Assembly: GCF_005405925.1 (NCBI RefSeq)
Contig: NZ_BJHV01000001.1
Coordinates: forward strand, 806,001-870,000
DNA from: Streptomyces antimycoticus
GTDB taxonomy: Bacteria > Actinomycetota > Actinomycetes > Streptomycetales > Streptomycetaceae
Reading direction: 5' to 3'
Length of the DNA: 64,000 nt
The notes below the pieces were generated by a model. The model searched no databases, was not told where the DNA came from, and saw only the letters and a program-made list of their open reading frames with translations. Below are positions 1 through 64,000 of this stretch, piece after piece. Every line of letters starts with the position of its first letter. Within the stretch, counting starts at the first letter, position 1. The position numbers and the translations under genes were made by a program.

Positions 1-1
1 G

Positions 2-3000
2 CTGCAGAACGCCCCGGGCCGGGCGCTGGAGCTGCCCGGTCTGGAGCTGGCGGACGTGGAGCTGGAGACCGACACCGCCGCCTTCGACCTCACCTTCGAG
101 TTCGCCGAGGCCGAGGGAGGCGTGCTGCGCGGGCTGATCGGCTACAGCACCGATCTGTTCGACGCCTCGACCGTGGAGCGGATGGGCACGGCCCTGCGGG
201 CGCTGCTCGCCGGAATCGCCGAGGATCCGCGGCGGCCGGTGGGCGCGCTGCCGCTGACCACCCCGGCCGAGCTGCGGCGCACCCTGGTCGAGTGGAACGA
301 CACCCGGCGGGAGGTGGACCCGGCCACGCTGCGCGAGCTGTTCGAGCGGCAGGCGGCCCTCTCCCCGGATGCCACGGCCGTACGGTACGGGAAGGGCGAT
401 CTCACCTTCGCCGAGCTGGAGACGGCCGCGAACCGGCTGGCGCACCGGCTGATCGGCCAGGGCGTGGGGCCGGAGCGCCTGGTGGCGCTGGTGCTGCCGC
501 GCTCGGTGGAGATGCTGGTGGCACAGCTGGCGGTGGCGAAGGCGGGCGGTGCGTTCCTGCCGGTCGACCCCGGCTATCCCGAGGAGCGGGTGGCGTTCAT
601 GCTGCGGGACGCCGCGCCCTCGGTGGTGCTCGACGACGCGGCCTCGGTGTGGGCCGAGGAGGGCCCCGCCGGACCACCGCCCGGCCGTGGCCTGACGCCG
701 GACCATCCGGCGTATGTCATCTACACCTCCGGCTCCACGGGTGTGCCCAAGGCGGTCGTGGTCACCCATGCGGGGTTGGCCAGTTTCTCCGCGGCCGCGG
801 CCGCGCACTATGACGTGCGGGCCGGGGACCGTGTGCTGCAGTTCTCCTCCCCCAGCTTCGACGCCTCCGTCCTGGAGCTGTGCGTCTCGCTGCCCCGTGG
901 CGCGGCGCTGGTGATCGGTGACGAGGGCCCGCTGCTGGGCGAGCGGCTGGCCGAGGTGCTCGGCGGGCAGCGGATCACCCATGCGCTGATCCCCCGGCGG
1001 CGCTGGCCACCGTGCCGGAGGCGGCGTGGCGGGCGGGGCTGCCGGACCTACGGACCCTGATCGTCGGCGGCGACGTCTGCTCCGCCGAGCTGGTGGACCG
1101 CTGGGCGCCGGGCCGCCGCCTGGTCAACTCCTACGGCCCGACGGAGGCCACGGTGGTGAGCACCTGGTCCGGGCCGCTCGCGGCGGGGTCGGGAGCGCCA
1201 CCGATCGGCCGGCCGATCCCGAACACCCGGGTCTATGTGCTGGACGAGGCGCTGCGCCCGGTGCCGGTGGGCGTGGCCGGGGAGCTGTATGTGGCGGGCG
1301 TGGGTCTGGCGCGCGGCTATCTGGGCCGTCCGGGGCTGACCGCCGCACGGTTCGTGGCCGATCCGTTCGGCCCGGCAGGTGGCCGGATGTACCGCACCGG
1401 CGATGTGGTGCGGTGGACCGGCGACGGCGAGCTGAGGTTCCTGGGCCGGGCCGATGACCAGGTCAAGGTGCGGGGCTTCCGGATCGAACTCGGCGAGGTG
1501 GAGAGCGCGCTGCGGCGCAGTCCTCAGGTGCGGGAAGCGGTGGTCGCCGTACGGGAGACCGCCCCGACGCCGGAGCAGCCCTCCGGCGGGAAGCGCCTGG
1601 TGGGCTATGTCGTCCCGGCGCCGGGCGCCTCGCCGACCGCCGCCTCGCTGCGCGACGCCCTGGGGCGGACCCTTCCCTCCCATATGGTGCCGTCCGCGTT
1701 CGCCACCCTGGACGCCCTTCCGCTCACCGCCCACGGCAAGGTCGACCGCCGGGCCCTGCCCGATCCGGATCCGGCACCCGTCACCACCGGTGCGGGCCAT
1801 GTCGCTCCGCGCACCCCGATGGAGCGCCGGATCGCGGACATCTGGGCGGATGTGCTCGGTCTGGAACGGGTGGGCGTGGAGGACAACTTCTTCGACCTCG
1901 GCGGGGATTCCATCCTCAGCATCCAGGTGGTCTCCCGCGCCCGTCAGGCGGGGCTCCGGCTGACCACCAAGGATCTGTTCGCCCATCAGTCGGTGGCCGC
2001 GCTCGCCACCGTGGCCACGGCCGAGCGGGACGAGGGCCCCGCGGCGCCGGTGACCGGGTCGCTTCCGCTCACCCCGATCCAGCGCTGGTTCTTCGCCACC
2101 CACACCGTGAATCCACGCCACTTCAACCAGTCCACCCTGCTGGAGCTGCACCAGGAACCGGATGAGAAGGCGCTGGAGGGGGCGCTGGCCGCGCTCCTGG
2201 TCCACCATGACGCGCTGCGCACCCGGTTCACCGAGGACGGCGGCGAGTGGCGGAGCCACGTCCCCGAACCGGAGGCCGGGATCGACGTCCTGGACCACCA
2301 CGACCTGTCCGGTCTGCCGGCGCGGGAGGCGGACGCGGCGATGGAGAAGGCGGTCGACGCGCTCCACGCCGGCTTCGACCTCGGCCGGGGGCCGCTGCTG
2401 AAGGCCGCGCTGTTCCGCTTCGGGGCGGGCCGGCGGCCGTTCCTCTTCCTGACCGCGCACCATCTGGTCATCGACGGGGTGTCCTGGCGGATCCTGCTGG
2501 ACGATCTGGACATCGCCTATCAGCAGGGCGCGCGGGGCGAACCGGTGGACCTCGGCTCCAGGACCACCGCCTTCCGCGACTGGGCGAGGGGGCTCGCCGA
2601 GCATGTCGCGAGCGGCGCCCTGGACCATGAGACCGACCACTGGTGCGGGGCGCTCGACGCCCGGCCACTGCCGGTCGACCACCGGGTGGCCTCGCCGGGG
2701 GCCGAGATCCGTACGGTGCCGGTCGAGCTCGGTGAGCGGGACACCGAGGCGCTGCTGCGCTCGGCGCCCACCGCCTATCGCACCCGGATCAACGATGTGC
2801 TGCTCGCCGCCCTCGCGCTGGCACTGTCCCGCTGGACGGGCCAGGAGCGGGTCTCCGTGGAGCTGGAGGGCCATGGGCGCGAGGACATCCTGGACGGGGT
2901 CGATCTCTCCCGTACGGTGGGCTGGTTCACCACCATGTACCCGGTCTCCTTCGAGCTGCCGGACATCCCCGAGGGCGGACCGGCCGACTGGCGCGGTCTG

Positions 3001-3399
3001 GTCAAGTCGGTCAGGCGGCGGCTGCGGACCGTCCCCGGCAACGGCTTCGGCTTCGGGGCGCTGCGGGCCTTCGGTCCGCCGGAGCTGCGCGAACGGCTGT
3101 CCCGTCAGGGCGCCGGGCCGCAGATCGTGTTCAACTACCTGGGCCAGTGGGACGCCCGGTCGGCGCGGTCCCAGGGCGGCTTGGTGCACGCCGAGCACGG
3201 GTCGTTCGGCCAGGACCACGACCCGCGCGAGGGCGGTTCCCATCTGCTGGAGGTGGTGGGCGCGGTGCAGGACGGCCGGCTCGGCTTCACCTGGCGCTAC
3301 CGCCCCGATGTGCACGAGAGGGCGACCGTGGAGGCGGTGGCCGGGGACTTCGCGGAGGCGCTGCGCCGGATCGCCGAGGACTGCCGGGGCGCCGTATGA
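2..3399 (+). CDS. Nonribosomal peptide synthetase, 3' part (C end, A, carrier, epimerase)
   Basis: This is the last module of an NRPS that starts left of the window. The first 80 or so codons read as the end of a condensation domain. An adenylation domain follows, with [10 protein letters not shown] near 721, FDASVLEL near 857, YGPTE near 1131 and the core lysine (HGKVDRR) near 1735. The carrier motif LGGDSI is near 1899. The C-terminal part is an epimerisation domain: PIQRWFF, HHLVIDG, EGHGRE, RTVGWFT, GNGFGFG and FNYLGQ are all in place. No thioesterase follows, so this protein probably hands a D-residue to another synthetase. My hand-read specificity code is D-A-L-L-I-G-S-V-V-K, which I cannot assign confidently; a bulky hydrophobic or aromatic residue is possible. 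The reading frame breaks at 991-995, where one C is missing; I join the two frames because domain continuity across the break is perfect. Confidence 0.93.
991..995 (+). other. Frameshift in NRPS adenylation domain (C run one base short)
   Basis: The run has five C's. Six are needed to read [16 protein letters not shown] across the A4-A5 region; with five, the frame changes to a short Arg-rich tail. Either a sequencing error or a recent inactivating deletion. Confidence 0.85.
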
Positions 3400-4651
3400 C
3401 CGCGGCCCCGCCGGTGTCCCCGCCGGTTCCCCTCTCGCGCAACCGGGACTACCGGCTGCTGTGGGGCAGTCAGGCGCTCTCGGAGTTCGGCTTCCACGCG
3501 GCGGTGATCGCGTTTCCGCTGCTGGTCCTCGCGCTCACCGGCTCCGGCGCCGCCTCCGGTCTGGTCATGGGCACCATCGCCGCCGCGCAGATGGTGGCGG
3601 GGCTCCCGGCGGGTGTCCTGGTGGACCGCTACGACCGCAAGGCCATCATGCTGGGCTGTGAGGCGGCCCAGGCGGTCTCCGCGATCAGTCTGGTGGTCGC
3701 CGTGTGGGCCGGTGCGGCCACCGTCTGGCACATGGTGGCGGTGGCGGCGGTGTTCGGGGCGAGCGCGGCGCTCTTCGAACCGGCGGAGAACGCCTCGCTG
3801 CCGGCCCTGGTGGCGGACGACCATCTGCCCACGGCGGTGGCGATGAACACGGCACGTGCCTCGATGGGCCAGCTGGCGGGCACCGCGACCGGCGGATTCC
3901 TGTTCGCCGTGGGGCGGTTCGTCCCCTTCCTGGTGGACGCCGTGACGCATACGCTCTCCTTCGTCGCGCTGCTCTTCGTCAGGCTGCCCCGGCGCGAGCG
4001 GCCCCCCGGCGGGGCGGGCCCGCTGGGCCGTGAGGCGCTGGCCGGGCTGCGGTGGGTGTGGCGGGAGCGCAGGATCCGGGTCACCGTGGCGTGCGCGGTG
4101 GTGCTCAATCTGTTCTTCAGCGCCTTCTATCTCGTCGTCATCGTGCTCGCCGAGTCCCGGGGGTGCCCTCCGGGGAGGTCGGTGTGATGGCGGCCATGCT
4201 CGGGGTGGGCGGGGTGGCCGGTGCGCTGGTGGCGCCCGTACTGCACCGGCGACTGGGTTCGTACGGCGCCATCGTCGCGGTGTTCTGGGCCCTGGCCGTG
4301 TTCGCCCCGGTCACCGTGCTGGTGGACAGCGGCTATCTCATCGGGGTGCTGTTCGCCCTGATGGCGCTGTTCCCGCCGACGGCCAACACCGCGATCATGA
4401 CCGATCAGCTGCTGCGCACCCCGGACGAGCTGCGCGGCAGGCTCACCAGCACACTCGTGCTGGCCTGCGGTGCCGCGGGCGCTGCCGGTCCCGCGCTGGG
4501 CGGATCGCTCGCCCAGACCGTGCCGGGCGACCGGGCGATCCTGCTCTGCGCGGCGGGGATGGCCGCCGCGGCCGTCCTGGCCACCGCCAGCCCGACCCTG
4601 CGCACGCTGTCCCGGCGCCATGAGGAGGGACAGCCGACCCAAGCCGACTGA
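3396..4651 (+). CDS. MFS exporter (EntS/MFS_3 type), frame interrupted
   Basis: A major facilitator of about 418 residues when the frame is repaired, with roughly 12 hydrophobic segments. The conserved loop after helix 2 reads [13 protein letters not shown], as in enterobactin-exporter-like MFS_3 proteins. Its ATG overlaps the NRPS stop as ATGA (3396-3399), so the two are translationally coupled and the likely cargo is the NRPS product. This is inference from position; the family includes siderophore and macrolide exporters. The frame breaks at 4159-4163, where one G is missing. The second half starts in frame at about 4164 and runs through the last helices to 4651. Confidence 0.88.
4159..4163 (+). 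other. Frameshift in MFS exporter (G run one base short)
   Basis: Five G's are present. Six would continue the protein as [17 protein letters not shown], while the given frame stops at 4187. Same kind of defect as in the NRPS just upstream. Confidence 0.83.
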
Positions 4652-4714
4652 CCGTCATCCGTCACCTCACCGACCATCCCCGATCTGACCGATCACCGAC
4701 AGGAGAGAACGACC

Positions 4715-4918
4715 ATGGACGACAACGCCCGCTACCAGGTGCTGCGCAACGACGAGGACCAGTACTCGCTGTGGCCCGCCGACCTCGAGGTGCCCGAGGG
4801 CTGGCGCCCCGTCGGCAAGGAGGGCACCAAGGACGAGTGCTCCGCGTACGTCGACGAGGTGTGGACCGATATGCGGCCGCGCAGCCTGCGCGAACGCATG
4901 GACAACGTGGCCTCCTGA
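4715..4918 (+). CDS. MbtH-like NRPS accessory protein
   Basis: A 67-residue MbtH family protein. It carries the whole family signature: QYSLWP, PEGW, GTKDEC, then YVDEVWTDMRPRSLRERM. MbtH proteins bind NRPS adenylation domains and help them fold or become active, so the partner is almost certainly the NRPS upstream. A good ribosome site (AGGAGA, near 4701) precedes the ATG. It lies 63 bases after the MFS gene and is probably in the same operon. Confidence 0.97.
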   Translation: MDDNARYQVLRNDEDQYSLWPADLEVPEGWRPVGKEGTKDECSAYVDEVWTDMRPRSLRERMDNVAS

Positions 4919-5067
4919 CCGGCGCCTCATCGGGCGGTGCGGCCGGCGCGTCATGGCGCCGGCCGCGACCGGGACCCTCAACTTCCCCGTACCGGAACGC
5001 GGTTTACCATCCTGGGAACAGTCGGCCGCGGCGCGAGCGATCGCGCCCGGATACGGAGGAGAACCAC

Positions 5068-5931
5068 GTGACCGCGCAAGGGGTAGCATCCCAGACCGGA
5101 AGCGGGCCGGAGCCCCCCAACACCCCTCTCAACCAGGGGCGACCGCACAGCGCCCGGATGTACGACTACTTCCTGGGCGGCAAGGACAACTACGTCGCCG
5201 ACCGTGAGGCCGCGGCCAAGGTGCTCACCCTCTGGCCGGGTGTCATGATCGCCGCCCGGACCAACCGGGCCTGGATGCACCGCGCGATCCGCTTCCTCGC
5301 CGCCGAGCGGGGCATCCGCCAGTTCCTCGACATCGGCACCGGCATTCCCACCCGGCCCAATCTCCACGAGGTCGCCCAGGGAATCGCCCCGGACGCCCGG
5401 GTCGTCTACGTGGACAACGACCCCATCGTCCTCGCCCACGCCCAGGCCCTGCTCAAGAGCAGCCCCGAGGGCCGCACCGCCTATGTGCACGGGGACATCA
5501 CCGAGCCCGGGAACATCCTCGCCTCGCCCGATCTCACCGAGGTGCTGGACCTGTCCCGGCCCGTCGCGCTGAGCCTGGTCTCGCTGCTGCACTTCGTCCC
5601 CGACGAGTGGGGCCCGTACGAGATCGTCCAGCAGCTGGTCGACGCGCTCGCCCCCGGCTCCTTTCTGGTGCTGAGCCACATCACCCCGGACTTCGACCCC
5701 GAGGCCACCCAGAAGACCGTGCAGGTCTACCGCAGCGGTGGCATCCCGGGGCAAATCCGCACCAGGGACGAGGTGGAACGCTTCTTCACCGGGCTGGAGC
5801 TGGCCGAACCGGGCCTGGAGGTGCCGCACCGGTGGCGCACCGACCTGGCCGAAACGGACTCCCAGGTGGAGACCGGCGATGTGACCGACGAAGAGGTGTC
5901 CTTCTGGGCGGGTGTCGCCCAGAAGCCCTGA
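5068..5931 (+). CDS. SAM-dependent methyltransferase (DUF574/Methyltransf_19 type)
   Basis: A 287-residue protein of a streptomycete methyltransferase-like family. The N-terminal signature RMYDYFLGGKDNY is typical. Motif I reads DIGTGIPTRPN (glycine-rich SAM loop), followed by the acidic strand end ARVVYVDNDPIVLAHA and the later HFVPDEW. I chose the GTG at 5068 because GGAGGAG sits just upstream; the open frame extends further left without a better start. These proteins are numerous in streptomycetes and few have known substrates. Proximity to the NRPS is suggestive, but a 149-base gap separates it from mbtH. Confidence 0.88.
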   Translation: MTAQGVASQTGSGPEPPNTPLNQGRPHSARMYDYFLGGKDNYVADREAAAKVLTLWPGVMIAARTNRAWMHRAIRFLAAERGIRQFLDIGTGIPTRPNLHEVAQGIAPDARVVYVDNDPIVLAHAQALLKSSPEGRTAYVHGDITEPGNILASPDLTEVLDLSRPVALSLVSLLHFVPDEWGPYEIVQQLVDALAPGSFLVLSHITPDFDPEATQKTVQVYRSGGIPGQIRTRDEVERFFTGLELAEPGLEVPHRWRTDLAETDSQVETGDVTDEEVSFWAGVAQKP

Positions 5932-5952
5932 CGCGGGGTTCGCGGAGCGGGT

Positions 5953-6177
5953 TCAGGGACGCGGTCCGACGGTCGTGGTACCGTCGCGGATGGTGATCGC
6001 CAGCGCGGGACAGGAGTCCGCCGCGTCCAGCACCCGCTCCTCCTCCGGGACCTCCTCGTGTCGCGGCCTGGCGTGCTCCTCGTCGAGGACGAACAGGTCG
6101 GGGGCGATTCCGGCGCACATGCCGGACGCCATGCACCGGCCAGGGTCGATCTCCGCCTTCCAGGTCATCCCGCTCAC
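5953..6177 (-). CDS. [3Fe-4S] ferredoxin, P450 partner
   Basis: A small ferredoxin of 71-74 residues with exactly three cysteines: C-x5-C (GRCMASGMC) and a C-terminal SCPALAI. That is the [3Fe-4S] pattern of actinomycete P450 ferredoxins. The GTG at 6177 overlaps the P450 stop as GTGA; an ATG three codons in (6168) is an alternative. Co-translation with the P450 fixes its role as that enzyme's likely electron donor. No ferredoxin reductase is nearby. Confidence 0.92.
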   Translation of the reverse strand: MSGMTWKAEIDPGRCMASGMCAGIAPDLFVLDEEHARPRHEEVPEEERVLDAADSCPALAITIRDGTTTVGPRP

Positions 6178-7364
6178 CACGCGATCGGCATGACACGGGG
6201 CCCGCGGACCAGCATCTGGCCCTTCCACTCCACATCCCCGGCCGCCCGCAGCTCCGGGAAGCGGGTGATCAGCGCGCCGAGCGCCTCCTGGAGCTCCAGA
6301 CGGGCCAGCGGCGCGCCCAGGCAGTGGTGCACACCGTGGCCGAAGCCGAGGTGCTGGGTGGCGGGGCGGGCGACGTTCAGAACGCCCGGCTCGTCGAAGC
6401 GCAGCGCGTCGCGGTTGGCCGAGCCGACGGCGACCAGCACGGGCTCCCCGGCGCGCACCAGGGTGCCGCCCACCTCGACGTCCTCGGTGGCGTAGCGGGC
6501 CTGGGAGGCCGCCATGCCCAGCGGGACGAAGCGCAGCAGCTCCTCGACGGCGCCGTTCAGCAGATCGGGGTTCTCGCGCAGCCGCCGCAGCTCCTGCGGG
6601 TGATCCAGCAGTGTCAGTACGAAGTTGGGGATCTGGGTGGCCGTGGTCTCGTGCCCGGCCACCAGGATGGCCACGCACAGATCGACGAGTTCGAGCTCGG
6701 ACAGCCGGTCGCCCGCGTCCCTCGCCTCGATCAGCGAGGTCATGATGTCGTCCTGGGGGCTGCCGCGATGGGCCTCGATCAGCCCGGCCATATAGGCGCG
6801 CAGCTCATCGGTGTTGCGGGCGGACTCCTCGGCGGTCAGCGAGCTGGTGGACAGCGCGGCGTCGCTCCAGGTCCGGAACTTCGGCCGGTCCTCCTCCGGG
6901 ACGCCGAGCATGGCGCAGATGACCCCGACCGGGATGGGCAGGGCATAGCGGTCCACGAGATCGGCCGGTGGCCCCGCCGCCTCCAGGTCGTCGAGCAGGT
7001 CATGGGTCAACTGCCGGACCCAGGGGCGGAGTTTCTCCACCTGGTGGACGGTGAACGCCTTGGCGACGAGGGTGCGCAGCCGGGTGTGGTCGGGCGGGTC
7101 CATGGTCAGGATGCCGCTGTCGCGCCGGCCCTCGGACTGCCGTGGCTCGTCGTGGTGGAGCGCCTCCGCACGGCTGAACCGCCGGTCGCCGAGCACCAGC
7201 CGGGCGTCGGCGTACCGCGTGGCCAGCCAGGCGGGCTCGCCGTAGGGCAAGCGCACCCGGAGTAATCCCGTGCGGTTCCTGGCCTCTTCGTACGCCTCGC
7301 TGAGCGCCAGCCCGTCGGAGGAGTTGAAGGGATAGGTGAGGGGTGTCGTCTCCGCTGTGGTCAC
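6174..7364 (-). CDS. Cytochrome P450
   Basis: A complete 396-residue soluble bacterial P450. The I-helix oxygen-binding motif AGHETTA is near residue 240, the K-helix ExxR (EELLR) near 285 and the haem loop FGHGVHHCLG with the ligand Cys near 345. The TTSLIEARD and LDHPQEL stretches resemble the CYP105/CYP107 groups; I cannot assign a family by eye. It starts at GTG 7364 behind AAGGGAGG and is followed directly by its ferredoxin. The TetR gene is divergent, with a palindrome just upstream of the P450 ribosome site, so TetR repression is likely. The substrate is unknown. Confidence 0.95.
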   Translation of the reverse strand: MTTAETTPLTYPFNSSDGLALSEAYEEARNRTGLLRVRLPYGEPAWLATRYADARLVLGDRRFSRAEALHHDEPRQSEGRRDSGILTMDPPDHTRLRTLVAKAFTVHQVEKLRPWVRQLTHDLLDDLEAAGPPADLVDRYALPIPVGVICAMLGVPEEDRPKFRTWSDAALSTSSLTAEESARNTDELRAYMAGLIEAHRGSPQDDIMTSLIEARDAGDRLSELELVDLCVAILVAGHETTATQIPNFVLTLLDHPQELRRLRENPDLLNGAVEELLRFVPLGMAASQARYATEDVEVGGTLVRAGEPVLVAVGSANRDALRFDEPGVLNVARPATQHLGFGHGVHHCLGAPLARLELQEALGALITRFPELRAAGDVEWKGQMLVRGPRVMPIAW

Positions 7365-7379
7365 CGTGGCCTCCCTTGC

Positions 7380-7395
7380 GTAAGCACGTGCTTAC
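7380..7395. promoter_or_regulatory. Perfect 16-bp palindrome, probable TetR operator
   Basis: GTAAGCACGTGCTTAC is fully self-complementary. It lies between the divergent P450 and TetR genes, just before the P450 ribosome site. Size and position suit a TetR-dimer operator. Confidence 0.7.
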
Positions 7396-7496
7396 AAACG
7401 TAGGAGCCGTCGGCTGGTACGGTCAACGGCCCCTTTGCGCCGTTGATCTGACGGCCCGACGGGTACATCGCCGCAAGCTGACGAGAGGGGTGTGTC

Positions 7497-8093
7497 GTGA
7501 TGGGGACGACCGTGTCCGAGGGACAACGGCGGGACGCGCGGAACACACGTCGGCGGCTGATGGAGGCCGCGGCGGCGCTGTTCGCCGAGCGGGGCTATGA
7601 ACGGGCGACGGTGCGGGACATCGCCGACCGCGCGGGGGTCAACCAGGCGCTGCTGTTCCGCTATTTCGGCTCGAAGAGAGCGCTGTTCGGCGAGGTGATC
7701 GCGCACAACGGGGAGGAGCAGCTGCGCACCACCCCACCCCATGAGCTGCCGGAGACCGCCCTGCGCGGGCTGCTGGGCCACGGCGCGAAGGAGCCGGGCA
7801 CCCGCGCGCTGGCGACGCTGCTGCGCTCGGTGGACAGCGGTGACGAGATCGGTACGGCCGTGCGCGCCATCAGCGACGACTACGCGCGGGTGCTGGCCTC
7901 CCTGTCCAGCGCCGACAACCACGAGCTGCGGGCGGATCTGGCGCTGTCCTGGTTGCTCGGCATAGGGATGATGCGGGTGCTCGTGGGCAAGGAGCCGCTG
8001 GCCGCCGCGGACCCGGACGAGGTGTGCGCGCTGGTGACGGGCGCGCTCGGCACCCTGCTGGACGGCCTTCCGGCGGCGGACGGCAGGCCGTAG
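7497..8093 (+). CDS. TetR-family regulator
   Basis: A 198-residue TetR protein. The N-terminal HTH is clear: RRLMEAAAALFAERGYERATVRDIADRAGVNQALLFRYFGSKRALF. The C-terminal ligand domain is shorter and less conserved, as is usual. GAGAGGGG precedes the GTG at 7497; an ATG at 7500 is equally possible. It is divergent from the P450/ferredoxin pair and probably represses it, and perhaps itself, through the palindrome at 7380-7395. The ligand is unknown. Confidence 0.93.
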   Translation: MMGTTVSEGQRRDARNTRRRLMEAAAALFAERGYERATVRDIADRAGVNQALLFRYFGSKRALFGEVIAHNGEEQLRTTPPHELPETALRGLLGHGAKEPGTRALATLLRSVDSGDEIGTAVRAISDDYARVLASLSSADNHELRADLALSWLLGIGMMRVLVGKEPLAAADPDEVCALVTGALGTLLDGLPAADGRP

Positions 8094-8118
8094 AAGGGCG
8101 GGCCACAGGAGGGCGGGC

Positions 8119-10806
8119 CTACTCGCGGAACTCTCCCCGGGGCGTGGTGACGACGCGACGGGCCCGGGCCGGGGTGATCACCTCGCGGAATGCCGGATCG
8201 GTGAGGAGGACGACCGGGGCGATGCGGTGCGGGGAGTCGGAGTGCCAGTGGGGCAGGGCGGCCTCGATCACGGCCCAGGACTGATCGATGGCGCCGCGGT
8301 CGGCCAGCGCCCTGGCCAGGTCCAGGGCCTGCTGGAAGGTGCGGGATTCGGGCAGGGCCGGCGGGACGAAGGCGGCGGCCCTGGCCACCCAGGCGGCGGT
8401 GTCGTCGCCCTCGGCGGCGACGCTGCCCGCGGACACACCGCCCGCGCCCACGACACCGTCCACGCCGTCGGGGAGCCCGGGCAGGATGTCGCCGAGGGCC
8501 GAGACATAGCCACCGGGGGTGCCGGTCCATTCCTCGGCCGCACAGCGCAGATAGAGCGGGGCGGCCTCGGCCCGTATCTGTTCCATGCCGATCACCTCGA
8601 TGACGTGCGGGTCCCCGAGGACGCGGTTGCGGATCCAGTGGTGGGCGACGCTGATGTCGAGGAACGCCCCCAGGATGGTCCCCAGATACGCGCCGGCGCC
8701 CGAGCCCTTGACCGCGGCCTGCTCGAAGGTGGCCATCGCCTTGCGCACCTCGCCCCGCAGGGCCTGCGCCCGGCCCTCGGCCACCAGCTCCCCGGCGCTC
8801 CCGGGGCGCGCCATGCGGATCTCCAGAGCCGCCTGGTCCTCGAAACCGGTGCGCTCCTCGGCGACCAGCTCGGCGAACGAGGCGTGCCGGTCGCCCAGGG
8901 CCGGATACCAGCTCGCCCAGATGTACGCGGCCCACTCCCCGTCCTCGGACACATCGGCGGGGTCCAGCAGCCAGTGCTGGGCGTCGCCCTCCTCGGAGAC
9001 CAGCAGCGCCCGGTCCATGAACGCGGTGTCGTCCCAGTCCTCGCCCTCGCCGCCGCGGATGACGGCCCAGGTCTCGGGGTCGGCCTCGCGCAGCCAGCCG
9101 ACGGTCTTGGTCGCCCGCATCCGCCACATGAACGGGCTGATGTTCAGCCAGCCGTCGGAGGCGCCCAGGAAGGCCCGGTAGCTCGGCGGGAGCCGGGTGC
9201 CGAGCCGCTCCTCCAGGGCGAGGACGCTCTCCTCGTCCGCGCCCTCGAACCCGAGCCAGCCGGCCGCCCGCTGGTCGTCGCCGACCTCGCTCAGGTCCTC
9301 GTCGTCGGCCACCCGCAGGATGGCCGCGCTGTACTCCGCCAGATAGGACCGCCACTGCTCGACGGTCCGCGGCAGCGCCTTCGCCGACTCCGGCTCCGGG
9401 GTGGCCGACAGCGAGGTGCCGTGGTATCCGGTCGGTGCCTCGCCGGCCCGCTGGTAGTGGCCGATGAAGCCCCTCGGATGGGGGGCGGAGGTGAAGAACC
9501 GGACCTGGGAGAGCTGGACATGGTCCTCCCCCGCGTTCCGGGTGATCTCCAGGCGGTAGCGGCCGTAGGCCGTGTGGGCGGGGAAGGTGAACCCGCGGGG
9601 CTGATGGCGATGGGCGAAGCTCTCCTCGACGCGGGTGTCGAGGTCCACCCAGTGCTCGCCGTCGTTCGAACCCTTGAGGGTCCAGTCCCTGGGGTCGCGG
9701 CCGGGGACGTCGTTCGCCGAGGTCAGGACGTAGTGACCGACGGCGATGGGCCGCCGCAGGGTGAACTCCAGCCAGGCGCGGCCGCCATGGCCCAGCCACT
9801 TGTGCCATGAGTCGTGCAGCAGGTTCTCGGCGACCTCGCCCGCATCGGTGAACTCGCTGTGCGCCCGGACCCTGGTGACCAGGTCGGTCACCTCGGCCTC
9901 CGGACCGGGCTCGGCGGCCAGCAGCGACACCGTGCCCGAGTGCCCGGACGGGTCGCCCCAGATCACCCGCTCGACGGGCGGCCCCCCGTCCTCGATCAGC
10001 AGGCGCAGCTCCTGGCGGAGGTGGCGGCCGCCCCCGGCCGCACCGCCCTCCTCCGTACGGAAGCGGTGCATCACCTCTTCCAACGCGCTGTCCCGGAGGG
10101 CCGAGCGGCCCTCCAGCGCTCCCCGGTATTCGGTGAGCGTGCCGTCGGCGGCCCGGCGGTGTCCGTAGAACTCCGTCATCGCCGGCTGGAAGCCGATCGA
10201 GGCCTCCGCGCCGTCCTGCCCGCGCCAGGCGAGCCGGGCGGGGAGCGAGCCCTCGCCCCGGTCGAGATGGACCAGCAGCCGCGGGGCGGGCCGCCATTCG
10301 GCGGAGCCCGGGGCACGCCACTCGGTGCGGTAGACGCACACCGCGGCCTCGGCGGGCTGCTCCTCCGTCATGAGGTGGATACGGGCGCAGATACGGGAGG
10401 GCTCGACGGTGACGCGGTACAGCCAGAGCAGGCCGCGCGCCTCGGCGCAGCCGCGGACGCACAGCGTGTTCGTGCCCGCCACCAGCGCCTCACCGGGGAC
10501 AGCGAAGGCCACTTCCCGGGGGCGGGCGCCGCCGGGCACGGTGAACTGCTCGATCACCGCATGCCCGTTGACGGTGATGTCGATCGGCGCGCATCCTAGT
10601 GATTCGCCCAGCGGTGAGACCCGTGCGATCAGGGTCAGCGTGAGCTGTTCCGGCAGTTCGCCGTCGTCCAGCGCGAAGTCGAGTTCGACCCGTCCGCCCG
10701 CGCCGATCGCGAGGCGGTCACGGTCGGGATGGCATCGCTCGTACCGGGCCGTGCCATTGCCGAATCGAGGCGGATCGATGGTGAAATCCGCGAAAGTCGC
10801 TCGCAC
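8119..10806 (-). CDS. Large protein with discoidin-like and SMI1/KNR4 domains
   Basis: An 895-residue cytoplasmic-looking protein with no signal peptide or membrane segment. The first 150 or so residues look like a beta-sandwich. A middle stretch (AWLEFTLRRPIAVGHYVLTS, then DWTLKGSNDGEHW and GRYRLEITRN) matches the F5/8 type C (discoidin-like) pattern. Further on, VLALEERLGTRLPPSYRAFLGASDGW is the classic start of an SMI1/KNR4 (SUKH) domain. The end is helical and repeat-like. SUKH domains often occur in immunity proteins against contact toxins, but no toxin gene is adjacent, so the role is open. It starts at GTG 10806 behind AGGAG and appears to be monocistronic. Confidence 0.8.
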   Translation of the reverse strand: MRATFADFTIDPPRFGNGTARYERCHPDRDRLAIGAGGRVELDFALDDGELPEQLTLTLIARVSPLGESLGCAPIDITVNGHAVIEQFTVPGGARPREVAFAVPGEALVAGTNTLCVRGCAEARGLLWLYRVTVEPSRICARIHLMTEEQPAEAAVCVYRTEWRAPGSAEWRPAPRLLVHLDRGEGSLPARLAWRGQDGAEASIGFQPAMTEFYGHRRAADGTLTEYRGALEGRSALRDSALEEVMHRFRTEEGGAAGGGRHLRQELRLLIEDGGPPVERVIWGDPSGHSGTVSLLAAEPGPEAEVTDLVTRVRAHSEFTDAGEVAENLLHDSWHKWLGHGGRAWLEFTLRRPIAVGHYVLTSANDVPGRDPRDWTLKGSNDGEHWVDLDTRVEESFAHRHQPRGFTFPAHTAYGRYRLEITRNAGEDHVQLSQVRFFTSAPHPRGFIGHYQRAGEAPTGYHGTSLSATPEPESAKALPRTVEQWRSYLAEYSAAILRVADDEDLSEVGDDQRAAGWLGFEGADEESVLALEERLGTRLPPSYRAFLGASDGWLNISPFMWRMRATKTVGWLREADPETWAVIRGGEGEDWDDTAFMDRALLVSEEGDAQHWLLDPADVSEDGEWAAYIWASWYPALGDRHASFAELVAEERTGFEDQAALEIRMARPGSAGELVAEGRAQALRGEVRKAMATFEQAAVKGSGAGAYLGTILGAFLDISVAHHWIRNRVLGDPHVIEVIGMEQIRAEAAPLYLRCAAEEWTGTPGGYVSALGDILPGLPDGVDGVVGAGGVSAGSVAAEGDDTAAWVARAAAFVPPALPESRTFQQALDLARALADRGAIDQSWAVIEAALPHWHSDSPHRIAPVVLLTDPAFREVITPARARRVVTTPRGEFRE

Positions 10807-10938
10807 GCTGTGCTCCTGATGGGGCCGTCTGGACGTCCGTTGACGTGTCGTCGGGGCAGGGGTGCGGGTGGCCTCAACACCCGGATGCTGTCGATGCTAG
10901 GGCGGTCCACCGGCACCGTCCGGCTGCTACGACGATCA

Positions 10939-12300
10939 CTAGGGGGATGCGGGTCGGCCGCTCCCTCCCCCGCGCAGCACGGCTCCCAGGACGGCGGGTC
11001 GCATCAGCGCGGTGGGGGCGGCGACCAGCGACATCACCTCGTGCAGGGCCTTGCAGACCCGCGGGTCGACGGTGGCACCCCGGATGACCCGGTCCAGGTA
11101 GCGGTGCTGAGCCCGCACCGACACTCCGGCCGGGCCGCCCGTGGTGGCGGGGAAGCGCACATCCTCGCTGGAGGACAGCATCCAGGCGGTGTTCGTGGCG
11201 GCCGCGATGCCCTTACGGGCGGTGTGCGCCGTACGGTGACCGATGCCGCCGTGGCGCTCGGCGGCGACCCGCAGGGCGTGGGCGCCGAGCGCGGCCACGG
11301 TGATGCCCTGGCCATAGACCGGGTTGAAGGTGCACACGGCGTCGCCGATGACGACCAGCCCCCGCGGCGCCCGGCGCTCGTAGTGCCGCCGCACACTGGG
11401 GCCGGGCCAGAAGCCGCGGACCGCACCGGCGGGCTCGGCCCCGGCCAGCAGCTCGCGCAGGCTCGGGTCCCGCAACAGCCGCAGCTGCCGGTCGAAACCG
11501 GCCGCACCGGGCTCGGCCTGCGCCCCGCGCATACTGCCGACGCTGGCGATCCACCGCCCGTCCTCCACGGGCAGCACCACGCCGAGCCTCGGCGCGTCAG
11601 GGGCCTTGGTCTGCAGATAGAGCGCGGAGAAGCCCGGATCCGGCCCGGCGGGGCGGTGGTAGAGCCGGCTGACGTAGGACACGCCCGCGTCGACGCGCTC
11701 CTCGGCGGCGGGCGGGCAGCCCAGCCGGGTCAGCCAGGACGGGAGCGAGGAGGTGCGCCCGGAGGCGTCGACCACCAGCTCCGCGCGCACCTCGCGCACC
11801 TGGGCGCGGGCGTCGCCACGCGCCCTGACCTGAACGCCCGTCACCTCGCCCGGTGCCCCGAGGAGCCCGACGACGTCCGTGTTCTCCAGCCATCGCACCG
11901 TGGGCTCGCCGCGCACCCGGCGCAGCACCGTATGGTCGAGCACCGGCCTGGTGCACGAGAGGAACGCGACCTCGCTCTCGTACTTGGCGAGCCACCCGGC
12001 CGCGCTCAGCCAGCGCACGCCCGACATGGGGACGCGCACCGCGCCGGCGGCCGTCAACTCCTCGCGCACACCGGGCATCAGGGCCTCCAGCGCCCGATGC
12101 CCGGCTTCCAGCAGCAGATGTGCGTGGCGCGCCTGCGGCACACCCGAGCGGAACGCGGGCCGCTCGGGATAGCGGTCGCGCTCGACTATGACAATGCGCT
12201 CGGCATATCCACGCACCGCCCATGCGGCCAGCATCCCGGCGAGACCTCCGCCGATCACCACCGCGGTCCCTCGCCCCGCACTTTCCCCCTGTACCCCCAT
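10939..12300 (-). CDS. FAD-dependent monooxygenase-like oxidoreductase
   Basis: A 453-residue flavoprotein. The N-terminal Rossmann motif is VVIGGGLAGMLAA. The second FAD motif GDAVCTFNPVYGQGIT is about three quarters along, as in PHBH-type hydroxylases and geranylgeranyl-reductase-like enzymes. The middle (LVVDASGRTSSLPSWL) is the usual conserved patch. I prefer the ATG at 12300; an upstream in-frame ATG at 12321 exists. An inverted repeat touches the chosen start, leaving no room for a ribosome site, so the message may be leaderless. The substrate is unknown; the nearest neighbours are not an obvious pathway. Confidence 0.85.
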   Translation of the reverse strand: MGVQGESAGRGTAVVIGGGLAGMLAAWAVRGYAERIVIVERDRYPERPAFRSGVPQARHAHLLLEAGHRALEALMPGVREELTAAGAVRVPMSGVRWLSAAGWLAKYESEVAFLSCTRPVLDHTVLRRVRGEPTVRWLENTDVVGLLGAPGEVTGVQVRARGDARAQVREVRAELVVDASGRTSSLPSWLTRLGCPPAAEERVDAGVSYVSRLYHRPAGPDPGFSALYLQTKAPDAPRLGVVLPVEDGRWIASVGSMRGAQAEPGAAGFDRQLRLLRDPSLRELLAGAEPAGAVRGFWPGPSVRRHYERRAPRGLVVIGDAVCTFNPVYGQGITVAALGAHALRVAAERHGGIGHRTAHTARKGIAAATNTAWMLSSSEDVRFPATTGGPAGVSVRAQHRYLDRVIRGATVDPRVCKALHEVMSLVAAPTALMRPAVLGAVLRGGGSGRPASP

Positions 12301-12315
12301 ACTACGGAACGTAGT
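12301..12315. promoter_or_regulatory. Inverted repeat abutting the flavoprotein start
   Basis: ACTACG-GAA-CGTAGT has perfect 6-bp arms and ends right at the ATG at 12300. It resembles TetR-type operators, but no regulator gene is adjacent, so a distant one would be needed. Confidence 0.5.
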
Positions 12316-12383
12316 GCACAATCATCCGAGCGTCACCACCTTCGTCGGGATACAACTCTTCGGAGGCACAGGCGGTTGGGGGG

Positions 12384-14336
12384 CTAGGCTGCTTCGCCCG
12401 CTTCGGCGATGAAGGTGTCGAGCACCCCGTCGGCGATGCGCACCGGCCCCTCGGGGCGGGTCTCGCCCGGGATGGTGCGGATCTCCCCGGCGCGCTTCGC
12501 GTCCGCCGCCGCTTCGGCGAACCACCGTGCGGCCTCGGCGTCGCGCCCGTCGAGACGGGCGCCCAGCGCGTCCAGGGTGCGCTCGAAGGCGCTCCCCCAC
12601 AGCGACAGCGCGTCCAGCCAGGGCGCCGAGTCCGCCACGAATCCCGGGTCCGCGACACCGGCCCGGATGCGCTCGGGGGCGGTGGCGAGCAGCCGGGCGT
12701 ACGGCCGCAGATCCCGCAGCGCCGTTCGTTCGTACCCCGCCTCCCAGGCGGTGCGGAACCGGTCCAGCCGGGCGGCGAGTTCGGGGGCCTGCGGCTGCCA
12801 CGGTTCGGCGCCGAAGGTGGGCGCGAGATGCTGGGTGTCGAAGAAGGCCAGCAATGAGCGAACGGTGGAGGCCGTACGGTCCGCACGCGCGCCCGGGCCG
12901 TCCCCGGCGAGGTAGCGGGCGGCGGCCTCCCAGGTGCGGGTGGCGTCGTAGCCGGTGTCGTTCCAGGCGAAGTCCGCCCCGCCGAAGAGGGCGACCTTGC
13001 TGGCGGCGGCCTGGTTCATCGGGTTGAGGACCAGGCCGGAGAGCTGCCGGTGCAGACCGGGCTCGCGGGCGTCGTAAGGAGCGAGCAGCAGCCGGCCCTC
13101 GGCCTGGCCGTAGTCGTTGACCGGGTAATTGTCCCAGACGAAGACCTTGCGCCCCCATACGGCCGCGGCCCGCTCCGCGTCGGCGACGGTGATGTGCGGC
13201 GGCACCACATCGGTTCCGGTCCACATCACCTCGACCCGCGCGTCCAGCCGCTCGCGCAGCACGCGCTTGTACGGGGTGTCGGTGACATCCCCGTACTCGG
13301 TCGGCACCATCTGGAGCGGCCTGGTGTCCGCCCGCTCGTCCAGGAACTCCTTCTGCACCGCGTTGAGCAGGTCGGACTGCGCCTCGGCCGCCGCCTCCGA
13401 CGAGGGGTCTCCGTAAGTGGCGCGGTCGGCCTCGCAGTTCCAGCGGGTGTAGCTGATGTCGTCCAGCGGCATGGAGAAGCTGCGCACCCCGAGGTCGTAG
13501 ACCGCGTCCAGCTTGGCCTCCAGCGCGGCGATGTCGGCGGGGTCGCTGTAGCAGATGGAGTTCCCCGGCGAGACGGCGAAGGTGAACCGCACATGGTGGT
13601 CGGTGGCCTGCCGGACGAGCTCGCCCAGCTCGGCGAGTTTGGCGGCCGGATACGGCTCGCGCCACTTCTCCCGGTGGTAGGGGTCGTCCTTCGGCGCGTA
13701 GATGTAGGTGTTCATCTTGACGTCCCCGTAGAACGCCAGCTGGTCCATGCGCTCGGCATGGGTCCAGGGGCTTCCGTAGAAGCCCTCGATCACCCCGCGC
13801 AGCGGCATCAGCGGATGGTCCGCGACGGAGACGGACGCGATGGTCCGGTGGCCGGACACCAGCTGACGCAGCGTCTGCGCCGCGTAGTACGTCCCGTCCG
13901 TGTCGGCGCCCGCGAGCGCCACCGAGCCGCGTCCCGCGGCCAGTGCGTAGCCCTCGGCGGGAAGCTCGCCGGGCACCCGGCCCCCGGCGGCCCGGAGCGC
14001 CCGCACCACCCGGGCGTCGGTGATCCGGCCGACGGTCACGGTCAGCTTCGGCCCCGGGCCGTCCTGGATCCGCGAGGCCCCCGCGTGGCGCAGCACGGAG
14101 GTGACGAGTTCACGTGTCGGGCGGTCCACACCGTCCGCGACGACGAGGCGGACACGGGCGGGGACATGGACGTCCGCTGCGATGCGGGACATCTCCTGCG
14201 GGTGCGGGGTGACGACCGGCAGCGGCCCGGGGGCGGCGGCAGTGGCCGCGGTGGCGGACGCGGTGGCGGGCAGCAGCAGGGCGAGGAGGGTGAACAACAC
14301 CGTGACGCCGGCCAGGGTGCTGGAGCGACTGCGCAT
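12384..14336 (-). CDS. Secreted GH84 beta-N-acetylglucosaminidase (hyaluronidase-like)
   Basis: A 650-residue exported glycosidase. It has a signal peptide (MRSRSS, hydrophobic core, then ATASATA), a GH20b-like N-terminal domain and a GH84 barrel beginning MPLRGVIEGFYGSPWTHAERMD. The catalytic Asp pair is visible in SMPLDDISYTRW (about 13455-13472). Substrate-binding features such as YAPKDDPYHREKWREPY and VFVWDNYPVND match GH84. The helical C-terminal part follows. GH84 enzymes remove terminal N-acetylglucosamine by substrate-assisted catalysis. The ATG at 14336 has GGAGAAGA upstream. It probably helps harvest amino sugars outside the cell. Confidence 0.94.
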   Translation of the reverse strand: MRSRSSTLAGVTVLFTLLALLLPATASATAATAAAPGPLPVVTPHPQEMSRIAADVHVPARVRLVVADGVDRPTRELVTSVLRHAGASRIQDGPGPKLTVTVGRITDARVVRALRAAGGRVPGELPAEGYALAAGRGSVALAGADTDGTYYAAQTLRQLVSGHRTIASVSVADHPLMPLRGVIEGFYGSPWTHAERMDQLAFYGDVKMNTYIYAPKDDPYHREKWREPYPAAKLAELGELVRQATDHHVRFTFAVSPGNSICYSDPADIAALEAKLDAVYDLGVRSFSMPLDDISYTRWNCEADRATYGDPSSEAAAEAQSDLLNAVQKEFLDERADTRPLQMVPTEYGDVTDTPYKRVLRERLDARVEVMWTGTDVVPPHITVADAERAAAVWGRKVFVWDNYPVNDYGQAEGRLLLAPYDAREPGLHRQLSGLVLNPMNQAAASKVALFGGADFAWNDTGYDATRTWEAAARYLAGDGPGARADRTASTVRSLLAFFDTQHLAPTFGAEPWQPQAPELAARLDRFRTAWEAGYERTALRDLRPYARLLATAPERIRAGVADPGFVADSAPWLDALSLWGSAFERTLDALGARLDGRDAEAARWFAEAAADAKRAGEIRTIPGETRPEGPVRIADGVLDTFIAEAGEAA

Positions 14337-14381
14337 GGGACATCTTCTCCGTGGCGTTCGGTGGCCTTCGGGGGCGGTGCG

Positions 14382-14455
14382 GTGCCGTGCGGTGATGCCG
14401 GGCGTGTGCGGTGTGCCGTGCGGTGATGCCGGGCGTGTGCGGTGTGCCGTGCGGT
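14382..14455. repeat. 31-bp direct repeat, about 2.4 copies
   Basis: Two exact tandem 31-bp units (14382-14412 and 14413-14443) and a 12-base third copy lie 46 bases upstream of the GH84 start. They may affect promoter spacing or be a replication-slippage product. Confidence 0.85.
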
Positions 14456-14586
14456 ACGGGCCCGGTGGGGCCCGGCGTATCCCTACCCAGCGGTGAGCGC
14501 GAATGATCGGACCTGTCGCCGGTGGTCGGTCGCCGTGCGGGGCGAGCGGTTTGAGAGCCGGGCACTCGGCGGGAGCGGCGCGCCCC

Positions 14587-15036
14587 TCAGTCCTCGAGCA
14601 GCGCGTCGACCACACGGCCGAAGAGGAGCCGGCCGGACCAGGCCGTGGGCGGGTCGAACAGCCGGGGCAGCCCCCGTAGCCGCGCCTCCTCACGCCACAC
14701 CACCTCGGACCCGCCGTCGCGGCGGCGCACCTCGATCTCGGCCCATCCGAGGACCACCGAGCCGCGCTTCTCCAGCCTGCAGATGCCGGGATTGTCTCTG
14801 CGGGGAGCGTCGTCGGCGGGCGGGTCCCAGCGCACGACCTCCATGGGGTCGTCGAACCCGGCACGGCCGACGCCGGTGCGCACCACGACCACGGTGCCCA
14901 CCCGGGTCGGCCCCGCCGGACGGACGGTGACGCCGCTCAGTGGTACATGGGCGCCGTGGCGCGGCCAGTCGGTGAGTCGTCGCCAGGTCTCGCCGACGGG
15001 CAGGGGGGTGCGCCGCTGGATACGGAAGTGGGCCAC
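14587..15036 (-). CDS. SRPBCC (START/polyketide-cyclase-like) protein
   Basis: A protein of about 149 residues of the SRPBCC superfamily. The opening HFRIQRRTPLPVGETWRRLTDWPRH and the later GSEVVWREEARL fit the helix-grip fold that binds small hydrophobic ligands. I use the GTG at 15036; the frame continues upstream to 15102, but that stretch overlaps the promoter of the divergent gene. No clear ribosome site is visible. Many homologues in actinomycetes are unstudied, and the role here is unknown. Confidence 0.75.
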   Translation of the reverse strand: MAHFRIQRRTPLPVGETWRRLTDWPRHGAHVPLSGVTVRPAGPTRVGTVVVVRTGVGRAGFDDPMEVVRWDPPADDAPRRDNPGICRLEKRGSVVLGWAEIEVRRRDGGSEVVWREEARLRGLPRLFDPPTAWSGRLLFGRVVDALLED

Positions 15037-15070
15037 AGCGGGATCGTAGGTGATCGGCGGCCGGAGGCCA

Positions 15071-15098
15071 TTGACAGTTCGTACCGGCCTGTTACTTT
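15071..15098 (+). promoter_or_regulatory. Likely promoter of the GH28-like gene
   Basis: TTGACA (15071-15076), a 16-base spacer, then TACTTT (15093-15098). It sits about 140 bases before the ATG at 15239 and would give a long leader. Confidence 0.5.
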
Positions 15099-15238
15099 CC
15101 ACAAGGGAGAGAGATCCTACCTTTCTTGACCCGCATCGAGGAAAGTGGCCCCAACAAGGGGATCATTGCAGGTCAAATAGGTCCAGACCTAACAACACGT
15201 CGGATCTCCACGGCCCCACAGGAGAAGGAGAACGAGAG

Positions 15239-16756
15239 ATGAAGAGACTCGCCGCAGGCGCGGCGCTCGCACTCGCCGCCGTCTTCGGGTTAGCGCAGGT
15301 GCCCCAGGCGACCGCCGCCCCCGCACCCGAGGAGGCCGCCGCCGCGGCCCCGGTGTTCAGCGTGATGGACTACGGCGCGAAGGCCGACGGGTCGAGCAAT
15401 GACTCCGCCGCCATCGAGAAGGCCATCACGGCGGCCAACAGCGCCGGAGGCGGGATCGTCCGCTTCCCGTCGGGACAGTACAAGTCCAAGAACACCGTCC
15501 ACCTCAAGAGCGAGGTGACCCTCCAGCTGGACTCCGGGGCCACCATTCTCGGTTCGAGCGCGGACACCTACGACAAGCCCGAGTCCAACCCGAACGACGA
15601 CTACCAGGACTACGGCCACAGCCACTTCCACAACGCGATGTTCTACGGCGACAAGCTCACCGACATCGGGTTCACCGGCTCGGGAACCATCGACGGCGCG
15701 GGCAACCTCATCACCGGCAACCCCGACTCCGGCGAGGCGGACAAGATCATCTCCCTGACCCGCTGCGACGGGCTGACCCTCGACGGGATCACTCTGCGGC
15801 GCGGTGGCCACTTCGCGGCGCTCATCAACGGCTGCAAGAACGTGACCTCGGACCATCTCACCATCGACACGGCGAGCGACCGCGACGGCTGGAACATCAT
15901 CAGCACCACCAATGTCACGGTCACCAACGCCAATATCGCCGCCAATGACGACGCCCTCGCCTTCAAGAGCGACTACGCCCTGGGCGCCAAGCTGCCCAAC
16001 GGCCATGTGCGGGTGACCGATTCACATCTGTCCGCGAAATGCTGCAACGCCCTGATGTTCGGCTCCGAAACCTGTGGTGACTTCACGGACTACGTCTTCC
16101 AGGGCATCACCATCACCGGTGCGGACAAGTCCGGACTCGGCATGGTCTCCATGGATGGCGCCGACATCTCCGATGTGCACTATCGCGACATCACCATGAC
16201 CAATGTGCACTCCCCCATCATGCAGAAGATCGGGACGAGAAAACGGTGCGGGGGAAATCCGGGCGTCGGCCACATCAGCGACATCACCTACGACAACATC
16301 ACCGGCACCGGTAACGCCCCCTCCTTCAGCCCGACGCTGTGGGGCGAGTCCGGCGGCCATCACATCAGCGGTGTGACCTTCAATCACGTCAATCTCACCG
16401 TGCCCGGCGGCAACGGCACCATGTCCACCGGTGTTCCCAGCAACGACTCCGACGACTACAACCCGAAGAGCATCGGCACTCGTCCCGCCTTCGGCTGGTA
16501 TCTGCACAACGCGGACCACATCACGTTCAACGACAGCTCGGTCAGGTTCGCCAAGAACGACGGCCGTCCGGCGGTCATCGCCGACTCCGGGACCGTGCTG
16601 AGCTTCAACCGCTTCACCGCACAGCGCGGCAGCGACAGCCCGGCGGACGTCATCCTCCAGAACGTGTCCGGCTACTGCCTCGCCGACAGCGCCAACACCT
16701 CCGGCGGCGCGCTGCGGGTGAGCGCCGGCGGCTCCAGCGAGAACTGCTCCTCATAA
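15239..16756 (+). CDS. Secreted right-handed beta-helix glycosidase (GH28/polygalacturonase-like)
   Basis: A 505-residue exported protein with a clear signal peptide (MKRLAAGAALALAAVFGLAQ, cleavage near ATAAP). The mature start FSVMDYGAKADGSSNDSAAIEKAI is the common entry to the pectate-lyase/GH28 beta-helix. The Asp-Asp pair in ANDDALAFKS matches the GH28 catalytic region, though the classic GHG and RIK motifs are not obvious, so the substrate may not be pectin. Several Cys residues in the second half may form disulfides. AGGAGAAGGAG precedes the ATG. Expected role: plant or microbial polysaccharide breakdown outside the cell. Confidence 0.87.
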   Translation: MKRLAAGAALALAAVFGLAQVPQATAAPAPEEAAAAAPVFSVMDYGAKADGSSNDSAAIEKAITAANSAGGGIVRFPSGQYKSKNTVHLKSEVTLQLDSGATILGSSADTYDKPESNPNDDYQDYGHSHFHNAMFYGDKLTDIGFTGSGTIDGAGNLITGNPDSGEADKIISLTRCDGLTLDGITLRRGGHFAALINGCKNVTSDHLTIDTASDRDGWNIISTTNVTVTNANIAANDDALAFKSDYALGAKLPNGHVRVTDSHLSAKCCNALMFGSETCGDFTDYVFQGITITGADKSGLGMVSMDGADISDVHYRDITMTNVHSPIMQKIGTRKRCGGNPGVGHISDITYDNITGTGNAPSFSPTLWGESGGHHISGVTFNHVNLTVPGGNGTMSTGVPSNDSDDYNPKSIGTRPAFGWYLHNADHITFNDSSVRFAKNDGRPAVIADSGTVLSFNRFTAQRGSDSPADVILQNVSGYCLADSANTSGGALRVSAGGSSENCSS

Positions 16757-16803
16757 CCGACGGCAACGGCGCGGCGACAGCACCCCGCCGGCTGACGTAG
16801 CCG

Positions 16804-17251
16804 GCGGCTCGGCGTGGTGCACACCGGGCCGCTCCCGGAGGGGCTGCCCCAAGCCCAACGGCTGGGAGCTGGGCAAACGGGACCCGGACCATCGGGGCGG
16901 GCAGCGGTTCCTGGCCACCGGCACCCGCCCCTTCCGGGTCGGTGACTGGTCGGACGTACGGGTCGGGCAGCAGGGTCCGCGGATGACGGTGTCGGTGGAC
17001 GACCGTCAGGTGGTGGCTTCACCGACCGGGAACGCCCGTACGCGGCGGGGAGTGCGGGCGCCTACACCGAGGACGCCCGGGCGGAGTTCCGCGACATCAC
17101 CGTCCCCGCGGAGCCGTCGGACCCCTCGTGATCGGCCAGCCCGGCCAGGTCGGAGGGGGCCGTCCGCTCGGACGGATCGATCAGCTCGGACAGGTCGGTC
17201 AGGTCGCGCAGCCCCTCCGGGAGCGGCCCGGTGTGCACCACGCCGAGCCGC
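16804..17251. repeat. 44-bp perfect inverted repeat (16804-16847 / 17208-17251)
   Basis: The right arm encodes RLGVVHTGPLPEGL near the end of HelD on the minus strand. The left arm is an exact inverted copy placed after the GH28-like gene. The 360 bases between hold the lectin remnant. A duplication-inversion, or an assembly join, would explain it. Confidence 0.85.
16848..17131 (+). pseudogene. 3' remnant of a concanavalin/laminin-G-like domain gene
   Basis: Read on the plus strand this stretch gives NGWELGKRDPDH, then GDWSDVRVGQQGPRMTVSVDDRQVV and, after a one-base shift near 17017, FTDRERPYAAG and AYTEDARAEFRDITV before a TGA. That is the typical C-terminal part of a LamG-like carbohydrate-binding domain. 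It has no start and begins right after the left arm of a 44-bp inverted repeat. Its end overlaps the 3' end of helD antisense, so helD's last 20 or so codons are written in this borrowed DNA. Confidence 0.65.
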
Positions 17252-19422
17252 TGGGTGGCCCGGGTGAGCGCCACATAGAGGTCGCTGGTGCCGAACTCCG
17301 CGGGCTCGGCCACGATCACCGTGTCGAACTCCAGCCCCTTGGCCTGCCGGGGGTCGAGCAGCACCACCGCGCTGGTCAGGTCCGGGGACCGGCCGGTGGA
17401 CGCCTCCGGGAGGGCGGCTGACAGCGCGTCAAGGCGATCCCCCGGGGCGATCACCGCGAGACGGCCCTCGGTGCGGGTCTCCCGCGCCACGGCCGCGGCC
17501 ACCGCACCGGGCAGATCGCCGGTGTGCTCCGCCCAGGGCCGTACCCCCGTGGCGCGGACCGAGCGCGGCGGCTGGAAGGCCGGGTCGACGGTGCGGGCCA
17601 CCCGCGCCGCGATCTCCATGATCTCGGTGGGGGTGCGGTAGTTGACACCGAGCCGGGTGTGCTCCCAGCGGTCGCCCACGTACGGCTCCAGGATCGAGGA
17701 CCAGGAGCCGCAGCCGCCCGGTTCCGCCGTCTGCGCGGGGTCGCCGACCAGTGTCATCGAACGGGTCGGGCTGCGCCGCATCAGCAGCCGCCACGCCATC
17801 ACGGACAGCTCCTGGGCCTCGTCCACGATGATGTGGCCAAACGCCCAGGTGCGGTCGGCGGCGGCGCGTTCGGCGGCGCTGCGGTGGTCGCGCTCCTCGG
17901 AGCGGTCCGCCAGCCGTTCGGCGTCGATGAGGTCATGGGCGGCCAGCACCTCCGACTCCTCGTCGTCGCGGTCCTCGAACTCCAGGGTGCGGGAGCCGTA
18001 GGAGAGGTCGAGCACGCCCTGTGCGTAGTCGATGCGCTCCTGGCGCTCGGCCTCCGCGGCGGCGCGGGCCGCCGAGTCGTCGTGGCCGAGGAGTTCGGCG
18101 GCCTCGTCCAGCAGCGGGACATCGGCCGGGGTCCACTCGCCGTCGGTGCGGCGGATCGCCGCGGCGTCGGCGTCGGAGAGGTGGACGGGGTCGCTGAGGA
18201 AGTCGGCCACGAGCTGCTGCGGGGTGAGGGCCGGCCACAGCTGCTCGATGGCGGCGTGCACCTCGCGGTTGACCGCGATCGCCTTGCCGAGCTGGGCGAC
18301 GTCGTCCGCGCCGAGGAGGTTGGGCCCGCCGTAGGGGTCGGCGCCGATCCGGTCGACAAGCTGATCGGTGAGGTCGTCGATGATACGGAAGGCGAAGTGC
18401 GGACGGGCGAGGTTGTGCGGCAGCCCGGTCTCCCGGGCCTTGTGGCCGGCCTCGGACGCGATGTCCCGGTCCAGCACCAGTTCGCCGTCGTCGTGCTCGA
18501 TCACGATCGCGGGGTCGGGCAGCGTCTGCCGGTCCCGTACGAAGCGGGCCAGGACATCCGCCATCTCCGCGCGGCCCTTGACCTCGGCGGCCTCGGGGGT
18601 GTCGGTGCCGGTGGCCGTCACCCCGGGGAAGAGCTCACCGAGCGTGGCCAGGAGCACACCCGTCTCGCCGAGCGAGGGCAGCACCTCCCCGATATAGCCG
18701 AGGAACGCCGGGTTGGGCCCGACGATCAGCACCGCGCGACGGGCCAGCAACTCCCGCTGCGCGTAGAGCAGATACGCGGCGCGGTGCAGCGCGACGACGG
18801 TCTTCCCGGTGCCGGGGCCGCCCTCGACCACGTGGACGCCGTGGTGCGGGGCGCGGATGATCTGATCCTGTTCGGCCTGGATGGTCTGCACGATGTCGTG
18901 CATCCGGCCGGTGCGCGCGGCATCGAGCGCGGCGAGCAGTACGGCGTCCGCGTCGGACCCCTCATGTCCGGTCCGTATGGTGTCCGCGAGATCCAGGATC
19001 TCGTCGTGCAACCCCGTGACCTTGGGGCCCTCGGTGGTGATGTGGCGCCTGCGGCGCAAACCCATGGGGGTGTGCCCGGTGGCGAGATAGAACGGACGTG
19101 CCACATCGGCCCGCCAGTCGATGACCAGCGGGGTGCGGTCCTCGTCATCGCGCCGGATGCCGATGCGGCCGATGTGGTGGTCCCGGCCGTCGCGGAACAT
19201 CAGCCGGCCGAAGCACAGCCCCCGCTCCCCCGCCTCGAACGCGGCGAGCAGACCGGACCGCTCGGCCACCAGCACATCGCGCTCCAGCCGAGCCTGGAAG
19301 GTGGTGCCCTCCAAGGACAGCGCTTCGGTCACCGACTCCTCGGCTCGTGCCCTGAGCTCGGCGAGGCGCCCGTTGAGCAGATCAAGGAATTCTTGCTCAC
19401 GGTCCCATTCCTCGTTTGACAA
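17062..19422 (-). CDS. helD: HelD-type superfamily I helicase-like ATPase
   Basis: A 786-residue HelD protein. The N-terminal coiled region (MSNEEWDREQEFLDLLNGRLAELRAR) is the arm that enters RNA polymerase in this family. Walker A reads GGPGTGKTVVALHRAAYLLY, Walker B HIIVDEAQELS, motif III LVGDPAQT, and the C-terminal helicase motifs VVLLDPRQAKGLEFDTVIV and LYVALTRATQRLGVVHTG are intact. HelD uses ATP to free stalled RNA polymerase, sometimes in the presence of rifampicin. It starts at TTG 19422 with GGGAG upstream. The last 20 or so residues overlap the lectin remnant and look atypical for the family. Confidence 0.94.
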   Translation of the reverse strand: MSNEEWDREQEFLDLLNGRLAELRARAEESVTEALSLEGTTFQARLERDVLVAERSGLLAAFEAGERGLCFGRLMFRDGRDHHIGRIGIRRDDEDRTPLVIDWRADVARPFYLATGHTPMGLRRRRHITTEGPKVTGLHDEILDLADTIRTGHEGSDADAVLLAALDAARTGRMHDIVQTIQAEQDQIIRAPHHGVHVVEGGPGTGKTVVALHRAAYLLYAQRELLARRAVLIVGPNPAFLGYIGEVLPSLGETGVLLATLGELFPGVTATGTDTPEAAEVKGRAEMADVLARFVRDRQTLPDPAIVIEHDDGELVLDRDIASEAGHKARETGLPHNLARPHFAFRIIDDLTDQLVDRIGADPYGGPNLLGADDVAQLGKAIAVNREVHAAIEQLWPALTPQQLVADFLSDPVHLSDADAAAIRRTDGEWTPADVPLLDEAAELLGHDDSAARAAAEAERQERIDYAQGVLDLSYGSRTLEFEDRDDEESEVLAAHDLIDAERLADRSEERDHRSAAERAAADRTWAFGHIIVDEAQELSVMAWRLLMRRSPTRSMTLVGDPAQTAEPGGCGSWSSILEPYVGDRWEHTRLGVNYRTPTEIMEIAARVARTVDPAFQPPRSVRATGVRPWAEHTGDLPGAVAAAVARETRTEGRLAVIAPGDRLDALSAALPEASTGRSPDLTSAVVLLDPRQAKGLEFDTVIVAEPAEFGTSDLYVALTRATQRLGVVHTGPLPEGLRDLTDLSELIDPSERTAPSDLAGLADHEGSDGSAGTVMSRNSARASSV

Positions 19423-19445
19423 TTCGACTCCCGCCGGGATACGAT
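19416..19445 (+). promoter_or_regulatory. Candidate plus-strand promoter at the helD 5' end
   Basis: TTGACA (19416-19421), an 18-base spacer, TACGAT (19440-19445). It points away from helD, toward a hairpin terminator 65 bases further on. The -35 overlaps the helD start codon, so chance cannot be excluded. Confidence 0.4.
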
Positions 19446-19451
19446 GACTTT

Positions 19452-19553
19452 ATCAGGTTTCCCTATGCCGCAAATTCATTGGCACATGGAAATCCCCAAT
19501 ATACGCCGAGAAACGCCCCGGCCGTCAAGGCAGCCGGGGCGTTTCTCTGTTTT
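19452..19553 (+). ncRNA. Candidate small RNA between helD and the quinone reductase
   Basis: About 100 bases bounded by the promoter-like pair at 19416-19445 and a strong terminator at 19511-19553. The base composition is clearly more AT-rich than in the surrounding genes. No convincing protein fits, as the only frame runs antisense into the reductase gene. I do not recognise a known family. Confidence is limited because it rests on the two flanking signals only. Confidence 0.3.
19511..19553 (+). terminator. Intrinsic terminator, possibly bidirectional
   Basis: A 12-bp stem (19511-19522 with 19533-19544, GC-rich, with AAA/TTT ends) and a 10-base loop, followed on the plus strand by TCTCTGTTTT. 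On the minus strand it lies 16 bases after the quinone reductase stop, so it may serve both directions. Confidence 0.8.
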
Positions 19554-19560
19554 ATGGCCC

Positions 19561-20520
19561 TCACACCACCTGGATCACGTGTTTGCCGCGGACACCGCCG
19601 GCTTCCATGGCGCGGTGGGCCTCTCCCACGCCGGAAAGCGGATGGACGGTGTCGATGACCGGCCGGATCGCCCCCTTCTCCACATACGCGGCGAGGTCCG
19701 CGAAGAGCTGATGCAGGGGATTGCCGGTGAAAGACCGCACCCGCCGTGAGCCGTGCACGGTGGAGAGGAGAACAGAGCCCACCGAGGACAGCGGGCGATC
19801 GGCGTCGAAGGCGATGCCCACCATCCGCCCACCGGGCGACAGCAGCCCGCGGTAGGCGCGAAGCTCGGTGCCCACCGTGTCCAGCACGGCGTCGAACGGC
19901 CCGAGGTCGGCCGGGCCGGTGGTCCGGTAGTCATGTGCCTCATCGGCGCCGAGCTCCCGGACGAGGTCGAGCGCGTTCGCCCTGGCGAGCGCGGTGACAT
20001 GAGCGCCGAGCGCGTGTCCGAGCTGGACGGCGACGCTGCCGACACCCCCGGCCGCCCCACGCACCAGCAGCCGCTCACCGCTCCTCAGACCGATCTTGTC
20101 GCGCAGCGCCGTGATGGCCGTGGTGCCGACACCGGGCAGGGCCGCGGCGCGGACCAGATCGATGCCGTCGGGGGCCAAGGAGAGCTGACGGGGCCGGACG
20201 GCCACGTACTCGGCGGCCGACCCGAACCTCAGGTGCGGCATCGCACCCCACACCCGGTCGCCCACCGCGAGATGGCGGACGGAGGAGCCCACCTCGGCGA
20301 TCTCCCCGGCGATGTCGACGCCGGTGCCCTTCGGGAACTTCCGCCCGGTCACCAGCTTCAGCTTGCCCGCCCGGCCCGAGAGCTCGCCACCGTTCACGCT
20401 CGTGGCGTGCACTCGCACCAGCACCTCCCGCTCACCGGCCACCGGCTTGGGCAGCGTGCCCTCGTACAGCACCTCGGGAGGTCCGTACCGGTCGTACCGC
20501 GCCGCGCGCATCTCACTCAT
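19561..20520 (-). CDS. NADPH:quinone reductase-like MDR oxidoreductase
   Basis: A 319-residue zinc-independent medium-chain dehydrogenase. The GroES-like start (YGPPEVLYEGTLPKPVAGEREVLVRV), HATSVNG and GTGVDIAGEIAEVG are followed by the nucleotide motif GAAGGVGSVAVQLGHALG. It lacks the catalytic zinc cysteines, as in quinone oxidoreductases. I chose the ATG at 20520. It is divergent from a TetR gene 90 bases away, a common arrangement for inducible detoxification of reactive carbonyls or quinones. Confidence 0.92.
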   Translation of the reverse strand: MSEMRAARYDRYGPPEVLYEGTLPKPVAGEREVLVRVHATSVNGGELSGRAGKLKLVTGRKFPKGTGVDIAGEIAEVGSSVRHLAVGDRVWGAMPHLRFGSAAEYVAVRPRQLSLAPDGIDLVRAAALPGVGTTAITALRDKIGLRSGERLLVRGAAGGVGSVAVQLGHALGAHVTALARANALDLVRELGADEAHDYRTTGPADLGPFDAVLDTVGTELRAYRGLLSPGGRMVGIAFDADRPLSSVGSVLLSTVHGSRRVRSFTGNPLHQLFADLAAYVEKGAIRPVIDTVHPLSGVGEAHRAMEAGGVRGKHVIQVV

Positions 20521-20610
20521 CGCCCTCATCGTCCCTTTCGCACATCGGGGTGGCCGCCACGCTAATGCGCACAAAGGGTCGAACCGCCGGATCGGCGTAA
20601 TGTAAGAAAC

Positions 20611-21294
20611 ATGCCTTCCCGCGTCTCTCACATAGCGCCCGCCACCGGGGATCCGGCCGTCCAGGGCTCAGGGTTGCGGTCCGACGCGGAGTCCAACCGC
20701 CGGCGCATCCTCGACACGGCCCGGGCGCTGTTCGTCTCGCGCGGTATCGATGTGCCGATGGCCACCATCGCCCGTCATGCCGGAGTCGGGGTGGCCACGC
20801 TCTACCGGCGCTTCCCCACCCGCGAGGCACTGGTCACGGCGGTGTTCTCCGATGAGTTCGCCGCCTGTTCGGCGATCGTCGACGACGCCCTGGCCGACGA
20901 GGACGCGTGGCGGGGCTTCCGCCGGACCATCGAGTCGGTGTGTGCCTCGCAGGCACACGACCGGGGGTTCAACGACGCGTTCCTCTCGTCGTTCCCCCAC
21001 GCGGTCGGCTTCGAGCGGGAGCGGCTGCGCATCGAGGACGGCTTCGCCGAGGTGGTCCGGCGCGCCAAGGCCGCGGGACGGCTGCGCCTGGACTTCGACG
21101 TGTCCGATCTGACCCTCGTCTTCATGGCCAACCGAGGTGTCATCGGCGACGCGGCGACCGCACCGGCCGCGTCCCGGCGGCTGGTGGCCCACCTCCTGCG
21201 GTCGTTCGAGGCGGGGCGGGCCGAGCCGGCCCGCCCCCTGCCGCCACCGGCGGCGCTGGGACTGGGCCGGCCGTACCCGGCTCGGGAGGGATGA
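20611..21294 (+). CDS. TetR-family regulator
   Basis: A 227-residue TetR protein. The HTH region is NRRRILDTARALFVSRGIDVPMATIARHAGVGVATLYRRFPTREALV, followed by a C-terminal ligand domain (RRTIESVCASQAHDRGFNDAFL). It is divergent from the quinone reductase and presumably represses it. I found no convincing operator palindrome in the 90-base spacer. The stop is nearly adjacent to the convergent CAP-protein gene. Confidence 0.93.
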   Translation: MPSRVSHIAPATGDPAVQGSGLRSDAESNRRRILDTARALFVSRGIDVPMATIARHAGVGVATLYRRFPTREALVTAVFSDEFAACSAIVDDALADEDAWRGFRRTIESVCASQAHDRGFNDAFLSSFPHAVGFERERLRIEDGFAEVVRRAKAAGRLRLDFDVSDLTLVFMANRGVIGDAATAPAASRRLVAHLLRSFEAGRAEPARPLPPPAALGLGRPYPAREG

Positions 21295-21295
21295 A

Positions 21296-21808
21296 CTACC
21301 GGGCGGCGCCGAAGTCCTGCGTCCAGTAGTGACCGGGCTGCGCCACGCCGACGCCGATCTCCTTGAAGTCGCAGTTCAGGATGTTGGCCTTGTGGCCGGG
21401 GCTGGACATCCAGCCCTCCATGACGCTCTTGGGCGACTCGTAGCCGTAGGCCACGTTCTCGCCGTAGGTGCTCCAGGAGTAGCCCGCGCGCTCGATCCGG
21501 TCGCCCGGGGAGGATCCGTCGGAGCCGGTGTGCGACATATTGCTGTGGGCCGCCATGTCCTCGCTGTGGTCCTGGGCCGCCTTGGTCAGCTTCTCGTTCA
21601 CGGTCAGCGGCTCACAACCAGCCTTGCTGCGCTCGCTGTTGACGAGATCCACCACTTCCTGCTGGTCGGTGGCGGCCGCGGAGGTGGCGGCGGGGGAGCC
21701 CGCGGTGGCGGACTGTGCCATCGCGGCCGAGGGAATGCCCACGGCGGCCACGGCGAGGGTGGCGATGGCTATCTTGCGGTGCGTTGTGCTGTTGCGGTGC
21801 TTGCTCAT
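21296..21808 (-). CDS. Secreted CAP (SCP/PR-1-like) domain protein
   Basis: A 170-residue exported protein. A signal peptide (HRKIAIATLAVAAVGIPSAAMAQ) is followed by a short Ala/Thr linker and a CAP domain: VVDLVNSERSKAGCEPLTVNEKLTKAAQDHSEDMA, SHTGSDGSSPGDRI, GENVAYGYESPKSVMEGWMSSPGHKANIL and HYWTQDFG. The His and Glu of the CAP cavity are present. Two Cys may pair. The bacterial role is unknown; wall or lipid binding is suspected. The ATG at 21808 has GAGGT upstream. A long leader with pseudoknot potential lies upstream. Confidence 0.93.
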   Translation of the reverse strand: MSKHRNSTTHRKIAIATLAVAAVGIPSAAMAQSATAGSPAATSAAATDQQEVVDLVNSERSKAGCEPLTVNEKLTKAAQDHSEDMAAHSNMSHTGSDGSSPGDRIERAGYSWSTYGENVAYGYESPKSVMEGWMSSPGHKANILNCDFKEIGVGVAQPGHYWTQDFGAAR

Positions 21809-21944
21809 ACATGACCTCACACTCGGTTGAGGCCCGTCATTCTTGGAGCCGTCGCCACGCGGGGCAACACACGTGTTCGTACGACAAGGGTTCGTAGCGA
21901 GGGCGGCGCTTGCGATCAGCGGCGAGACATGCTGAGCCGGTTCC

Positions 21945-21993
21945 GGGGAGCGCTCTGGTGGCCCGACTCCCCATCAGAAATCCCGGCCACCAG
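21945..21993 (-). ncRNA. Possible structured leader (H-type pseudoknot) of the CAP gene
   Basis: Within the 348 gene-free bases 21809-22156, a perfect 9-bp stem (CTGGTGGCC 21955-21963 with GGCCACCAG 21985-21993) interlocks with a perfect 6-bp stem (GGGGAG 21945-21950 with CTCCCC 21967-21972). On the minus strand it lies about 140 bases upstream of the CAP start. Cyclic-di-AMP riboswitches often precede wall-active exoprotein genes in streptomycetes, but I cannot match its consensus here. I see nothing else in this stretch. Confidence 0.4.
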
Positions 21994-22156
21994 GCGAGTG
22001 GAGGACGGGCCCGGAACACCGAGGATCGGGAGGGCGCGGAAGCGGCTATTTCCGACAGAGAAGATAAAACCACTATGTCGGCTAGTCGCTATGCGGCACT
22101 ACGCCCCCTTTACGACCGAGCCCGGTGTGAGAGATGTCATGACATGGCGGGGGTGG

Positions 22157-23848
22157 TCAGCGGCGGTAGAGGGTGATCGAGTGGCCGACCTCGTCGATCG
22201 GCTCGCTGCCGTCGATCAGCGCCGCCAGCCGGCCGGTGGCCTGGGCGATCGAGGAGTCCGAGACCACCAGCAGCCCGCGCACCTCCTCCGGGCGGGCCCG
22301 GCGCGGGTCGGACGCGTGGATGCCGTAGGCGGACGGCACCCCGCTGCCCTTGTAGACCAGCCAGATCCGCTCGCCCCGGTACCGCTCCCGGAGGCGGTCG
22401 GCCAGCCGCCCCAGGTCCTGCCCCCAGTCGACGTTCGAGTCATGCAGCCGCAGATGGGTCCGGGACGGGCCGCCGAATGCCTCGTTGGAGTACGGCAGAT
22501 AGTACGGATACGTCCGCAGCGAGCTGACCGCGACGAACAGGACCAGCACCGGCGTCGCCCCGTACGCCCAGCGCCGCCGCACGGCCATCAGCCCGGCCGC
22601 CGCCACGGCCAGGAACATCGGCAGGAAGATGGCGTACCGCACCCCGAGGTTGCGGGCCCCGTCCAGGGCGGCGAGCAGCAGCACGGCCGCGGGGATCAGC
22701 ACATACGGCGCGGCGGGCCGCAGCCGGGGCACCACCAGCATCACGGCGGTCCCGGCCGCCCAGAGCGCGAGCATGCCCAGGGGCGTCTTCACCAGCAACG
22801 CGACGGGCAGGTAGTACCAGAGCGACCCGAGGTAGCGGTGGCCGAGCAGAAAGCCGTGCCAGGTGTCGTACTCGAAGCCGAACTGGACACGCGTCCCGTC
22901 GCGGTACGCCTCCGGGAGCGGCAGCAGGTCGACGGCGAGCCCGCGCAGCCCGTGGACGACCGGCACGGGCCCGGTGGGCGTCCAGCGCAGCCGGGGGTCG
23001 ACCAGGAAATAGACGGACCACACCACGGCGACCGCGATCAGCGCCACGGCCAGCGCCGCCGCCACCCCGATCCCGAGGGACCGCGCATGGCCGCGCGGTG
23101 TGCGGGCGTGCGTACGGCGGGCGTACCAGACCGAGAGCACGGCCAGGAGCAACAGCACCGGAACCGCCGCCAGCATGCTCATCTTCGTGGCCAGGGCCGC
23201 GCCGAGCGCCACCCCCGCGAGCGGAAGATACCGCCGTGGCCGCCGCCGCGCCCGCCACAGCAGCCAGACCGACGTCAGCAGAAAACCGGCCGCCGGTACG
23301 TCGAGCGTGGCGAGGGAACCGTGCGCGATGATGTCCGGCGAGAAGGTGTACAGGGCGAGCGCCACCGCCCCGCCCACGGGTCCGGTCAGCTCACGGGCGA
23401 ACGCGAACACCACCAGCCCGAACAGCAGCGTCAGCGCGATCATCGGCAGCCGTGCGCACAGCATCAGCCGCCAGGGGTCGTTGCCCGATGCGTAGAGCAC
23501 CTGCCGTCCGAGCGCCGTCTGGTCACCGGTGAAGGCGGCGTCCAGGTGCGGCCGCGCGAGGGCCGCCCCCGCCGCGATGATGAGCTTTCCCAGGGGTGGA
23601 TGCTCGGGGTTGTAGCGCACCCGGTGGTGGTGCAGGGAGTCCACCGCCGTGCCGACGTACACGGGCTCGTCGATGGTCGGCGTCTGCTCCACCGCCGTGG
23701 TGACCATCGCGACCGCCATCTGGACCAGGAGTGCCACGACGGCGGCCACCACCAGCCACCGCCGATGCCGCCCCGGCCCCGCCGCCCACCGGCCCTTCGG
23801 TCCGCCGACGGTCCTGGTCACGCTGTCGATCACGCCCGCCCACCGCAT
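22157..23848 (-). CDS. PMT/ArnT-type membrane glycosyltransferase (GT39-like)
   Basis: A 563-residue multispanning protein. After a short basic N-terminus comes helix 1, then the catalytic loop PTIDEPVYVGTAVD and RYNPEHPPLGKLI; the acidic Asp-Glu in the first outer loop is the signature of GT-C enzymes such as protein O-mannosyltransferase and ArnT. Ten or so more hydrophobic segments follow. The C-terminal part has SNVDWGQDLGRLADRL, a motif common in actinobacterial members. It uses a polyprenyl-phosphate sugar at the outer membrane face. The acceptor is unknown. It stands alone. Confidence 0.85.
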   Translation of the reverse strand: MRWAGVIDSVTRTVGGPKGRWAAGPGRHRRWLVVAAVVALLVQMAVAMVTTAVEQTPTIDEPVYVGTAVDSLHHHRVRYNPEHPPLGKLIIAAGAALARPHLDAAFTGDQTALGRQVLYASGNDPWRLMLCARLPMIALTLLFGLVVFAFARELTGPVGGAVALALYTFSPDIIAHGSLATLDVPAAGFLLTSVWLLWRARRRPRRYLPLAGVALGAALATKMSMLAAVPVLLLLAVLSVWYARRTHARTPRGHARSLGIGVAAALAVALIAVAVVWSVYFLVDPRLRWTPTGPVPVVHGLRGLAVDLLPLPEAYRDGTRVQFGFEYDTWHGFLLGHRYLGSLWYYLPVALLVKTPLGMLALWAAGTAVMLVVPRLRPAAPYVLIPAAVLLLAALDGARNLGVRYAIFLPMFLAVAAAGLMAVRRRWAYGATPVLVLFVAVSSLRTYPYYLPYSNEAFGGPSRTHLRLHDSNVDWGQDLGRLADRLRERYRGERIWLVYKGSGVPSAYGIHASDPRRARPEEVRGLLVVSDSSIAQATGRLAALIDGSEPIDEVGHSITLYRR

Positions 23849-24075
23849 AGCGACAGACGCTAGTGCCGAGGCGCCACCGCACAGCGCATCCACCGGGAAA
23901 TCTGAGCGAACTCCGCAATCCGAACCGTGGCATCCGGGGGTCGTGCTCGCCGTCGGAGTGCATCCGCAGCGTGTGCTCGCGCAGGGCTTCGGGGATTTTT
24001 GTCCGGTGTGCTCTTCTGATCGGGGCCCGCCTGAGCACCACCGCGCCGAGCGCGTTGAGAAGGAAGTGATCAGCC

Positions 24076-25644
24076 ATGTCCGTATCCGACGCACCGCCGT
24101 CCGGCAGCCCCGCCCCGCCGGAGACCACCCCGAAAAACGTCCGTCTGGCCCTGCTCGGTGTGCTGCTCGCGATGCTGCTGTCGATGCTCGACTCCACGAT
24201 CGTCGGCACCGCGATGCCGACGGTCGTCGGCGATCTCGGCGGCCTGGAGCACATCTCCTGGGTGGTGACCGCCTACACCCTGGCGACGGCCGCCTCCACG
24301 CCCGTCTGGGGCAAGTTCGGCGATCTGTACGGCCGCAAGCACATGTACCTGATCGCCGTCGTGGTCTTCGTGCTCGGCTCGGCGCTGACCGGCGCGGCCC
24401 ATTCGATGACCCAGCTGATCGCCTTCCGGGCGCTGCAGGGCCTGGGCGCGGGCGGGATCGGTGCCGGTGCCTTCGCGCTGATCGCCTCGCTGGCCCCGCC
24501 CCGGGAGCGGGGCCGCTACCAGGGCATGACCGCCTCCATTATGGCCATCGGCACCATCGGCGGCCCGCTGCTCGGGGGCTTCGTCACCGGCCATCTCGGC
24601 TGGCGCTGGGCCTTCTTCATCAATCTGCCGCTCGGGATCCTCACCCTGGTCTGGTGTCAGCTGATGCTGCGGCTGCCCGCCACCCGCGTCAAGGCCCGTA
24701 TCGACTGGCCGGGCATCACCATGATGACGGCCACCGTCTGCGCCCTCACACTGGCCGCCACCTGGGCCGGTTCCACCTATCCGTGGACCTCATGGCAGAT
24801 CCTGGGGCTGTTCTCCCTGGCCGCGGTGGGCGTGGCCGCCTTCGTGGCGCGGCAGCGGCGCGCGGCCGAACCGCTCATGCCGCTGCGCATCTTCACCGGA
24901 CATCGCAACTTCGCCCTGGCGTCCTCGCTGATCCTGGTGGGCGGGGTGGTCATGTTCGGCTGCTCGCTGTATCTGCCGCTGTACCAGCAGACCGTCCAGG
25001 GGGTCTCCGCCTCCCGCTCCGGTCTGCTGCTGCTTCCCCTGATGATCCCGGTGGTGATCATGTCGCAGGTCGGCGGCAAGGTCATGTCCGCCACCGGCCG
25101 GTACAAGATCTTTCCCATCGTCGGCACCGTCTGTATGGCCGTCGGTCTGTTCCTGCTGGCCACCATGGACACCACGACCTCCCGCACGGCCACCGGGTGC
25201 TTCATGGCCCTGGTGGGCACGGGCATGGGCTGTCAGATGCAGATGGTCACCACGATCGCGCAGAACAGTGTGGAGATGCGTGACATGGGGGCCGCCTCCG
25301 CGTCGGTGACCCTGTTCCGCACCATCGGCGGCTCGCTGGGGGTCGCGGTCTTCGGCTCGCTCTTCACCAGCGCCGTCCAGGGCCACGCGCCCGCCGGGGC
25401 CAAGGCGGGCGAGGCCCGGCCCGATCCCGCGGCGCTGGCCCGGCTGCCGCAGTCCGCCAGGGACGGCTATCTCCACGCGGTCGCCACCGGCACCCAGCAG
25501 ATCTTCCTGACCGCGGCCGTCGTCTGCACCGTGGCCTTCGTCGCCGCCCTGTGCGTCCAGGAAGTCCCGCTGCGGGGCCGGTCCGGTCCGGTGGCCCAGC
25601 CGCACAAGGCCGAGGAGGAGGCCGCCAGCCCGGCCGCCCCGTAG
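24076..25644 (+). CDS. DHA2-family multidrug exporter (EmrB/QacA type)
   Basis: A 522-residue MFS protein with 14 predicted helices. Motif A reads GKFGDLYGRKHMYL, motif C GIGAGAFALIASLAPPRERGRYQGM and TIGGPLLGGFVTGHLGWRWAFFINLPLG, all typical of drug:proton antiporters. LDSTIVGTAMPTVVGDLG is the helix 1 signature. AGAAGGA precedes the ATG. No regulator is adjacent. It is convergent with the NHLM peptide-export operon, so any link to that peptide would be speculation. Confidence 0.94.
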   Translation: MSVSDAPPSGSPAPPETTPKNVRLALLGVLLAMLLSMLDSTIVGTAMPTVVGDLGGLEHISWVVTAYTLATAASTPVWGKFGDLYGRKHMYLIAVVVFVLGSALTGAAHSMTQLIAFRALQGLGAGGIGAGAFALIASLAPPRERGRYQGMTASIMAIGTIGGPLLGGFVTGHLGWRWAFFINLPLGILTLVWCQLMLRLPATRVKARIDWPGITMMTATVCALTLAATWAGSTYPWTSWQILGLFSLAAVGVAAFVARQRRAAEPLMPLRIFTGHRNFALASSLILVGGVVMFGCSLYLPLYQQTVQGVSASRSGLLLLPLMIPVVIMSQVGGKVMSATGRYKIFPIVGTVCMAVGLFLLATMDTTTSRTATGCFMALVGTGMGCQMQMVTTIAQNSVEMRDMGAASASVTLFRTIGGSLGVAVFGSLFTSAVQGHAPAGAKAGEARPDPAALARLPQSARDGYLHAVATGTQQIFLTAAVVCTVAFVAALCVQEVPLRGRSGPVAQPHKAEEEAASPAAP

Positions 25645-25659
25645 CATCGCCGGGCCTGA

Positions 25660-28530
25660 CTAGGTCATCTGGCGCCGCACCAGCTCGTGCAGCTTTCCGC
25701 CCGGGATGGCCATCAGCTCGGCCGGGGCGCCCTGCTCCACGATCCGGCCGTCCTCCATGACCAGTACGCGGTCGGCGTCCATGACGGTCGACAGCCGGTG
25801 CGCGATCACCAGCCGGCTGGCGTGAAGACGGCGGGTGCTGTCGATGACGATGCGCTGGGTCTCGTTGTCCAGGGCGCTGGTGGCCTCGTCGAAGAAGAGG
25901 ATGCGCGGACGGCGGATCAGGGCCTGGGCGATCATCAGCCGCTGCCGCTGGCCGCCGGAGATGGCGCCGCTGCCGGAGATCATGGTCTGGAGCCCCATGG
26001 GCATCTGGCGGATGTCCTCGGCCAGACCCGACAGTTCGGCCGCCTCCATGGCCTCCTCCGGGGTGAACGGCTCGGCGCCGCGGATGCAGTCGAGCACCGT
26101 GCCGCCCAGCGGGTGGGCGTTCTGGAGGACCACCCCGCACTGGCGGCGCACGGCCGCCTGGTCGAGGGCGGCGAGGTCCTGGCCGTCGTAGAGCACACTG
26201 CCGGACACCGGCCGTTCGAAGCCGATGAGCAACCGCAGCAGGGTCGACTTGCCGCAGCCGCTCGGGCCGACGACGGCCACGAATTCGCCCGGCCGGATCT
26301 CCAGTGAGACATCGTCGAGCACCAGCGGCCCGTCGTCACCGTAGCGGAAGGTGAGGTTTCTGGCGCGGAGGTCACCGGAGAGCGTCCCCGGCTGTGCGCT
26401 GCCGCCGCGGACCTCGGGCGGCTCGTCCAGGATCGGCTTGACCTGCTCGAACATGGGCAGCACCGCGACCACCGAGACCAGGGCGTTGGTGAGCTGTGTC
26501 AGGGAGGTGAGCAGCATGGTCACGGAGGTGTTGAAGGTCAGAAAGGCCCCCGCGGACATGCTGCCCCGCGCCGGACCGGCCAGCAGCATGAACACGGCGA
26601 GGGAGACCAGCGGAAGGTAGACGGCGTCCAGCACCTGGGTGAGGTTCTTGATGCGCCCGGTGCGCTGGTGCAGATCGCGGGAGTGGGCGAAGCCGCGGGC
26701 CCAGGCCGCGTAGGCGAAGTTCTCGGCCGCGGCGACGCGCAGCTTGGGCAGCCCGCGCAGGGTCTGGAACGCCTGGTTGTTGAGCTTGTTCTCGTTCTCC
26801 ACCAGCCGTCGCTGCCAGCGCACCTGCCACAGCCCCATCCCGAGGAAGACCCCGGAGACCACCAGCAGTACGGCGATCACCGCGAGCCCCAGGGAGGCGC
26901 TGTAGTACAGCAGCAGGGCGAGGTTCATGGCGCCCACGGTGCCGGCCTGGAGGACCGTCGGGGCGATCCCGGACAGCACTCGGCGCATGGTGCTGATGCC
27001 CATGGCCGCGCTGGCCAGCTCTCCGGTGGAGCGCTGGGCGAAGAAGGTGGTGGGCAGCCGCAGCAGCCGGTCCCACACCGCGGGCTGGAGGGTGGACTCC
27101 AGCCGCCCCTCGAGACGCAGCAGGGTCAGGTTCTGCAGCAGCATGAAGGCGGCCGCGACGACGCTGGAGACGATCAGGGCCAGGGAGATCTGGACGATGG
27201 GGCTCTTCTCGGCGCGGGGTACGAAGCCGCCCAGCACCTGACCGGTGGCGAGCGGCACCAACGCGCCGAGCGCCACCGTCACCAGCCCGGCGATCAGGAG
27301 GTTGCGGACGTCCCCGGCGGCGCCGCGCACGCTGAAGCGCATCAGCCGCCACATCGTCATCGGCCGGTCGGGCAGCGGACGGTAGAACATCACGGCCCGC
27401 GGCTCGAACTCCTCCGCGTTGCCCCCGCCGACGCGGATCCGCAGGCCGGAGGCGGGGTTGATCGCCTCGTACCGGCCGCGCCGCCACAGCAGCGCCACCG
27501 GGGCCCCGGACTTGGCGCGGTAGCCCACCAGCGGTCCGGCGTCCTCCCGCCACCAGCCGCCCTCCAGCCGGACGCCGCGGGTGCGGATCCGGGCGTGGGC
27601 GGCGATGCGCTCCACCGGGTCCGTACGGTCGTCGGTGGCGCGGCCTCGCGGCGGCTCGGGCAGGGTGATCCCGGCGGCCTCGGCCACCCGGCGGCACACC
27701 GCGTGCACGGCGTCGTCGGTGCTCTCCTCCGACGGCCGCCGCTCCCGCCGCTGCCCTCCGATGGAGGCGATCAGCGCCTGGTCGGCGCGGGTGCGCACGG
27801 CCTCACCGGCCCGGATGCCCGCCGCGGTGCGGTCCGCGTGGGCCCGCTCCATGGTCTCGATCCAGCGGTCCACGGCGGTGCCGAGGCGGTACTGCTGATT
27901 GACCATCCGCTGCCACAGCGCGCCGTCGATCAGCAGGTCACCGGCGGCCTGGGCGCTGTACTCGGCGCCGTAGCGGACACTGCCGGGCGGCACCGGCAGC
28001 CAGAGCAGGTCCTCGTCGGCCGCCTCCGTCTCGGGCGCGGCCCCGCCGTCCAGCGGGGCCTGGAAGAGGACGCCGAGGCTGCGGCTCACCCCGAGCGCCA
28101 CGGCGTGCTCCAGCGGGGTGGGCGGGGTGTCCTGGAATCCGCCGTCGTAGGTGCCGTATGGGTCGTGGGCCTGGCCCGTGCCGTACGTGTCGTACGCCTC
28201 AGGGCGGTACAGCTCGCGCAGCGGGATGCGGCGCACCAGGCAGTCCTGCGAGGGCCGGCCCAGCAGGGTGTGGCGTGGTCCCTCGACCGGGCCCGGGAGC
28301 GCGGCGCCCGTCTCCAGCCGGCCGAGGAAGTGCCACTGCCCCTCCTCGGCGGCGTCGACCGCGAACAGGTCCAGGGCCCCGCCGACGACGAGCCAGAGCA
28401 CCTGCGGGCCCTCCAGCGGGAGGCTGCGCAGCCCGGCGCAGTCGACGGGCGTGCCGAGGGCGCCCAGCGCCTGGACCACCGCGTCGCCGCCGTCCGCGGC
28501 CACCGCCGCGGCCGGGTGAACGGACGCCAT
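25660..28530 (-). CDS. NHLM-type ABC transporter with N-terminal cNMP-binding-like domain
   Basis: A 956-residue transporter. The first 130 or so residues resemble a degenerate cyclic-nucleotide-binding fold. A long linker leads to a membrane domain of about six helices, and the ATPase follows: Walker A GPSGCGKST, signature ISGGQRQRL, Walker B RILFFDEATSALD. This layout matches the ATP-binding partner of NHLM bacteriocin export systems. It follows the peptidase transporter by a single base and so is co-translated. The two probably act as a heterodimer exporting the peptide encoded at 31722-31940. Confidence 0.9.
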   Translation of the reverse strand: MASVHPAAAVAADGGDAVVQALGALGTPVDCAGLRSLPLEGPQVLWLVVGGALDLFAVDAAEEGQWHFLGRLETGAALPGPVEGPRHTLLGRPSQDCLVRRIPLRELYRPEAYDTYGTGQAHDPYGTYDGGFQDTPPTPLEHAVALGVSRSLGVLFQAPLDGGAAPETEAADEDLLWLPVPPGSVRYGAEYSAQAAGDLLIDGALWQRMVNQQYRLGTAVDRWIETMERAHADRTAAGIRAGEAVRTRADQALIASIGGQRRERRPSEESTDDAVHAVCRRVAEAAGITLPEPPRGRATDDRTDPVERIAAHARIRTRGVRLEGGWWREDAGPLVGYRAKSGAPVALLWRRGRYEAINPASGLRIRVGGGNAEEFEPRAVMFYRPLPDRPMTMWRLMRFSVRGAAGDVRNLLIAGLVTVALGALVPLATGQVLGGFVPRAEKSPIVQISLALIVSSVVAAAFMLLQNLTLLRLEGRLESTLQPAVWDRLLRLPTTFFAQRSTGELASAAMGISTMRRVLSGIAPTVLQAGTVGAMNLALLLYYSASLGLAVIAVLLVVSGVFLGMGLWQVRWQRRLVENENKLNNQAFQTLRGLPKLRVAAAENFAYAAWARGFAHSRDLHQRTGRIKNLTQVLDAVYLPLVSLAVFMLLAGPARGSMSAGAFLTFNTSVTMLLTSLTQLTNALVSVVAVLPMFEQVKPILDEPPEVRGGSAQPGTLSGDLRARNLTFRYGDDGPLVLDDVSLEIRPGEFVAVVGPSGCGKSTLLRLLIGFERPVSGSVLYDGQDLAALDQAAVRRQCGVVLQNAHPLGGTVLDCIRGAEPFTPEEAMEAAELSGLAEDIRQMPMGLQTMISGSGAISGGQRQRLMIAQALIRRPRILFFDEATSALDNETQRIVIDSTRRLHASRLVIAHRLSTVMDADRVLVMEDGRIVEQGAPAELMAIPGGKLHELVRRQMT

Positions 28531-28531
28531 G

Positions 28532-30814
28532 TCAGTGCTCCTTCATCAGCTCGGCGTACGGGCCTCCGGCGGCGGCGAGGTCCTCGTGGCGTCCGCGTTC
28601 GACGACCGCGCCGCGGTTCAGGACGAGGATCTCGTCGCTGTCCCGCACGGTGCTGAGCCGGTGGGCGATCACCACACACGCACAGCCGCGGCGGCGCAGG
28701 TTGTCCATCACGATCTGCTCGGTGCGCGCGTCCAGGGCGCTGGTGACCTCGTCCAGGACCAGCACGCTGGGGCGGCGCACCAGGGCGCGGGCGATCTCCA
28801 GCCGCTGTCGCTGGCCGCCGGAGAAGTTGCGGCCGTCCTGCTCCACCCGGCAGTGGATCCCCTCGGGGCGCCGGGTGATCACATCGTCGTAGAGCGCGGC
28901 GTCCCGCAGGGCCTCGACCACCGCCTCGTCCGGGATCGACGGGTCCCACAGCGCCACGTTGTCCCGCACCGTGCCCTCGAACAGGAAGACGTCCTGGTCG
29001 ACGAAGGAGACGGAGGCGGCCAGCGCACCGCGGGGGATGTCCTCCAGGCGCTGTCCGTCGATGCGGATCACCCCCTCCCAGGGGGCATAGAGGCCGGAGA
29101 CGAGCCGGGAGACGGTGGACTTGCCGCTGCCGGAGGCGCCGACCAGCGCCACCTGGCGGCCGGGGCCGACGGACAGCGAGAAGTCGCGCAGCAGCGGTTC
29201 GTCCAGCGGGCTGTAGCCGAAGGTGATGTTCTCCAGTGTCACCTGCCCAGTCAGCCGGCGGGTGTCCTCGCGCGGCTCGTCGCGGGTGTAGAGGGAGTCC
29301 ACCGGGAAGTTCTCCACGTCCTTGAGCCGGGTCACATCGGCGGAGAAGTCCTGGATGCGTCCGGCCACTCCGTTGAGCCGGGTGATGGGCGCGGTGAAGC
29401 GGGTCACCAGTGCCTGGAAGGCCACCAGCAGACCGATGGAGATATGGCCCTCGACGGCCCGCAGCCCGCCGATCCAGAGGATGAGGGCGCTGTTGAGCGT
29501 GGCGAGGGTGGGGGCGACCACGGCCAGTACGGCGCTCGGGACGCCGAGGCGCTGCTGCTCCTCCAGGGTGATGGCGTGCTGTCCGGCCCAGCGGCGGAAG
29601 TAGCCGGTCTCCCCGCCGGTGGCCTTCACCGTCTCGATGAGCTGGAGACCGGTGTACGAGGTGGTGGTCAGCCGCGCGGTGTCGGCCCGCAGCTTCTGGG
29701 TCCTGGTGGCCCGCAGCCGCACCACCACCCGTATCGCCACCACGTTGAGCAGCGCCAACCCGACGCCGACACCGGTGAGTTGGGGGTCGTAGGTCCACAG
29801 CAAAAAGGCGTAGAGCACCACGACGATCCCGTCGACGGCCGCGGCGGCCAGATCGCGGGCGAGGGTTTCGGCGACGGTGTCGTTGGAGCGCAGCCGCTGG
29901 ACCAGGTCGGCCGGGCTGCGCTGGGCGAAGAAGGTGACGGGCAGCCGCAGCAGATGCCGCAGGAACCGCGCGCTGCTGAGGGTGGAGGAGATGATGCGTC
30001 CGCGCAGCAGGTTCGCCTGCTGGACGCCGGTCAGCACGGCGGTGAGCACCACCGCCACGGCCATGGACGCGAACAGCGGTTCCAGCGTCGAGTCCTGGCC
30101 GCCGATCAGGAAGGTGTCGATGAAGGTGCGGCTGAGCGCCGGGACCGCGGCCCCCACCGCCACCAGCAGCAGGCTGGCCAGCAGCGAGGCCAGCAGGGTG
30201 CCGGTGGTGCCGCGCATGCGCGGCGGCAGGGCGCCCAGCACCCCGGGACGGCGCCCGCCCCGGCGGAAGGACTCCTCGGGTTCGAGGACCAGGACCACAC
30301 CGGTGAAGCTGGTGTCGAACTCCTCGACGGGGACGAAACGGCGCCCCTTGTCGGGGTCGTTGATGTGGACGCCGCGCTTGCCGAACCGCCGTCCCATGCC
30401 GTCGTAGACGACGTAGTGGTTGAACTCCCAGAACAGGATCGCCGGGGCCCGGACCTCCGCGAGGGCCTCGGGCTCCATCTGCATGCCCTTGGCGCGCAGG
30501 CCATAGCTCCGGGCGGCCTTGAGCAGATTGCTGGCGCGCGATCCATCCCGGGAGACACCGCAGGCGATCCGCAGCTCTTCCAGCGGCACATGGCGCCCGT
30601 AGTGGGCGAGCACCATGGCGAGCGACGCCGCACCGCACTCCAGGGCCTCCATCTGGAGCACGGTGGGGGTGCGCACGGTCCGGCGCCGAGTCTTCCTCGG
30701 CCCGGCCCCGCCGCGTGGCGCGCGGCGCCGTCCGCGGGTCGGCTGGGGGCGGCGCGCTCCGCTGCTTCCGGCGGGTGCGGGCCGGGGCGGGCCGCCCTGG
30801 TTCGTCGCGGTCAC
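28532..30814 (-). CDS. NHLM-type peptidase-containing ABC transporter (C39)
   Basis: A 760-residue bacteriocin-type exporter. The N-terminal C39 peptidase has the catalytic Cys in QMEALECGAASLAMVL, the His in NHYVVYDG and the Asp in HINDPDKGRR. Six membrane segments and an ATPase follow (GASGSGKST, FSGGQRQRLEIARAL, VLVLDEVTSALD). C39 domains cut leaders after Gly-Gly, which is exactly what the nearby precursor offers. I use the GTG at 30814, which overlaps the HlyD stop as GTGA; a TTG at 30826 lies upstream in frame. Confidence 0.94.
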   Translation of the reverse strand: MTATNQGGPPRPAPAGSSGARRPQPTRGRRRAPRGGAGPRKTRRRTVRTPTVLQMEALECGAASLAMVLAHYGRHVPLEELRIACGVSRDGSRASNLLKAARSYGLRAKGMQMEPEALAEVRAPAILFWEFNHYVVYDGMGRRFGKRGVHINDPDKGRRFVPVEEFDTSFTGVVLVLEPEESFRRGGRRPGVLGALPPRMRGTTGTLLASLLASLLLVAVGAAVPALSRTFIDTFLIGGQDSTLEPLFASMAVAVVLTAVLTGVQQANLLRGRIISSTLSSARFLRHLLRLPVTFFAQRSPADLVQRLRSNDTVAETLARDLAAAAVDGIVVVLYAFLLWTYDPQLTGVGVGLALLNVVAIRVVVRLRATRTQKLRADTARLTTTSYTGLQLIETVKATGGETGYFRRWAGQHAITLEEQQRLGVPSAVLAVVAPTLATLNSALILWIGGLRAVEGHISIGLLVAFQALVTRFTAPITRLNGVAGRIQDFSADVTRLKDVENFPVDSLYTRDEPREDTRRLTGQVTLENITFGYSPLDEPLLRDFSLSVGPGRQVALVGASGSGKSTVSRLVSGLYAPWEGVIRIDGQRLEDIPRGALAASVSFVDQDVFLFEGTVRDNVALWDPSIPDEAVVEALRDAALYDDVITRRPEGIHCRVEQDGRNFSGGQRQRLEIARALVRRPSVLVLDEVTSALDARTEQIVMDNLRRRGCACVVIAHRLSTVRDSDEILVLNRGAVVERGRHEDLAAAGGPYAELMKEH

Positions 30815-31617
30815 GGGAGCAGCCAATCGCTGGGATGTTGGTCGGCCAGGTGGACGGTGCCGCTGGTCAGGGTCATGGAGCCGAGGGCGAACGGCGGGCC
30901 CTCGGGGGACGACCAGCGGTAGCCGGAGCGGGTGCCGGAGCTGCGCTCAAGGCGCACCTGGACGGCGACCGGCGGGCCGTGTTTCGAGAACTCCTCGCCC
31001 AGTTGCTCGCTGCCGAGGTACGAGCCGATCTGCTGGCTCGACTGGGCGGTCCGGCCGACGGCCCGCACTTCACCGCGGAGCACACCGTAGGTCTGCGTCG
31101 GCGCGGACTGCACACTGAGGTCGACCGACGCGCCCGGCCGCACCGAGGCCGCCCGGTCCGCGGGGATGTACAGGGTCGCGACCAGGGGATCGTCGGAGTG
31201 GCCGACCCGCTCCACGGAGGCGACGTTGGCGCCGGTGTTCAGCACGGAGCCGATCGAGGCGGTGAGGGTGGTGAGCCGGCCGCCCGCGATGGTGCGCACG
31301 ACCTCGGTGCCACCGGTGGTGCGGACCTTCAGCAGCGGTGCGCCCGCCGGGAGGGTGCTGCCCTCCTGGGCGAGGACGGAGGTCACCTGACCGGCGATCG
31401 GGCTCTGCAGCACATAGCTGCCCTGGCCGTGGGTGAGGATCCCGGTGGCATCGAGGGTGTTGGACACGGTGCCGGTGACGGCCCATACGGCGGCACCGGC
31501 CATGACCGCCATCGTGACCGCCAGCGCCAGCCATCCCTGGGGGCGGGCGTAGCGCACCGGCAGGTCGATGTCCTCTGCCGACTGCAGCTTGGAGAGGGCC
31601 TGCTGGCGGAACTGCAC
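30811..31617 (-). CDS. NHLM secretion-system HlyD-like membrane subunit
   Basis: A 268-residue protein with one membrane helix near residue 30-50 (GWLALAVTMAVMAGAAVWAV) and an outer beta-rich part. LQSPIAGQVTSVLAQEGSTLPAGAPLLKV is the lipoyl/barrel-sandwich hybrid motif of HlyD-type adaptors. It is short for the family. It starts at GTG 31617 behind GAGGAAAG, follows the precursor gene by about 100 bases and overlaps the peptidase transporter. Together the three make a complete exporter. Confidence 0.9.
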   Translation of the reverse strand: MQFRQQALSKLQSAEDIDLPVRYARPQGWLALAVTMAVMAGAAVWAVTGTVSNTLDATGILTHGQGSYVLQSPIAGQVTSVLAQEGSTLPAGAPLLKVRTTGGTEVVRTIAGGRLTTLTASIGSVLNTGANVASVERVGHSDDPLVATLYIPADRAASVRPGASVDLSVQSAPTQTYGVLRGEVRAVGRTAQSSQQIGSYLGSEQLGEEFSKHGPPVAVQVRLERSSGTRSGYRWSSPEGPPFALGSMTLTSGTVHLADQHPSDWLLP

Positions 31618-31721
31618 GAAAGTCTTTCCTCAGCCGCGAAGGGAGTGATCAAAGGGGGCCGCGGACCGCCGAGTGCCCCGGACCAGGCAGGCCCGGGGCA
31701 CAGGGGAGCGGTAAATCAGCC

Positions 31722-31940
31722 TCAGAGGGTGCCGACGACCCCACCGACGATGCCGGTGGTGTTCAGGCCGGTGAGGCCGTCAACCGTGCCGGTCACGGTG
31801 CCGAGGGCGCCGGTCACCGGGCCGGTGACGGAGTCGACGGTGCCGAGGACGTCGCCCACGGGGCTGGCGATCCCGCCCGCCACGTTGTCCAGCTCGGCGT
31901 CGGAGATCTCCTGGGTCGCGACCTTGGGCGCGTTGTTCAT
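31722..31940 (-). CDS. Double-glycine leader peptide precursor (NHLM cargo)
   Basis: A 72-residue peptide. Leader residues 1-23 end in SDAELDNVAGG, a textbook double-glycine site (ELxxVAGG) for the C39 peptidase next door. The 49-residue core has no Cys, Lys, Arg, Trp or His and is built from Gly, Val, Thr, Leu, Ser and Asp, with a quasi-repeat of the form GTV-T/D-G. AAGGGAG precedes the ATG. No lanthionine synthetase, cyclodehydratase, radical-SAM enzyme or nitrile-hydratase-like leader is in the window, so the mature product may be unmodified. Its low charge and Gly/Val pattern recall membrane-active or self-assembling peptides; that is inference. Confidence 0.88.
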   Translation of the reverse strand: MNNAPKVATQEISDAELDNVAGGIASPVGDVLGTVDSVTGPVTGALGTVTGTVDGLTGLNTTGIVGGVVGTL

Positions 31941-32237
31941 TGTTGCGTCTCCCTTGGGTGAACGTCTCGTTGAGCTTGCAACAGCGCACGGGAGCCGAGG
32001 GGAATCAGCTCCCGCGGCATGGACACGGGATGCCCGGAGAACACCGGGCTCCGTGAAATGCCTGAGCGCGGAAGGGATGTAACCACGGGGCCCGCCACGC
32101 GGCGAATCGCCCACGGTCCGGAACCGGGCATTCCGCCACTTTCAGATCACACGGCGGACACACCCGCGCACGTCATCGACGTCGTTCCCTCACAGAATGG
32201 CCACCGACCTCACGTGGCATGGCATCCCTCGGGCCAT

Positions 32238-32251
32238 ATGACGCGCGTCAT
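32238..32251. promoter_or_regulatory. Perfect 14-bp palindrome upstream of the peptide operon
   Basis: ATGACGCGCGTCAT is fully self-complementary and lies about 300 bases upstream of the precursor start. Operator-like, but no regulator gene is adjacent. Confidence 0.45.
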
Positions 32252-32300
32252 TTCGGGTCGGACCGCCAGCGCCGGGGCCGAGGTGGCGCATGAGTCCGGT

Positions 32301-32332
32301 GGCACACATGGCGTCTGTGTAACACGTGTGCC
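32301..32332. promoter_or_regulatory. 10-bp-arm inverted repeat upstream of the peptide operon
   Basis: GGCACACATG and CACGTGTGCC pair at 9 of 10 positions with a 12-base spacer. It lies between the peptide operon and the reductase gene. Confidence 0.4.
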
Positions 32333-32404
32333 GATCACTTGAAGACCGGGCGAACAAGGTCGCATGCGAGGGCGCGATGGCACGGGAATACGACATGTGC
32401 GACT

Positions 32405-33433
32405 TCAGACCGCCCGGCCCTCCTCCGGCACCACCTCGCCGTCCGGCACCGGTCCGGGTGCGGTGCCGTCGCCGAACGGGCGCCCGCCCAGCTCCTCACG
32501 GTGATGCGGGGTCAGCCAGCCGGAGAGATCGGGGCCGAGCGGAACGATGCCGGTGGGGTTGATGTTGGTGTGCACCCGGTAGTAGTGGCGCTTGATGTGG
32601 TCGAAGTCGACGGTGTCCCCGAAGCCCGGTGTCTGGAAGAGGTCACGGACGTAGGCCCACAGCACCGGATCCTCGCTGAGCTTGTTGCGGTTGCACTTGA
32701 AGTGGCCGTGGTACACGGCGTCGAAGCGGACCAGCGTGGCAAACAGCCGGATATCGGCCTCGGTGATGGTGTCGCCGACCAGATAGCGGCGCGTGGACAG
32801 GCGCTCGGACAGCTCGTCGAGGCGGGCGAAGAGACGTCGGTACGCATCGTCGTAGGTGTTCTGGTGCTCGGCGAAGCCCGCCCGGTACACACCGTTGTTC
32901 ACATCGCGGTAGATCCCCTCCGCCACCTCGTCGATCTCGTCGCGGTGCTCCTCGGGGTACAGATCCGGGGCACCCTCGCGCTGGAGGGCGGTCCATTCGG
33001 TGGCGAGGTCCACGGTGATCCGGTGGAAGTCGTTGGTGACCAGCACTCCGCTGGGGACGTCCACGACCGCGGGCACGCTCACCCCGCCCGGATATCCGGT
33101 CTCGCGGGCGTCGTACGCCTCACTGAGGAAGGCGATGCCCAGCACCGGGTCCCGGTCCCCCGGGTCCAGGGTGAAGCGCCAGCTGCGCTCGTCCTGGATG
33201 GGATCGGTGATGGCCAGCGAGAGCGCCGACTCCAGGCCGAGCAGCCGCCGTGAGATCAGCGCCCGGCTCGCCCACGGGCAGGCCCGGCTGGCCACCAGCC
33301 GATAGCGCCCGGCCTCCACCGGCCAGCCGTCCCGGCCGTCGGCGGTGATCCGGTCGGCGAAGTGCGGCCCGGATCGGCGGAATTCCTTGCGCTCGCTGGG
33401 TGTCTCCTGGTCAGTGGTGTTCAACGGGACCAC
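32405..33433 (-). CDS. Glutathionyl-hydroquinone reductase (Xi-class GST-like)
   Basis: A 342-residue Xi-class glutathione-transferase-like protein. The N-terminal thioredoxin-fold active site is SRACPWASR, with the catalytic Cys. The helical half has ITEADIRLFATLVRFDAVYHGHFKCN, the strongest family signature, then RDLFQTPGF and HYYRVHTNINPTGIVPLGP. Actinomycetes use mycothiol rather than glutathione, so the reductant here may be mycothiol. It starts at GTG 33433 behind GGAAGGTGG. It stands alone. Confidence 0.93.
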   Translation of the reverse strand: MVPLNTTDQETPSERKEFRRSGPHFADRITADGRDGWPVEAGRYRLVASRACPWASRALISRRLLGLESALSLAITDPIQDERSWRFTLDPGDRDPVLGIAFLSEAYDARETGYPGGVSVPAVVDVPSGVLVTNDFHRITVDLATEWTALQREGAPDLYPEEHRDEIDEVAEGIYRDVNNGVYRAGFAEHQNTYDDAYRRLFARLDELSERLSTRRYLVGDTITEADIRLFATLVRFDAVYHGHFKCNRNKLSEDPVLWAYVRDLFQTPGFGDTVDFDHIKRHYYRVHTNINPTGIVPLGPDLSGWLTPHHREELGGRPFGDGTAPGPVPDGEVVPEEGRAV

Positions 33434-33635
33434 CTACCACCTTCCGAAGCGGGAACCGTCGTGAACGGTCCGTGTCACGGGTCGTCCTCCGAGGCGTGTG
33501 CGCCACGGGTGACACCTACTCGGTTCCACGCCCCGGGAAGGGGTATTCCTCACCGATCGGACAGGGCGGCGCTACGGGGGCGCAGGCGCACCAGCGTTCA
33601 AGACCGGAGGCCGGGCCGGGGGCCAGGGTCGGGGC

Positions 33636-34595
33636 ATGCCTGAGAACAAGGGCTGGAAGAGCCCGTATCTCCTGCTCACCATCACCATGCTGCTGTGGGG
33701 CAGCGCCTTCTCCAGCTCCAAGTCGGTGGTCGCCCAGATGCCGCACACCGTGGCGGCGCTGCTGCGCTTCGGCGGCGGGGCGGTCGCCCTGCTGACGGCC
33801 GTGGCACTCTTCGGCAGACCGGCCGCCCCGGCTTCCGTGCGCGATGGCGGGCGAGCCGCGCTCGCGGGCCTGCTGGGGGTGTTCGCCTACAACGGCTTCT
33901 TCTTCTGGGGGCTGTCGCTGGCGCCCTCGCTCGACGCGGGAATCCTCATCCCCGTCCTGAGCCCGGTGCTCACCAGCGCCTTTCTCCTGGTCACCGGCCG
34001 TGACCGGCCCTCCGGCGCACGGCTGGCGGGGCTCGCGCTCGGGCTCGCCGGGGCGGTGGTGTTCTTCTTCGGCGCGGGCGGCAGCGCGCACGGCGGCGCC
34101 ACCCGGCTGTCGGGCGATCTGCTCTATCTGCTCAGCGCGGTGTGCTGGGCCGCGTACACGCTCATCGGGCCCCGGGTGCTGGCCGGTGTCGATCCGCTGC
34201 GCGCCACGACCTACGCGACATGTGCGGGGGCGGTGCTGCTGGCGGCAGTCGCCGCACCCGATCTCGGCGAGACGCACTGGAGCGGGCTACCGGCCGGCCT
34301 CTGGCTGAACGTGGTGTTCCTCGCCATCGGCCCGGCCGCCGTCGCCAATCTCCTCTACTACCGGGGAGTGGGCGCGGTGGGGCCCGCGTCCGCGTCCTTG
34401 ATGATGTTCATGGTCCCGGTGATCAACACCGGGTGCGCCATGCTCTTCCTGGGCGAGTCCTTCGGCGGCCTGCAGGCACTGGGCGCCCTGGTGCTGCTCT
34501 CGGGTGCGGTGCTCGCCGTCACCCGGGGACGTGGACCGGCACGCCCCCGAGTCGGCACCGCGCCCACCGCGGGAAAGAAGCCCTCGGAGCTGTGA
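33636..34595 (+). CDS. EamA/DMT-family transporter
   Basis: A 319-residue membrane protein with ten hydrophobic segments in two EamA repeats. Repeat one starts LLLTITMLLWGSAFSSSK and has the helix pair ending FFWGLSLAPSLDAGILIPVLSPVL; repeat two starts LSGDLLYLLSAVCWAAYTLIG and ends VGPASASLMMFMVPVINTGCAMLFLGESF. These exporters move amino acids or other metabolites; the substrate cannot be read from sequence. Confidence 0.92.
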   Translation: MPENKGWKSPYLLLTITMLLWGSAFSSSKSVVAQMPHTVAALLRFGGGAVALLTAVALFGRPAAPASVRDGGRAALAGLLGVFAYNGFFFWGLSLAPSLDAGILIPVLSPVLTSAFLLVTGRDRPSGARLAGLALGLAGAVVFFFGAGGSAHGGATRLSGDLLYLLSAVCWAAYTLIGPRVLAGVDPLRATTYATCAGAVLLAAVAAPDLGETHWSGLPAGLWLNVVFLAIGPAAVANLLYYRGVGAVGPASASLMMFMVPVINTGCAMLFLGESFGGLQALGALVLLSGAVLAVTRGRGPARPRVGTAPTAGKKPSEL

Positions 34596-34726
34596 GCACC
34601 GTACGGCGCCGGCCTGCATCACTCCCCTCGTGGTGATACAGACCGGCGTCACGCTGGGAGGCGGAGCTTCGTTCCCGCGCTGCGCGGCAGGAGTGACGGT
34701 AAAGCGGATCACCGGGGTGGGCAACG

Positions 34727-34771
34727 GTGCACGGTGCGCATCGCGCGGCTGTGATATGTGCACGGTGCGCA
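34727..34771. repeat. 14-bp direct repeat near the regulator's 3' end
   Basis: GTGCACGGTGCGCA occurs at 34727-34740 and again at 34758-34771, between two convergent genes. Function unknown; otherwise nothing is visible in 34596-34772. Confidence 0.6.
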
Positions 34772-34772
34772 G

Positions 34773-36327
34773 TCAGTCCACCGGCTGGAGCCCGGTGATG
34801 TGCAGGGCGTACACCAGGTCGTGGATTCCGGAGCCGGTGGTGAGCAGGTCACGGCTGAGCAGGTGCTCGGCGGCCCGCAGATGGGCCCTGACGGTGTTCC
34901 GGCTGCGACCGAGATGGCGGGCGGTCCGCTGGGCGTCGGTGTTCGCGTCGATCCAGGCGCACAGGGTGGCGTACAGATCGCGGCCACGGGTGTCCTGGAG
35001 CGGGCGGAGGAATTCCCGCGCCCAGGCCTGTGCGGGCTCGGTGCGGAAGAGCTCGTCCAAAGTGGGCTCCGGCCGCCCGCGCTCGGCGCCGAAACCGCCG
35101 TCCGGCTGCCCTCCGGCCAGGCAGAAGGCCAGGTCGAGGGCGGCCCGGATGCGCACATCGCCCAAGTCCAGGCCGAGGGTCGTCTCCACCCGGCTGAGGT
35201 GGTGGGAGACGGTGTTGCGGCTGATGTCCAGCAGCCGGGCCACGGCGGACCGGGGAAGGTGACGGCGAGCCGGGTGATGTCGAGGGTGGCCCTCGGGTGG
35301 ATCCCAGTGGCCGCAGCAGGGCACGGGCCCAGGTGCCCGCCTCCGTATGGGGCAGCAGCGGCACCAGGGGTGTCCGGCCGAGATAGGCGGCCACCCGCTC
35401 GGGCGTATGGCGCGCCGCGGCCAGGGCGTGCAGGGCCTGGCCGTACGCCTCGGCCGTCGCGCCGAGCGGATACGGGCTGCTGATGCCCAGTGCGTACTGC
35501 GGGTTGTCCCGCACCAGGCGACGCAGCACCGCGCCCTGGCCTTGGGTCACTTCGGGGCCGTCGGCGGAGACATGGCCGGAATCGTGGGTGGCGTCACCAT
35601 CCGCCTGATCGGCGGACTCGTTGTCGGACCCGTCGGCTACGAGACAGATGAGGTGTTCCTTGAAGGCCGGGCAGTGCACCATCAGACCCGTGCCGTGGTA
35701 GCCCGAGCCATCCTGGTAGGTCTGCGCCAGCCGGTCCCGGTCCTCCGAGGGGCAGTGCAGCAGATAGACGCGCAGCCGCTCGGCGTCCAGCAGCGCGGGG
35801 ACGGCGCCGGTGGTCATCCGGCGGGCTAGGGTGAGGTCTCCCGCCAGCAGAGCGCTGAACACGGCGAACCGCAGTTGCCGCGCCTTGTACTGATAGCCGC
35901 GGAAGGTGGTGTCCGCGTCCTGCGCCCGGTCCAGGAGCGCGATGAGGCTCCCGGCGTGCGAGACCAGCGACGCCGCTTCGCGGGTGGGCGCCGAGGTACC
36001 GGCCACCACCAGGACGGGGCGTGGCGGGCGGGGGCCGAGCGCCTCCAGACGCACCTGAAAGGCGCCGCTCTCGGTGACCGCCGCGGCCATCTGACCACCG
36101 GCCAGCCGGGACAGCGTCGGCTCGAGCGAGGGCAGGATCTGGCGCGGAAAGCGCGCCGTGGCGGTCTCGACCGCGCCCGTGCTCCCGACCAGCGCGACAT
36201 CGGCGTCGATCTGCCGGCCCAGCCAGTCGAGAACCGCCCGCGGATCCGCTCCGGTCCCCCGGCTCATCTGCCGCCGCACCTCGTGCAGCAACTCGTCCAG
36301 CCGCCCGGTGTGCGCCCGTGTCTCCAC
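34773..36327 (-). CDS. PucR-type regulator with two tandem C-terminal HTHs, frame interrupted
   Basis: About 518 residues when repaired. The long N-terminal sensor part is followed by two similar HTH_30-type helices: AVARLLDISRNTVSHHLSRVE and, about 110 residues later, RTARHLGRSRNTVRAHLRAAEHLL. Such proteins are metabolite-responsive transcription factors. I use the GTG at 36327, which has GGGAGGAG upstream. The frame breaks twice within 40 bases (35290-35292 and 35252-35255); between the breaks a third frame reads ATLDITRLAVTF, which joins both flanks smoothly. No obvious target is next to it. Confidence 0.75.
35252..35255 (-). other. Frameshift in PucR-type regulator (run of 4, 5 expected)
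   Basis: The run GGGG on the plus strand (CCCC in the coding strand) is one base short; five would give VTFPRSAVARLL. Confidence 0.75.
35290..35292 (-). other. Second frameshift in PucR-type regulator (run of 3, 4 expected)
   Basis: Run CCC on the plus strand. One more base would join GSTRG to ATLDITRL. Less certain than the others because the exact position of the missing base is ambiguous. Confidence 0.6.
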
Positions 36328-36568
36328 AGCAGTGCTCCTCCCCACCCCCCGCGGTGCGCCATACCGCGCGGACCGATCGGCGGTCCGCGCACCCGCCGTA
36401 CTTTATGACCGGTTCACGGAACCTCGTGAAGTGCCGGGGACAGCGGGCCGGTTCCGCGAGGCGGGCCTGGCGGATGGGGAGGTGTCCGCGCAGGCCAGGG
36501 CGGTGCGTGGGGGGCGCGGCGGGGCTGTTAGGTTGACGTGCCCAATTGAACGGGGAAAAGGAGATCAC

Positions 36569-37045
36569 GTGCGCAAGGCAGTGCACATGGCGATCACTTC
36601 GGTCATCGTCGGTCTTGTCGTCAGCGGCTGCGGAGACAGTGACGACGGGAAGAAGGAATCGAAGCCGAGCGGCGAAGCCACCCAGACCGCCCAGCAGTCG
36701 CCGAGCTCGAGCCCGGCTGCCCAGGGCACGATCATCGAGCGTTCGGCCGGGTCCTGGAAGTCCATCGTGGCGGCGAAGTCCGACGACGCCCTGGCGACCC
36801 TCACCATCGCGGACGGCAAGGTCACGGCGAAGGGGCCGAAGCTCGACTGCACCGGCACGCTGAAGTCCGGCCAGAAGGGCGCCGAGGACAAGCCTTCCCT
36901 GACCCTGTCGTGCAAGGGCGGCAGCGACGGCGGCCGGGGCGAGGGCACCGTGGGGATGAAGGGCGACGACGCCCTGGCGATCAACTGGAAGGGCCCCGAG
37001 GGCGGCTTCGGCGGTCCCGTCGACAGCTTCCGCCGGGCGGGCTGA
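36569..37045 (+). CDS. Small lipoprotein of unknown function
   Basis: A 158-residue lipoprotein. The signal MRKAVHMAITSVIVGLVVSGC ends in a lipobox with Cys 21. A Ser/Gln/Ala-rich linker follows, then a beta-rich domain containing GTIIERSAGSWKSIVAAKSDDALATLTI and two cysteines (LDCTGT, LSCKGG) likely to pair. GTG start at 36569 behind AAAAGGAGA. I do not recognise the domain. The lysine-rich codon choice stands out mildly from its neighbours. Confidence 0.85.
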   Translation: MRKAVHMAITSVIVGLVVSGCGDSDDGKKESKPSGEATQTAQQSPSSSPAAQGTIIERSAGSWKSIVAAKSDDALATLTIADGKVTAKGPKLDCTGTLKSGQKGAEDKPSLTLSCKGGSDGGRGEGTVGMKGDDALAINWKGPEGGFGGPVDSFRRAG

Positions 37046-37060
37046 GCCTCAGGCACGCGC

Positions 37061-37095
37061 AGGCCACCGCGGGCGGGCAACAGCCGTGGTGGCCT
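37061..37095. terminator. Hairpin terminator between convergent genes
   Basis: A 12-bp stem, AGGCCACCGCGG (37061-37072) with CCGTGGTGGCCT (37084-37095), has one G-T mismatch. It lies between the lipoprotein and TetR stops. There is no strong T tract, as is common in streptomycetes. Confidence 0.65.
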
Positions 37096-37147
37096 CCCCA
37101 GCCGCGGTGGCCGAGCGGAGGACGACGCGCATGACGTGGCCACGGAC

Positions 37148-37755
37148 TCAGCCCACCGAGCGGAACAGGCCCTCCAGCGCCCTCGCCACCTGGTCGGCCG
37201 ACAGCGGGTCGTCGACACCGCCCATCGCGTAGATGCCCCGGTCCAGTTTGATGCCGCGTGTCATCGCGCCGAGCAACGTGGCCAGTTCGGTGCCGCGCAG
37301 GGCGGGCCGGTGCCCGGCCCGGTCGAACAGCCCGTCCAGCATGGTGCCGATGCGGCGGCTGAACCTCTTCTCGTGTTCCACCAGCGCGGCGGCGGCATCG
37401 CCGTCCCGGAGCGCCATCAGCCGGAATTCGAGGTGGATGAAGACCCACCGGACGTCCAGGTGCTCGCCGTTGAAGATCTCGGCGAAGGTCCGGGCGAGCT
37501 GGGGGCCAGATCCCGTCCGGTGTCCATCTCGGCGATCCGCTCCTGGATGTAGTCGGCGGTGCGGTCGCTGTGCCGCCGGAAGACATCGAGGAAGAGCTTC
37601 AGCTTGCTGTCGTAATTGGAGTAGAAGGCCCCGGTGGTCCTGCCCGCGCACTGGCAGATGTATCCGATCGAGGCCCCGTGGAAGCCGCGTTCGGAGAACG
37701 CCCGCTCCGCCCCGACGATCAGCGCTTCCACGGTCTTTGACCGCTGCGGCGGCAT
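37148..37755 (-). CDS. TetR-family regulator, frame interrupted
   Basis: About 202 residues when repaired. The N-terminal half reads RSKTVEALIVGAERAFSERGFHGASIGYICQCAGRTTGAFYSNYDSKLKLFLDVFRRH, a normal TetR HTH. The C-terminal half in another frame reads ARTFAEIFNGEHLDVRWVFIHLEFRLMALRDGD and LVEHEKRFSRRIG. The break is at 37501-37505. Divergent from a P450 gene, with a strong inverted repeat between them, so it is the likely P450 repressor. ATG at 37755. Confidence 0.82.
37501..37505 (-). other. Frameshift in TetR gene (run of 5, 6 expected)
   Basis: Five G's on the plus strand; six would read GRDLAPQLARTFAEIF. With five, the first frame continues into a Ser/Pro-rich nonsense tail. Confidence 0.83.
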
Positions 37756-37825
37756 CGGTGTGCCCCTCTCCCCCAGTTGTTCGGAAACCTGGCCAGATCC
37801 GTACGGTAGCCGATCCGTCCCCCTG

Positions 37826-37863
37826 TTCAGTAGGGAACCCTATCGGTAGCGTTCCCTACTGAA
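37826..37863. promoter_or_regulatory. 13-bp-arm inverted repeat, probable TetR operator
   Basis: TTCAGTAGGGAAC (37826-37838) and GTTCCCTACTGAA (37851-37863) are perfect complements with a 12-base spacer, midway between the divergent TetR and P450 genes. Two overlapping half-site pairs may be present. Confidence 0.75.
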
Positions 37864-37931
37864 AGCCGCGGCCGACGGCTCCGGGACGTTCGCCCCCGGA
37901 AAGATTCGAGGAATCACGAAGGAGAGCCATC

Positions 37932-39154
37932 GTGAACGCTCCGATGCCCACGACCCATGACGACCTCCGAGACCTCCACGACCTCCCTTCGTATCCGAAC
38001 GAGCGGGACGACTACGTCAACCCGGCACGTGCGCTGCTCACCGGGCCGCCGATCAGCCCGCTGAGGTTCGCCGGCGGCAGCGCCGGCTGGCTGGTGACCG
38101 GGTATCACGAGGCGCGGGAGGTGCTGCGGGACTCCCGGTTCAGCGCCGAGCGCTGGCGTGGCGACGACACGATGCGGAAGGTCCCCGAGTCGGTCCGCCG
38201 GGACCGCAGCAGCGGGGCGGGGTCATTCCTGGCCATGGACGCGCCGGAGCACGGCCGCTACCGGGGCAGCTCACGCGCTACTTCACCGTGCGGCGGATGC
38301 GCGAGCTGGAAGCGCGCGTCGAAGACATCGTTGCCAACCAGCTGGACGCGCTGGAGGCGGCCGGCAAACCGGCCGATCTGGTGCGGCACTTCGCCCTGCC
38401 CATCCCCTCGCTGGTGATCTGCGAGATGCTCGGAGTGCCGTACGAGGAGCGGAAGTTCTTCCAGACCGTCGCCGCGCGGCTGCTCCGCCAGGACCGCACC
38501 GATGAGGAGTTCGTCGCCGGGAAGACCGCACTCGACGACTTCCTGCGCACACTGGTCGAGGCCAAGCGCAAGGAGCCGCAGGACGATCTGATCTCCCTGC
38601 TGACCGCCGTCGACGAGCTCAATGACGTGGAGATCGGCGGTATCGCGGGGCTGCTGCTGATCGCCGGCCACGAGACCACCACCAACATGCTCAGCCTCGG
38701 CACCTTCGCCCTGCTGCGCCGGCCCGAGCAGTTCGAGCGGCTGCGGGCCGACGAGTCGCTCCTTCCGACAGCCGTCGAGGAGCTGCTGCGCTACCTCAGC
38801 ATCGTCAACGCCTTCCCCGTCCGCATCGCGCTGGAGGACGTGGTCGTGGGCGGTGTCACCATCAAGGCGGGCCAGTCCGTGGCCGTCTCGGTCCCGGCGG
38901 TCAACCGGGACCCGGCGCTGGTGGACGACCCGGACACGCTCGACGTCGGGCGTCCCCGCAGCAGCCATCTGGCCTTCGGATACGGCATCCATCAGTGTCT
39001 CGGGCAGCATCTGGCCAGGATCGAGCTGGTGTCGGGCTACCGCGGACTGATCCGCCGGTTCCCGGGGCTGCGGCTCGCCGTGCCCCCGGAGGAAGTCCGG
39101 ATGCGCAGCGACATGATCATCTACGGAGCCCATGAGCTGCCCGTCACCTGGTGA
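37932..39154 (+). CDS. Cytochrome P450, frame interrupted
   Basis: About 407 residues when repaired. The first frame ends in FLAMDAPEHGRYR, and the second continues QLTRYFTVRRMRELEARVEDIV, an ordinary C-helix region. The I-helix motif is IAGHETTTNM, ExxR is EELLRY, and the haem loop is FGYGIHQCLGQHLARIEL with the ligand Cys. No ferredoxin gene is adjacent, so it must borrow redox partners. The break is at 38263-38266. Transcription is probably controlled by the TetR at 37148-37755. Confidence 0.9.
38263..38266 (+). other. Frameshift in P450 (run of 4, 5 expected)
   Basis: Four G's; one more base restores GRYRxQLTRYF. Ten codons later the first frame has lost all P450 similarity. Confidence 0.83.
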
Positions 39155-39217
39155 CAACGCCGGGCGGGATCCGGCCTTCACACAGGCGCCGAACGGGCCC
39201 GGTCTCCGCACAGCCGA

Positions 39218-39261
39218 AATCATCACATGACCTCCACGCACACGGAGTTCATGTGATGATT
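39218..39261. promoter_or_regulatory. Long hairpin with 13-bp perfect arms
   Basis: AATCATCACATGA (39218-39230) pairs with TCATGTGATGATT (39249-39261), with a further 4-bp inner stem (CTCC/GGAG). It lies 64 bases after the P450 stop and 48 bases before the amidase-domain gene. AT-rich arms are unusual here. It could be the P450 terminator or an operator of the next gene. Confidence 0.6.
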
Positions 39262-39308
39262 CGGTGACCCCGGCTCGTCCGGGCCGGGGGTGTGGAGGGG
39301 AAATACAC

Positions 39309-40448
39309 GTGAAGTCAACGACCTTCAGATCCGCCGTGGGGGCCGTGCTGACGGCGGCCCTGTCCGCCGTGGTCCTGCCCGCCTCCGCCGCGAGCGCGGC
39401 GGAGAGCCCGGCGGCGGCCGGCACCGTGGACACCGCGACCGCACAGTCCTTCGGGCGCCTGGCCGACGCGGTGCTGACCCAGCGCACGGCGGCGCTGCTG
39501 GACACCAAACAGTCGGTGCGGCGCGCCGCCCCGCTCGCCGAGAAGAACGTCCGCCTGTCGGCCGGCCAGACCCGGACCGAGGACACCGCGCTGTCCGCGC
39601 TGCGCACCCGCAAGGCGCGGCTCGCGTCCCTGGGCGAGGCGTACACATCCGCCGACACCCGGGTGGCGGTGGACCGGGTGCGGGTCGAGGCCGGGCACGC
39701 CACCGTCCAGGCCACCGAGACCACGACGCTGGCCTACAAGAAGATACGCGGCGACGAGCCCGCGACGACCGGCTTCCAGGCGCACCACCGGCTGAGCTTC
39801 GCCGCCACCGCGGACGGGAAGTGGCAGCTGACCGGCCTCACCTCGACCGACGACGGCCCGCTGGCGGTCAACGAGCCCGCCACGGCGCCGGTGGCGGCGG
39901 CCAGGACGACGGCCCTGCCCGATGCGACGCCCGCCGCCATCTCGGTGCCGTCCCGGCCGCAGACGAAGCCCGCAGGAAGCTACAACTACGCGGCGATGGC
40001 CTCGTACGCCGAGAAGTACTGGCAGAACTACAACCCCGCCTACCGGAAGTTCAACGAGGCCGGTGGCGACTGCACCAACTTCGTCAGCCAGGCTCTGAAG
40101 GCGGGCGGCTGGGCCAACACGTCCGGCGACGCCGAGGACTACCGCAGCTGGTGGTACGACACCTCGTACCAGTCGACGTCCTGGGTGGGCGCCAACGAGT
40201 GGTCGTGGTTCACGCTGGACGCCGAGCGCGCCACCAACCTGGCGAACGTCTACTACATGGGCGTCGGCGACGTCATGCAGATGGACTTCGACAAGGACGG
40301 GTCCAAGGACCACACCATGGTCGTCACCTACCGGAGCTCCAGCGGGGTCCCGTATCTGACCTACCACTCGGTCAACACCTACCGGAAGTCCGTGGCCAGC
40401 ATCATCGCCTCGTACCCGACCTCGGCGTACTACGCCTACCGCACCTGA
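39309..40448 (+). CDS. Secreted amidase-domain protein (Amidase_6 type)
   Basis: A 379-residue exported protein. A signal peptide (FRSAVGAVLTAALSAVVLPASAASA) is followed by a 200-residue helical/NTF2-like N-terminal region and a C-terminal putative amidase domain: YNYAAMASYAEKYWQNYNPAYRKFNEAGGDCTNFVSQALKAGGW, with the Cys of GGDCTNFVSQ as the expected nucleophile, and DHTMVVTYRSSSGVPYLTYHS, with the expected His. The fold is NlpC/P60-like. Cell-wall remodelling is plausible. GTG start behind GGAGGGG. Confidence 0.9.
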   Translation: MKSTTFRSAVGAVLTAALSAVVLPASAASAAESPAAAGTVDTATAQSFGRLADAVLTQRTAALLDTKQSVRRAAPLAEKNVRLSAGQTRTEDTALSALRTRKARLASLGEAYTSADTRVAVDRVRVEAGHATVQATETTTLAYKKIRGDEPATTGFQAHHRLSFAATADGKWQLTGLTSTDDGPLAVNEPATAPVAAARTTALPDATPAAISVPSRPQTKPAGSYNYAAMASYAEKYWQNYNPAYRKFNEAGGDCTNFVSQALKAGGWANTSGDAEDYRSWWYDTSYQSTSWVGANEWSWFTLDAERATNLANVYYMGVGDVMQMDFDKDGSKDHTMVVTYRSSSGVPYLTYHSVNTYRKSVASIIASYPTSAYYAYRT

Positions 40449-40466
40449 TCGGGCCTCCCCGTGACC

Positions 40467-40497
40467 GTGGACCCCGCCCCTCCTGGGCGGGGTCCAC
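40467..40497 (+). terminator. Strong hairpin terminator
   Basis: GTGGACCCCGCCC (40467-40479) pairs perfectly with GGGCGGGGTCCAC (40485-40497) across a 5-base loop, 18 bases after the amidase-domain stop. Confidence 0.85.
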
Positions 40498-40571
40498 CGC
40501 ATTTGCCCCCGGCCAGGGGCGGTATGTCACAGTGGACCACCCCTCCCCTTCTCCTCACCCTTCCGAAAGTG

Positions 40572-41333
40572 ATGCAGTCCACGACGTTCCCTCCCCGCAC
40601 CGCGGATCTGTTCACCCAGGGCCTGGAGGACCGCCCGGGCTCCGCCCTGCTGCGTTTCGGCGCGGCGCGCCGACGCCCGGCCGACCGGCTCAGCTGGTCC
40701 GGCCCCGGGGCCGTGGCCTGGCTCGATGGCTCCCGGGGCCATGTGTGGAGTGTCGGGAAGCCGGTGGCCGCCGCCGGACTGGTGCTGGGCGCGGCACAGC
40801 GCCTTCCCGACGATGTGAAGGAGTTCACGGGTCCCCGCGGCACCGACACCCTGGTCGCCCGCCATCTGCCGATCGCCGATGTGGTCGACTGGGTCTTCCG
40901 CTGGACACCGGACGAGCCGCCCGTCCATCCGGGTGAGGAGCGGGTGGTCGAGCTCGGCGAACGCCACCATGAGGAGCTGCTGGCCTTCCTCCGGGAGCAC
41001 AGCCCGGCTCATTCGACCGGCCCCGGCTCCTCCGGCATCAGCCTGTGGGCCGGGATCCGGGGCGAGGACGGGCGGCTGGTGGCCTGCGGCGCCCTGAGCA
41101 GCCTGCGGGACAGCGGCGCCCCGCTGATGGCGTCCGTGGCGACCGACGCCCGGCAGCGCGGCCAGGGCCTCGGCGCGGCGCTGACCTCGTGGCTCACCCG
41201 GTACGCCGTACGTCGGCACGGCTTCTGCACACTGTGGCAGCTCGCCGACAACGCCCCCGCCGAACGGCTCTACACCCGTCTCGGCTACCGCAACGAGGAC
41301 CTCTGCGTGGCCGCGCGGATCGCCGCGCGCTGA
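40572..41333 (+). CDS. GNAT-family N-acetyltransferase (FR47-like)
   Basis: About 253 residues. The C-terminal half is a GNAT domain: GRLVACGALSSLRDSGAPLMASVATDARQRGQGLGAALTSWLTRYAV, with the acetyl-CoA loop RQRGQGLGAAL, and LADNAPAERLYTRLGYR. The N-terminal half is the variable partner domain of FR47-type proteins. The start is uncertain: ATG 40572 has only a weak ribosome site, while ATG 40524 has AGGGG a few bases upstream. The substrate is unknown. Confidence 0.85.
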   Translation: MQSTTFPPRTADLFTQGLEDRPGSALLRFGAARRRPADRLSWSGPGAVAWLDGSRGHVWSVGKPVAAAGLVLGAAQRLPDDVKEFTGPRGTDTLVARHLPIADVVDWVFRWTPDEPPVHPGEERVVELGERHHEELLAFLREHSPAHSTGPGSSGISLWAGIRGEDGRLVACGALSSLRDSGAPLMASVATDARQRGQGLGAALTSWLTRYAVRRHGFCTLWQLADNAPAERLYTRLGYRNEDLCVAARIAAR

Positions 41334-41487
41334 GCCCGACACCTCGATCCCGAAACCCGGCGCACACCGGCCGGCGGCCGACCCCGTGATGTGATGTCCG
41401 CACGGTGTTCACCGGACGGACACCGAAGCAACGTCAGCACGCCTGCGTACACACACGTCTTCGAGCCGCGAGAGATGGAGTGACGCC

Positions 41488-43995
41488 ATGCCGGGCGCCC
41501 TGTCACGACGTTCCGCCCTGTCCTTCCTGGGAGGGGCGATGGCCGTCGCCGCCACCGGTGGGGACGGCTGGCCGGCGGCCGCGGCCGAGCCCGTTTCCGG
41601 CCCCGGAGCCGCGCCCGGTCCCGCGAGCGGTCCCGCCTCCCGGGTGGACACGCTCATCGGCCGGATGACGCTCGAGGAGAAGGTCTCGCTGCTGCACGGC
41701 GCGAAGGACCCCCACAGCCTCGGGCAGGCGGGCTACACCCCCGGTGTCCCCCGGCTCGGCATTCCCCCACTGCGGCTCGCCGACGGGCCCGCGGGCGTAC
41801 GGGTCGCCCGGCGGGCCACCGCGCTGCCCGCGCCGGTGCTGCTCGCCTCCGCCTTCGACCCGGCCCTGGCGCGGGAGTACGGGCGCGCCATCGGGCGCGA
41901 GGGCCGCGCGCTGGGCCAGGATGTGCTGCTCTCCCCCATGGTCAACCTCATCCGCACCCCGTACGCCGGGCGCAACTTCGAGACCTTCGGCGAGGACCCC
42001 CTGCTCGCCTCCGAGCTGGTGGCCGAGCAGGTGCGTGGCATCCAGGGCGAGGGCCTGATCGCCACCGTCAAACACTTCGCCCTGAACAACCAGGAGCACG
42101 AGCGCGAATCGATCGATGTCGTCGTCGACGAGCGGACGATGCGGGAGACGGAGCTGCCCGGCTTCGAGGCGGCCGTACGGGCGGGCGCCGGGGCGGTCAT
42201 GGGCGCCTACAACAAGGTCAACGGGGCCTTCGCCGGTGAGAGCGAGCCACTGCTGACGGGCGTGCTGCGCGAGGACTGGGGCTTCGACGGCTGGGTGATG
42301 ACCGACTGGCACGCCGCCCACAGCACCGCGGCGGCCCTCGGCGCCGGGCTCGACATGGAGATGCCCGACGGCAAGTACTTCGGCGCCGCCCTGCTCAGGG
42401 CGGTGGCCGACGGGACCGTACCGGAGGCCGAGGTGGACCGCGCGGTCGGCCGTGTCCTGACCGTCATGGACCGCTTCGGCCTGCTGGACGGCGGCGCCCC
42501 ACCGCGGCCCGGCCGGGACCCCGGGGCCGGGGCGCGCACCGCGCTGAAGGTCGCGACGGCGGGCGGCATCCTGCTGCGCAATGAGCACGGAACACTGCCG
42601 CTGACCGGGCCCGCCGCCCGGTCGATCGCCGTCGTCGGGCCCGCCGGCTCCATCCCCTTCGTCAGTGGCGGCGGCAGCGCCCATGTGGTCCCCGACCATG
42701 CCGCGAGCCCGCTGGAGGCGATGCGCGAGCGCGCCGGGAAGGGGGCCCGCGTGGAGTACGCCCTGGGCGAGGATGTGTTCGGCAAGAAGCTGCCCGCCGC
42801 CGCGCTCTCCCCGGCCACCGGGCTGGAGGAGCGGAAAGTGGCGGCGGGGAAGAGCTGGAGCTACGACGGCACCCTCACCGTCGCCGAGGCCGATGAGTGG
42901 ACGTTCGTCCTGCACTTCAGCGGCCCGCCCGCCGGCCGCCCGAAGGTCCTGCTGGACGGCGAGGAGCTGTTCCCGTTCCGGCCCGGCTTGGGCGAGTACT
43001 TCACCGGTGGCTTTCTCAGCGCCGCCCCGGACGGGCTCGCCGTGCGCCGGGCGGCCGTCGCGCTGACGGCGGCGAAGCACCGGCTGAAGGTCACCGCCAA
43101 GGGCGGCGGGGAAGGGCTGACCTTCCGGCTGCGCCGCACCACCTCCGCCACTCGCGCCGCCGATGTCGACAAGGCCGTGCGCGCCGCCCGCGCAGCGCAC
43201 AGTGTGGTGCTCTTCGCCCACGAGGACGCCACCGAGGGCAGGGACCGCACCACCATCGCCCTGCCCGGCCATCAGAACGCGCTGATCGCCGCCGTCACCA
43301 AGGCCAACCAGCGCACCACCGTGGTCCTCAACACCTCCTCGTGCACGTCGATGCCCTGGCTGGACCGCACCGGCGCCGTCCTCCAGATGTACTACCCGGG
43401 CCAGGAGGGCGCCGCCGCCACCACCGCCCTGCTCTTCGGCGACGCCAACCCCAGCGGGCGGCTCACCCAGTCCTTCCCCGTCTCCGACGACCGCCATCCG
43501 ATGGCCAAGGACCCCCGGCGCTACCCCGGGGTGAACGGCCGTGAGGAGTACTCCGAGGGCATCCGGGTCGGCTATCGCTGGTACGACGCCGAGGACGTAC
43601 GGCCGCTCTTCCCCTTCGGCCACGGCCTGTCGTACACCACCTTCGCCTATGCGGGGCTGCGGCTGCGAAGACGCGGAAGCGGGCTGGAGGCGGTCTTCAC
43701 CGTGCGCAACACCGGGCGGCGGGCCGGGGCGGAGGTGGCCCAGGTGTATGTGGGGCCCTCCCCCGAGCTGCCGCTCGACCAGGCCGAACGGGCCCTGGCC
43801 GGATTCCGGCGGGTCCATCTGCGGCCCGGTGAGGCGCGGCGGGTGACCGTGCGGGTGGCCGCCCGGACGCTGTCCTCCTGGGACACCGAACGCCATGGCT
43901 GGGTACTGGGCACCGGGCACCGGACCGTGGAAGTGGGCTCCTCCTCCCGCGATCCGCGGCTGCGGGGACAGATCGAGGTCCGCCACGGGGCCTAG
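41488..43995 (+). CDS. Secreted GH3 beta-glucosidase with PA14 insert
   Basis: An 835-residue exported enzyme. The N-terminus SRRSALSFLGGAMAVAA is a probable Tat signal. The GH3 barrel holds FGEDPLLASELV, KHFALNNQEHERES and the nucleophile Asp in WVMTDWHAAH (codon 42304-42306). The second domain begins LLRNEHGTLPL and is split by a PA14-like insert (SWSYDGTLTVAEADEWTFVLHF). The end is a fibronectin-III-like domain (PFGHGLSYTTFAY, then AGAEVAQVYVG). PA14-bearing GH3 enzymes cut terminal beta-glucose from oligosaccharides. No transporter is adjacent. Confidence 0.95.
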   Translation: MPGALSRRSALSFLGGAMAVAATGGDGWPAAAAEPVSGPGAAPGPASGPASRVDTLIGRMTLEEKVSLLHGAKDPHSLGQAGYTPGVPRLGIPPLRLADGPAGVRVARRATALPAPVLLASAFDPALAREYGRAIGREGRALGQDVLLSPMVNLIRTPYAGRNFETFGEDPLLASELVAEQVRGIQGEGLIATVKHFALNNQEHERESIDVVVDERTMRETELPGFEAAVRAGAGAVMGAYNKVNGAFAGESEPLLTGVLREDWGFDGWVMTDWHAAHSTAAALGAGLDMEMPDGKYFGAALLRAVADGTVPEAEVDRAVGRVLTVMDRFGLLDGGAPPRPGRDPGAGARTALKVATAGGILLRNEHGTLPLTGPAARSIAVVGPAGSIPFVSGGGSAHVVPDHAASPLEAMRERAGKGARVEYALGEDVFGKKLPAAALSPATGLEERKVAAGKSWSYDGTLTVAEADEWTFVLHFSGPPAGRPKVLLDGEELFPFRPGLGEYFTGGFLSAAPDGLAVRRAAVALTAAKHRLKVTAKGGGEGLTFRLRRTTSATRAADVDKAVRAARAAHSVVLFAHEDATEGRDRTTIALPGHQNALIAAVTKANQRTTVVLNTSSCTSMPWLDRTGAVLQMYYPGQEGAAATTALLFGDANPSGRLTQSFPVSDDRHPMAKDPRRYPGVNGREEYSEGIRVGYRWYDAEDVRPLFPFGHGLSYTTFAYAGLRLRRRGSGLEAVFTVRNTGRRAGAEVAQVYVGPSPELPLDQAERALAGFRRVHLRPGEARRVTVRVAARTLSSWDTERHGWVLGTGHRTVEVGSSSRDPRLRGQIEVRHGA

Positions 43996-44083
43996 GCCGG
44001 TCGTGGCCGGAAGCCCCGTCCGCCGTGGCCGAAGTCTCGTCCGCCGTGGCCGCCTTCGCAGAGGATGACTACGCTAGTATGGC

Positions 44084-44107
44084 GCGTGTGCAACTAATGG
44101 CGCACGC
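44084..44107. promoter_or_regulatory. Imperfect inverted repeat upstream of the SDR gene
   Basis: GCGTGTGC and GCGCACGC pair at 7 of 8 positions with an 8-base spacer, just after a TAGTAT box (44075-44080) that may be the -10. Confidence 0.3.
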
Positions 44108-44136
44108 AAGCATTAAGGCATCGACGAAGGAGCGCC

Positions 44137-44931
44137 GTGCAGATCAACCTTTCCGGTAGGACCGCCCTGGTCACCGGCTCCACGCAGGGCATTGGATTCG
44201 CCATCGCCGCCGGCCTGGCGCGGGCGGGCGCCCGAGTCGCCATCAACGGGCGCCGGCAGGAGTCCGTCGAGGCCGCCATCCAGAAGCTGGAGGAGGACAC
44301 GGAGGGCGGCTCGTTCATCCCCGCCCCCGGCGACATCACGTCCGAGGACGGCGCCCGCGAGGTCACCGGCGCCGTGCCGGACGTCGATGTCCTGGTCAAC
44401 AACCTCGGCATCTTCGGGGCCACTCCGGCGCTGGAGATCAGCGACGACGAGTGGCGGCGCTATTTCGAGGTGAACGTCCTGGCCTCCGTCCGGATGATCC
44501 GGAGCCTGCTGCCCGGGATGAAGGACCGCGCATGGGGCCGGATCCTGAACGTGGCCAGTGACTCCGCCGTCGTCATCCCGGCCGAGATGATCCACTACGG
44601 GATGTCGAAGACCGCGCTGCTCGCGGTCACCCGCGGCTTCGCCAAGGAGGCCGCCGGTACGGGCGTCACCGTCAACTCACTGATCGCCGGGCCGACCCAC
44701 ACCGGCGGCGTCGAGGACTTCGTGTACGAGCTGGTGGACCCGGAGTTGCCCTGGGAGGAGGCCCAGCGGGAGTTCATGGCCAAGTACCGGCCGCAGTCGC
44801 TGATCCAGCGGCTGATCGAGCCCGAGGAGATCGCCAACATGGCGGTCTACCTCAGCTCGCCGCTCGCCTCGGCCACCACCGGCGGGGCCGTGCGCGCCGA
44901 CGGCGGCTACGTCGACTCGATCCTCCCCTGA
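44137..44931 (+). CDS. Short-chain dehydrogenase/reductase
   Basis: A 264-residue classical SDR. The cofactor motif is TGSTQGIGFAIA, with NGRR after strand 2 suggesting NADP preference. VLVNNLG follows, then the catalytic Ser in VASDSAVV and YGMSK with the Tyr and Lys. The C-terminal motif is ATTGGAVRADGGYVDSILP. The GTG start is at 44137. The substrate is unknown. Confidence 0.94.
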   Translation: MQINLSGRTALVTGSTQGIGFAIAAGLARAGARVAINGRRQESVEAAIQKLEEDTEGGSFIPAPGDITSEDGAREVTGAVPDVDVLVNNLGIFGATPALEISDDEWRRYFEVNVLASVRMIRSLLPGMKDRAWGRILNVASDSAVVIPAEMIHYGMSKTALLAVTRGFAKEAAGTGVTVNSLIAGPTHTGGVEDFVYELVDPELPWEEAQREFMAKYRPQSLIQRLIEPEEIANMAVYLSSPLASATTGGAVRADGGYVDSILP

Positions 44932-45067
44932 CACCTACCCCAGCGCCTTCCTGACGCCTGCTTCGGCGCCCCCGATCCCTGCTTCCGCGCGCCCTTCCGG
45001 TGGGAACCGTTCCGCGTGGACCGGGGGTCCCTAGGGAGCGAAGAAGCAGACAACCTGGGGGGTTCTG

Positions 45068-45736
45068 TTGAGCAATGACGCACTTGCGCATCCTGACCGC
45101 ATCAGAGCGAGTCACTGGATCACCGTTCTGAGACGACAATTCCCCGAGCTGCAGGCGGAGTTGGCGCCCTCCCCGCACCGTCCCGGCCTCGGCCGACAGC
45201 GGGGAGGCGCCGACCGCCGCGGGCCCTCGGAGCCACTACGCCTGCGGGTCTCCGACACCGTACGCGACATCACCGACGGCGTCGTGGAGCTGGAGGAGGC
45301 CGTGCACGACCGGCTCGGGCTGCCGCCCACGGGCAGGGGAACGGTCGAGGTCAGACTGGCCCGTCTCGCGGGGCTGCTGGAACGGGTCGAGGCCGACCCG
45401 TCGCTGATGCGCCATCTGCTGGACGAGGTCAGCGGAATGGCGCGGCGCTGCTCGGGCACCCTCGGGGACGCCGAGCCCGTGGTCCGGCTGCGCGGCCGGT
45501 GCCCGCTGTGTGCCTCGGTCTCGCTGCGGGCCTTTCCGCTGCGCCGTGCGGTGCTGTGCATCAACCCCGGCTGCCGCTGCCCGCACACCGCGTGCGGCTG
45601 CCATGCGGACCGGGCACATCGGCACTCCTGGCCGGAGGGCGAGTGGACGGAGCTGGCGGCCGGCGGCGCGCTCGTCCTGGAGGAGATCACCGCCGCCCTG
45701 AACGGAGGTTGCACCGTCGTGGCGGTGAGCCGATGA
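45068..45736 (+). CDS. Zinc-ribbon protein heading the tail operon
   Basis: A 222-residue protein of unknown function. The C-terminal third carries a Cys-rich zinc-ribbon-like cluster (GRCPLCASVS, then INPGCRCPHTACGCHADRAHRH). The N-terminal part is helical and charged. It starts at TTG 45068 behind a G-rich ribosome site. Its stop overlaps the next gene's ATG as ATGA. Similar proteins with a small HTH partner occur at the head of actinophage structural operons, so a regulatory role is inferred. Confidence 0.7.
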   Translation: MSNDALAHPDRIRASHWITVLRRQFPELQAELAPSPHRPGLGRQRGGADRRGPSEPLRLRVSDTVRDITDGVVELEEAVHDRLGLPPTGRGTVEVRLARLAGLLERVEADPSLMRHLLDEVSGMARRCSGTLGDAEPVVRLRGRCPLCASVSLRAFPLRRAVLCINPGCRCPHTACGCHADRAHRHSWPEGEWTELAAGGALVLEEITAALNGGCTVVAVSR

Positions 45737-45930
45737 GGACCACACAGGCGCCCGAGTATCCGTTGCTGACCGCAGCCGTGGCCGCTGTGGAGGTGGGCGT
45801 CACCCCGGCCACCATCCGCAAGTGGGTGCAGCTGAAGCATCTGCGGCCCGCGGGGCGTCAGGGCAAGGCGTTTCTCTATCGGCTGGAGGATGTGTTCGCG
45901 GCCGAGCGGGCCACACGACGACGTACGTGA
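45733..45930 (+). CDS. Small MerR/excisionase-like HTH protein
   Basis: A 65-residue protein consisting almost entirely of one winged-helix motif: LLTAAVAAVEVGVTPATIRKWVQLKHLRPAGRQGKAFLYRLEDVFAAE. The ATIRKWVQLKHL helix and the YRLEDV wing match phage excisionase or MerR-like DNA-binding domains. ATGA overlap with the upstream gene. It probably regulates the tail genes, which start 165 bases later. Confidence 0.82.
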   Translation: MRTTQAPEYPLLTAAVAAVEVGVTPATIRKWVQLKHLRPAGRQGKAFLYRLEDVFAAERATRRRT

Positions 45931-46033
45931 CCTGCGGGCCCCATGGTCATCCCGGCATAAGTGACGACAAGTGGTTGTCAATGGGCATCCGGTGCATCAC
46001 ACTTGGTGCCAGCGGCGGAGCTGTGCCCCTGGA

Positions 46034-46057
46034 GGGGCCACGGCCCCGCCGCTTTTC
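46034..46057 (+). terminator. Weak hairpin with T tract between regulators and tail genes
   Basis: GGGGC (46034-46038), loop CACG, GCCCC (46043-46047), then GCCGCTTTT. It may be an attenuator controlling entry into the tail genes. The short stem makes this tentative. A TTGTCA box near 45974 is the only promoter-like element I see in this gap. Confidence 0.35.
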
Positions 46058-46094
46058 GCTGTGCGCAGCCCTGACCACAGCAAGGAGTGCGCGC

Positions 46095-46502
46095 ATGACC
46101 GAGCCCTTGGTGATCTTTTCTGACGTCGAACGCCTCGTCGTCGAGCATCTGAAGAACCGCCCCGAACTGGCCGGGGTACTCGTGGACAACCGGACCCCGC
46201 CGGATTTCGACGGAACCCAGAAGGCCGTGCTGATCTCGCGGGCCGGCGGCGTCTGGGTCGAGGACATCCATCTGGACCAGCCGCTGGTCGACCTCGAGGT
46301 GTACGGCCCGGACAAACCCACGGCCCACACGGTCGCCACGGCCGCCCGTACGGCGCTGTTCACCGTGCGTGGCACCACGTTCGGCACCGCCTGTGTCACC
46401 GATGTCTCCGAGGTGGACGGCCCCCGGTGGCTGCCCGACTACCTGCACGCCGCCGCCAGCCGCTATGTGTCCACGGCCCGGCTCTCCATCCGCCCGGCGT
46501 AG
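46095..46502 (+). CDS. Phage tail terminator-like protein
   Basis: A 135-residue protein. VIFSDVERLVVEHLKNRPELAGVLVDNRTPPDF and GPRWLPDYLHAAASRYVSTARLSIRP resemble siphophage tail-terminator/tail-completion proteins, which cap the tail tube. The position, first in the structural block and just before the tube gene, fits. AAGGAG is well placed before the ATG. Assignment is by pattern and gene order. Confidence 0.72.
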   Translation: MTEPLVIFSDVERLVVEHLKNRPELAGVLVDNRTPPDFDGTQKAVLISRAGGVWVEDIHLDQPLVDLEVYGPDKPTAHTVATAARTALFTVRGTTFGTACVTDVSEVDGPRWLPDYLHAAASRYVSTARLSIRPA

Positions 46503-46556
46503 GCCACGTACCAGCCGACCGTTCGCCCTCATCATCACGCCACAAGGAGCAATCGC

Positions 46557-47132
46557 ATGCCCGGAATGAACCCCAATGAGATCCGCGTCGCGGGCACCGG
46601 CCGCATCCTGACCGCCCCGCTCGGCACGACCGTCCCGGCCGATGTCTCCACGGCGTGGGCGGCGGGCTGGAAGGACCTCGGGTACACCACCACCGACGGC
46701 ATCAAGTTCAACAAGAAGGACAAGATCGACCCGGTGGACACCTGGCAGTCGGTCAGCCCGGCCCGCTTCGTCTACTCCGACCGCGACCTCACCGTGAAGT
46801 TCCAGCTGCTCCAGCTCAACGAGGACACCCTGCCGTTCTTCTTCGGCGGCGCCGTGGTGGCGGAGACGGAGACCGAGTCCAAGGTGTACCGCTACGAACT
46901 CGCCGCCGAGCCGAAGAAGGACGAGCGGATGCTGGGCGTGGAGTTCGCCGACGGCGATGTCATCACGTACCGGTTCGTCCTCCGCCGCGGCCAGGTCACC
47001 GAGACCGAGGAGCTCCAGCTCACCCGCACCGCCGCGGTCCGGCTCGGGGTCACCTTCACGGCGCTGGCCGTGGACAACGACACCCCGCTGGCCACCTGGC
47101 TGATGAACGACCCGGCGTTCGCCGGATCCTGA
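46557..47132 (+). CDS. Phage major tail (tube) protein
   Basis: A 191-residue protein. The opening NPNEIRVAGTGRILTAPLGTTVPADVSTAWAAGWKDLGYTTTDGIKF is highly typical of actinophage major tail proteins, and ELQLTRTAAVRLGVTFTALAVDNDTPLATWLMND completes the fold. It builds the tube. A ribosome site CAAGGAGCAA precedes the ATG. Confidence 0.87.
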   Translation: MPGMNPNEIRVAGTGRILTAPLGTTVPADVSTAWAAGWKDLGYTTTDGIKFNKKDKIDPVDTWQSVSPARFVYSDRDLTVKFQLLQLNEDTLPFFFGGAVVAETETESKVYRYELAAEPKKDERMLGVEFADGDVITYRFVLRRGQVTETEELQLTRTAAVRLGVTFTALAVDNDTPLATWLMNDPAFAGS

Positions 47133-47171
47133 CCCAAACCCCGCCACGTCGATCGCGAAGGAGCCGCCGCC

Positions 47172-47462
47172 ATGGCTGCGTTCAACGTCAACGCCGCCCG
47201 CGCCCAGCGCCTGGAAGCGCTGGGCCTGACCTGGGACTTCGAGGTGGACGGGGAGACGTTCTCCCTGCCCACCGAGATCCCCCGCCGCTCGGCGCACACG
47301 CTGGCCGAGCTCAAGGACAACGACCTGGACGGGCTGCTCGCCCTCCTCATGGGCGAGGAGAGCTATCAGCGGCTGTGCCAACACGAGGTGAGCGTGCAGG
47401 ACATCGCCGCGATCCTCGAGGCGTACGGGCAGGACACCGGGCTCGGCGTGGGGGAAGGCTGA
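47172..47462 (+). CDS. Tail assembly chaperone, short form
   Basis: A 96-residue protein (MAAFNVNAARAQRLEALGLTWDFEVDGETFSLPTEIPRRSAHTLAELK and DGLLALLMGEESYQRLCQHEVSVQDIAAILEAYGQ). Size, acidity and position between tube and tape measure match lambda gpG-type chaperones. Such genes usually make a longer product by ribosomal frameshifting, and a candidate slippery run (47450-47456) lies just before the stop. Confidence 0.82.
   Translation: MAAFNVNAARAQRLEALGLTWDFEVDGETFSLPTEIPRRSAHTLAELKDNDLDGLLALLMGEESYQRLCQHEVSVQDIAAILEAYGQDTGLGVGEG
47450..47456 (+). other. Candidate -1 programmed frameshift site
   Basis: GGGGGAA lies two codons before the stop at 47460-47462. Slipping back one base after GGG moves the ribosome into the open frame that runs to 47857. 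Confidence 0.6.
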
Positions 47463-47857
47463 GCCTCGGCGCGCTCGTGGAGGAGCACGCCGAGGCGCTG
47501 GAGGCCGATCTGCTGCGGTACTACGGCGTCGACCTGCTCGACTGGCACCGCGAGGCGCTGTCCTCGCGGCGCCTCGCGGTCCTGGTGCGCCACCTTCCGC
47601 CGGACTCGGCGTTCGTACGGACGCGGGAGGGCGAGGCCGCGGAGTGGAGGCTGACGGACCATCTGCTGGCTGCGGTCGTGGACCACTTGGCGATCGCCAA
47701 CTGGATGTTCGCGTCGGCCAACCGCGACGAGTACGCGGACCCGCCGGAGGCGCCGGTACCGGTCCCGAGGCCGGGGGCCGAGGCCGCCGATACGTCCGAC
47801 GGCCCGGGCGAGGGCCACGCGCCGACAGGGGCGGAGTTGGCGCGGTTCTTCGGGTGA
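47453..47857 (+). CDS. Tail assembly chaperone, frameshift extension (gpT-like)
   Basis: An open frame in the -1 register continues from the slippery run: RLSLGALVEEHAEALEADLLRYYGVDLLDWHREALSSRRLAVLVRHLPPDSAFVRT, then a Pro-rich region and GAELARFFG. The YYGVDLLDW and LVRHLPPDSA patches are characteristic of actinophage chaperone extensions. No good ribosome site precedes its first GTG (47477), which favours the frameshift over independent start. The fused protein would be about 228 residues. Confidence 0.78.
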   Translation, partial: GRLSLGALVEEHAEALEADLLRYYGVDLLDWHREALSSRRLAVLVRHLPPDSAFVRTREGEAAEWRLTDHLLAAVVDHLAIANWMFASANRDEYADPPEAPVPVPRPGAEAADTSDGPGEGHAPTGAELARFFG

Positions 47858-47887
47858 AACGGTCCGTTCGAGCTCCCGGGAGGGTGC

Positions 47888-48490
47888 GTGGGAATCAGCG
47901 ACGAGGCGACGAAGGTCGCCGAGGCGGTCGTGGCGAGTTGGCTCAACCGCTACTGGACGGGGTTCCAGAAGCAGTTGCACCAGGAGGCGATGACGCTCAT
48001 CAACTCCGAGGCCAACGCGCTCAAGCTCGAGGCCACGGCGTTCAAGGGCGAAGCCAACCTCGCCACCTACTCCTTCAAGCTGGCGGGGACGGATTTCAAC
48101 CTTCAGGAATTCCTCAAGGAGAGACGCGCCGAGCGGGAGGCACGGCAGACCATCGACGGCATCAAGTCGTCTGTCACCGCCGTGAAGCAGCGGGTGGCGG
48201 CGACGCGGACCTCACTGGCCCGGACGATCCTCCGCGTCCGCACGGAGATCACCTCCGTCCGCACGATCGCCGAGAAGGCCGAGCGGGACAGCCAGCAAGC
48301 CCTGCGAAGGGGCAAGGACGCGCTGCAGAAGGCGGAGGCAGCCCTCCGACGGCAGCGCACGGCCGCGAGCAACGCCCGTGGCCCCACACCGGCCGGGCGG
48401 GTGTCGAACGTGCGGGACATCAATGAGGCGAGCCAGGCCATCAACGAGCTGGAGCGACGCCTGAACGGTCTCGTCAGGGCTCTCGGCTGA
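47888..48490 (+). CDS. Coiled-coil protein of the tail operon, unknown function
   Basis: A 200-residue, highly helical, charged protein. It has long heptad-like stretches (EARQTIDGIKSSVTAVKQRVAATRTSLARTILRVRTEI and AEKAERDSQQALRRGKDALQKAEAALRRQR). GTG start behind GGGAGG. Position between chaperone and tape measure suggests a tape-measure partner or a piece split from it; I do not recognise the family. Confidence 0.7.
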   Translation: MGISDEATKVAEAVVASWLNRYWTGFQKQLHQEAMTLINSEANALKLEATAFKGEANLATYSFKLAGTDFNLQEFLKERRAEREARQTIDGIKSSVTAVKQRVAATRTSLARTILRVRTEITSVRTIAEKAERDSQQALRRGKDALQKAEAALRRQRTAASNARGPTPAGRVSNVRDINEASQAINELERRLNGLVRALG

Positions 48491-48504
48491 GGAGGAGGCC
48501 GCCC

Positions 48505-49662
48505 ATGTCACTGGCACAAGCGCTCAACCGATCCGTCTCCGGCTTCCGCGGGCTGCGCAGCACCGTAGGCCAGACCGATACCAGCGTCTCCCGATTCGCC
48601 CGTACCGCGACGCAGGCGGGCTCCGCCGTCGGCCGCATCAAGGGCGACGTCGACAAGTCGGCCAACTCGATGCGCACCCTGCAGCGAGAGGCCAACGCCG
48701 CCGAGCGCAGCGTCGCCAAGAGCGGCCGCTCCATGACCACCGCGGGTCGCGGCGCGGCCACCGGGGGTGGCCTGATGGGGCGGATGAAGACGGGGCTCCA
48801 GGGGGTGACAACGGCGCAGAAGGGCCTCAACACCGCCATGAAAGCGAACGTGTTCGGGGCCATCATGGCGCTGCTGATGCCACTGATCATGAAGCTCGTC
48901 GACATGGCGATGCAGTCCAAGACGGTCCAGCGCATCGTCCAGGCGGCCTTCAGGGTCATCGGCCAGGTCATCGGCTCCACCATGCGCGTGGCGAAACAAG
49001 TGGTGCAGACGACCTGGAACGGCATCAAGGCGGCGTTCACGGTCGTGCTGAAGGTCATCTGGACCGTCGTGAAGACGTACTTCAACATCTACAAGACCAT
49101 CATCACCACAGTCATCCACGCCATCATGGCCGTGGTCCGGCCCCTGCTGTCCTTCTTCTCGGAGCGGATCCCGGGCGCCTTCCGCTCCGCCCGTAACGGT
49201 ATCCAGCGCGCCTTCAGCGGGCTGGCGGGCATCGTCCGTGGTGCGTTCAGCGCTGTGCTCGGGGCCGTGCGCGGGCCGCTCAACGGGGTGATCGGGCTGG
49301 TCAACCGGGCGATCGGTGCGCTGAACCGGGTCAAGGTCTCGGTGCCCTCATGGGTGCCGGGGATCGGCGGCCGGTCGTTCGGGGTGAACATCCCCACCAT
49401 CCCCACGCTCGCCCAGGGCGGCATCGTGCTGCCGCGCCCCGGTGGCACGCTCGCGCTGCTCGCCGAGGGCGGGCAGGCCGAGGCCGTACTGCCGCTGAAC
49501 CGGCTGAGCACCCTGCTCGCCCGCACCGGGCCCGCGCCCGCCCTGGCGGGATCCGGCGGGCCGGGCGGCGGATTCGTCATCGAGCACTACCACGAAGCCC
49601 CGGGCGGCAGCGCCCGGCAGACCGCCGAGGATCTGATGTTCCTGATGAAGGCGAGGGGGTGA
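48505..49662 (+). CDS. Short tail tape measure protein
   Basis: A 385-residue protein. A helical N-terminus (TSVSRFARTATQAGSAVGRIKGDVDKSANSMRTLQREANAAE) leads to hydrophobic segments (VFGAIMALLMPLIMKLVDMAM and VVLKVIWTVVKTYFNIYKTIITTVIHAIMAVVRPLLSFF). The C-terminal GGIVLPRPGGTLALLAEGGQAEAVLPLNRL is the classic tape-measure ending. It is much shorter than most phage tape measures (700-2000 residues). The gene order confirms the call. Confidence 0.85.
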   Translation: MSLAQALNRSVSGFRGLRSTVGQTDTSVSRFARTATQAGSAVGRIKGDVDKSANSMRTLQREANAAERSVAKSGRSMTTAGRGAATGGGLMGRMKTGLQGVTTAQKGLNTAMKANVFGAIMALLMPLIMKLVDMAMQSKTVQRIVQAAFRVIGQVIGSTMRVAKQVVQTTWNGIKAAFTVVLKVIWTVVKTYFNIYKTIITTVIHAIMAVVRPLLSFFSERIPGAFRSARNGIQRAFSGLAGIVRGAFSAVLGAVRGPLNGVIGLVNRAIGALNRVKVSVPSWVPGIGGRSFGVNIPTIPTLAQGGIVLPRPGGTLALLAEGGQAEAVLPLNRLSTLLARTGPAPALAGSGGPGGGFVIEHYHEAPGGSARQTAEDLMFLMKARG

Positions 49663-49663
49663 C

Positions 49664-50572
49664 ATGGCGGACGAGAGCATCGCCACCGAACCAGGGCCGC
49701 TCATCACCACCGACGGGCAGGTGCAGTGGGCCGGGCTTCTCATGGGCCCCGGCACCGACTACTGGATTGCCGCCGAAGGGCTCACCGGCTGGGAGGAGTT
49801 GCCCGCGCTGGACACCTCCGACGCGGACCGCCCGGTGGGTCACGGCGGCTGGCCGGGGTCGCAGTGGGCGCAGGCCCGTACGGTCACCGCGCAGGTGTGG
49901 TTCGCGCCCGACCCGGACGCCGGACCGGAGGCCGTGCGGGACGCGCTCCGCGCGCTGCGCGCCGCCACCGCCGTACGCGACGAGGAGGAGTGGCTGGCCG
50001 TACGCCTGCACGGCGAGACGCTGGCCGTACGGGCCCGGGTCACCCAGCGCGTGGTCCCCACCGACCGGCAGTTCGCCGCGAGCCGGCTGGCCAAGATGAC
50101 ACTCCAGTGGAAGGCGAGCGATCCACGCCGTTACGAGGCGGTGGGGCGGCGGGACACCGCCGGGCTTCCCCAGCCCGAGGCGGGGCTGACCTGGCCGCTC
50201 AGCTGGCCGCTGGCCTGGGGCGCCCCCAGTTCCACCGGCGATCTCGCGGTGCAGAACGACGGCAGCGCGCCCGCCCATCCGGTGATCACCTTCACCGGGC
50301 CGTGCACCCGGCCACGGCTGGCCAACCGGACCAGCGGCGACTGGCTGGAGTACGCGATCGCCCTCGCCCCGGACGACGAACTCGCCGTCGACACCGCCGA
50401 GGGGACCGTGATGTTCAACGGCACCGCGTCGCGCCGCCACACCGCCACACCCGGCAGCGCCCCGGAGGAGTCGTTCACCTTGCCGTCAGGGACCTCTCAG
50501 CTCTCCTTCCGCGCGGCGTCGGGAGGGGAGGGAGCCACCGCCACGATCACCTGGCGCCGCGCCGAGTGGTGA
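49664..50572 (+). CDS. Siphophage distal tail (Dit-like) protein
   Basis: A 302-residue protein. The N-terminal domain (PLITTDGQVQWAGLLMGPGTDYWIAAEGLTGWEELPALDTSDADRPVGHGGWPGSQWAQARTVTAQVWF) and the galectin-like C-terminal half (PSSTGDLAVQNDGSAPAHPVITFTGPCTRP, then DDELAVDTAEGTVMFNG) are typical of Dit proteins, which form the hub ring at the tail tip. One base separates it from the tape measure stop. Confidence 0.86.
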   Translation: MADESIATEPGPLITTDGQVQWAGLLMGPGTDYWIAAEGLTGWEELPALDTSDADRPVGHGGWPGSQWAQARTVTAQVWFAPDPDAGPEAVRDALRALRAATAVRDEEEWLAVRLHGETLAVRARVTQRVVPTDRQFAASRLAKMTLQWKASDPRRYEAVGRRDTAGLPQPEAGLTWPLSWPLAWGAPSSTGDLAVQNDGSAPAHPVITFTGPCTRPRLANRTSGDWLEYAIALAPDDELAVDTAEGTVMFNGTASRRHTATPGSAPEESFTLPSGTSQLSFRAASGGEGATATITWRRAEW

Positions 50573-50637
50573 GGCGCCGCGCCGCCCCATCGTCCGCTCC
50601 GATCCTTAAACCGCGTACGACCACAAGGAGTTCTCCG

Positions 50638-50661
50638 ATGACCGTGGGAGCCGTCTTATGA
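50638..50661 (+). CDS. Seven-codon leader ORF before the fibre-like gene
   Basis: ATG at 50638 follows a strong AAGGAG and encodes seven residues (MTVGAVL); its stop overlaps the ATG of the next gene (ATGA at 50658). The next gene's own site is the weaker GGGAG. Translation coupling is plausible. Confidence 0.35.
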   Translation: MTVGAVL

Positions 50662-51698
50662 CCGTCCGTTCCGCCTGGCATCTGCCCACCGGCCAGACCC
50701 GTGAGGACACCCGGCTGGCCGTCAGCCTCGGCATGGCGTCCGCCGGACCGCTGCTGACCCGGGCGGGATGCGTGTTCGGCGGGCTGCAGCTCACCGGCAC
50801 CGCCGCCACCGGTATGCAGGCCAAGCTCTCCCCGGGCCAGGTGTGGATCCCGGGAACCTCCACCGGATCACAGGGCGGCTATCCGGTCACCATCGACTCC
50901 GACACCCTGCTGACCGTCGCCGATGGGCACTCCAGTCTGGCCCGTGTGGACGCGCTCGTGGTACGGGTCTACGACACCGACTACGACGGCTCCGGCAAGT
51001 ACGAGGCCGCCCTGGAACTCCTTCAGGGCACCCCGGCAGGCTCCCCCACCGCACCCGCCGTGCCCAAGAACGCGGAGCTTCTCTACGAGATCGCCGTCCC
51101 CGCCGGGGCGTCCGCGGCCAAGGGCATCACCTGGGCCTCCGCCATCACGGACCGCCGCCGCTACACCGCGGCGCTCGGTGGCATCGTCCCCGCCGCGGGC
51201 GGTGCGCCGCACAACGGGGCGTATGCCGGGCAGTACCGCGACGCGGGCGGCCGACTGGAGCGCTGGGACGGCGCCCAGTGGGCGAAGTACATTCCGGACA
51301 CCATAATCCGGCACACCGCGGACTGGGGTGCCACCACCGCCGCCGCCTATCAGGAAATGCTCACCGACACCGTCGCCACGCTCACCGCCACCTTCACCGC
51401 GCCGTACTCGCGCTGGGTGTCCCTCACCTTCGGCGCCTTCACTGCCGCCGACGGTAACGCCACCGCCTACATCTCGTTCCGGCTCAGGACGCAGAGCGGC
51501 ACCGAGGTGCTCGCCCCGTCCGACGACCGCGCGGCGATCCTCGACGGTGCCGGGCGGGCCTCGATCTCCACCTGTTTCCCGGTGGGGAACCTCACCCCCG
51601 GCGCCGTCTACACGGCGACCGCCGCCTACCGTTCCTCGATCGCGGGGACGCGTGTGCACTTCGACAACCGCTTCGTCCGCGTGGATCCGGTGGCGTGA
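50658..51698 (+). CDS. Tail-tip/fibre-like protein
   Basis: A 346-residue protein. The N-terminus (GPLLTRAGCVFGGLQLTGTAATGMQAKLSPGQVWIPGTSTGSQGGYPVTIDSDTLLTVADGHSSLARVDALVVRVYDTDYDGSG) is the virion-attachment part seen in actinophage minor tail proteins. The C-terminal half is a beta-rich domain (TATFTAPYSRWVSLTFGAFTAADGNATAYISF) that may bind a receptor. It sits after Dit, where fibres or baseplate proteins are expected. Confidence 0.78.
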   Translation: MTVRSAWHLPTGQTREDTRLAVSLGMASAGPLLTRAGCVFGGLQLTGTAATGMQAKLSPGQVWIPGTSTGSQGGYPVTIDSDTLLTVADGHSSLARVDALVVRVYDTDYDGSGKYEAALELLQGTPAGSPTAPAVPKNAELLYEIAVPAGASAAKGITWASAITDRRRYTAALGGIVPAAGGAPHNGAYAGQYRDAGGRLERWDGAQWAKYIPDTIIRHTADWGATTAAAYQEMLTDTVATLTATFTAPYSRWVSLTFGAFTAADGNATAYISFRLRTQSGTEVLAPSDDRAAILDGAGRASISTCFPVGNLTPGAVYTATAAYRSSIAGTRVHFDNRFVRVDPVA

Positions 51699-51704
51699 GG
51701 CACC

Positions 51705-52793
51705 GTGGACGCCCGCTACCGCGCCGTCTTCACCGATCTGCGCACCGACCAGGCCATCGATGTACTGCCCCTGCGAGAGGTGGAGTACGACGACTACCTC
51801 GGCAAGCCGGGCTCCCTGACCGCGACCATTCCGGTGCCCGACACCCGGATGGCCCGGCGGGTCCGGGAGCTGGTGGAGGGGCGCACCGCCGTCTATCTGG
51901 AGCGGGGTGACGAGGTCTGCTGGGGTGGCATCGTCTGGACGCTGACCCCGGCCACGGACGACCGGGGCCTCACCACCGTCGGGCTTCAGGCGGCCACCTT
52001 CGACTCCTACGCGGGCCGTCGCTACATCCGCGCGAATCTGAGCTTCACCGCGCTCGACCATCTGGAGATCGTCCGCCGGCTGTGGGACTACATGCAGGGG
52101 TCCGAGGGCGGCCACATCGGCGTGGAATACGAGCCGACCGCCCCCACCGCGGCCCGTACGGTGGCCTACAGCGACGGTGACGAGACCCTGGTGGAGGAGG
52201 CGATCGGGCAACTCGCGGCGATGGAACCGGGTTTCGAGCACCGGATCGCGGTGTACCGGGATCCGGTGACCGGGCGGCGGGTGAGGCTGCTCCAGCTGGG
52301 CTCTCCGACGATCCGGGTGGGCAGCCAGCCGGTGATGCTGGATCTGCCGGGTGATGTGCTGTCGTACTCCTTCCCCCGCGATGCCACGCGCGGCGGGACG
52401 ACCGCGCGGGCCAGGGGTGGTACCCCGGACGGCGGGGCGGGCGGCCCGGTGATGTCCGGGGAACAGGTGGCCGAGGATCTCCTCGCTGCCGGGTTCCCCC
52501 GCCTGGACACCTCGTCCGACCACAGCAATGTCACCGACAAGGCGACGCTCGACGCGTTCGCCCGGTCCGAACTCGCCGCCCTGCGCGGCACGGTGGTCAT
52601 CCCCTCGGTGCGGATCCGCCTCGGCTCGGGCACGACCCCCGCGCTGCTCGGCACCACCGTGCGGCTGCGCATCAAGGACGTGTGGTTCTCCGAGGGGCTG
52701 GACGCCCGCTACCGCGTCGTCGGCATCAAGGTCACCGCCCCGGAGCGGGGACGTCCGGAGACCGCCGATCTGTATCTGGAGGAGGCAGACTGA
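51705..52793 (+). CDS. Siphophage tail hub-like protein (gp37-like)
   Basis: A 362-residue protein. YRAVFTDLRTDQAIDVLPLREVEYDDYLGKPGSLTATIPVPD and TAVYLERGDEVCWGGIVW match the tail-hub (gp27/gp37-like) family. YIRANLSFTALDHLEIVRRLWDYMQ and MLDLPGDVLSYSFPRDATRGG continue it. GTG start at 51705. Its stop overlaps the next ATG as TGATG. Such proteins close the tip of the tail tube. Confidence 0.82.
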   Translation: MDARYRAVFTDLRTDQAIDVLPLREVEYDDYLGKPGSLTATIPVPDTRMARRVRELVEGRTAVYLERGDEVCWGGIVWTLTPATDDRGLTTVGLQAATFDSYAGRRYIRANLSFTALDHLEIVRRLWDYMQGSEGGHIGVEYEPTAPTAARTVAYSDGDETLVEEAIGQLAAMEPGFEHRIAVYRDPVTGRRVRLLQLGSPTIRVGSQPVMLDLPGDVLSYSFPRDATRGGTTARARGGTPDGGAGGPVMSGEQVAEDLLAAGFPRLDTSSDHSNVTDKATLDAFARSELAALRGTVVIPSVRIRLGSGTTPALLGTTVRLRIKDVWFSEGLDARYRVVGIKVTAPERGRPETADLYLEEAD

Positions 52794-52999
52794 TGGCGAA
52801 CCTGCCCGAGGACATCGTGGACCGGATCAGGGCCCTGGAACGTCAGGTGCACCGGCTCACCACCTACGTCAACAGCAAACCCGGCGGGACGCCGACGGCC
52901 CTGGCCGCCACCGAGCCGTCGTCACCACCGCGGACCCAGGCCCAGGAGACCTCCGGGGAGGAGCCGCCGCGGCCCGACGGCACGGCTACGGGCCCCTGA
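52793..52999 (+). CDS. Small tail-operon protein with coiled-coil start
   Basis: A 68-residue protein: a short heptad region (LPEDIVDRIRALERQVHRLTTYV) followed by a Pro/Thr/Glu-rich tail. Often the last gene of actinophage tail operons. The function is unknown. It ends 22 bases before the convergent small ORF at 53022. Confidence 0.7.
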   Translation: MANLPEDIVDRIRALERQVHRLTTYVNSKPGGTPTALAATEPSSPPRTQAQETSGEEPPRPDGTATGP

Positions 53000-53021
53000 C
53001 GTCCGACCCCGACGGGGTGGC

Positions 53022-53255
53022 TCAACCGCCGCCCGGGCCGGTCACCATGTCGTGATAGGGGTCCTCGGGCGCGGGGACACGCCATGCCCCGTCCGCGTGG
53101 CCGTGGCCATTGCTCTGGTCGCCGTCGTGGCTCTGGTCGCCATCCGTACGGGGGAATTTGAACGGAAAGCCGTCGCGGGCGGCGCTCACCGCGCCGAGCG
53201 AGAACGCGCGCCCGAAGGTGCCGGACTGCAGGGCGATGAGCTTCAGGTCCACCAT
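53022..53255 (-). CDS. Small protein at the end of the PKS operon
   Basis: A 77-residue ORF starting at ATG 53255 (or GTG 53264), about 25 bases after the methyltransferase stop. It reads MVDLKLIALQSGTFGRAFSLG, then an Arg/Phe patch, then a His/Asp/Gly-rich middle (DGDQSHDGDQSNGHGHADG) and a Pro-rich end. Third-position GC is very high in the first half, which supports coding. I do not recognise it. The His/Asp-rich middle could bind metal. A RiPP role is possible but nothing specific supports it. Confidence 0.45.
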   Translation of the reverse strand: MVDLKLIALQSGTFGRAFSLGAVSAARDGFPFKFPRTDGDQSHDGDQSNGHGHADGAWRVPAPEDPYHDMVTGPGGG

Positions 53256-53279
53256 CGGGGGCACGTCAGCGGGGGCGCC

Positions 53280-54401
53280 TCAGCGGGGGCCGGGACGGGC
53301 CGGGGCATCGCACCGGGCCACCACCCGATAGGCGTTGGATATTTTCCCCCGCCCCGCCAGCGGCTTGAGCAGCAGCCGGTCCAAGGTGGTCGCGAGGATC
53401 AGCGCGGGAACGGCCGCGAGCAGCAGCGCACAGCGCAGCAGCCAGCGCGCCCGGCCGGGCGGTCGCGGCAGCGAAGGGGCGTCATCGGGCGGGATGACCG
53501 CGTTCACGGACAGCCATACGGCGCCCAGCAGATCGACCGTGTCGGACGGTTCGCGGTGCTCCTCGGCGATGACGGTGAAGCCGAGCGCGTCCAGTTCCTT
53601 CCGGAGGTTCGCCACCGGCAGGAAGTGCAGATGCTGGGGCTGGAGCCAGGGCAGCCAGAAGCGGCCGAGGAGCCGGGCGAACCAGCACTCCGGATCGGGT
53701 ACCTCGATCAGCAGATGGCCACCGGGGCGCAGCGCCCGCCGGGCCGCGCGGAGTTCGTCGCGGGGATCGGTGCTGTGCTCCAGATAGTGGAACATGCTCA
53801 CCACGTCGTAGCCCCCGGCCAGGCGCTCTTCTGCCAGCTCGGGGAAGCTGCCACGGATGCCCCGGTCTATGCGCCCCGTCCGCTCGGCCAGGTCGACGCC
53901 GTCGGTGAAGTCCAGTCCGTCGAAGCGGGTGCCGGGGAAGACGGTACGGGCCACCGCGGGGAAGTGGCCATGTCCGGTGCCGACATCGAGCCAGGTCTTC
54001 GGGGGCTCGGCGGAGGGGTCCTGGAACATCGCGCGCCTCCGGTAGACCTTGTCCCGCCCGGCGAAGAGGTTGCCGAGTTCGATCTCCCCCATCCCGTCGT
54101 AGAAGTCGCGGTAGTAGAACTCCAGGCCGTCGCCGTTCAGCCTGGGATTCTGGAACACGTGGCGGCAGTCGGCACACGCGTCGAGCGCGAAGCGGCCCGG
54201 CTTGCTCTGGTAGCGGTCCCTGGTGCGCAGCCGCCGCTTCAGCCGCGTCGAACCGCACCACGGACAGTCGGTACGGCGCGGCTCGAAGAACCGCCCGGTG
54301 CCCCGCGCCAGATCGGCCTGATAGCGGGGGCGCAGCGCTGCGACGGTCTCGGCGCGCGACGGCTTCGCGGGCGTACGTGGTGCGTCGGACGTGCGGCTCA
54401 T
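53280..54401 (-). CDS. SAM-dependent methyltransferase with zinc motif and C-terminal membrane segment
   Basis: A 373-residue protein. An N-terminal zinc-ribbon-like CPWCGS..CADC pair is followed by a class I methyltransferase core: TWLDVGTGHGHFPAVARTVFPGTRFDGLDF, then DVVSMFHYLEHSTDPRDELRAARRALRPGGHLLIEVPDPE. The C-terminus has a hydrophobic span (WLLRCALLLAAVPALILATTL), suggesting a membrane-bound lipid substrate. ATGA overlap with the glycosyltransferase gene. This type (Methyltransf_23 with a Cys pair) often methylates sugars or lipids. Substrate inferred: the operon's glycolipid. Confidence 0.85.
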   Translation of the reverse strand: MSRTSDAPRTPAKPSRAETVAALRPRYQADLARGTGRFFEPRRTDCPWCGSTRLKRRLRTRDRYQSKPGRFALDACADCRHVFQNPRLNGDGLEFYYRDFYDGMGEIELGNLFAGRDKVYRRRAMFQDPSAEPPKTWLDVGTGHGHFPAVARTVFPGTRFDGLDFTDGVDLAERTGRIDRGIRGSFPELAEERLAGGYDVVSMFHYLEHSTDPRDELRAARRALRPGGHLLIEVPDPECWFARLLGRFWLPWLQPQHLHFLPVANLRKELDALGFTVIAEEHREPSDTVDLLGAVWLSVNAVIPPDDAPSLPRPPGRARWLLRCALLLAAVPALILATTLDRLLLKPLAGRGKISNAYRVVARCDAPARPGPR

Positions 54402-55734
54402 CGGTCCCCCTCGGGAGTCGGCGTGGCATGGCCACCGGTCTTCGCGGCCAGCGCTTCCAGGTGTCCCGCTGCCGCCACGGCGCCGCCCGCCGCGCGGAAG
54501 GAGGCCCCGACGCGCTCGGCGGCGATGCGGTACCCCGGTTCGTACAGGACGGTGTCCAGCGCCTCGCCGAGCCCGGCCGCCCTCGCCCGGCCGAATCTGA
54601 CGCGGACGCCCGCGCCCGCGTCGACCACCTGCGCGGCCACCACCGGCTGGTCGTCCCGGATGGGGGCCACGACGAGCGGAACACCGTGCCACAGGGTTTC
54701 GCAGACCGTGTTGTGGCCCGCGTGGCACACCACCGCGCTCACCCGTTCCAGAAGGGGGAGTTGAGGGACGTAGCGGCACACCAGGACGTCCTTGTCGTCC
54801 GGGGTGCTGGAGGTCTCCCGGATGCCCTGAGTGTTCGAGGAGTCCGGGGTGTTCGAGGAGTCCGGGGTGTCCGGGGTGTCCGGGGTGTCCGGGGTGAGTA
54901 CGCCCTCCGGGTCGACGATGACCGTCTGGAAACGACCGGCCCGGGCCCGTACGGCCTCCCGGCACTCGGTGAGGAAGCGCGCCCCGGCATCGGTGTTCGC
55001 GGTGCCGAGCGTGACCAGGACGGCGAGGCGCGCGGGGTCCAGCCACTCCCAGGGGAAGTCCGTCGTGGCCGGCCGCTCGGCGATCGACGGGCCCACGTAA
55101 CGGATGCGATCGCCCGCCCGGGCCGGCCGTCCGGCCAGCTCCTCGGTGGTGAAGGCCAGGACCAGATCCGGTGAGAACCGGGGATCGGCCGCGCTCTCCG
55201 GATCGCCGATCCGGCCCCGCACCTCGTTCATCTGCCCGTCCAGCCAGGCATCGATCTTGGGCAGACCGTCCAGCGCGCCCGTGAACTCCGCCGAGGTGGT
55301 CGCGGATGTGGCCCAGCGCACCCCCAGCCGTTCGGCCACCAGTCCGCCCGCCACGGCCTGCTGGTCGGCGATCACCACATCGGGGCGGAACTCCTCGATG
55401 GCCTTGGCGACGCCCGGGGCCATGGCCTCGGCGAGCGGCACCAGGAATCGCTCCCACAGGAACCTCAGCGCGGCCGGGCCGCGTACGTCCGGTGGCCGGC
55501 CCGCCCCGCCCTCCCCAGCACCGGCCCGGCGCAGCGGTAGACCGTCGCCCCCTGCCCGGTCAGCCGCCCGACGACCTCGGGCATCCCGGCCCAGGCCACC
55601 TGGTGTCCCCGGGCGGTGAGTTCGGCCGCGACGCCGAGGGTGGGGTTGACGTGGCCGACCAGCGGCGGCACGACGAAGAGAAAGCGGCGGGGTCTGTGGG
55701 GTGGGGCTGCCTGCGATCTGCTGGGTTCGCTCAT
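54398..55734 (-). CDS. MGT-type glycosyltransferase (GT1/GT28 fold), frame interrupted
   Basis: About 445 residues when repaired. The N-terminal frame has RRFLFVVPPLVGHVNPTLGVAAELTARGHQVAW. The second frame has FRPDVVIADQQAVAGGLVAERLGVRW and the sugar-nucleotide signature VCHAGHNTVCETLWHGVPLVVAPIRDDQPVVAAQVVDAGAG. ATG 55734 overlaps the hydrolase stop as ATGA. The break is at 55513-55516. An in-frame minisatellite inserts a Pro/Asp/Thr-rich linker between the two halves. It probably attaches a sugar to the PKS product. Confidence 0.86.
54831..54896. repeat. In-frame minisatellite in the glycosyltransferase
   Basis: Units of about 9 bp (GGGGTGTCC, three to four copies) and 18 bp encode a repeated Pro-Asp-Thr/Ser linker near the domain boundary. 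Confidence 0.8.
55513..55516 (-). other. Frameshift in glycosyltransferase (run of 4, 5 expected)
   Basis: Four C's on the plus strand. One more joins CAGPVLG to EGGAGRPPDVRGPAALRFLW. Confidence 0.82.
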
Positions 55735-56681
55735 GAGGCATCGGCCTCCCGGGCCCCCAGGGCCGCATCCGCCGCCGTGGCGCCGGTGCCCGGTTCGCAC
55801 CCGTGGATCCAGGACAGCAGCAGTTCGCGGATGCGCGTGGGCGCCTCGGCGAGGACCGAATGCCCCTGTCCCGGCAGGACGACGGTCCGGGTGCCGGGCA
55901 GTACCGACTCCAACCACCGCTCCTGGCTGGCGAGTTCGGAATCCGCGCCGTAGACGGCCAGCACCGGGCAGCGCACCGCGCCGACCTGCTCCTCGCTCAC
56001 CACCCGGCTCTCCGGTACGTCCTCGGCGATGGTGGTCGTACGGACCAGGCGGGCGGCCGACCTGGCCAGCCGTGCGGTGTGGGCGCCCCGGTGGGCGCTG
56101 ACCCAGGCCAGCGACTCGGCCTCATGGACGACCAGTTCGGCGACGACGCGCCGGAGGATGCCGCTGATCTCGGTCAGCCAGCTCTCGGTGGCGGGCTTCG
56201 CCTCGATCACCGCGATCCCCGCCACCCGCTCCGGATGGCGCATGGCGTAGGCGAACGCCACCGTTCCGCCGAAGCAGTTGCCCACCAGATGGACCGGCCC
56301 GGTGATGTCCAGCCGGTCGAGCAGCCGCTCCAGATCGGTGACGAACGTGTCCAGCCGGTAGCCGGAGCCGGGGCGCTCGCTGCGGCCGTGTCCCCGCTGG
56401 TCGTACATCACCACCTCCAGCCCGGCGGCGGCGAGGTCCGGGGCCACCGTGAAGTACCAGCTGGCGAGGGAATCGGTGAGCAGACCGTGGATGAGCACGG
56501 CGGTGGCGGTGGGCGGACGGCCATCGGGCGGGGACAGCCGCTGGACATGCAGTCGGACGCCGTCCGGCCCGGTATCCGGACCGTCGTGGTCCGTGACGGG
56601 GTCCGCGTCGTCGCACGTACCGCTGTCTGTGCCGCCGCCCGCGCCGTCGCAGGTGTCGCGGCTGGTGTCGATCATCGCCAT
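55731..56681 (-). CDS. Alpha/beta hydrolase with Cys nucleophile elbow
   Basis: A 316-residue hydrolase. AVLIHGLLTDSLASWYF gives the oxyanion HG, VMYDQRGHGRSERPGSGYRLDTFVTDLERLLDRLDI the usual strand 4-5 region, and the nucleophile elbow reads LVGNCFGGTVAFAYA, with Cys in place of Ser. The catalytic Asp is likely in VYGADSELASQERW and the His in GQGHSVLAEAP. The start MAMIDTS is followed by an acidic low-complexity tail. Placed after the ACP gene, it may release the chain. Whether the Cys is catalytic needs testing. Confidence 0.87.
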   Translation of the reverse strand: MAMIDTSRDTCDGAGGGTDSGTCDDADPVTDHDGPDTGPDGVRLHVQRLSPPDGRPPTATAVLIHGLLTDSLASWYFTVAPDLAAAGLEVVMYDQRGHGRSERPGSGYRLDTFVTDLERLLDRLDITGPVHLVGNCFGGTVAFAYAMRHPERVAGIAVIEAKPATESWLTEISGILRRVVAELVVHEAESLAWVSAHRGAHTARLARSAARLVRTTTIAEDVPESRVVSEEQVGAVRCPVLAVYGADSELASQERWLESVLPGTRTVVLPGQGHSVLAEAPTRIRELLLSWIHGCEPGTGATAADAALGAREADAS

Positions 56682-56684
56682 GGG

Positions 56685-57011
56685 TCAGCTCTCCCCGGCC
56701 GCCCTGAGGCACCGCACGACATACTCGACGAGCTGCCCCACCGCGAGGTCGATGATCTCGTCGAGCTCCAGGCCCGCCACGAACTCGGCGAAGTTGACCT
56801 GTCTGCCGTACCGGGCCTCCAGGCTGCCGGCCAGCGCCACCAGGTCGATGCTCTCCAGCTCCAGATCCTCGGTGAAGCGGGTCTCCATGGTGACCTCGAT
56901 ATCGTCGAGGCCGTATTCGTCGAGCATCGTCCGGAGCATCCCGGATATCTCCGCGAGCACGGCCGGTGCGTCGGCGGGGGGTGCCGAGACGGTCTGATTG
57001 ACGGTGGTCAC
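56685..57011 (-). CDS. Free acyl carrier protein
   Basis: A 108-residue carrier. The core DIEVTMETRFTEDLELESIDLVALAGSLEARYG has the phosphopantetheine Ser in LESIDL. It is acidic. GTG start at 57011 overlaps the PKS stop as GTGA. Its likely loader is the PPTase-like end of the PKS just upstream. A discrete ACP beside megasynthases recalls enediyne, glycolipid and fatty-acid systems. Confidence 0.9.
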   Translation of the reverse strand: MTTVNQTVSAPPADAPAVLAEISGMLRTMLDEYGLDDIEVTMETRFTEDLELESIDLVALAGSLEARYGRQVNFAEFVAGLELDEIIDLAVGQLVEYVVRCLRAAGES

Positions 57012-60000
57012 TGGTCGCTCTCCTCGTCCTGTTCCTGGTGGTCCGGGCCGGTCGTCCAGGCCACGGCGTAGTCCCGGTCCGGCAGTCCGGGCGGGTTGGC
57101 GATGGTGCTGCAGTGGACCTGGTAGCGGCGCGGGCGCTGACCGGGGGCGGTGGCCGCCACCTCGACGATGAGCCGGGCCGGTGCCGCGTCGGGGTGATCG
57201 GCTCCCGGCAGTGCCTCGGCGATGATGAGGGCATGTGGCCGGTTGTGTAGGGCGGTGCCCTCCGCCGTGGCGACCGCCTCCTTCGCGGCCCGGAAGGTGG
57301 TGGCCCAGCGGGCACGCGATTCGCGACCCCCGGCCGTCGCGGTCGCGAGGAGATCCCGCTCGGCCCGGCCGAAGGCGGCCGCGAGGGCGTGGTCGTCGCG
57401 GTGGGCGACCTCTTCGAGGGCGATACCGGGGCCCGGGGCCCCGTGTGCGCGCGGCACCACGAGGGCGACCCCGGCCTCGGCCCGGTGTGCCAGCGAGAGG
57501 GCCAGTTCGGGCAGGGTCCGGCCGTGGACGCCGATGGCGTACGGACGCCCCTGGGCGTCGTCGCGTATCCCGATCTCGGCGGGGAAGACCGGGCCTTCGC
57601 CGTGGTCCCAGAGCCATCGCCGTACGGCGTCCTTGGCCGCGATCCTGCCCAGCAGCCACTGTCTGCGGCCGCGTGGCGGCTGGTGTTCATATTGCGTGCG
57701 CTCGGCACGGCCCAGGTGGTTACGCATGATCAGATCGCGGGAGGCCAGATCGGGCCAGCGCTCATGGAGCAGCACCCAGCCGCCCGGCTGGGGTCGGGAC
57801 AGCGTGTTGCGCTGTGGGAAGCGCTCCACGGGGCGGGTGTCGGGGTGGTTGTCGAACCGGCGATCCTGCCAGCCCGACAGCTCCGCCCACACCTCGCCGC
57901 CGATCAGCAACTGTGCGTCGGCCTCCAGGGCGGTATCGGTCAGCGAGGTGATCCTGATCAGGCACTCCACCGGTGTGCCGGGACTTGGATGCGGGCCGAA
58001 GAAGCGCATCAGACGCATGCCGACCGGGAAGACCACGGTCCGTTCGGTGCGGGTCGCCATGATCCAGTAGCCGAGGAGCTGTCCGACGTTGTCCAGCAGC
58101 GCTCCCGGCGCGGGGGGTGTGGTGAGCGTGCCGCGTATATGCGACTCGCCGATCGCGGTGAGCGCGGTGAGCCCCTGGAAGGCCGGGCCGTGGAACATCC
58201 AGCGCTCGGCGTAGACGAGCTGTGCGGTGTGGTCGGGGGTGCGCTCGGTGGCGGGGTCGGTGGGCCAGGGGGTGGGACGGGTCGTGGGGTGGTGGGGAGC
58301 GACTTCCACGGTGGCGCGGGCGCTGCGGCCGAAGGTGACGGTGTAGTGGCCCGCCGAGGTGGGGGTCGCGGTGACGGGGACGGTGCTGGGGGGTGCCGCG
58401 GTCACCCACTGGTCGAAGCGGGCGCCGTGGACGGCGACGGCCACGGGGCCTCCGGCCGTGTGCTCCGCCGCTGTGTGCTCCGCCGCTGTGTGCTCCGCCG
58501 CGTCCATGAGGTGCTGGACGATCGTGGTGGCCGGGACCACGGGCCAGCGGTCCGACTCATCGGGCCAGCCGGGGCGTTGGGGGAAGAAGCAGTGGTCATG
58601 GAGGTAGGGCATGGCCTCGGTGGACACCCGCAGATCGTGGGTGCGCGGGGTCGGTGGGCGACTTGCCGCGATGACCGCTGTCGCGGTGGTGGCGGTCTCG
58701 TCGAGCAGGGCGAGTAGTTCGGCGGTCCACGGGGCGGCCGGCGGGTGCGGGGTCGCCCCGTGGGCTGCGTTCGCCGTTGCCGGGTGCGGGTGGGATGGTG
58801 CCCACCCGTTCCGCCCAGGGGGCACCTCCCGGCGGTAGCCGGGGGAGGAACGATCGCCCACCACTTTGCGCAGCTCGCTCAGGCGTGGCTCGTTGAGCGA
58901 GATCAGCGAGCCGTTCAGGTCCAGCCGTACCGGAGGAAGCGTGGGTGTGGGGCGCGAGGCTTCATGCGACAGCGTGGGGTCCACCTCCGCCCCCTCCGTC
59001 CACAAGGCCGTGGCCACACGGCGGAGCTGGGACACGCCGTCTCGGTGGGGGGAGTTGGCGGCCACCACCAGGTGGTCGCGGCCGTGCAGCGTATCGCCGA
59101 TGAGCGACCCCAGCTGGCCCGTGCCGACCTGGACGAACGCGCGGAATCCCGCCTCGTACAGGGCCTCGGTCAGCAGTCGGAAACGCACCGGCTCCAGCAG
59201 GTGGCGGAGGAACAGCTCGCGCACCTCCGCCTCGGTCGCCGGATACGGTGCGGCGGTCGTTCCGGACCAGACGGGGACCCTCGGCGGCAGGAGCAGCTCG
59301 AAGCGTTCCGTCACGGCCCGGATGGGGTCGAGGTAGGGCGCCAGCATCGGGGTGTGGAAACCGGACTGGAAGGGCAGGAGCTGCGCGATCACGCCCTCGG
59401 CGCGCATGGCCCGGACGAACTCCTCGACATCGTCGCGCGGCCCGCACACCATCGACTGGCTGGGCGCGTTGTCGTGCGAGAGCACGATCCGGCCGCCCGC
59501 CCGCGCCTCCAACTCGGCGAGCACCCGTGGCGCACCGGCGCCGAGGACGGCGAAGGCCAGGCCGGGCACCCGCAGCGCGTCGGGGTCGAAGGAATCGAGG
59601 AAGGCGTCCACCTCCTCGCCCGCGTAGAGGCCGCCCACGGCCAGCGCGGTCCACTCCCCCACGCTGTGCCCGGCCACCGCGTCCGGCACGACCCCCATCC
59701 GCCGCAGCGCCGCGTCCAGCAGCCGGCCGACGCCGAAGACGCCTACGCCATGGCGGCCGATGTCGCCCACGCGGGCCGCCTCGCCGAAGCGGTCCCCGGC
59801 GGGGCGGGAGAGCCCGAAGTACTCGGCGACGCCGTCCACGCGGGGGACGAACTCGGCTTCGAGGCCGGGGAAGACGAAGGCGAGCTTTCCCGTGGCAGCC
59901 TTCCCCGTGGCCGCCTTCCCCCTGGCCGCCATCCCTCTGGCCGCCGGGCCCGCGCCGAGCAGTGGCGCGGGGGTGAACCAGATGTCGTTGCGGCCACGCC

Positions 60001-61648
60001 AGGGGCGGCCCTTGGCCACCATGCGCCGCGCGAGCGCGAGCCGTTTGGCGGTGGGGTCGACGATGCCCAGCCGGGTACGGGCGTCCCGCCCCGTCACCGT
60101 CGTCCGTACGGTCGCGTCGTCCGCCGCCAGCAGCTCGGCCAGCCGCTCCGGGGTGTCTGCGGCCAGGGCCAGCACCCGCTCTGGTTCGATGACGACGGTC
60201 GTGGCGTGCGGCGCCACCGGCACCGGCGGCTGCTCCAGCACCACATGGGCGTTGATCCCGCCGAATCCGAAGGCGTTCACGGCGGCGCGCCGTACGGGCG
60301 CCTCCCAGGGCTCGGCCGCGCCGAGCACCGAGAAGCGGGTGGCCGCCAGCGCCGGATGGGGGTCGTCGCAGTGCAGGGTGGGCAGCAGCCGACCGTGGTG
60401 GACCGCGAGGGCGGCCTTCACCAGACCGGCGACACCGGCGGCGGGCATGGTGTGGCCGATCATCGACTTCACCGAGCCGATGACAGCCGTCTCACCCGGG
60501 ATGCCACCGGGGCCGAACACTGCGGCCAGCGTGGTCAGTTCGGCCGTGTCCCCGGCGGGCGTCGCGGTGCCGTGTGCCTCCAGCAGCCCGATGGCGCCCG
60601 GCTCGCGCGGATCGAGGCCCGCGGCCCGCCACGCCTGTCGTACGGCCCGGGTCTGTCCGCCCGGGTCCGGGTTGACCAGACCGGTGGCGCGGCCGTCGGA
60701 GGCCACACCGGTGCCGCGGATCACCGCGTAGACGCGGTCGCCGTCGCGGAGTGCGTCGGCGAGCCGCTTGAGGACGACCACACCGGTGCCCTCGCCGATC
60801 AATAGGCCGTCGGCCGCGCGGTGGAAGGGCCGGATCCGCTGGCTCGGCGAGAGCGCGCGCAGCTGCGAGAACACGCTCCACAGGGTGATGTCATGGCAGT
60901 GGTGCACCCCGCCCGCGAGCATCACATCGCATCGGCCCGAGGCCAGCTCCCCCACCGCCTGGTCGACGGCGACGAGCGAGGAGGCGCAGGCGGCGTCCAC
61001 GGTGTACGCGGGGCCGCGCAGATCGAGCCGGTTGGCGATGCGCGAGGCGGCGAGGTTGGGCACCAGGCCGATGGCCGCCTCGGGCTTGTCCGGGCCGAGC
61101 CGCTCGGTGAACGCGGCCCGTACGAGGTCGAGTTGGCCGGGTTCGAGGTCGGGCAGCAGCTCACCGAGGGTCCGTACGAGCTGGTGGGCGGTGCGCACCC
61201 GCTGGTCGAGCCGGACCAGCCCGGGGGTGAGATAGCCGCCCCGGCCCAGCACCACGCCCACCCGCTGCCGGGCGGGGAGCCGGTCCTCACCGCCCGCGTC
61301 GGCGATGGCCGCCGCCGCGACGCCCAGGGCGATCAACTGGTCGGGTTCGGTGCCGGACACCGAGTTCGGCATGATCCCGAACCGCGCGGCCTCGATCCGG
61401 GCGAACTCGTCCACGAACCCGCCCCGCCGGCAGTACACCCGGTCGGGCGCCGCGGGCGTGTCGCCACCGCCCTCCGGGGCATAGAAACCGGCGTCCCACC
61501 GCCCGGCCGGGACGTCGCTGATGGCGTCCACGCCGCCGACCAGGTTGCGCCAGTAGGCGTCCAGGTCCGGGGAGCCGGGCAGCAGCACGGACATGCCGAC
61601 GATGGCCACCGGCGGCTGCCGGTGCGCCTGCTCGTCCGTCACGCTCAC
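57008..61648 (-). CDS. Type I PKS: KS-AT-DH with C-terminal PPTase-like domain
   Basis: A 1546-residue megasynthase. KS: VDAACASSLVAVDQAVGEL with the active Cys near residue 222, EAHGTATPAGD and NAFGFGGINAHVVLE. AT: AVAGHSVGEWTALAVG near residue 659. A double-hotdog DH follows with MPYLHDHCFFPQRP near 1018 and DNVGQLLGYWI. The last 200 residues look like a phosphopantetheinyl transferase (LSLAHRAEAGVALVVP, FRAAKEAVATAEG), but the metal-binding GIDxE is GIALEE. No ACP lies in the protein; the separate ACP serves it. The plan recalls PfaB/PfaC-type and hglE-type synthases. I chose the GTG at 61648, which overlaps the upstream stop as GTGA. Confidence 0.9.
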   Translation of the reverse strand: MSVTDEQAHRQPPVAIVGMSVLLPGSPDLDAYWRNLVGGVDAISDVPAGRWDAGFYAPEGGGDTPAAPDRVYCRRGGFVDEFARIEAARFGIMPNSVSGTEPDQLIALGVAAAAIADAGGEDRLPARQRVGVVLGRGGYLTPGLVRLDQRVRTAHQLVRTLGELLPDLEPGQLDLVRAAFTERLGPDKPEAAIGLVPNLAASRIANRLDLRGPAYTVDAACASSLVAVDQAVGELASGRCDVMLAGGVHHCHDITLWSVFSQLRALSPSQRIRPFHRAADGLLIGEGTGVVVLKRLADALRDGDRVYAVIRGTGVASDGRATGLVNPDPGGQTRAVRQAWRAAGLDPREPGAIGLLEAHGTATPAGDTAELTTLAAVFGPGGIPGETAVIGSVKSMIGHTMPAAGVAGLVKAALAVHHGRLLPTLHCDDPHPALAATRFSVLGAAEPWEAPVRRAAVNAFGFGGINAHVVLEQPPVPVAPHATTVVIEPERVLALAADTPERLAELLAADDATVRTTVTGRDARTRLGIVDPTAKRLALARRMVAKGRPWRGRNDIWFTPAPLLGAGPAARGMAARGKAATGKAATGKLAFVFPGLEAEFVPRVDGVAEYFGLSRPAGDRFGEAARVGDIGRHGVGVFGVGRLLDAALRRMGVVPDAVAGHSVGEWTALAVGGLYAGEEVDAFLDSFDPDALRVPGLAFAVLGAGAPRVLAELEARAGGRIVLSHDNAPSQSMVCGPRDDVEEFVRAMRAEGVIAQLLPFQSGFHTPMLAPYLDPIRAVTERFELLLPPRVPVWSGTTAAPYPATEAEVRELFLRHLLEPVRFRLLTEALYEAGFRAFVQVGTGQLGSLIGDTLHGRDHLVVAANSPHRDGVSQLRRVATALWTEGAEVDPTLSHEASRPTPTLPPVRLDLNGSLISLNEPRLSELRKVVGDRSSPGYRREVPPGRNGWAPSHPHPATANAAHGATPHPPAAPWTAELLALLDETATTATAVIAASRPPTPRTHDLRVSTEAMPYLHDHCFFPQRPGWPDESDRWPVVPATTIVQHLMDAAEHTAAEHTAAEHTAGGPVAVAVHGARFDQWVTAAPPSTVPVTATPTSAGHYTVTFGRSARATVEVAPHHPTTRPTPWPTDPATERTPDHTAQLVYAERWMFHGPAFQGLTALTAIGESHIRGTLTTPPAPGALLDNVGQLLGYWIMATRTERTVVFPVGMRLMRFFGPHPSPGTPVECLIRITSLTDTALEADAQLLIGGEVWAELSGWQDRRFDNHPDTRPVERFPQRNTLSRPQPGGWVLLHERWPDLASRDLIMRNHLGRAERTQYEHQPPRGRRQWLLGRIAAKDAVRRWLWDHGEGPVFPAEIGIRDDAQGRPYAIGVHGRTLPELALSLAHRAEAGVALVVPRAHGAPGPGIALEEVAHRDDHALAAAFGRAERDLLATATAGGRESRARWATTFRAAKEAVATAEGTALHNRPHALIIAEALPGADHPDAAPARLIVEVAATAPGQRPRRYQVHCSTIANPPGLPDRDYAVAWTTGPDHQEQDEESDQ
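58458..58502. repeat. 15-bp in-frame tandem repeat (3 copies) in the PKS
   Basis: Three near-identical 15-bp units encode repeated Ala-Ala-Glu-His-Thr in a loop of the DH domain. Confidence 0.85.
59886..59945. repeat. 15-bp in-frame tandem repeat (4 degenerate copies) in the PKS
   Basis: Four units encode a repeated Ala-Ala-x-Gly-Lys linker between the KS and AT domains. Confidence 0.8.
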
Positions 61649-64000
61649 CAGCCCGAGGCGGTGTAGACGACGGATCCCGTGGACTCCTCGCCCCAGGCCA
61701 GCTCGCGCAGCAGCGCAAGCGTGCCCTCCTCGGGGTCGATGAGCGAGATGCCGCGCCGGGCGTACTCGCGGCCCAGCTCCGGTGTGACCATCCCGCCATG
61801 GGCCCCGGTCGGTGCCCATGGCCCCCAGTGCACGGTCAGCGCCCGGCGGCCGGTGCGGTCCCGCCAGCGCGCGCCGAGGGTCTCCAGCGTGTCGTTGGCC
61901 GCCGCGTAATCCACCTGGCCGCGGTTGCCGAGGGCGGCGGCGATGCTGCCGAACAACACGGCGAACGCCGGGGGTTCGGGCAGCTCCGCCAGCGCGTCCA
62001 GCAGCGTCCGGGCCCCTTCCACCTTGGTCCCGTACACCCGCTGGAAGGACTCGGCGGACTTCTCGGCGATCAGCCGGTCCTCGATCACACCGACCCCGTA
62101 GACGACACCGTCCAGCCGCCCGTGGTCGGCATGGATCTGCTTCACCGCCTGGAGCACCGCTTCGGCGTCGCGGAAGTCCACCGAGCGATAGCGGACCCGG
62201 CCGCCCAGGGCGGTCAGCTCCTCGATCGTCGCGGCGACCTCCCGGCGCGCCAGGATCCGGTCGGCCTCCCGCTGGATCTCGGCGGGCCCCAGCCCGCCCC
62301 GGGCCGCGAGCGCCGCGCGCAGGGCCGTCTCGTCGCGGGCCCCGGCGGTGGCCGGGTCCTCGGGGCCGCCGGGCTCCGTCGTACGGCCGAGCAGTTCGAT
62401 CCGGCAGCGGGCGGCGGACGCGAAGGTGACGGCGCACCGCGCGGTGATCCCCCGCGCCCCGCCGACCAGGACCACCACCGCGTCCCGGTCCAGGCCGAGC
62501 GCGGCCGCCTCCGCCGCGCCGTCCCCGGCGGGCCCGGCCCCCGAAACGGCGAGCGCGCCCAGCGGGGTCTCCACGAGGTCCAGCCGGTGGCGCCGCCCAT
62601 CCGCGGTGCGCAGTACGACGGGCGTACGGTCCGGGGCGAGCAACTCGTCGAGCAGCCCGTCGGCAACGGCGTCGGCGAACCTGGGCGCGTCGGCGGAACC
62701 GGGCGCTTCGGCGGAACCGGGCGCGTTTGCGGGCCCGGCCACCTGTGCGGAACCGGCCACGTCGGCGGACCCGGCCACCTCAGCGAGCCAGGCCGCCTCG
62801 GCGGGGAACTCCACCAGCCTGGTGACGATGTCCGGGTACTCCCTGGCCACCGTACGGAAGACCCCGCGCAGCCCGGCGGTGCGCGCGGCGAGCGGGTGAA
62901 CGTGGCGGAGCGCCAGCAGCCAGTGCGGGGCGCGCCGCAGGGCCGACTGGAGGACCGTGAACGCCTCCGGCAGCACCGGTGCGCCGGAGGTGGCCAGCGG
63001 GTCGAGCAGCAGCACACCGTCCACCCGGCCGTCCTCCTCAATGAGCGGATGCCCGGCGGCGAAACAGACCGCCTCGGCACCGCGCTCGCCCAGGCGGGCG
63101 GCCACCGCCTCGGCCACCCCGTCGCCCTCCCCGCCGAGCAGGGCGAAGCGCCGACCGGTCAGCTCGGGCGGCGCGGTGGCACCGTCCTCGGGTGCGCCGA
63201 GGGGCACGGGCACCAGCCGCAGCCGTTTGGGCGCCACACCGGACACGGCCACGGGTTCGGGCCCGACCACGGCCACGGGCTCGGCGGCCACGTCCTCGGC
63301 CACAGGCTCCGGTGCGCCGGGCGGTGTTGCGGAGGCCGCCGGGGCGGGCGGCGCAAGGCGGGCGGTGAGCCAGTCGGTGACGGCGGCGGTGGTACGGGCC
63401 TTGGCCAGCTCCTCCAGCGCCTCGTCGCCCAGGGCACCGGTGTCCGCGCCCGCGACACCGAGGCGCCGCGCCAACTCGCCCGCGATCTCGGCCCGTTTAA
63501 TGGAGTCGATGCTGAGATCGGCTTCGAGATCGAGGTCGGGCTCGATCATGTCGACCGGATAGCCGGTGCGTTCGCTGATGATCTCGGAGACCGCGCGCAG
63601 CACATCGCGCCCGGTGGCGGGTGCGGGCGGGGCGGATGCGGGAGATACGGCGGCGACCGGAGCCGGGGCGCCGGACGTGGCAGCCACCGGCGCGGCGGCC
63701 ACCGAGCCGAGCTCAACGGGCAACGGCGCGGCCGCGACGACCGGAGCCGGTGGCGAGGCATGCCGTTCGCCCGGCGCCCCGCCGAAGTAGGTGAGGAGCA
63801 CATCGCGCTGGGCGGCGATCATCTCCCGGCTGGTCCTCAGGAACTCCGAGATCAGGGCGTCCCTGCCCCCGTACTCGCCGCCACCCGTCCGATCGGTCTG
63901 GCTCACGGTCGCCTCCATGACACGTCGGGCCGGTGCCAGCGCACCGGGAAGGAGCTCACCGTCCGCGGTGCGGACCAGGTGCCCGTCGACCGTCCAGCCG
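61645..64000 (-). CDS. Type I PKS (PfaA-like), C-terminal part: AT end, ACP, KR
   Basis: The reading frame is open to the right edge, so the gene starts outside; the ATG at 63918 is internal. Residues just inside the edge (GWTVDGHLVRTADGELLPGAL) look like the end of an AT or linker. Then comes a helical linker (FLRTSREMIAAQRDVLLTYFGG), one ACP with LEADLSIDSIKRAEIAGEL (Ser near 63505) and a KR: VVVLVGGARGITARCAVTFASAARCRIELLGRT, VYGVGVIEDRLI and FGSIAAALGNRGQVDYAAANDTLETL with the catalytic Tyr. The LSIDSIKR motif is the hallmark of polyunsaturated-fatty-acid-synthase-type ACPs. The next gene overlaps its stop by 4 bases. Confidence 0.9.
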   Translation of the reverse strand, partial: GWTVDGHLVRTADGELLPGALAPARRVMEATVSQTDRTGGGEYGGRDALISEFLRTSREMIAAQRDVLLTYFGGAPGERHASPPAPVVAAAPLPVELGSVAAAPVAATSGAPAPVAAVSPASAPPAPATGRDVLRAVSEIISERTGYPVDMIEPDLDLEADLSIDSIKRAEIAGELARRLGVAGADTGALGDEALEELAKARTTAAVTDWLTARLAPPAPAASATPPGAPEPVAEDVAAEPVAVVGPEPVAVSGVAPKRLRLVPVPLGAPEDGATAPPELTGRRFALLGGEGDGVAEAVAARLGERGAEAVCFAAGHPLIEEDGRVDGVLLLDPLATSGAPVLPEAFTVLQSALRRAPHWLLALRHVHPLAARTAGLRGVFRTVAREYPDIVTRLVEFPAEAAWLAEVAGSADVAGSAQVAGPANAPGSAEAPGSADAPRFADAVADGLLDELLAPDRTPVVLRTADGRRHRLDLVETPLGALAVSGAGPAGDGAAEAAALGLDRDAVVVLVGGARGITARCAVTFASAARCRIELLGRTTEPGGPEDPATAGARDETALRAALAARGGLGPAEIQREADRILARREVAATIEELTALGGRVRYRSVDFRDAEAVLQAVKQIHADHGRLDGVVYGVGVIEDRLIAEKSAESFQRVYGTKVEGARTLLDALAELPEPPAFAVLFGSIAAALGNRGQVDYAAANDTLETLGARWRDRTGRRALTVHWGPWAPTGAHGGMVTPELGREYARRGISLIDPEEGTLALLRELAWGEESTGSVVYTASGW
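62683..62790. repeat. 18-bp in-frame degenerate repeat (6 copies) in the PKS
   Basis: Six 18-bp units encode an Ala/Gly/Ser/Asp-rich hexapeptide repeat (AGSADV type) within the KR N-terminal subdomain. Confidence 0.8.

Follow-up and report, generated by a model that had tools for sequence, protein, structure and literature searches.

Among the headless phage-tail particles, the F-type tailocins (F-pyocin, monocin, and rhizoviticin) are encoded by genes for a non-contractile tail, arranged in phage order and accompanied by regulators of their own. The F-pyocin and monocin loci contain lysis genes. The rhizoviticin locus also contains lysis genes and likewise is without head genes (PMC10811719). 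In the Streptomyces siphophages (Raleighvirus, Picardvirus SV1, and Kromp) the tail genes are accompanied by head, packaging, and lysis genes, the tape measure proteins have about 740-1604 aa, and no gene is found between chaperone and tape measure (5/5 phages viewed). A third tail-derived machine, the Streptomyces contractile injection system (CIS, SLP), is widespread in the genus according to PMC8910223 and PMC10066040. Among the open-licence PMC titles and abstract openings listed, none describes a Streptomyces locus for a headless tail of the non-contractile type.

Here we describe a gene block in the chromosome of Streptomyces antimycoticus that is, judged from its sequence, an intact and selected gene set encoding a phage tail that is short, headless, and non-contractile. 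With the F-type tailocins it shares headless non-contractile tail genes, phage order, and regulators of its own; it differs in having another pair of regulators, a hairpin element alongside them, and an additional slot for a protein termed X200. F-type tailocins carry lysis genes and have demonstrated killing, whereas the block has no lysis gene and killing by its product is putative, and for these reasons membership in that group is not claimed. The tail gene order is that of the siphophages, the Dit protein is 41-47% identical to siphophage Dit (among the 25 matches listed) and the tube 37.5% identical to the Kromp tube, but the tape measure has only 385 aa and X200 is inserted before it. 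The block is non-contractile, in contrast to the contractile injection system: no sheath or contractile baseplate match was found among ten block proteins scanned, nor a TIGR02243-type baseplate match among the block proteins scanned for it, and that reading was rejected for the block. A separate contractile-type (CIS-like) locus is present elsewhere in the same genome.

Organization of the tail operon

The siphophage-type tail operon is located at positions 45068-52999 of the window (the whole stretch of 64,000 nucleotides analysed) on the + strand, and all of its frames are open (Table 1). The original prediction of tail genes in phage order, with two small regulator-like genes in front, intact coding frames, and a frameshifted chaperone, agrees with the PHROGs and Pfam matches from terminator through hub, with R1zn and the MerR-like protein, and with the slip heptamer G GGG GAA, which immediately precedes the chaperone G stop codon TGA. 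All 39 loci in which chaperone G was called, the window counted, have this heptamer together with an open -1 frame of 129-163 codons. All genes listed in that prediction are present, but X200, SML, and the cis element were missing from the list. The block is flanked, as predicted, by ordinary host genes: beta-glucosidase (BGL) and short-chain dehydrogenase (SDR) on the left, and methyltransferase, glycosyltransferase, and polyketide genes on the right. The flank names come from reading the sequences, as do S7, S12, DnaE, DnaK, SDR, BGL, polyketide, and holin-like as gene names in general, without a family scan; genes on fetched stretches were called with a home-made gene caller.

Table 1. Features of the S. 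antimycoticus tail block (window coordinates)
Feature	Position	Strand	Basis
Leader/promoter-like stretch before R1zn	44995..45067	+	conserved, carries dyad GGAACCGTTCC
R1zn, 222 aa, Cys/His-rich, putative tail-operon regulator	45068..45736	+	distant PHROG 1467, 2e-10
MerR-like helix-turn-helix protein, 65 aa	45733..45930	+	PHROG 2474 1e-14; HTH_17 4e-6
Cis element R1: TCACxxT, then GC-rich hairpin, upstream of tail genes	45997..46060	+	72.8 bits
Tail terminator, 135 aa	46095..46502	+	PHROG 123 6e-20
Tail tube (major tail protein), 191 aa	46557..47132	+	PF25681 3e-67; PHROG 5e-40
Tail assembly chaperone G, 96 aa	47172..47462	+	PHROG 10551 5e-19; slip site 47450-47456
Chaperone T, -1 frame extension	47456..47857	+	open -1 frame; homologues in relatives
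X200, variable mosaic coiled-coil-like protein, 200 aa	47888..48490	+	identity drop, dN/dS, helical model
Tape measure protein, 385 aa	48505..49662	+	PHROG 3981 2e-22 and others
Distal tail protein (Dit type), 302 aa	49664..50572	+	PHROG 5577 2e-81; PF22768 9e-8
Fibre/receptor-binding candidate, 346 aa	50658..51698	+	PHROG virion structural protein 1e-57; TNF/C1q-like C-terminal domain
Hub-like minor tail protein, 362 aa	51705..52793	+	PHROG 1885 3e-68
SML, 68 aa, short coiled-coil protein	52793..52999	+	akin to start of 237-aa protein, other loci

The C-terminal head of the fibre has a TNF-like lectin fold, and the protein also matches predicted phage receptor-binding proteins; hub, Dit, and tube gave no match to solved structures at E <= 0.1. 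The hub family is present in 70/391 genomes of the order (E <= 1e-60), a count that was kept out of the tail-only tally, as this hub family is shared with phages. X200 shows an identity drop and dN/dS values of 0.66-0.79 in six of seven aligned clade loci, and on these comparisons it is a mosaic cassette that close relatives have exchanged. Its predicted structure is a low-confidence helical model (mean pLDDT 56.7, pTM 0.27), from which only the order helix - hairpin - long helix - helix was used.

Regulators and the hairpin element

An alignment of the leader from the window and from 11 relatives shows conservation that starts there even where the upstream flank is unrelated. R1zn has no Pfam or NCBIfam match and, apart from the distant PHROG match, no match in 50,697 phage records; three weak matches to solved structures (best E 7e-4, to a small barrel protein over 37 residues) were attributed to chance. 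The HTH_17 match of the MerR-like protein is just above the cut-off. R1zn was found in 81/392 Streptomyces genomes, 78 of which also have the element; six further genomes have the element only (all weak) and three have R1zn only, a co-occurrence whose Fisher test ignores the relatedness of the genomes. Strong element matches are accompanied by R1zn in 76/76 cases. The element is present in 48/48 tail-only loci with both regulators; the R1 model was itself derived from 28 loci, whose matches are given by construction.

Two of five covariation measures for the hairpin do not exceed shuffles, and the altered 3' arm of the element in four loci (L118, L122-L124) weakens a simple terminator model. 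The hairpin was not called by the terminator scan since it lacks the T run that the scan requires, and a sigma-70-type promoter scan returned none. Matches to known RNA families were sub-threshold and were rejected as chance, the best being sbcD RNA at 45931-46055 (E 0.017, 28.7 against a gathering score of 40 bits). Control by the SOS-type box TCGAAC-N4-GTTCGA was also rejected, there being no match in 44931-45068 or 45930-46095; with up to 3 mismatches allowed, 34 matches in the whole window against 20 expected are uninformative. The pair and the element together look like the tail operon's own control switch: R1zn and the MerR-like protein may turn on the operon at the element, with the hairpin as an apparent part of the operon leader and R1zn as a putative late activator or antiterminator (Q-like in role).

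Head, packaging, integration, and lysis genes

The absence of capsid, portal, and terminase, as originally predicted, agrees with the lack of tblastn matches (E <= 1e-4) in the window to these genes of two reference phages and with the finding of no PF05065, PF05133, or PF04860 (HK97 capsid / portal families) anywhere in the S. antimycoticus genome. Searches with the three Pfam families detected neither capsid nor portal at a distance of up to 40 kb from any of the 41 family tubes tested, while 4/5 diverged tubes do have one within that distance; some family tubes (L072, L070, L077, L078, L089) are on contigs shorter than 40 kb; the PF05065 search covered 39 of 40 genomes (G395 left out). The head test is defined by these three families and two phages rather than by every possible head gene, and the portal searches weigh most because both reference phages score on SPP1_portal and neither capsid reaches the Pfam cut-off. 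A prophage with head genes nearby, which the original prediction had named as refuting evidence, was accordingly rejected, none being found in the window's clade. No integrase was found in the window by tblastn with one serine integrase as query. Thus the block has a complete non-contractile tail gene set (PHROGs, Pfam, frameshift site) in a locus without detected head or packaging genes, and neither the capsid, portal, terminase, and integrase that stand beside the tail in an intact prophage, nor the DNA-packaging capsid of a gene transfer agent (genome-wide, neither a PF05065 capsid nor a portal was found), was detected.

Lysis genes, present in F-type tailocin loci, are also lacking as predicted: the amidase and holin-like genes of the family have no match in the window block or in 15 window-type loci, and no repressor was found in the fetched stretches of those 15. 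The intact amidase closest to the block lies about 440 kb away, at a contractile-type locus. In relatives of the family, Amidase_2 endolysins adjoin the tail, which fits release of a particle.

Conservation and possible function of the predicted particle

The complete unit is found again, with identical ends, at several sites in members of the S. violaceusniger clade and in relatives (two of the loci compared, L059 and L102, are one contig of S. iranensis, and further ones may be near-duplicates). Tubes at least 52% identical are present in 82/392 Streptomyces genomes, after the broken tubes of G008 and G248, each split into two matches, were set aside; they define a larger tail-only family whose tubes are separate from phage tubes. 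Across 11 loci of the clade, dN/dS, counted by the plain Nei-Gojobori method on GC-rich codons, is 0.04-0.40 from terminator to hub except X200, tube and fibre included, and 0.24-0.33 for R1zn, compared with 0.22-0.34 for SDR (8 loci) and 0.23-0.30 for BGL (6 loci), so that the structural tail genes are at or below their flanking genes. By these counts the structural genes except X200 are under purifying selection, in line with the selection originally suggested. Frame decay in relatives, the other result named as refuting, is absent from the window's clade but occurs elsewhere in the family: four tail-less loci (G388, G324, G192, G032) retain regulators and element, and these together with the broken tubes indicate that the system is dispensable in places.

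We propose that the block probably encodes a headless, short, non-contractile tail kept by the host as a functional particle that works like an F-type tailocin, most likely as a tailocin-like protein weapon, a reading based on the complete tail set, the lack of detected head genes, purifying selection, the regulator pair, and the conserved cis element. Since tail length follows a rule of about 0.15 nm per tape measure residue, tube polymerization along the 385-aa tape measure would give a stubby tail of at most about 58 nm, with Dit and hub forming the tip and the lectin-like head of the fibre picking the target cells. Docking may open the target membrane or pass the tape measure, perhaps with X200, and release, in the absence of lysis genes from the block, would occur by death of the producing hypha or by a lytic enzyme encoded elsewhere. 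A more specific version, in which R1zn and the MerR-like protein form a purpose-built, antitermination-like switch at the leader hairpin and X200 is a tail payload delivered to the target, is doubtful; X200, encoded beside the tape measure and exchanged between close relatives with no change in the receptor-binding parts, would be loaded in or on the tube.

The original prediction had offered an F-type-like particle, another repurposed tail, and a remnant, which we rank with the first as best and a mere remnant as least likely. A functionless decaying prophage whose frames are still open owing to recent loss could explain the relationship to Streptomyces phage tail proteins and the decayed or tail-less loci of the family, yet it is improbable in view of dN/dS well below 1 across many species, identical ends at several sites, a slip site kept in all 39 loci, and the separation of family from phage tubes. 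The phage relationship would also suit an anti-phage or phage-parasitising device, in which the tail or X200 hinders infecting phages as decoy, by receptor masking, or by superinfection exclusion, and X200 is swapped and mosaic, as immunity genes can be; a complete tail with a receptor-binding head exceeds the needs of a decoy, and we regard this as highly improbable. The repurposed tail, a particle that stays in the hypha and acts in stress-induced cell death or development rather than against bacteria, is unlikely on our analysis. In its favour, window-type loci are without lysis genes, the genome also has a contractile-type locus, and the Streptomyces contractile system is described as cytoplasmic and mediating cell death in PMC10066040. 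Against it are the lectin-like receptor-binding head kept under purifying selection and the endolysin of related loci, which fits release.

If the tailocin-like reading holds, Streptomyces would have in the block family a second machine derived from phage tails, the tail-like particles in the literature found for this genus being contractile. Protein delivery by tail-derived devices is known from contractile systems, and the payload version, if true, would make a non-contractile tail such a device. The family is widespread and apparently selected, is found in antibiotic producers, and joins to a non-contractile tail a regulator, a cis element, and a swappable cassette of its own; searches of further genomes for loci of this kind may use R1zn plus the element as a marker. 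PMC8910223 describes the action of F-type particles as largely unknown; in culturable Streptomyces it would become testable.

Gene content, selection and chromosomal sites

The tail block of the 11.17-Mb genome is a compact unit of 12 genes, all on the plus strand, and at this locus the nearest relatives that have a name belong to Streptomyces. Family scans named the terminator, tube, chaperone, tape measure, Dit, structural protein (fibre) and hub, in phage order. The 3' end of chaperone G reads GTG GGG GAA GGC TGA, with chaperone T as its continuation in the -1 frame; the slip heptamer and an open -1 frame were found in 39/39 loci with a called chaperone G, which bears out the original prediction of a phage-ordered tail operon with a frameshifted chaperone. 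Genes read as peptide-synthetase-like and polyketide-synthase-like flank the block on both sides.

Coordinates of the tail block, its features and neighbours, and the contractile-type locus of the same genome
Feature	Position	Strand or content
Peptide-synthetase-like gene	1012-3399	
Left neighbour, dehydrogenase gene (SDR)	44137-44931	
Tail block	45068-52999	plus strand
cis element (hairpin)	45997-46060	
Variable 200-aa protein gene (X200)	47888-48490	plus strand
Right neighbour, methyltransferase gene (MT)	53280-54401	minus strand
Polyketide-synthase-like gene	57008-63906	
Contractile-type locus, L135 (G000:C1:1292000-1311999)	10073-19837	TIGR02243, DUF6519, Amidase_2

Capsid and portal genes, claimed from the start to be absent, were indeed unmatched in this genome (HK97 capsid, PF05065; SPP1-type portal, PF05133; Phage_portal, PF04860). 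The searches covered genomes with related tubes (39 for PF05065, 40 for the other families), and head genes were detected there, yet adjoining other tubes. None of 41 tubes at ≥52% identity had a capsid or portal gene within 40 kb (the nearest on the same contig lay ~319 kb away); four of five tubes at ≤42% identity had one at 5-7 kb.

Among 11 clade rows (fetched loci), dN/dS was 0.04-0.40 for the terminator, tube, both chaperones, tape measure, Dit, fibre and hub, in agreement with the selection first suggested by the intact frames, and 0.24-0.33 for R1zn, the 222-aa Cys/His-rich putative regulator. Looser values were obtained for SML, the 68-aa last gene (0.15-0.68), for the 65-aa MerR-like protein (0-0.38) and for X200. 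Flanking genes gave 0.22-0.34 (SDR), 0.23-0.30 (BGL, beta-glucosidase), 0.18-0.22 (MT) and 0.18-0.36 (ABH). The dS of MT was 0.37-0.42 against five clade loci, where SDR, BGL and ABH showed only 0.07-0.18; MT was perhaps replaced through recombination.

The first and last genes of the unit are constant across different chromosomal sites. Both window flanks are common to L099, L100 and L102, and to L101 up to its contig end; L104 shares mostly the left one. A second site is common to L103 and L106, and L105 has a third. The named species that carry the unit are S. endocoffeicus, violaceusniger, rugosispiralis, iranensis, sparsogenes and milbemycinicus, and strains NBS 14/10 and S465.

Regulators and the cis element

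Loci with tail genes and no detected head genes (tail-only) fall into several architectures. Type A carries a divergent HTH repressor (PF01381), R1zn, the MerR-like gene and the tail genes, often with a WhiB-like gene (a weak match below cut-off); many type A loci have an Amidase_2 endolysin and small holin-like genes, and some adjoin genes read as rpsL/rpsG. Type B, the compact type of the window (L059-L065 and L099-L106; 14 of 15 rows distinct), gave no match to the type A repressor, WhiB-like, amidase or holin-like genes in 15/15 fetched rows, and R1zn and MerR are present in 12 of these (missing in L063-L065). Type C, a second compact tail-only type (L070-L074, L076), adjoins a DnaE-like gene, with R1zn, MerR and the element all missing from the locus; two protease-like genes and one band-7-like gene were read upstream.

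The gap between MerR and the terminator is strongly conserved (12 rows aligned) and holds an element whose core consists of TCACxxT and a GC-rich hairpin after it. Allowing one motif mismatch at most, a search located it 56-203 bases 5' of the terminator match in 48/48 tail-only rows whose fetched stretch contains R1zn and MerR, in 1/12 rows without them (L077, with R1zn on another contig of the same genome) and in 0/9 phage-type rows. L084, counted as lacking both regulators, has a copy farther upstream and R1zn beyond it. By covariance model, 84/392 same-genus genomes have the element, one copy each; R1zn occurs in 81 genomes (74 among the 82 with the tube, 7 elsewhere), and both occur together in 78. 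All 76 matches at E ≤ 1e-5 fell in R1zn genomes; the six without R1zn were all weak (E 4e-5 to 6e-4), and three R1zn genomes (G003, G018, G402) gave no match. On the same contig, 74/75 pairs lie within 6 kb, and three further pairs are split across contigs. Fetched stretches of five phages and nine phage-type loci gave no match better than E 0.49. Over 28 rows, the share of paired cells is 98%, with compensatory changes at 2/14 pairs; the covariation score, paired cells and both-sides-changed cells exceeded 500/500 shuffles and the slid versions, and the numbers of compensatory pairs (2 vs 1.9) and further pair types (7 vs 8.0) were not above shuffles. An Rfam match to sbcD RNA covers the element region (45931-46055) and stays below the threshold (E 0.017 and 28.7 bits, where the gathering score is 40); it is probably due to chance.

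In L069, L078, L080, L081 and L122-L124 the regulators are inverted or at the far end and the element still precedes the tail genes; we therefore infer that it may be the target of R1zn and MerR within the tail operon leader. Its 3' arm is altered in L118 and L122-L124, so what is essential may lie in the 5' half.

The variable X200 gene and release

X200 lies between the chaperone and tape measure genes, a position without a gene in 5/5 phages viewed, and is occupied in 16/16 window-type rows (15 by gene call, L061 by tblastn). Identity across 47867-48467 drops to 40-69% in most 200-base bins in 7/8 clade loci compared (the exception, L101, has 84-94%); it is 85-98% on the tape-measure side and mostly 81-99% on the chaperone side. 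Segments are shuffled: L106 is 79-100% identical over the first 84 residues of the window's X200 and 14-40% over the remainder, and L100 is 7-67% identical, then 86-95% near the end. The dN/dS was 0.66-0.79 in six of seven alignable clade rows and 0.30 in L101; 4/11 rows were unalignable. Searching 5.77 billion proteins by a word-based method gave ten homologues at E ≤ 1e-3, the named ones all from Streptomyces. Two S. sparsogenes records (P0006, P0010) carry different alleles, 53% and 44% identical to that of the window, so the slot may vary within species. X200 may be a payload, a plug, a structural part or an immunity protein.

The nearest intact relative of the family amidase in this genome (63% identical; a second, at 61%, contains a stop) lies ~440 kb from the tail block in a contractile-type locus, next to a baseplate protein (TIGR02243) and a DUF6519 protein; the amidase and these neighbours also occur together in four clade genomes (G396, G120, G408, G384). 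The distant amidase could serve both tail machines, or the contractile one alone. The block probably works like an F-type tailocin, from which it differs in having no lysis genes in the locus; we propose likeness only and claim no membership. The rhizoviticin paper (PMC10811719) calls F-type tailocins rare and names F-pyocin and monocin as the other cases. In open-licence PMC titles and abstract starts, Streptomyces tail particles were contractile only, among the matches listed.

Distribution, loss and the tail-only family

Full-length tubes at least 52% identical occur at 83 places in 82/392 same-genus genomes, a count that leaves out two genomes in which the tube is fragmented; 99/392 have some match at E ≤ 1e-10. 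Loci were fetched for 51/83 places and for eight loci of named strains. Tail genes are lost in G388, G324, G192 and G032 (L142-L145; the L145 stretch is only 8 kb), where the repressor, R1zn, MerR, the element (also by covariance model) and a small holin-like gene remain; three of these four loci adjoin genes read as DnaK-like. In G008 and G248 the tube is broken in two, the G226 tube match contains a TGA, and the G012 system is split across some 500 kb. The tail system is thus lost at times in the family.

In the tube tree one branch (support 93/97) divides 60 tail-only rows from 11 phage or prophage rows; this tree leaves out three very-long-branch phage tubes and the prophage row L117, and in an earlier tree Verabelle and Gilgamesh, two of the three phages left out, grouped within the tail-only rows. 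Most simply, the tail-only loci can be read as a single headless-tail family rather than many independent remnants.
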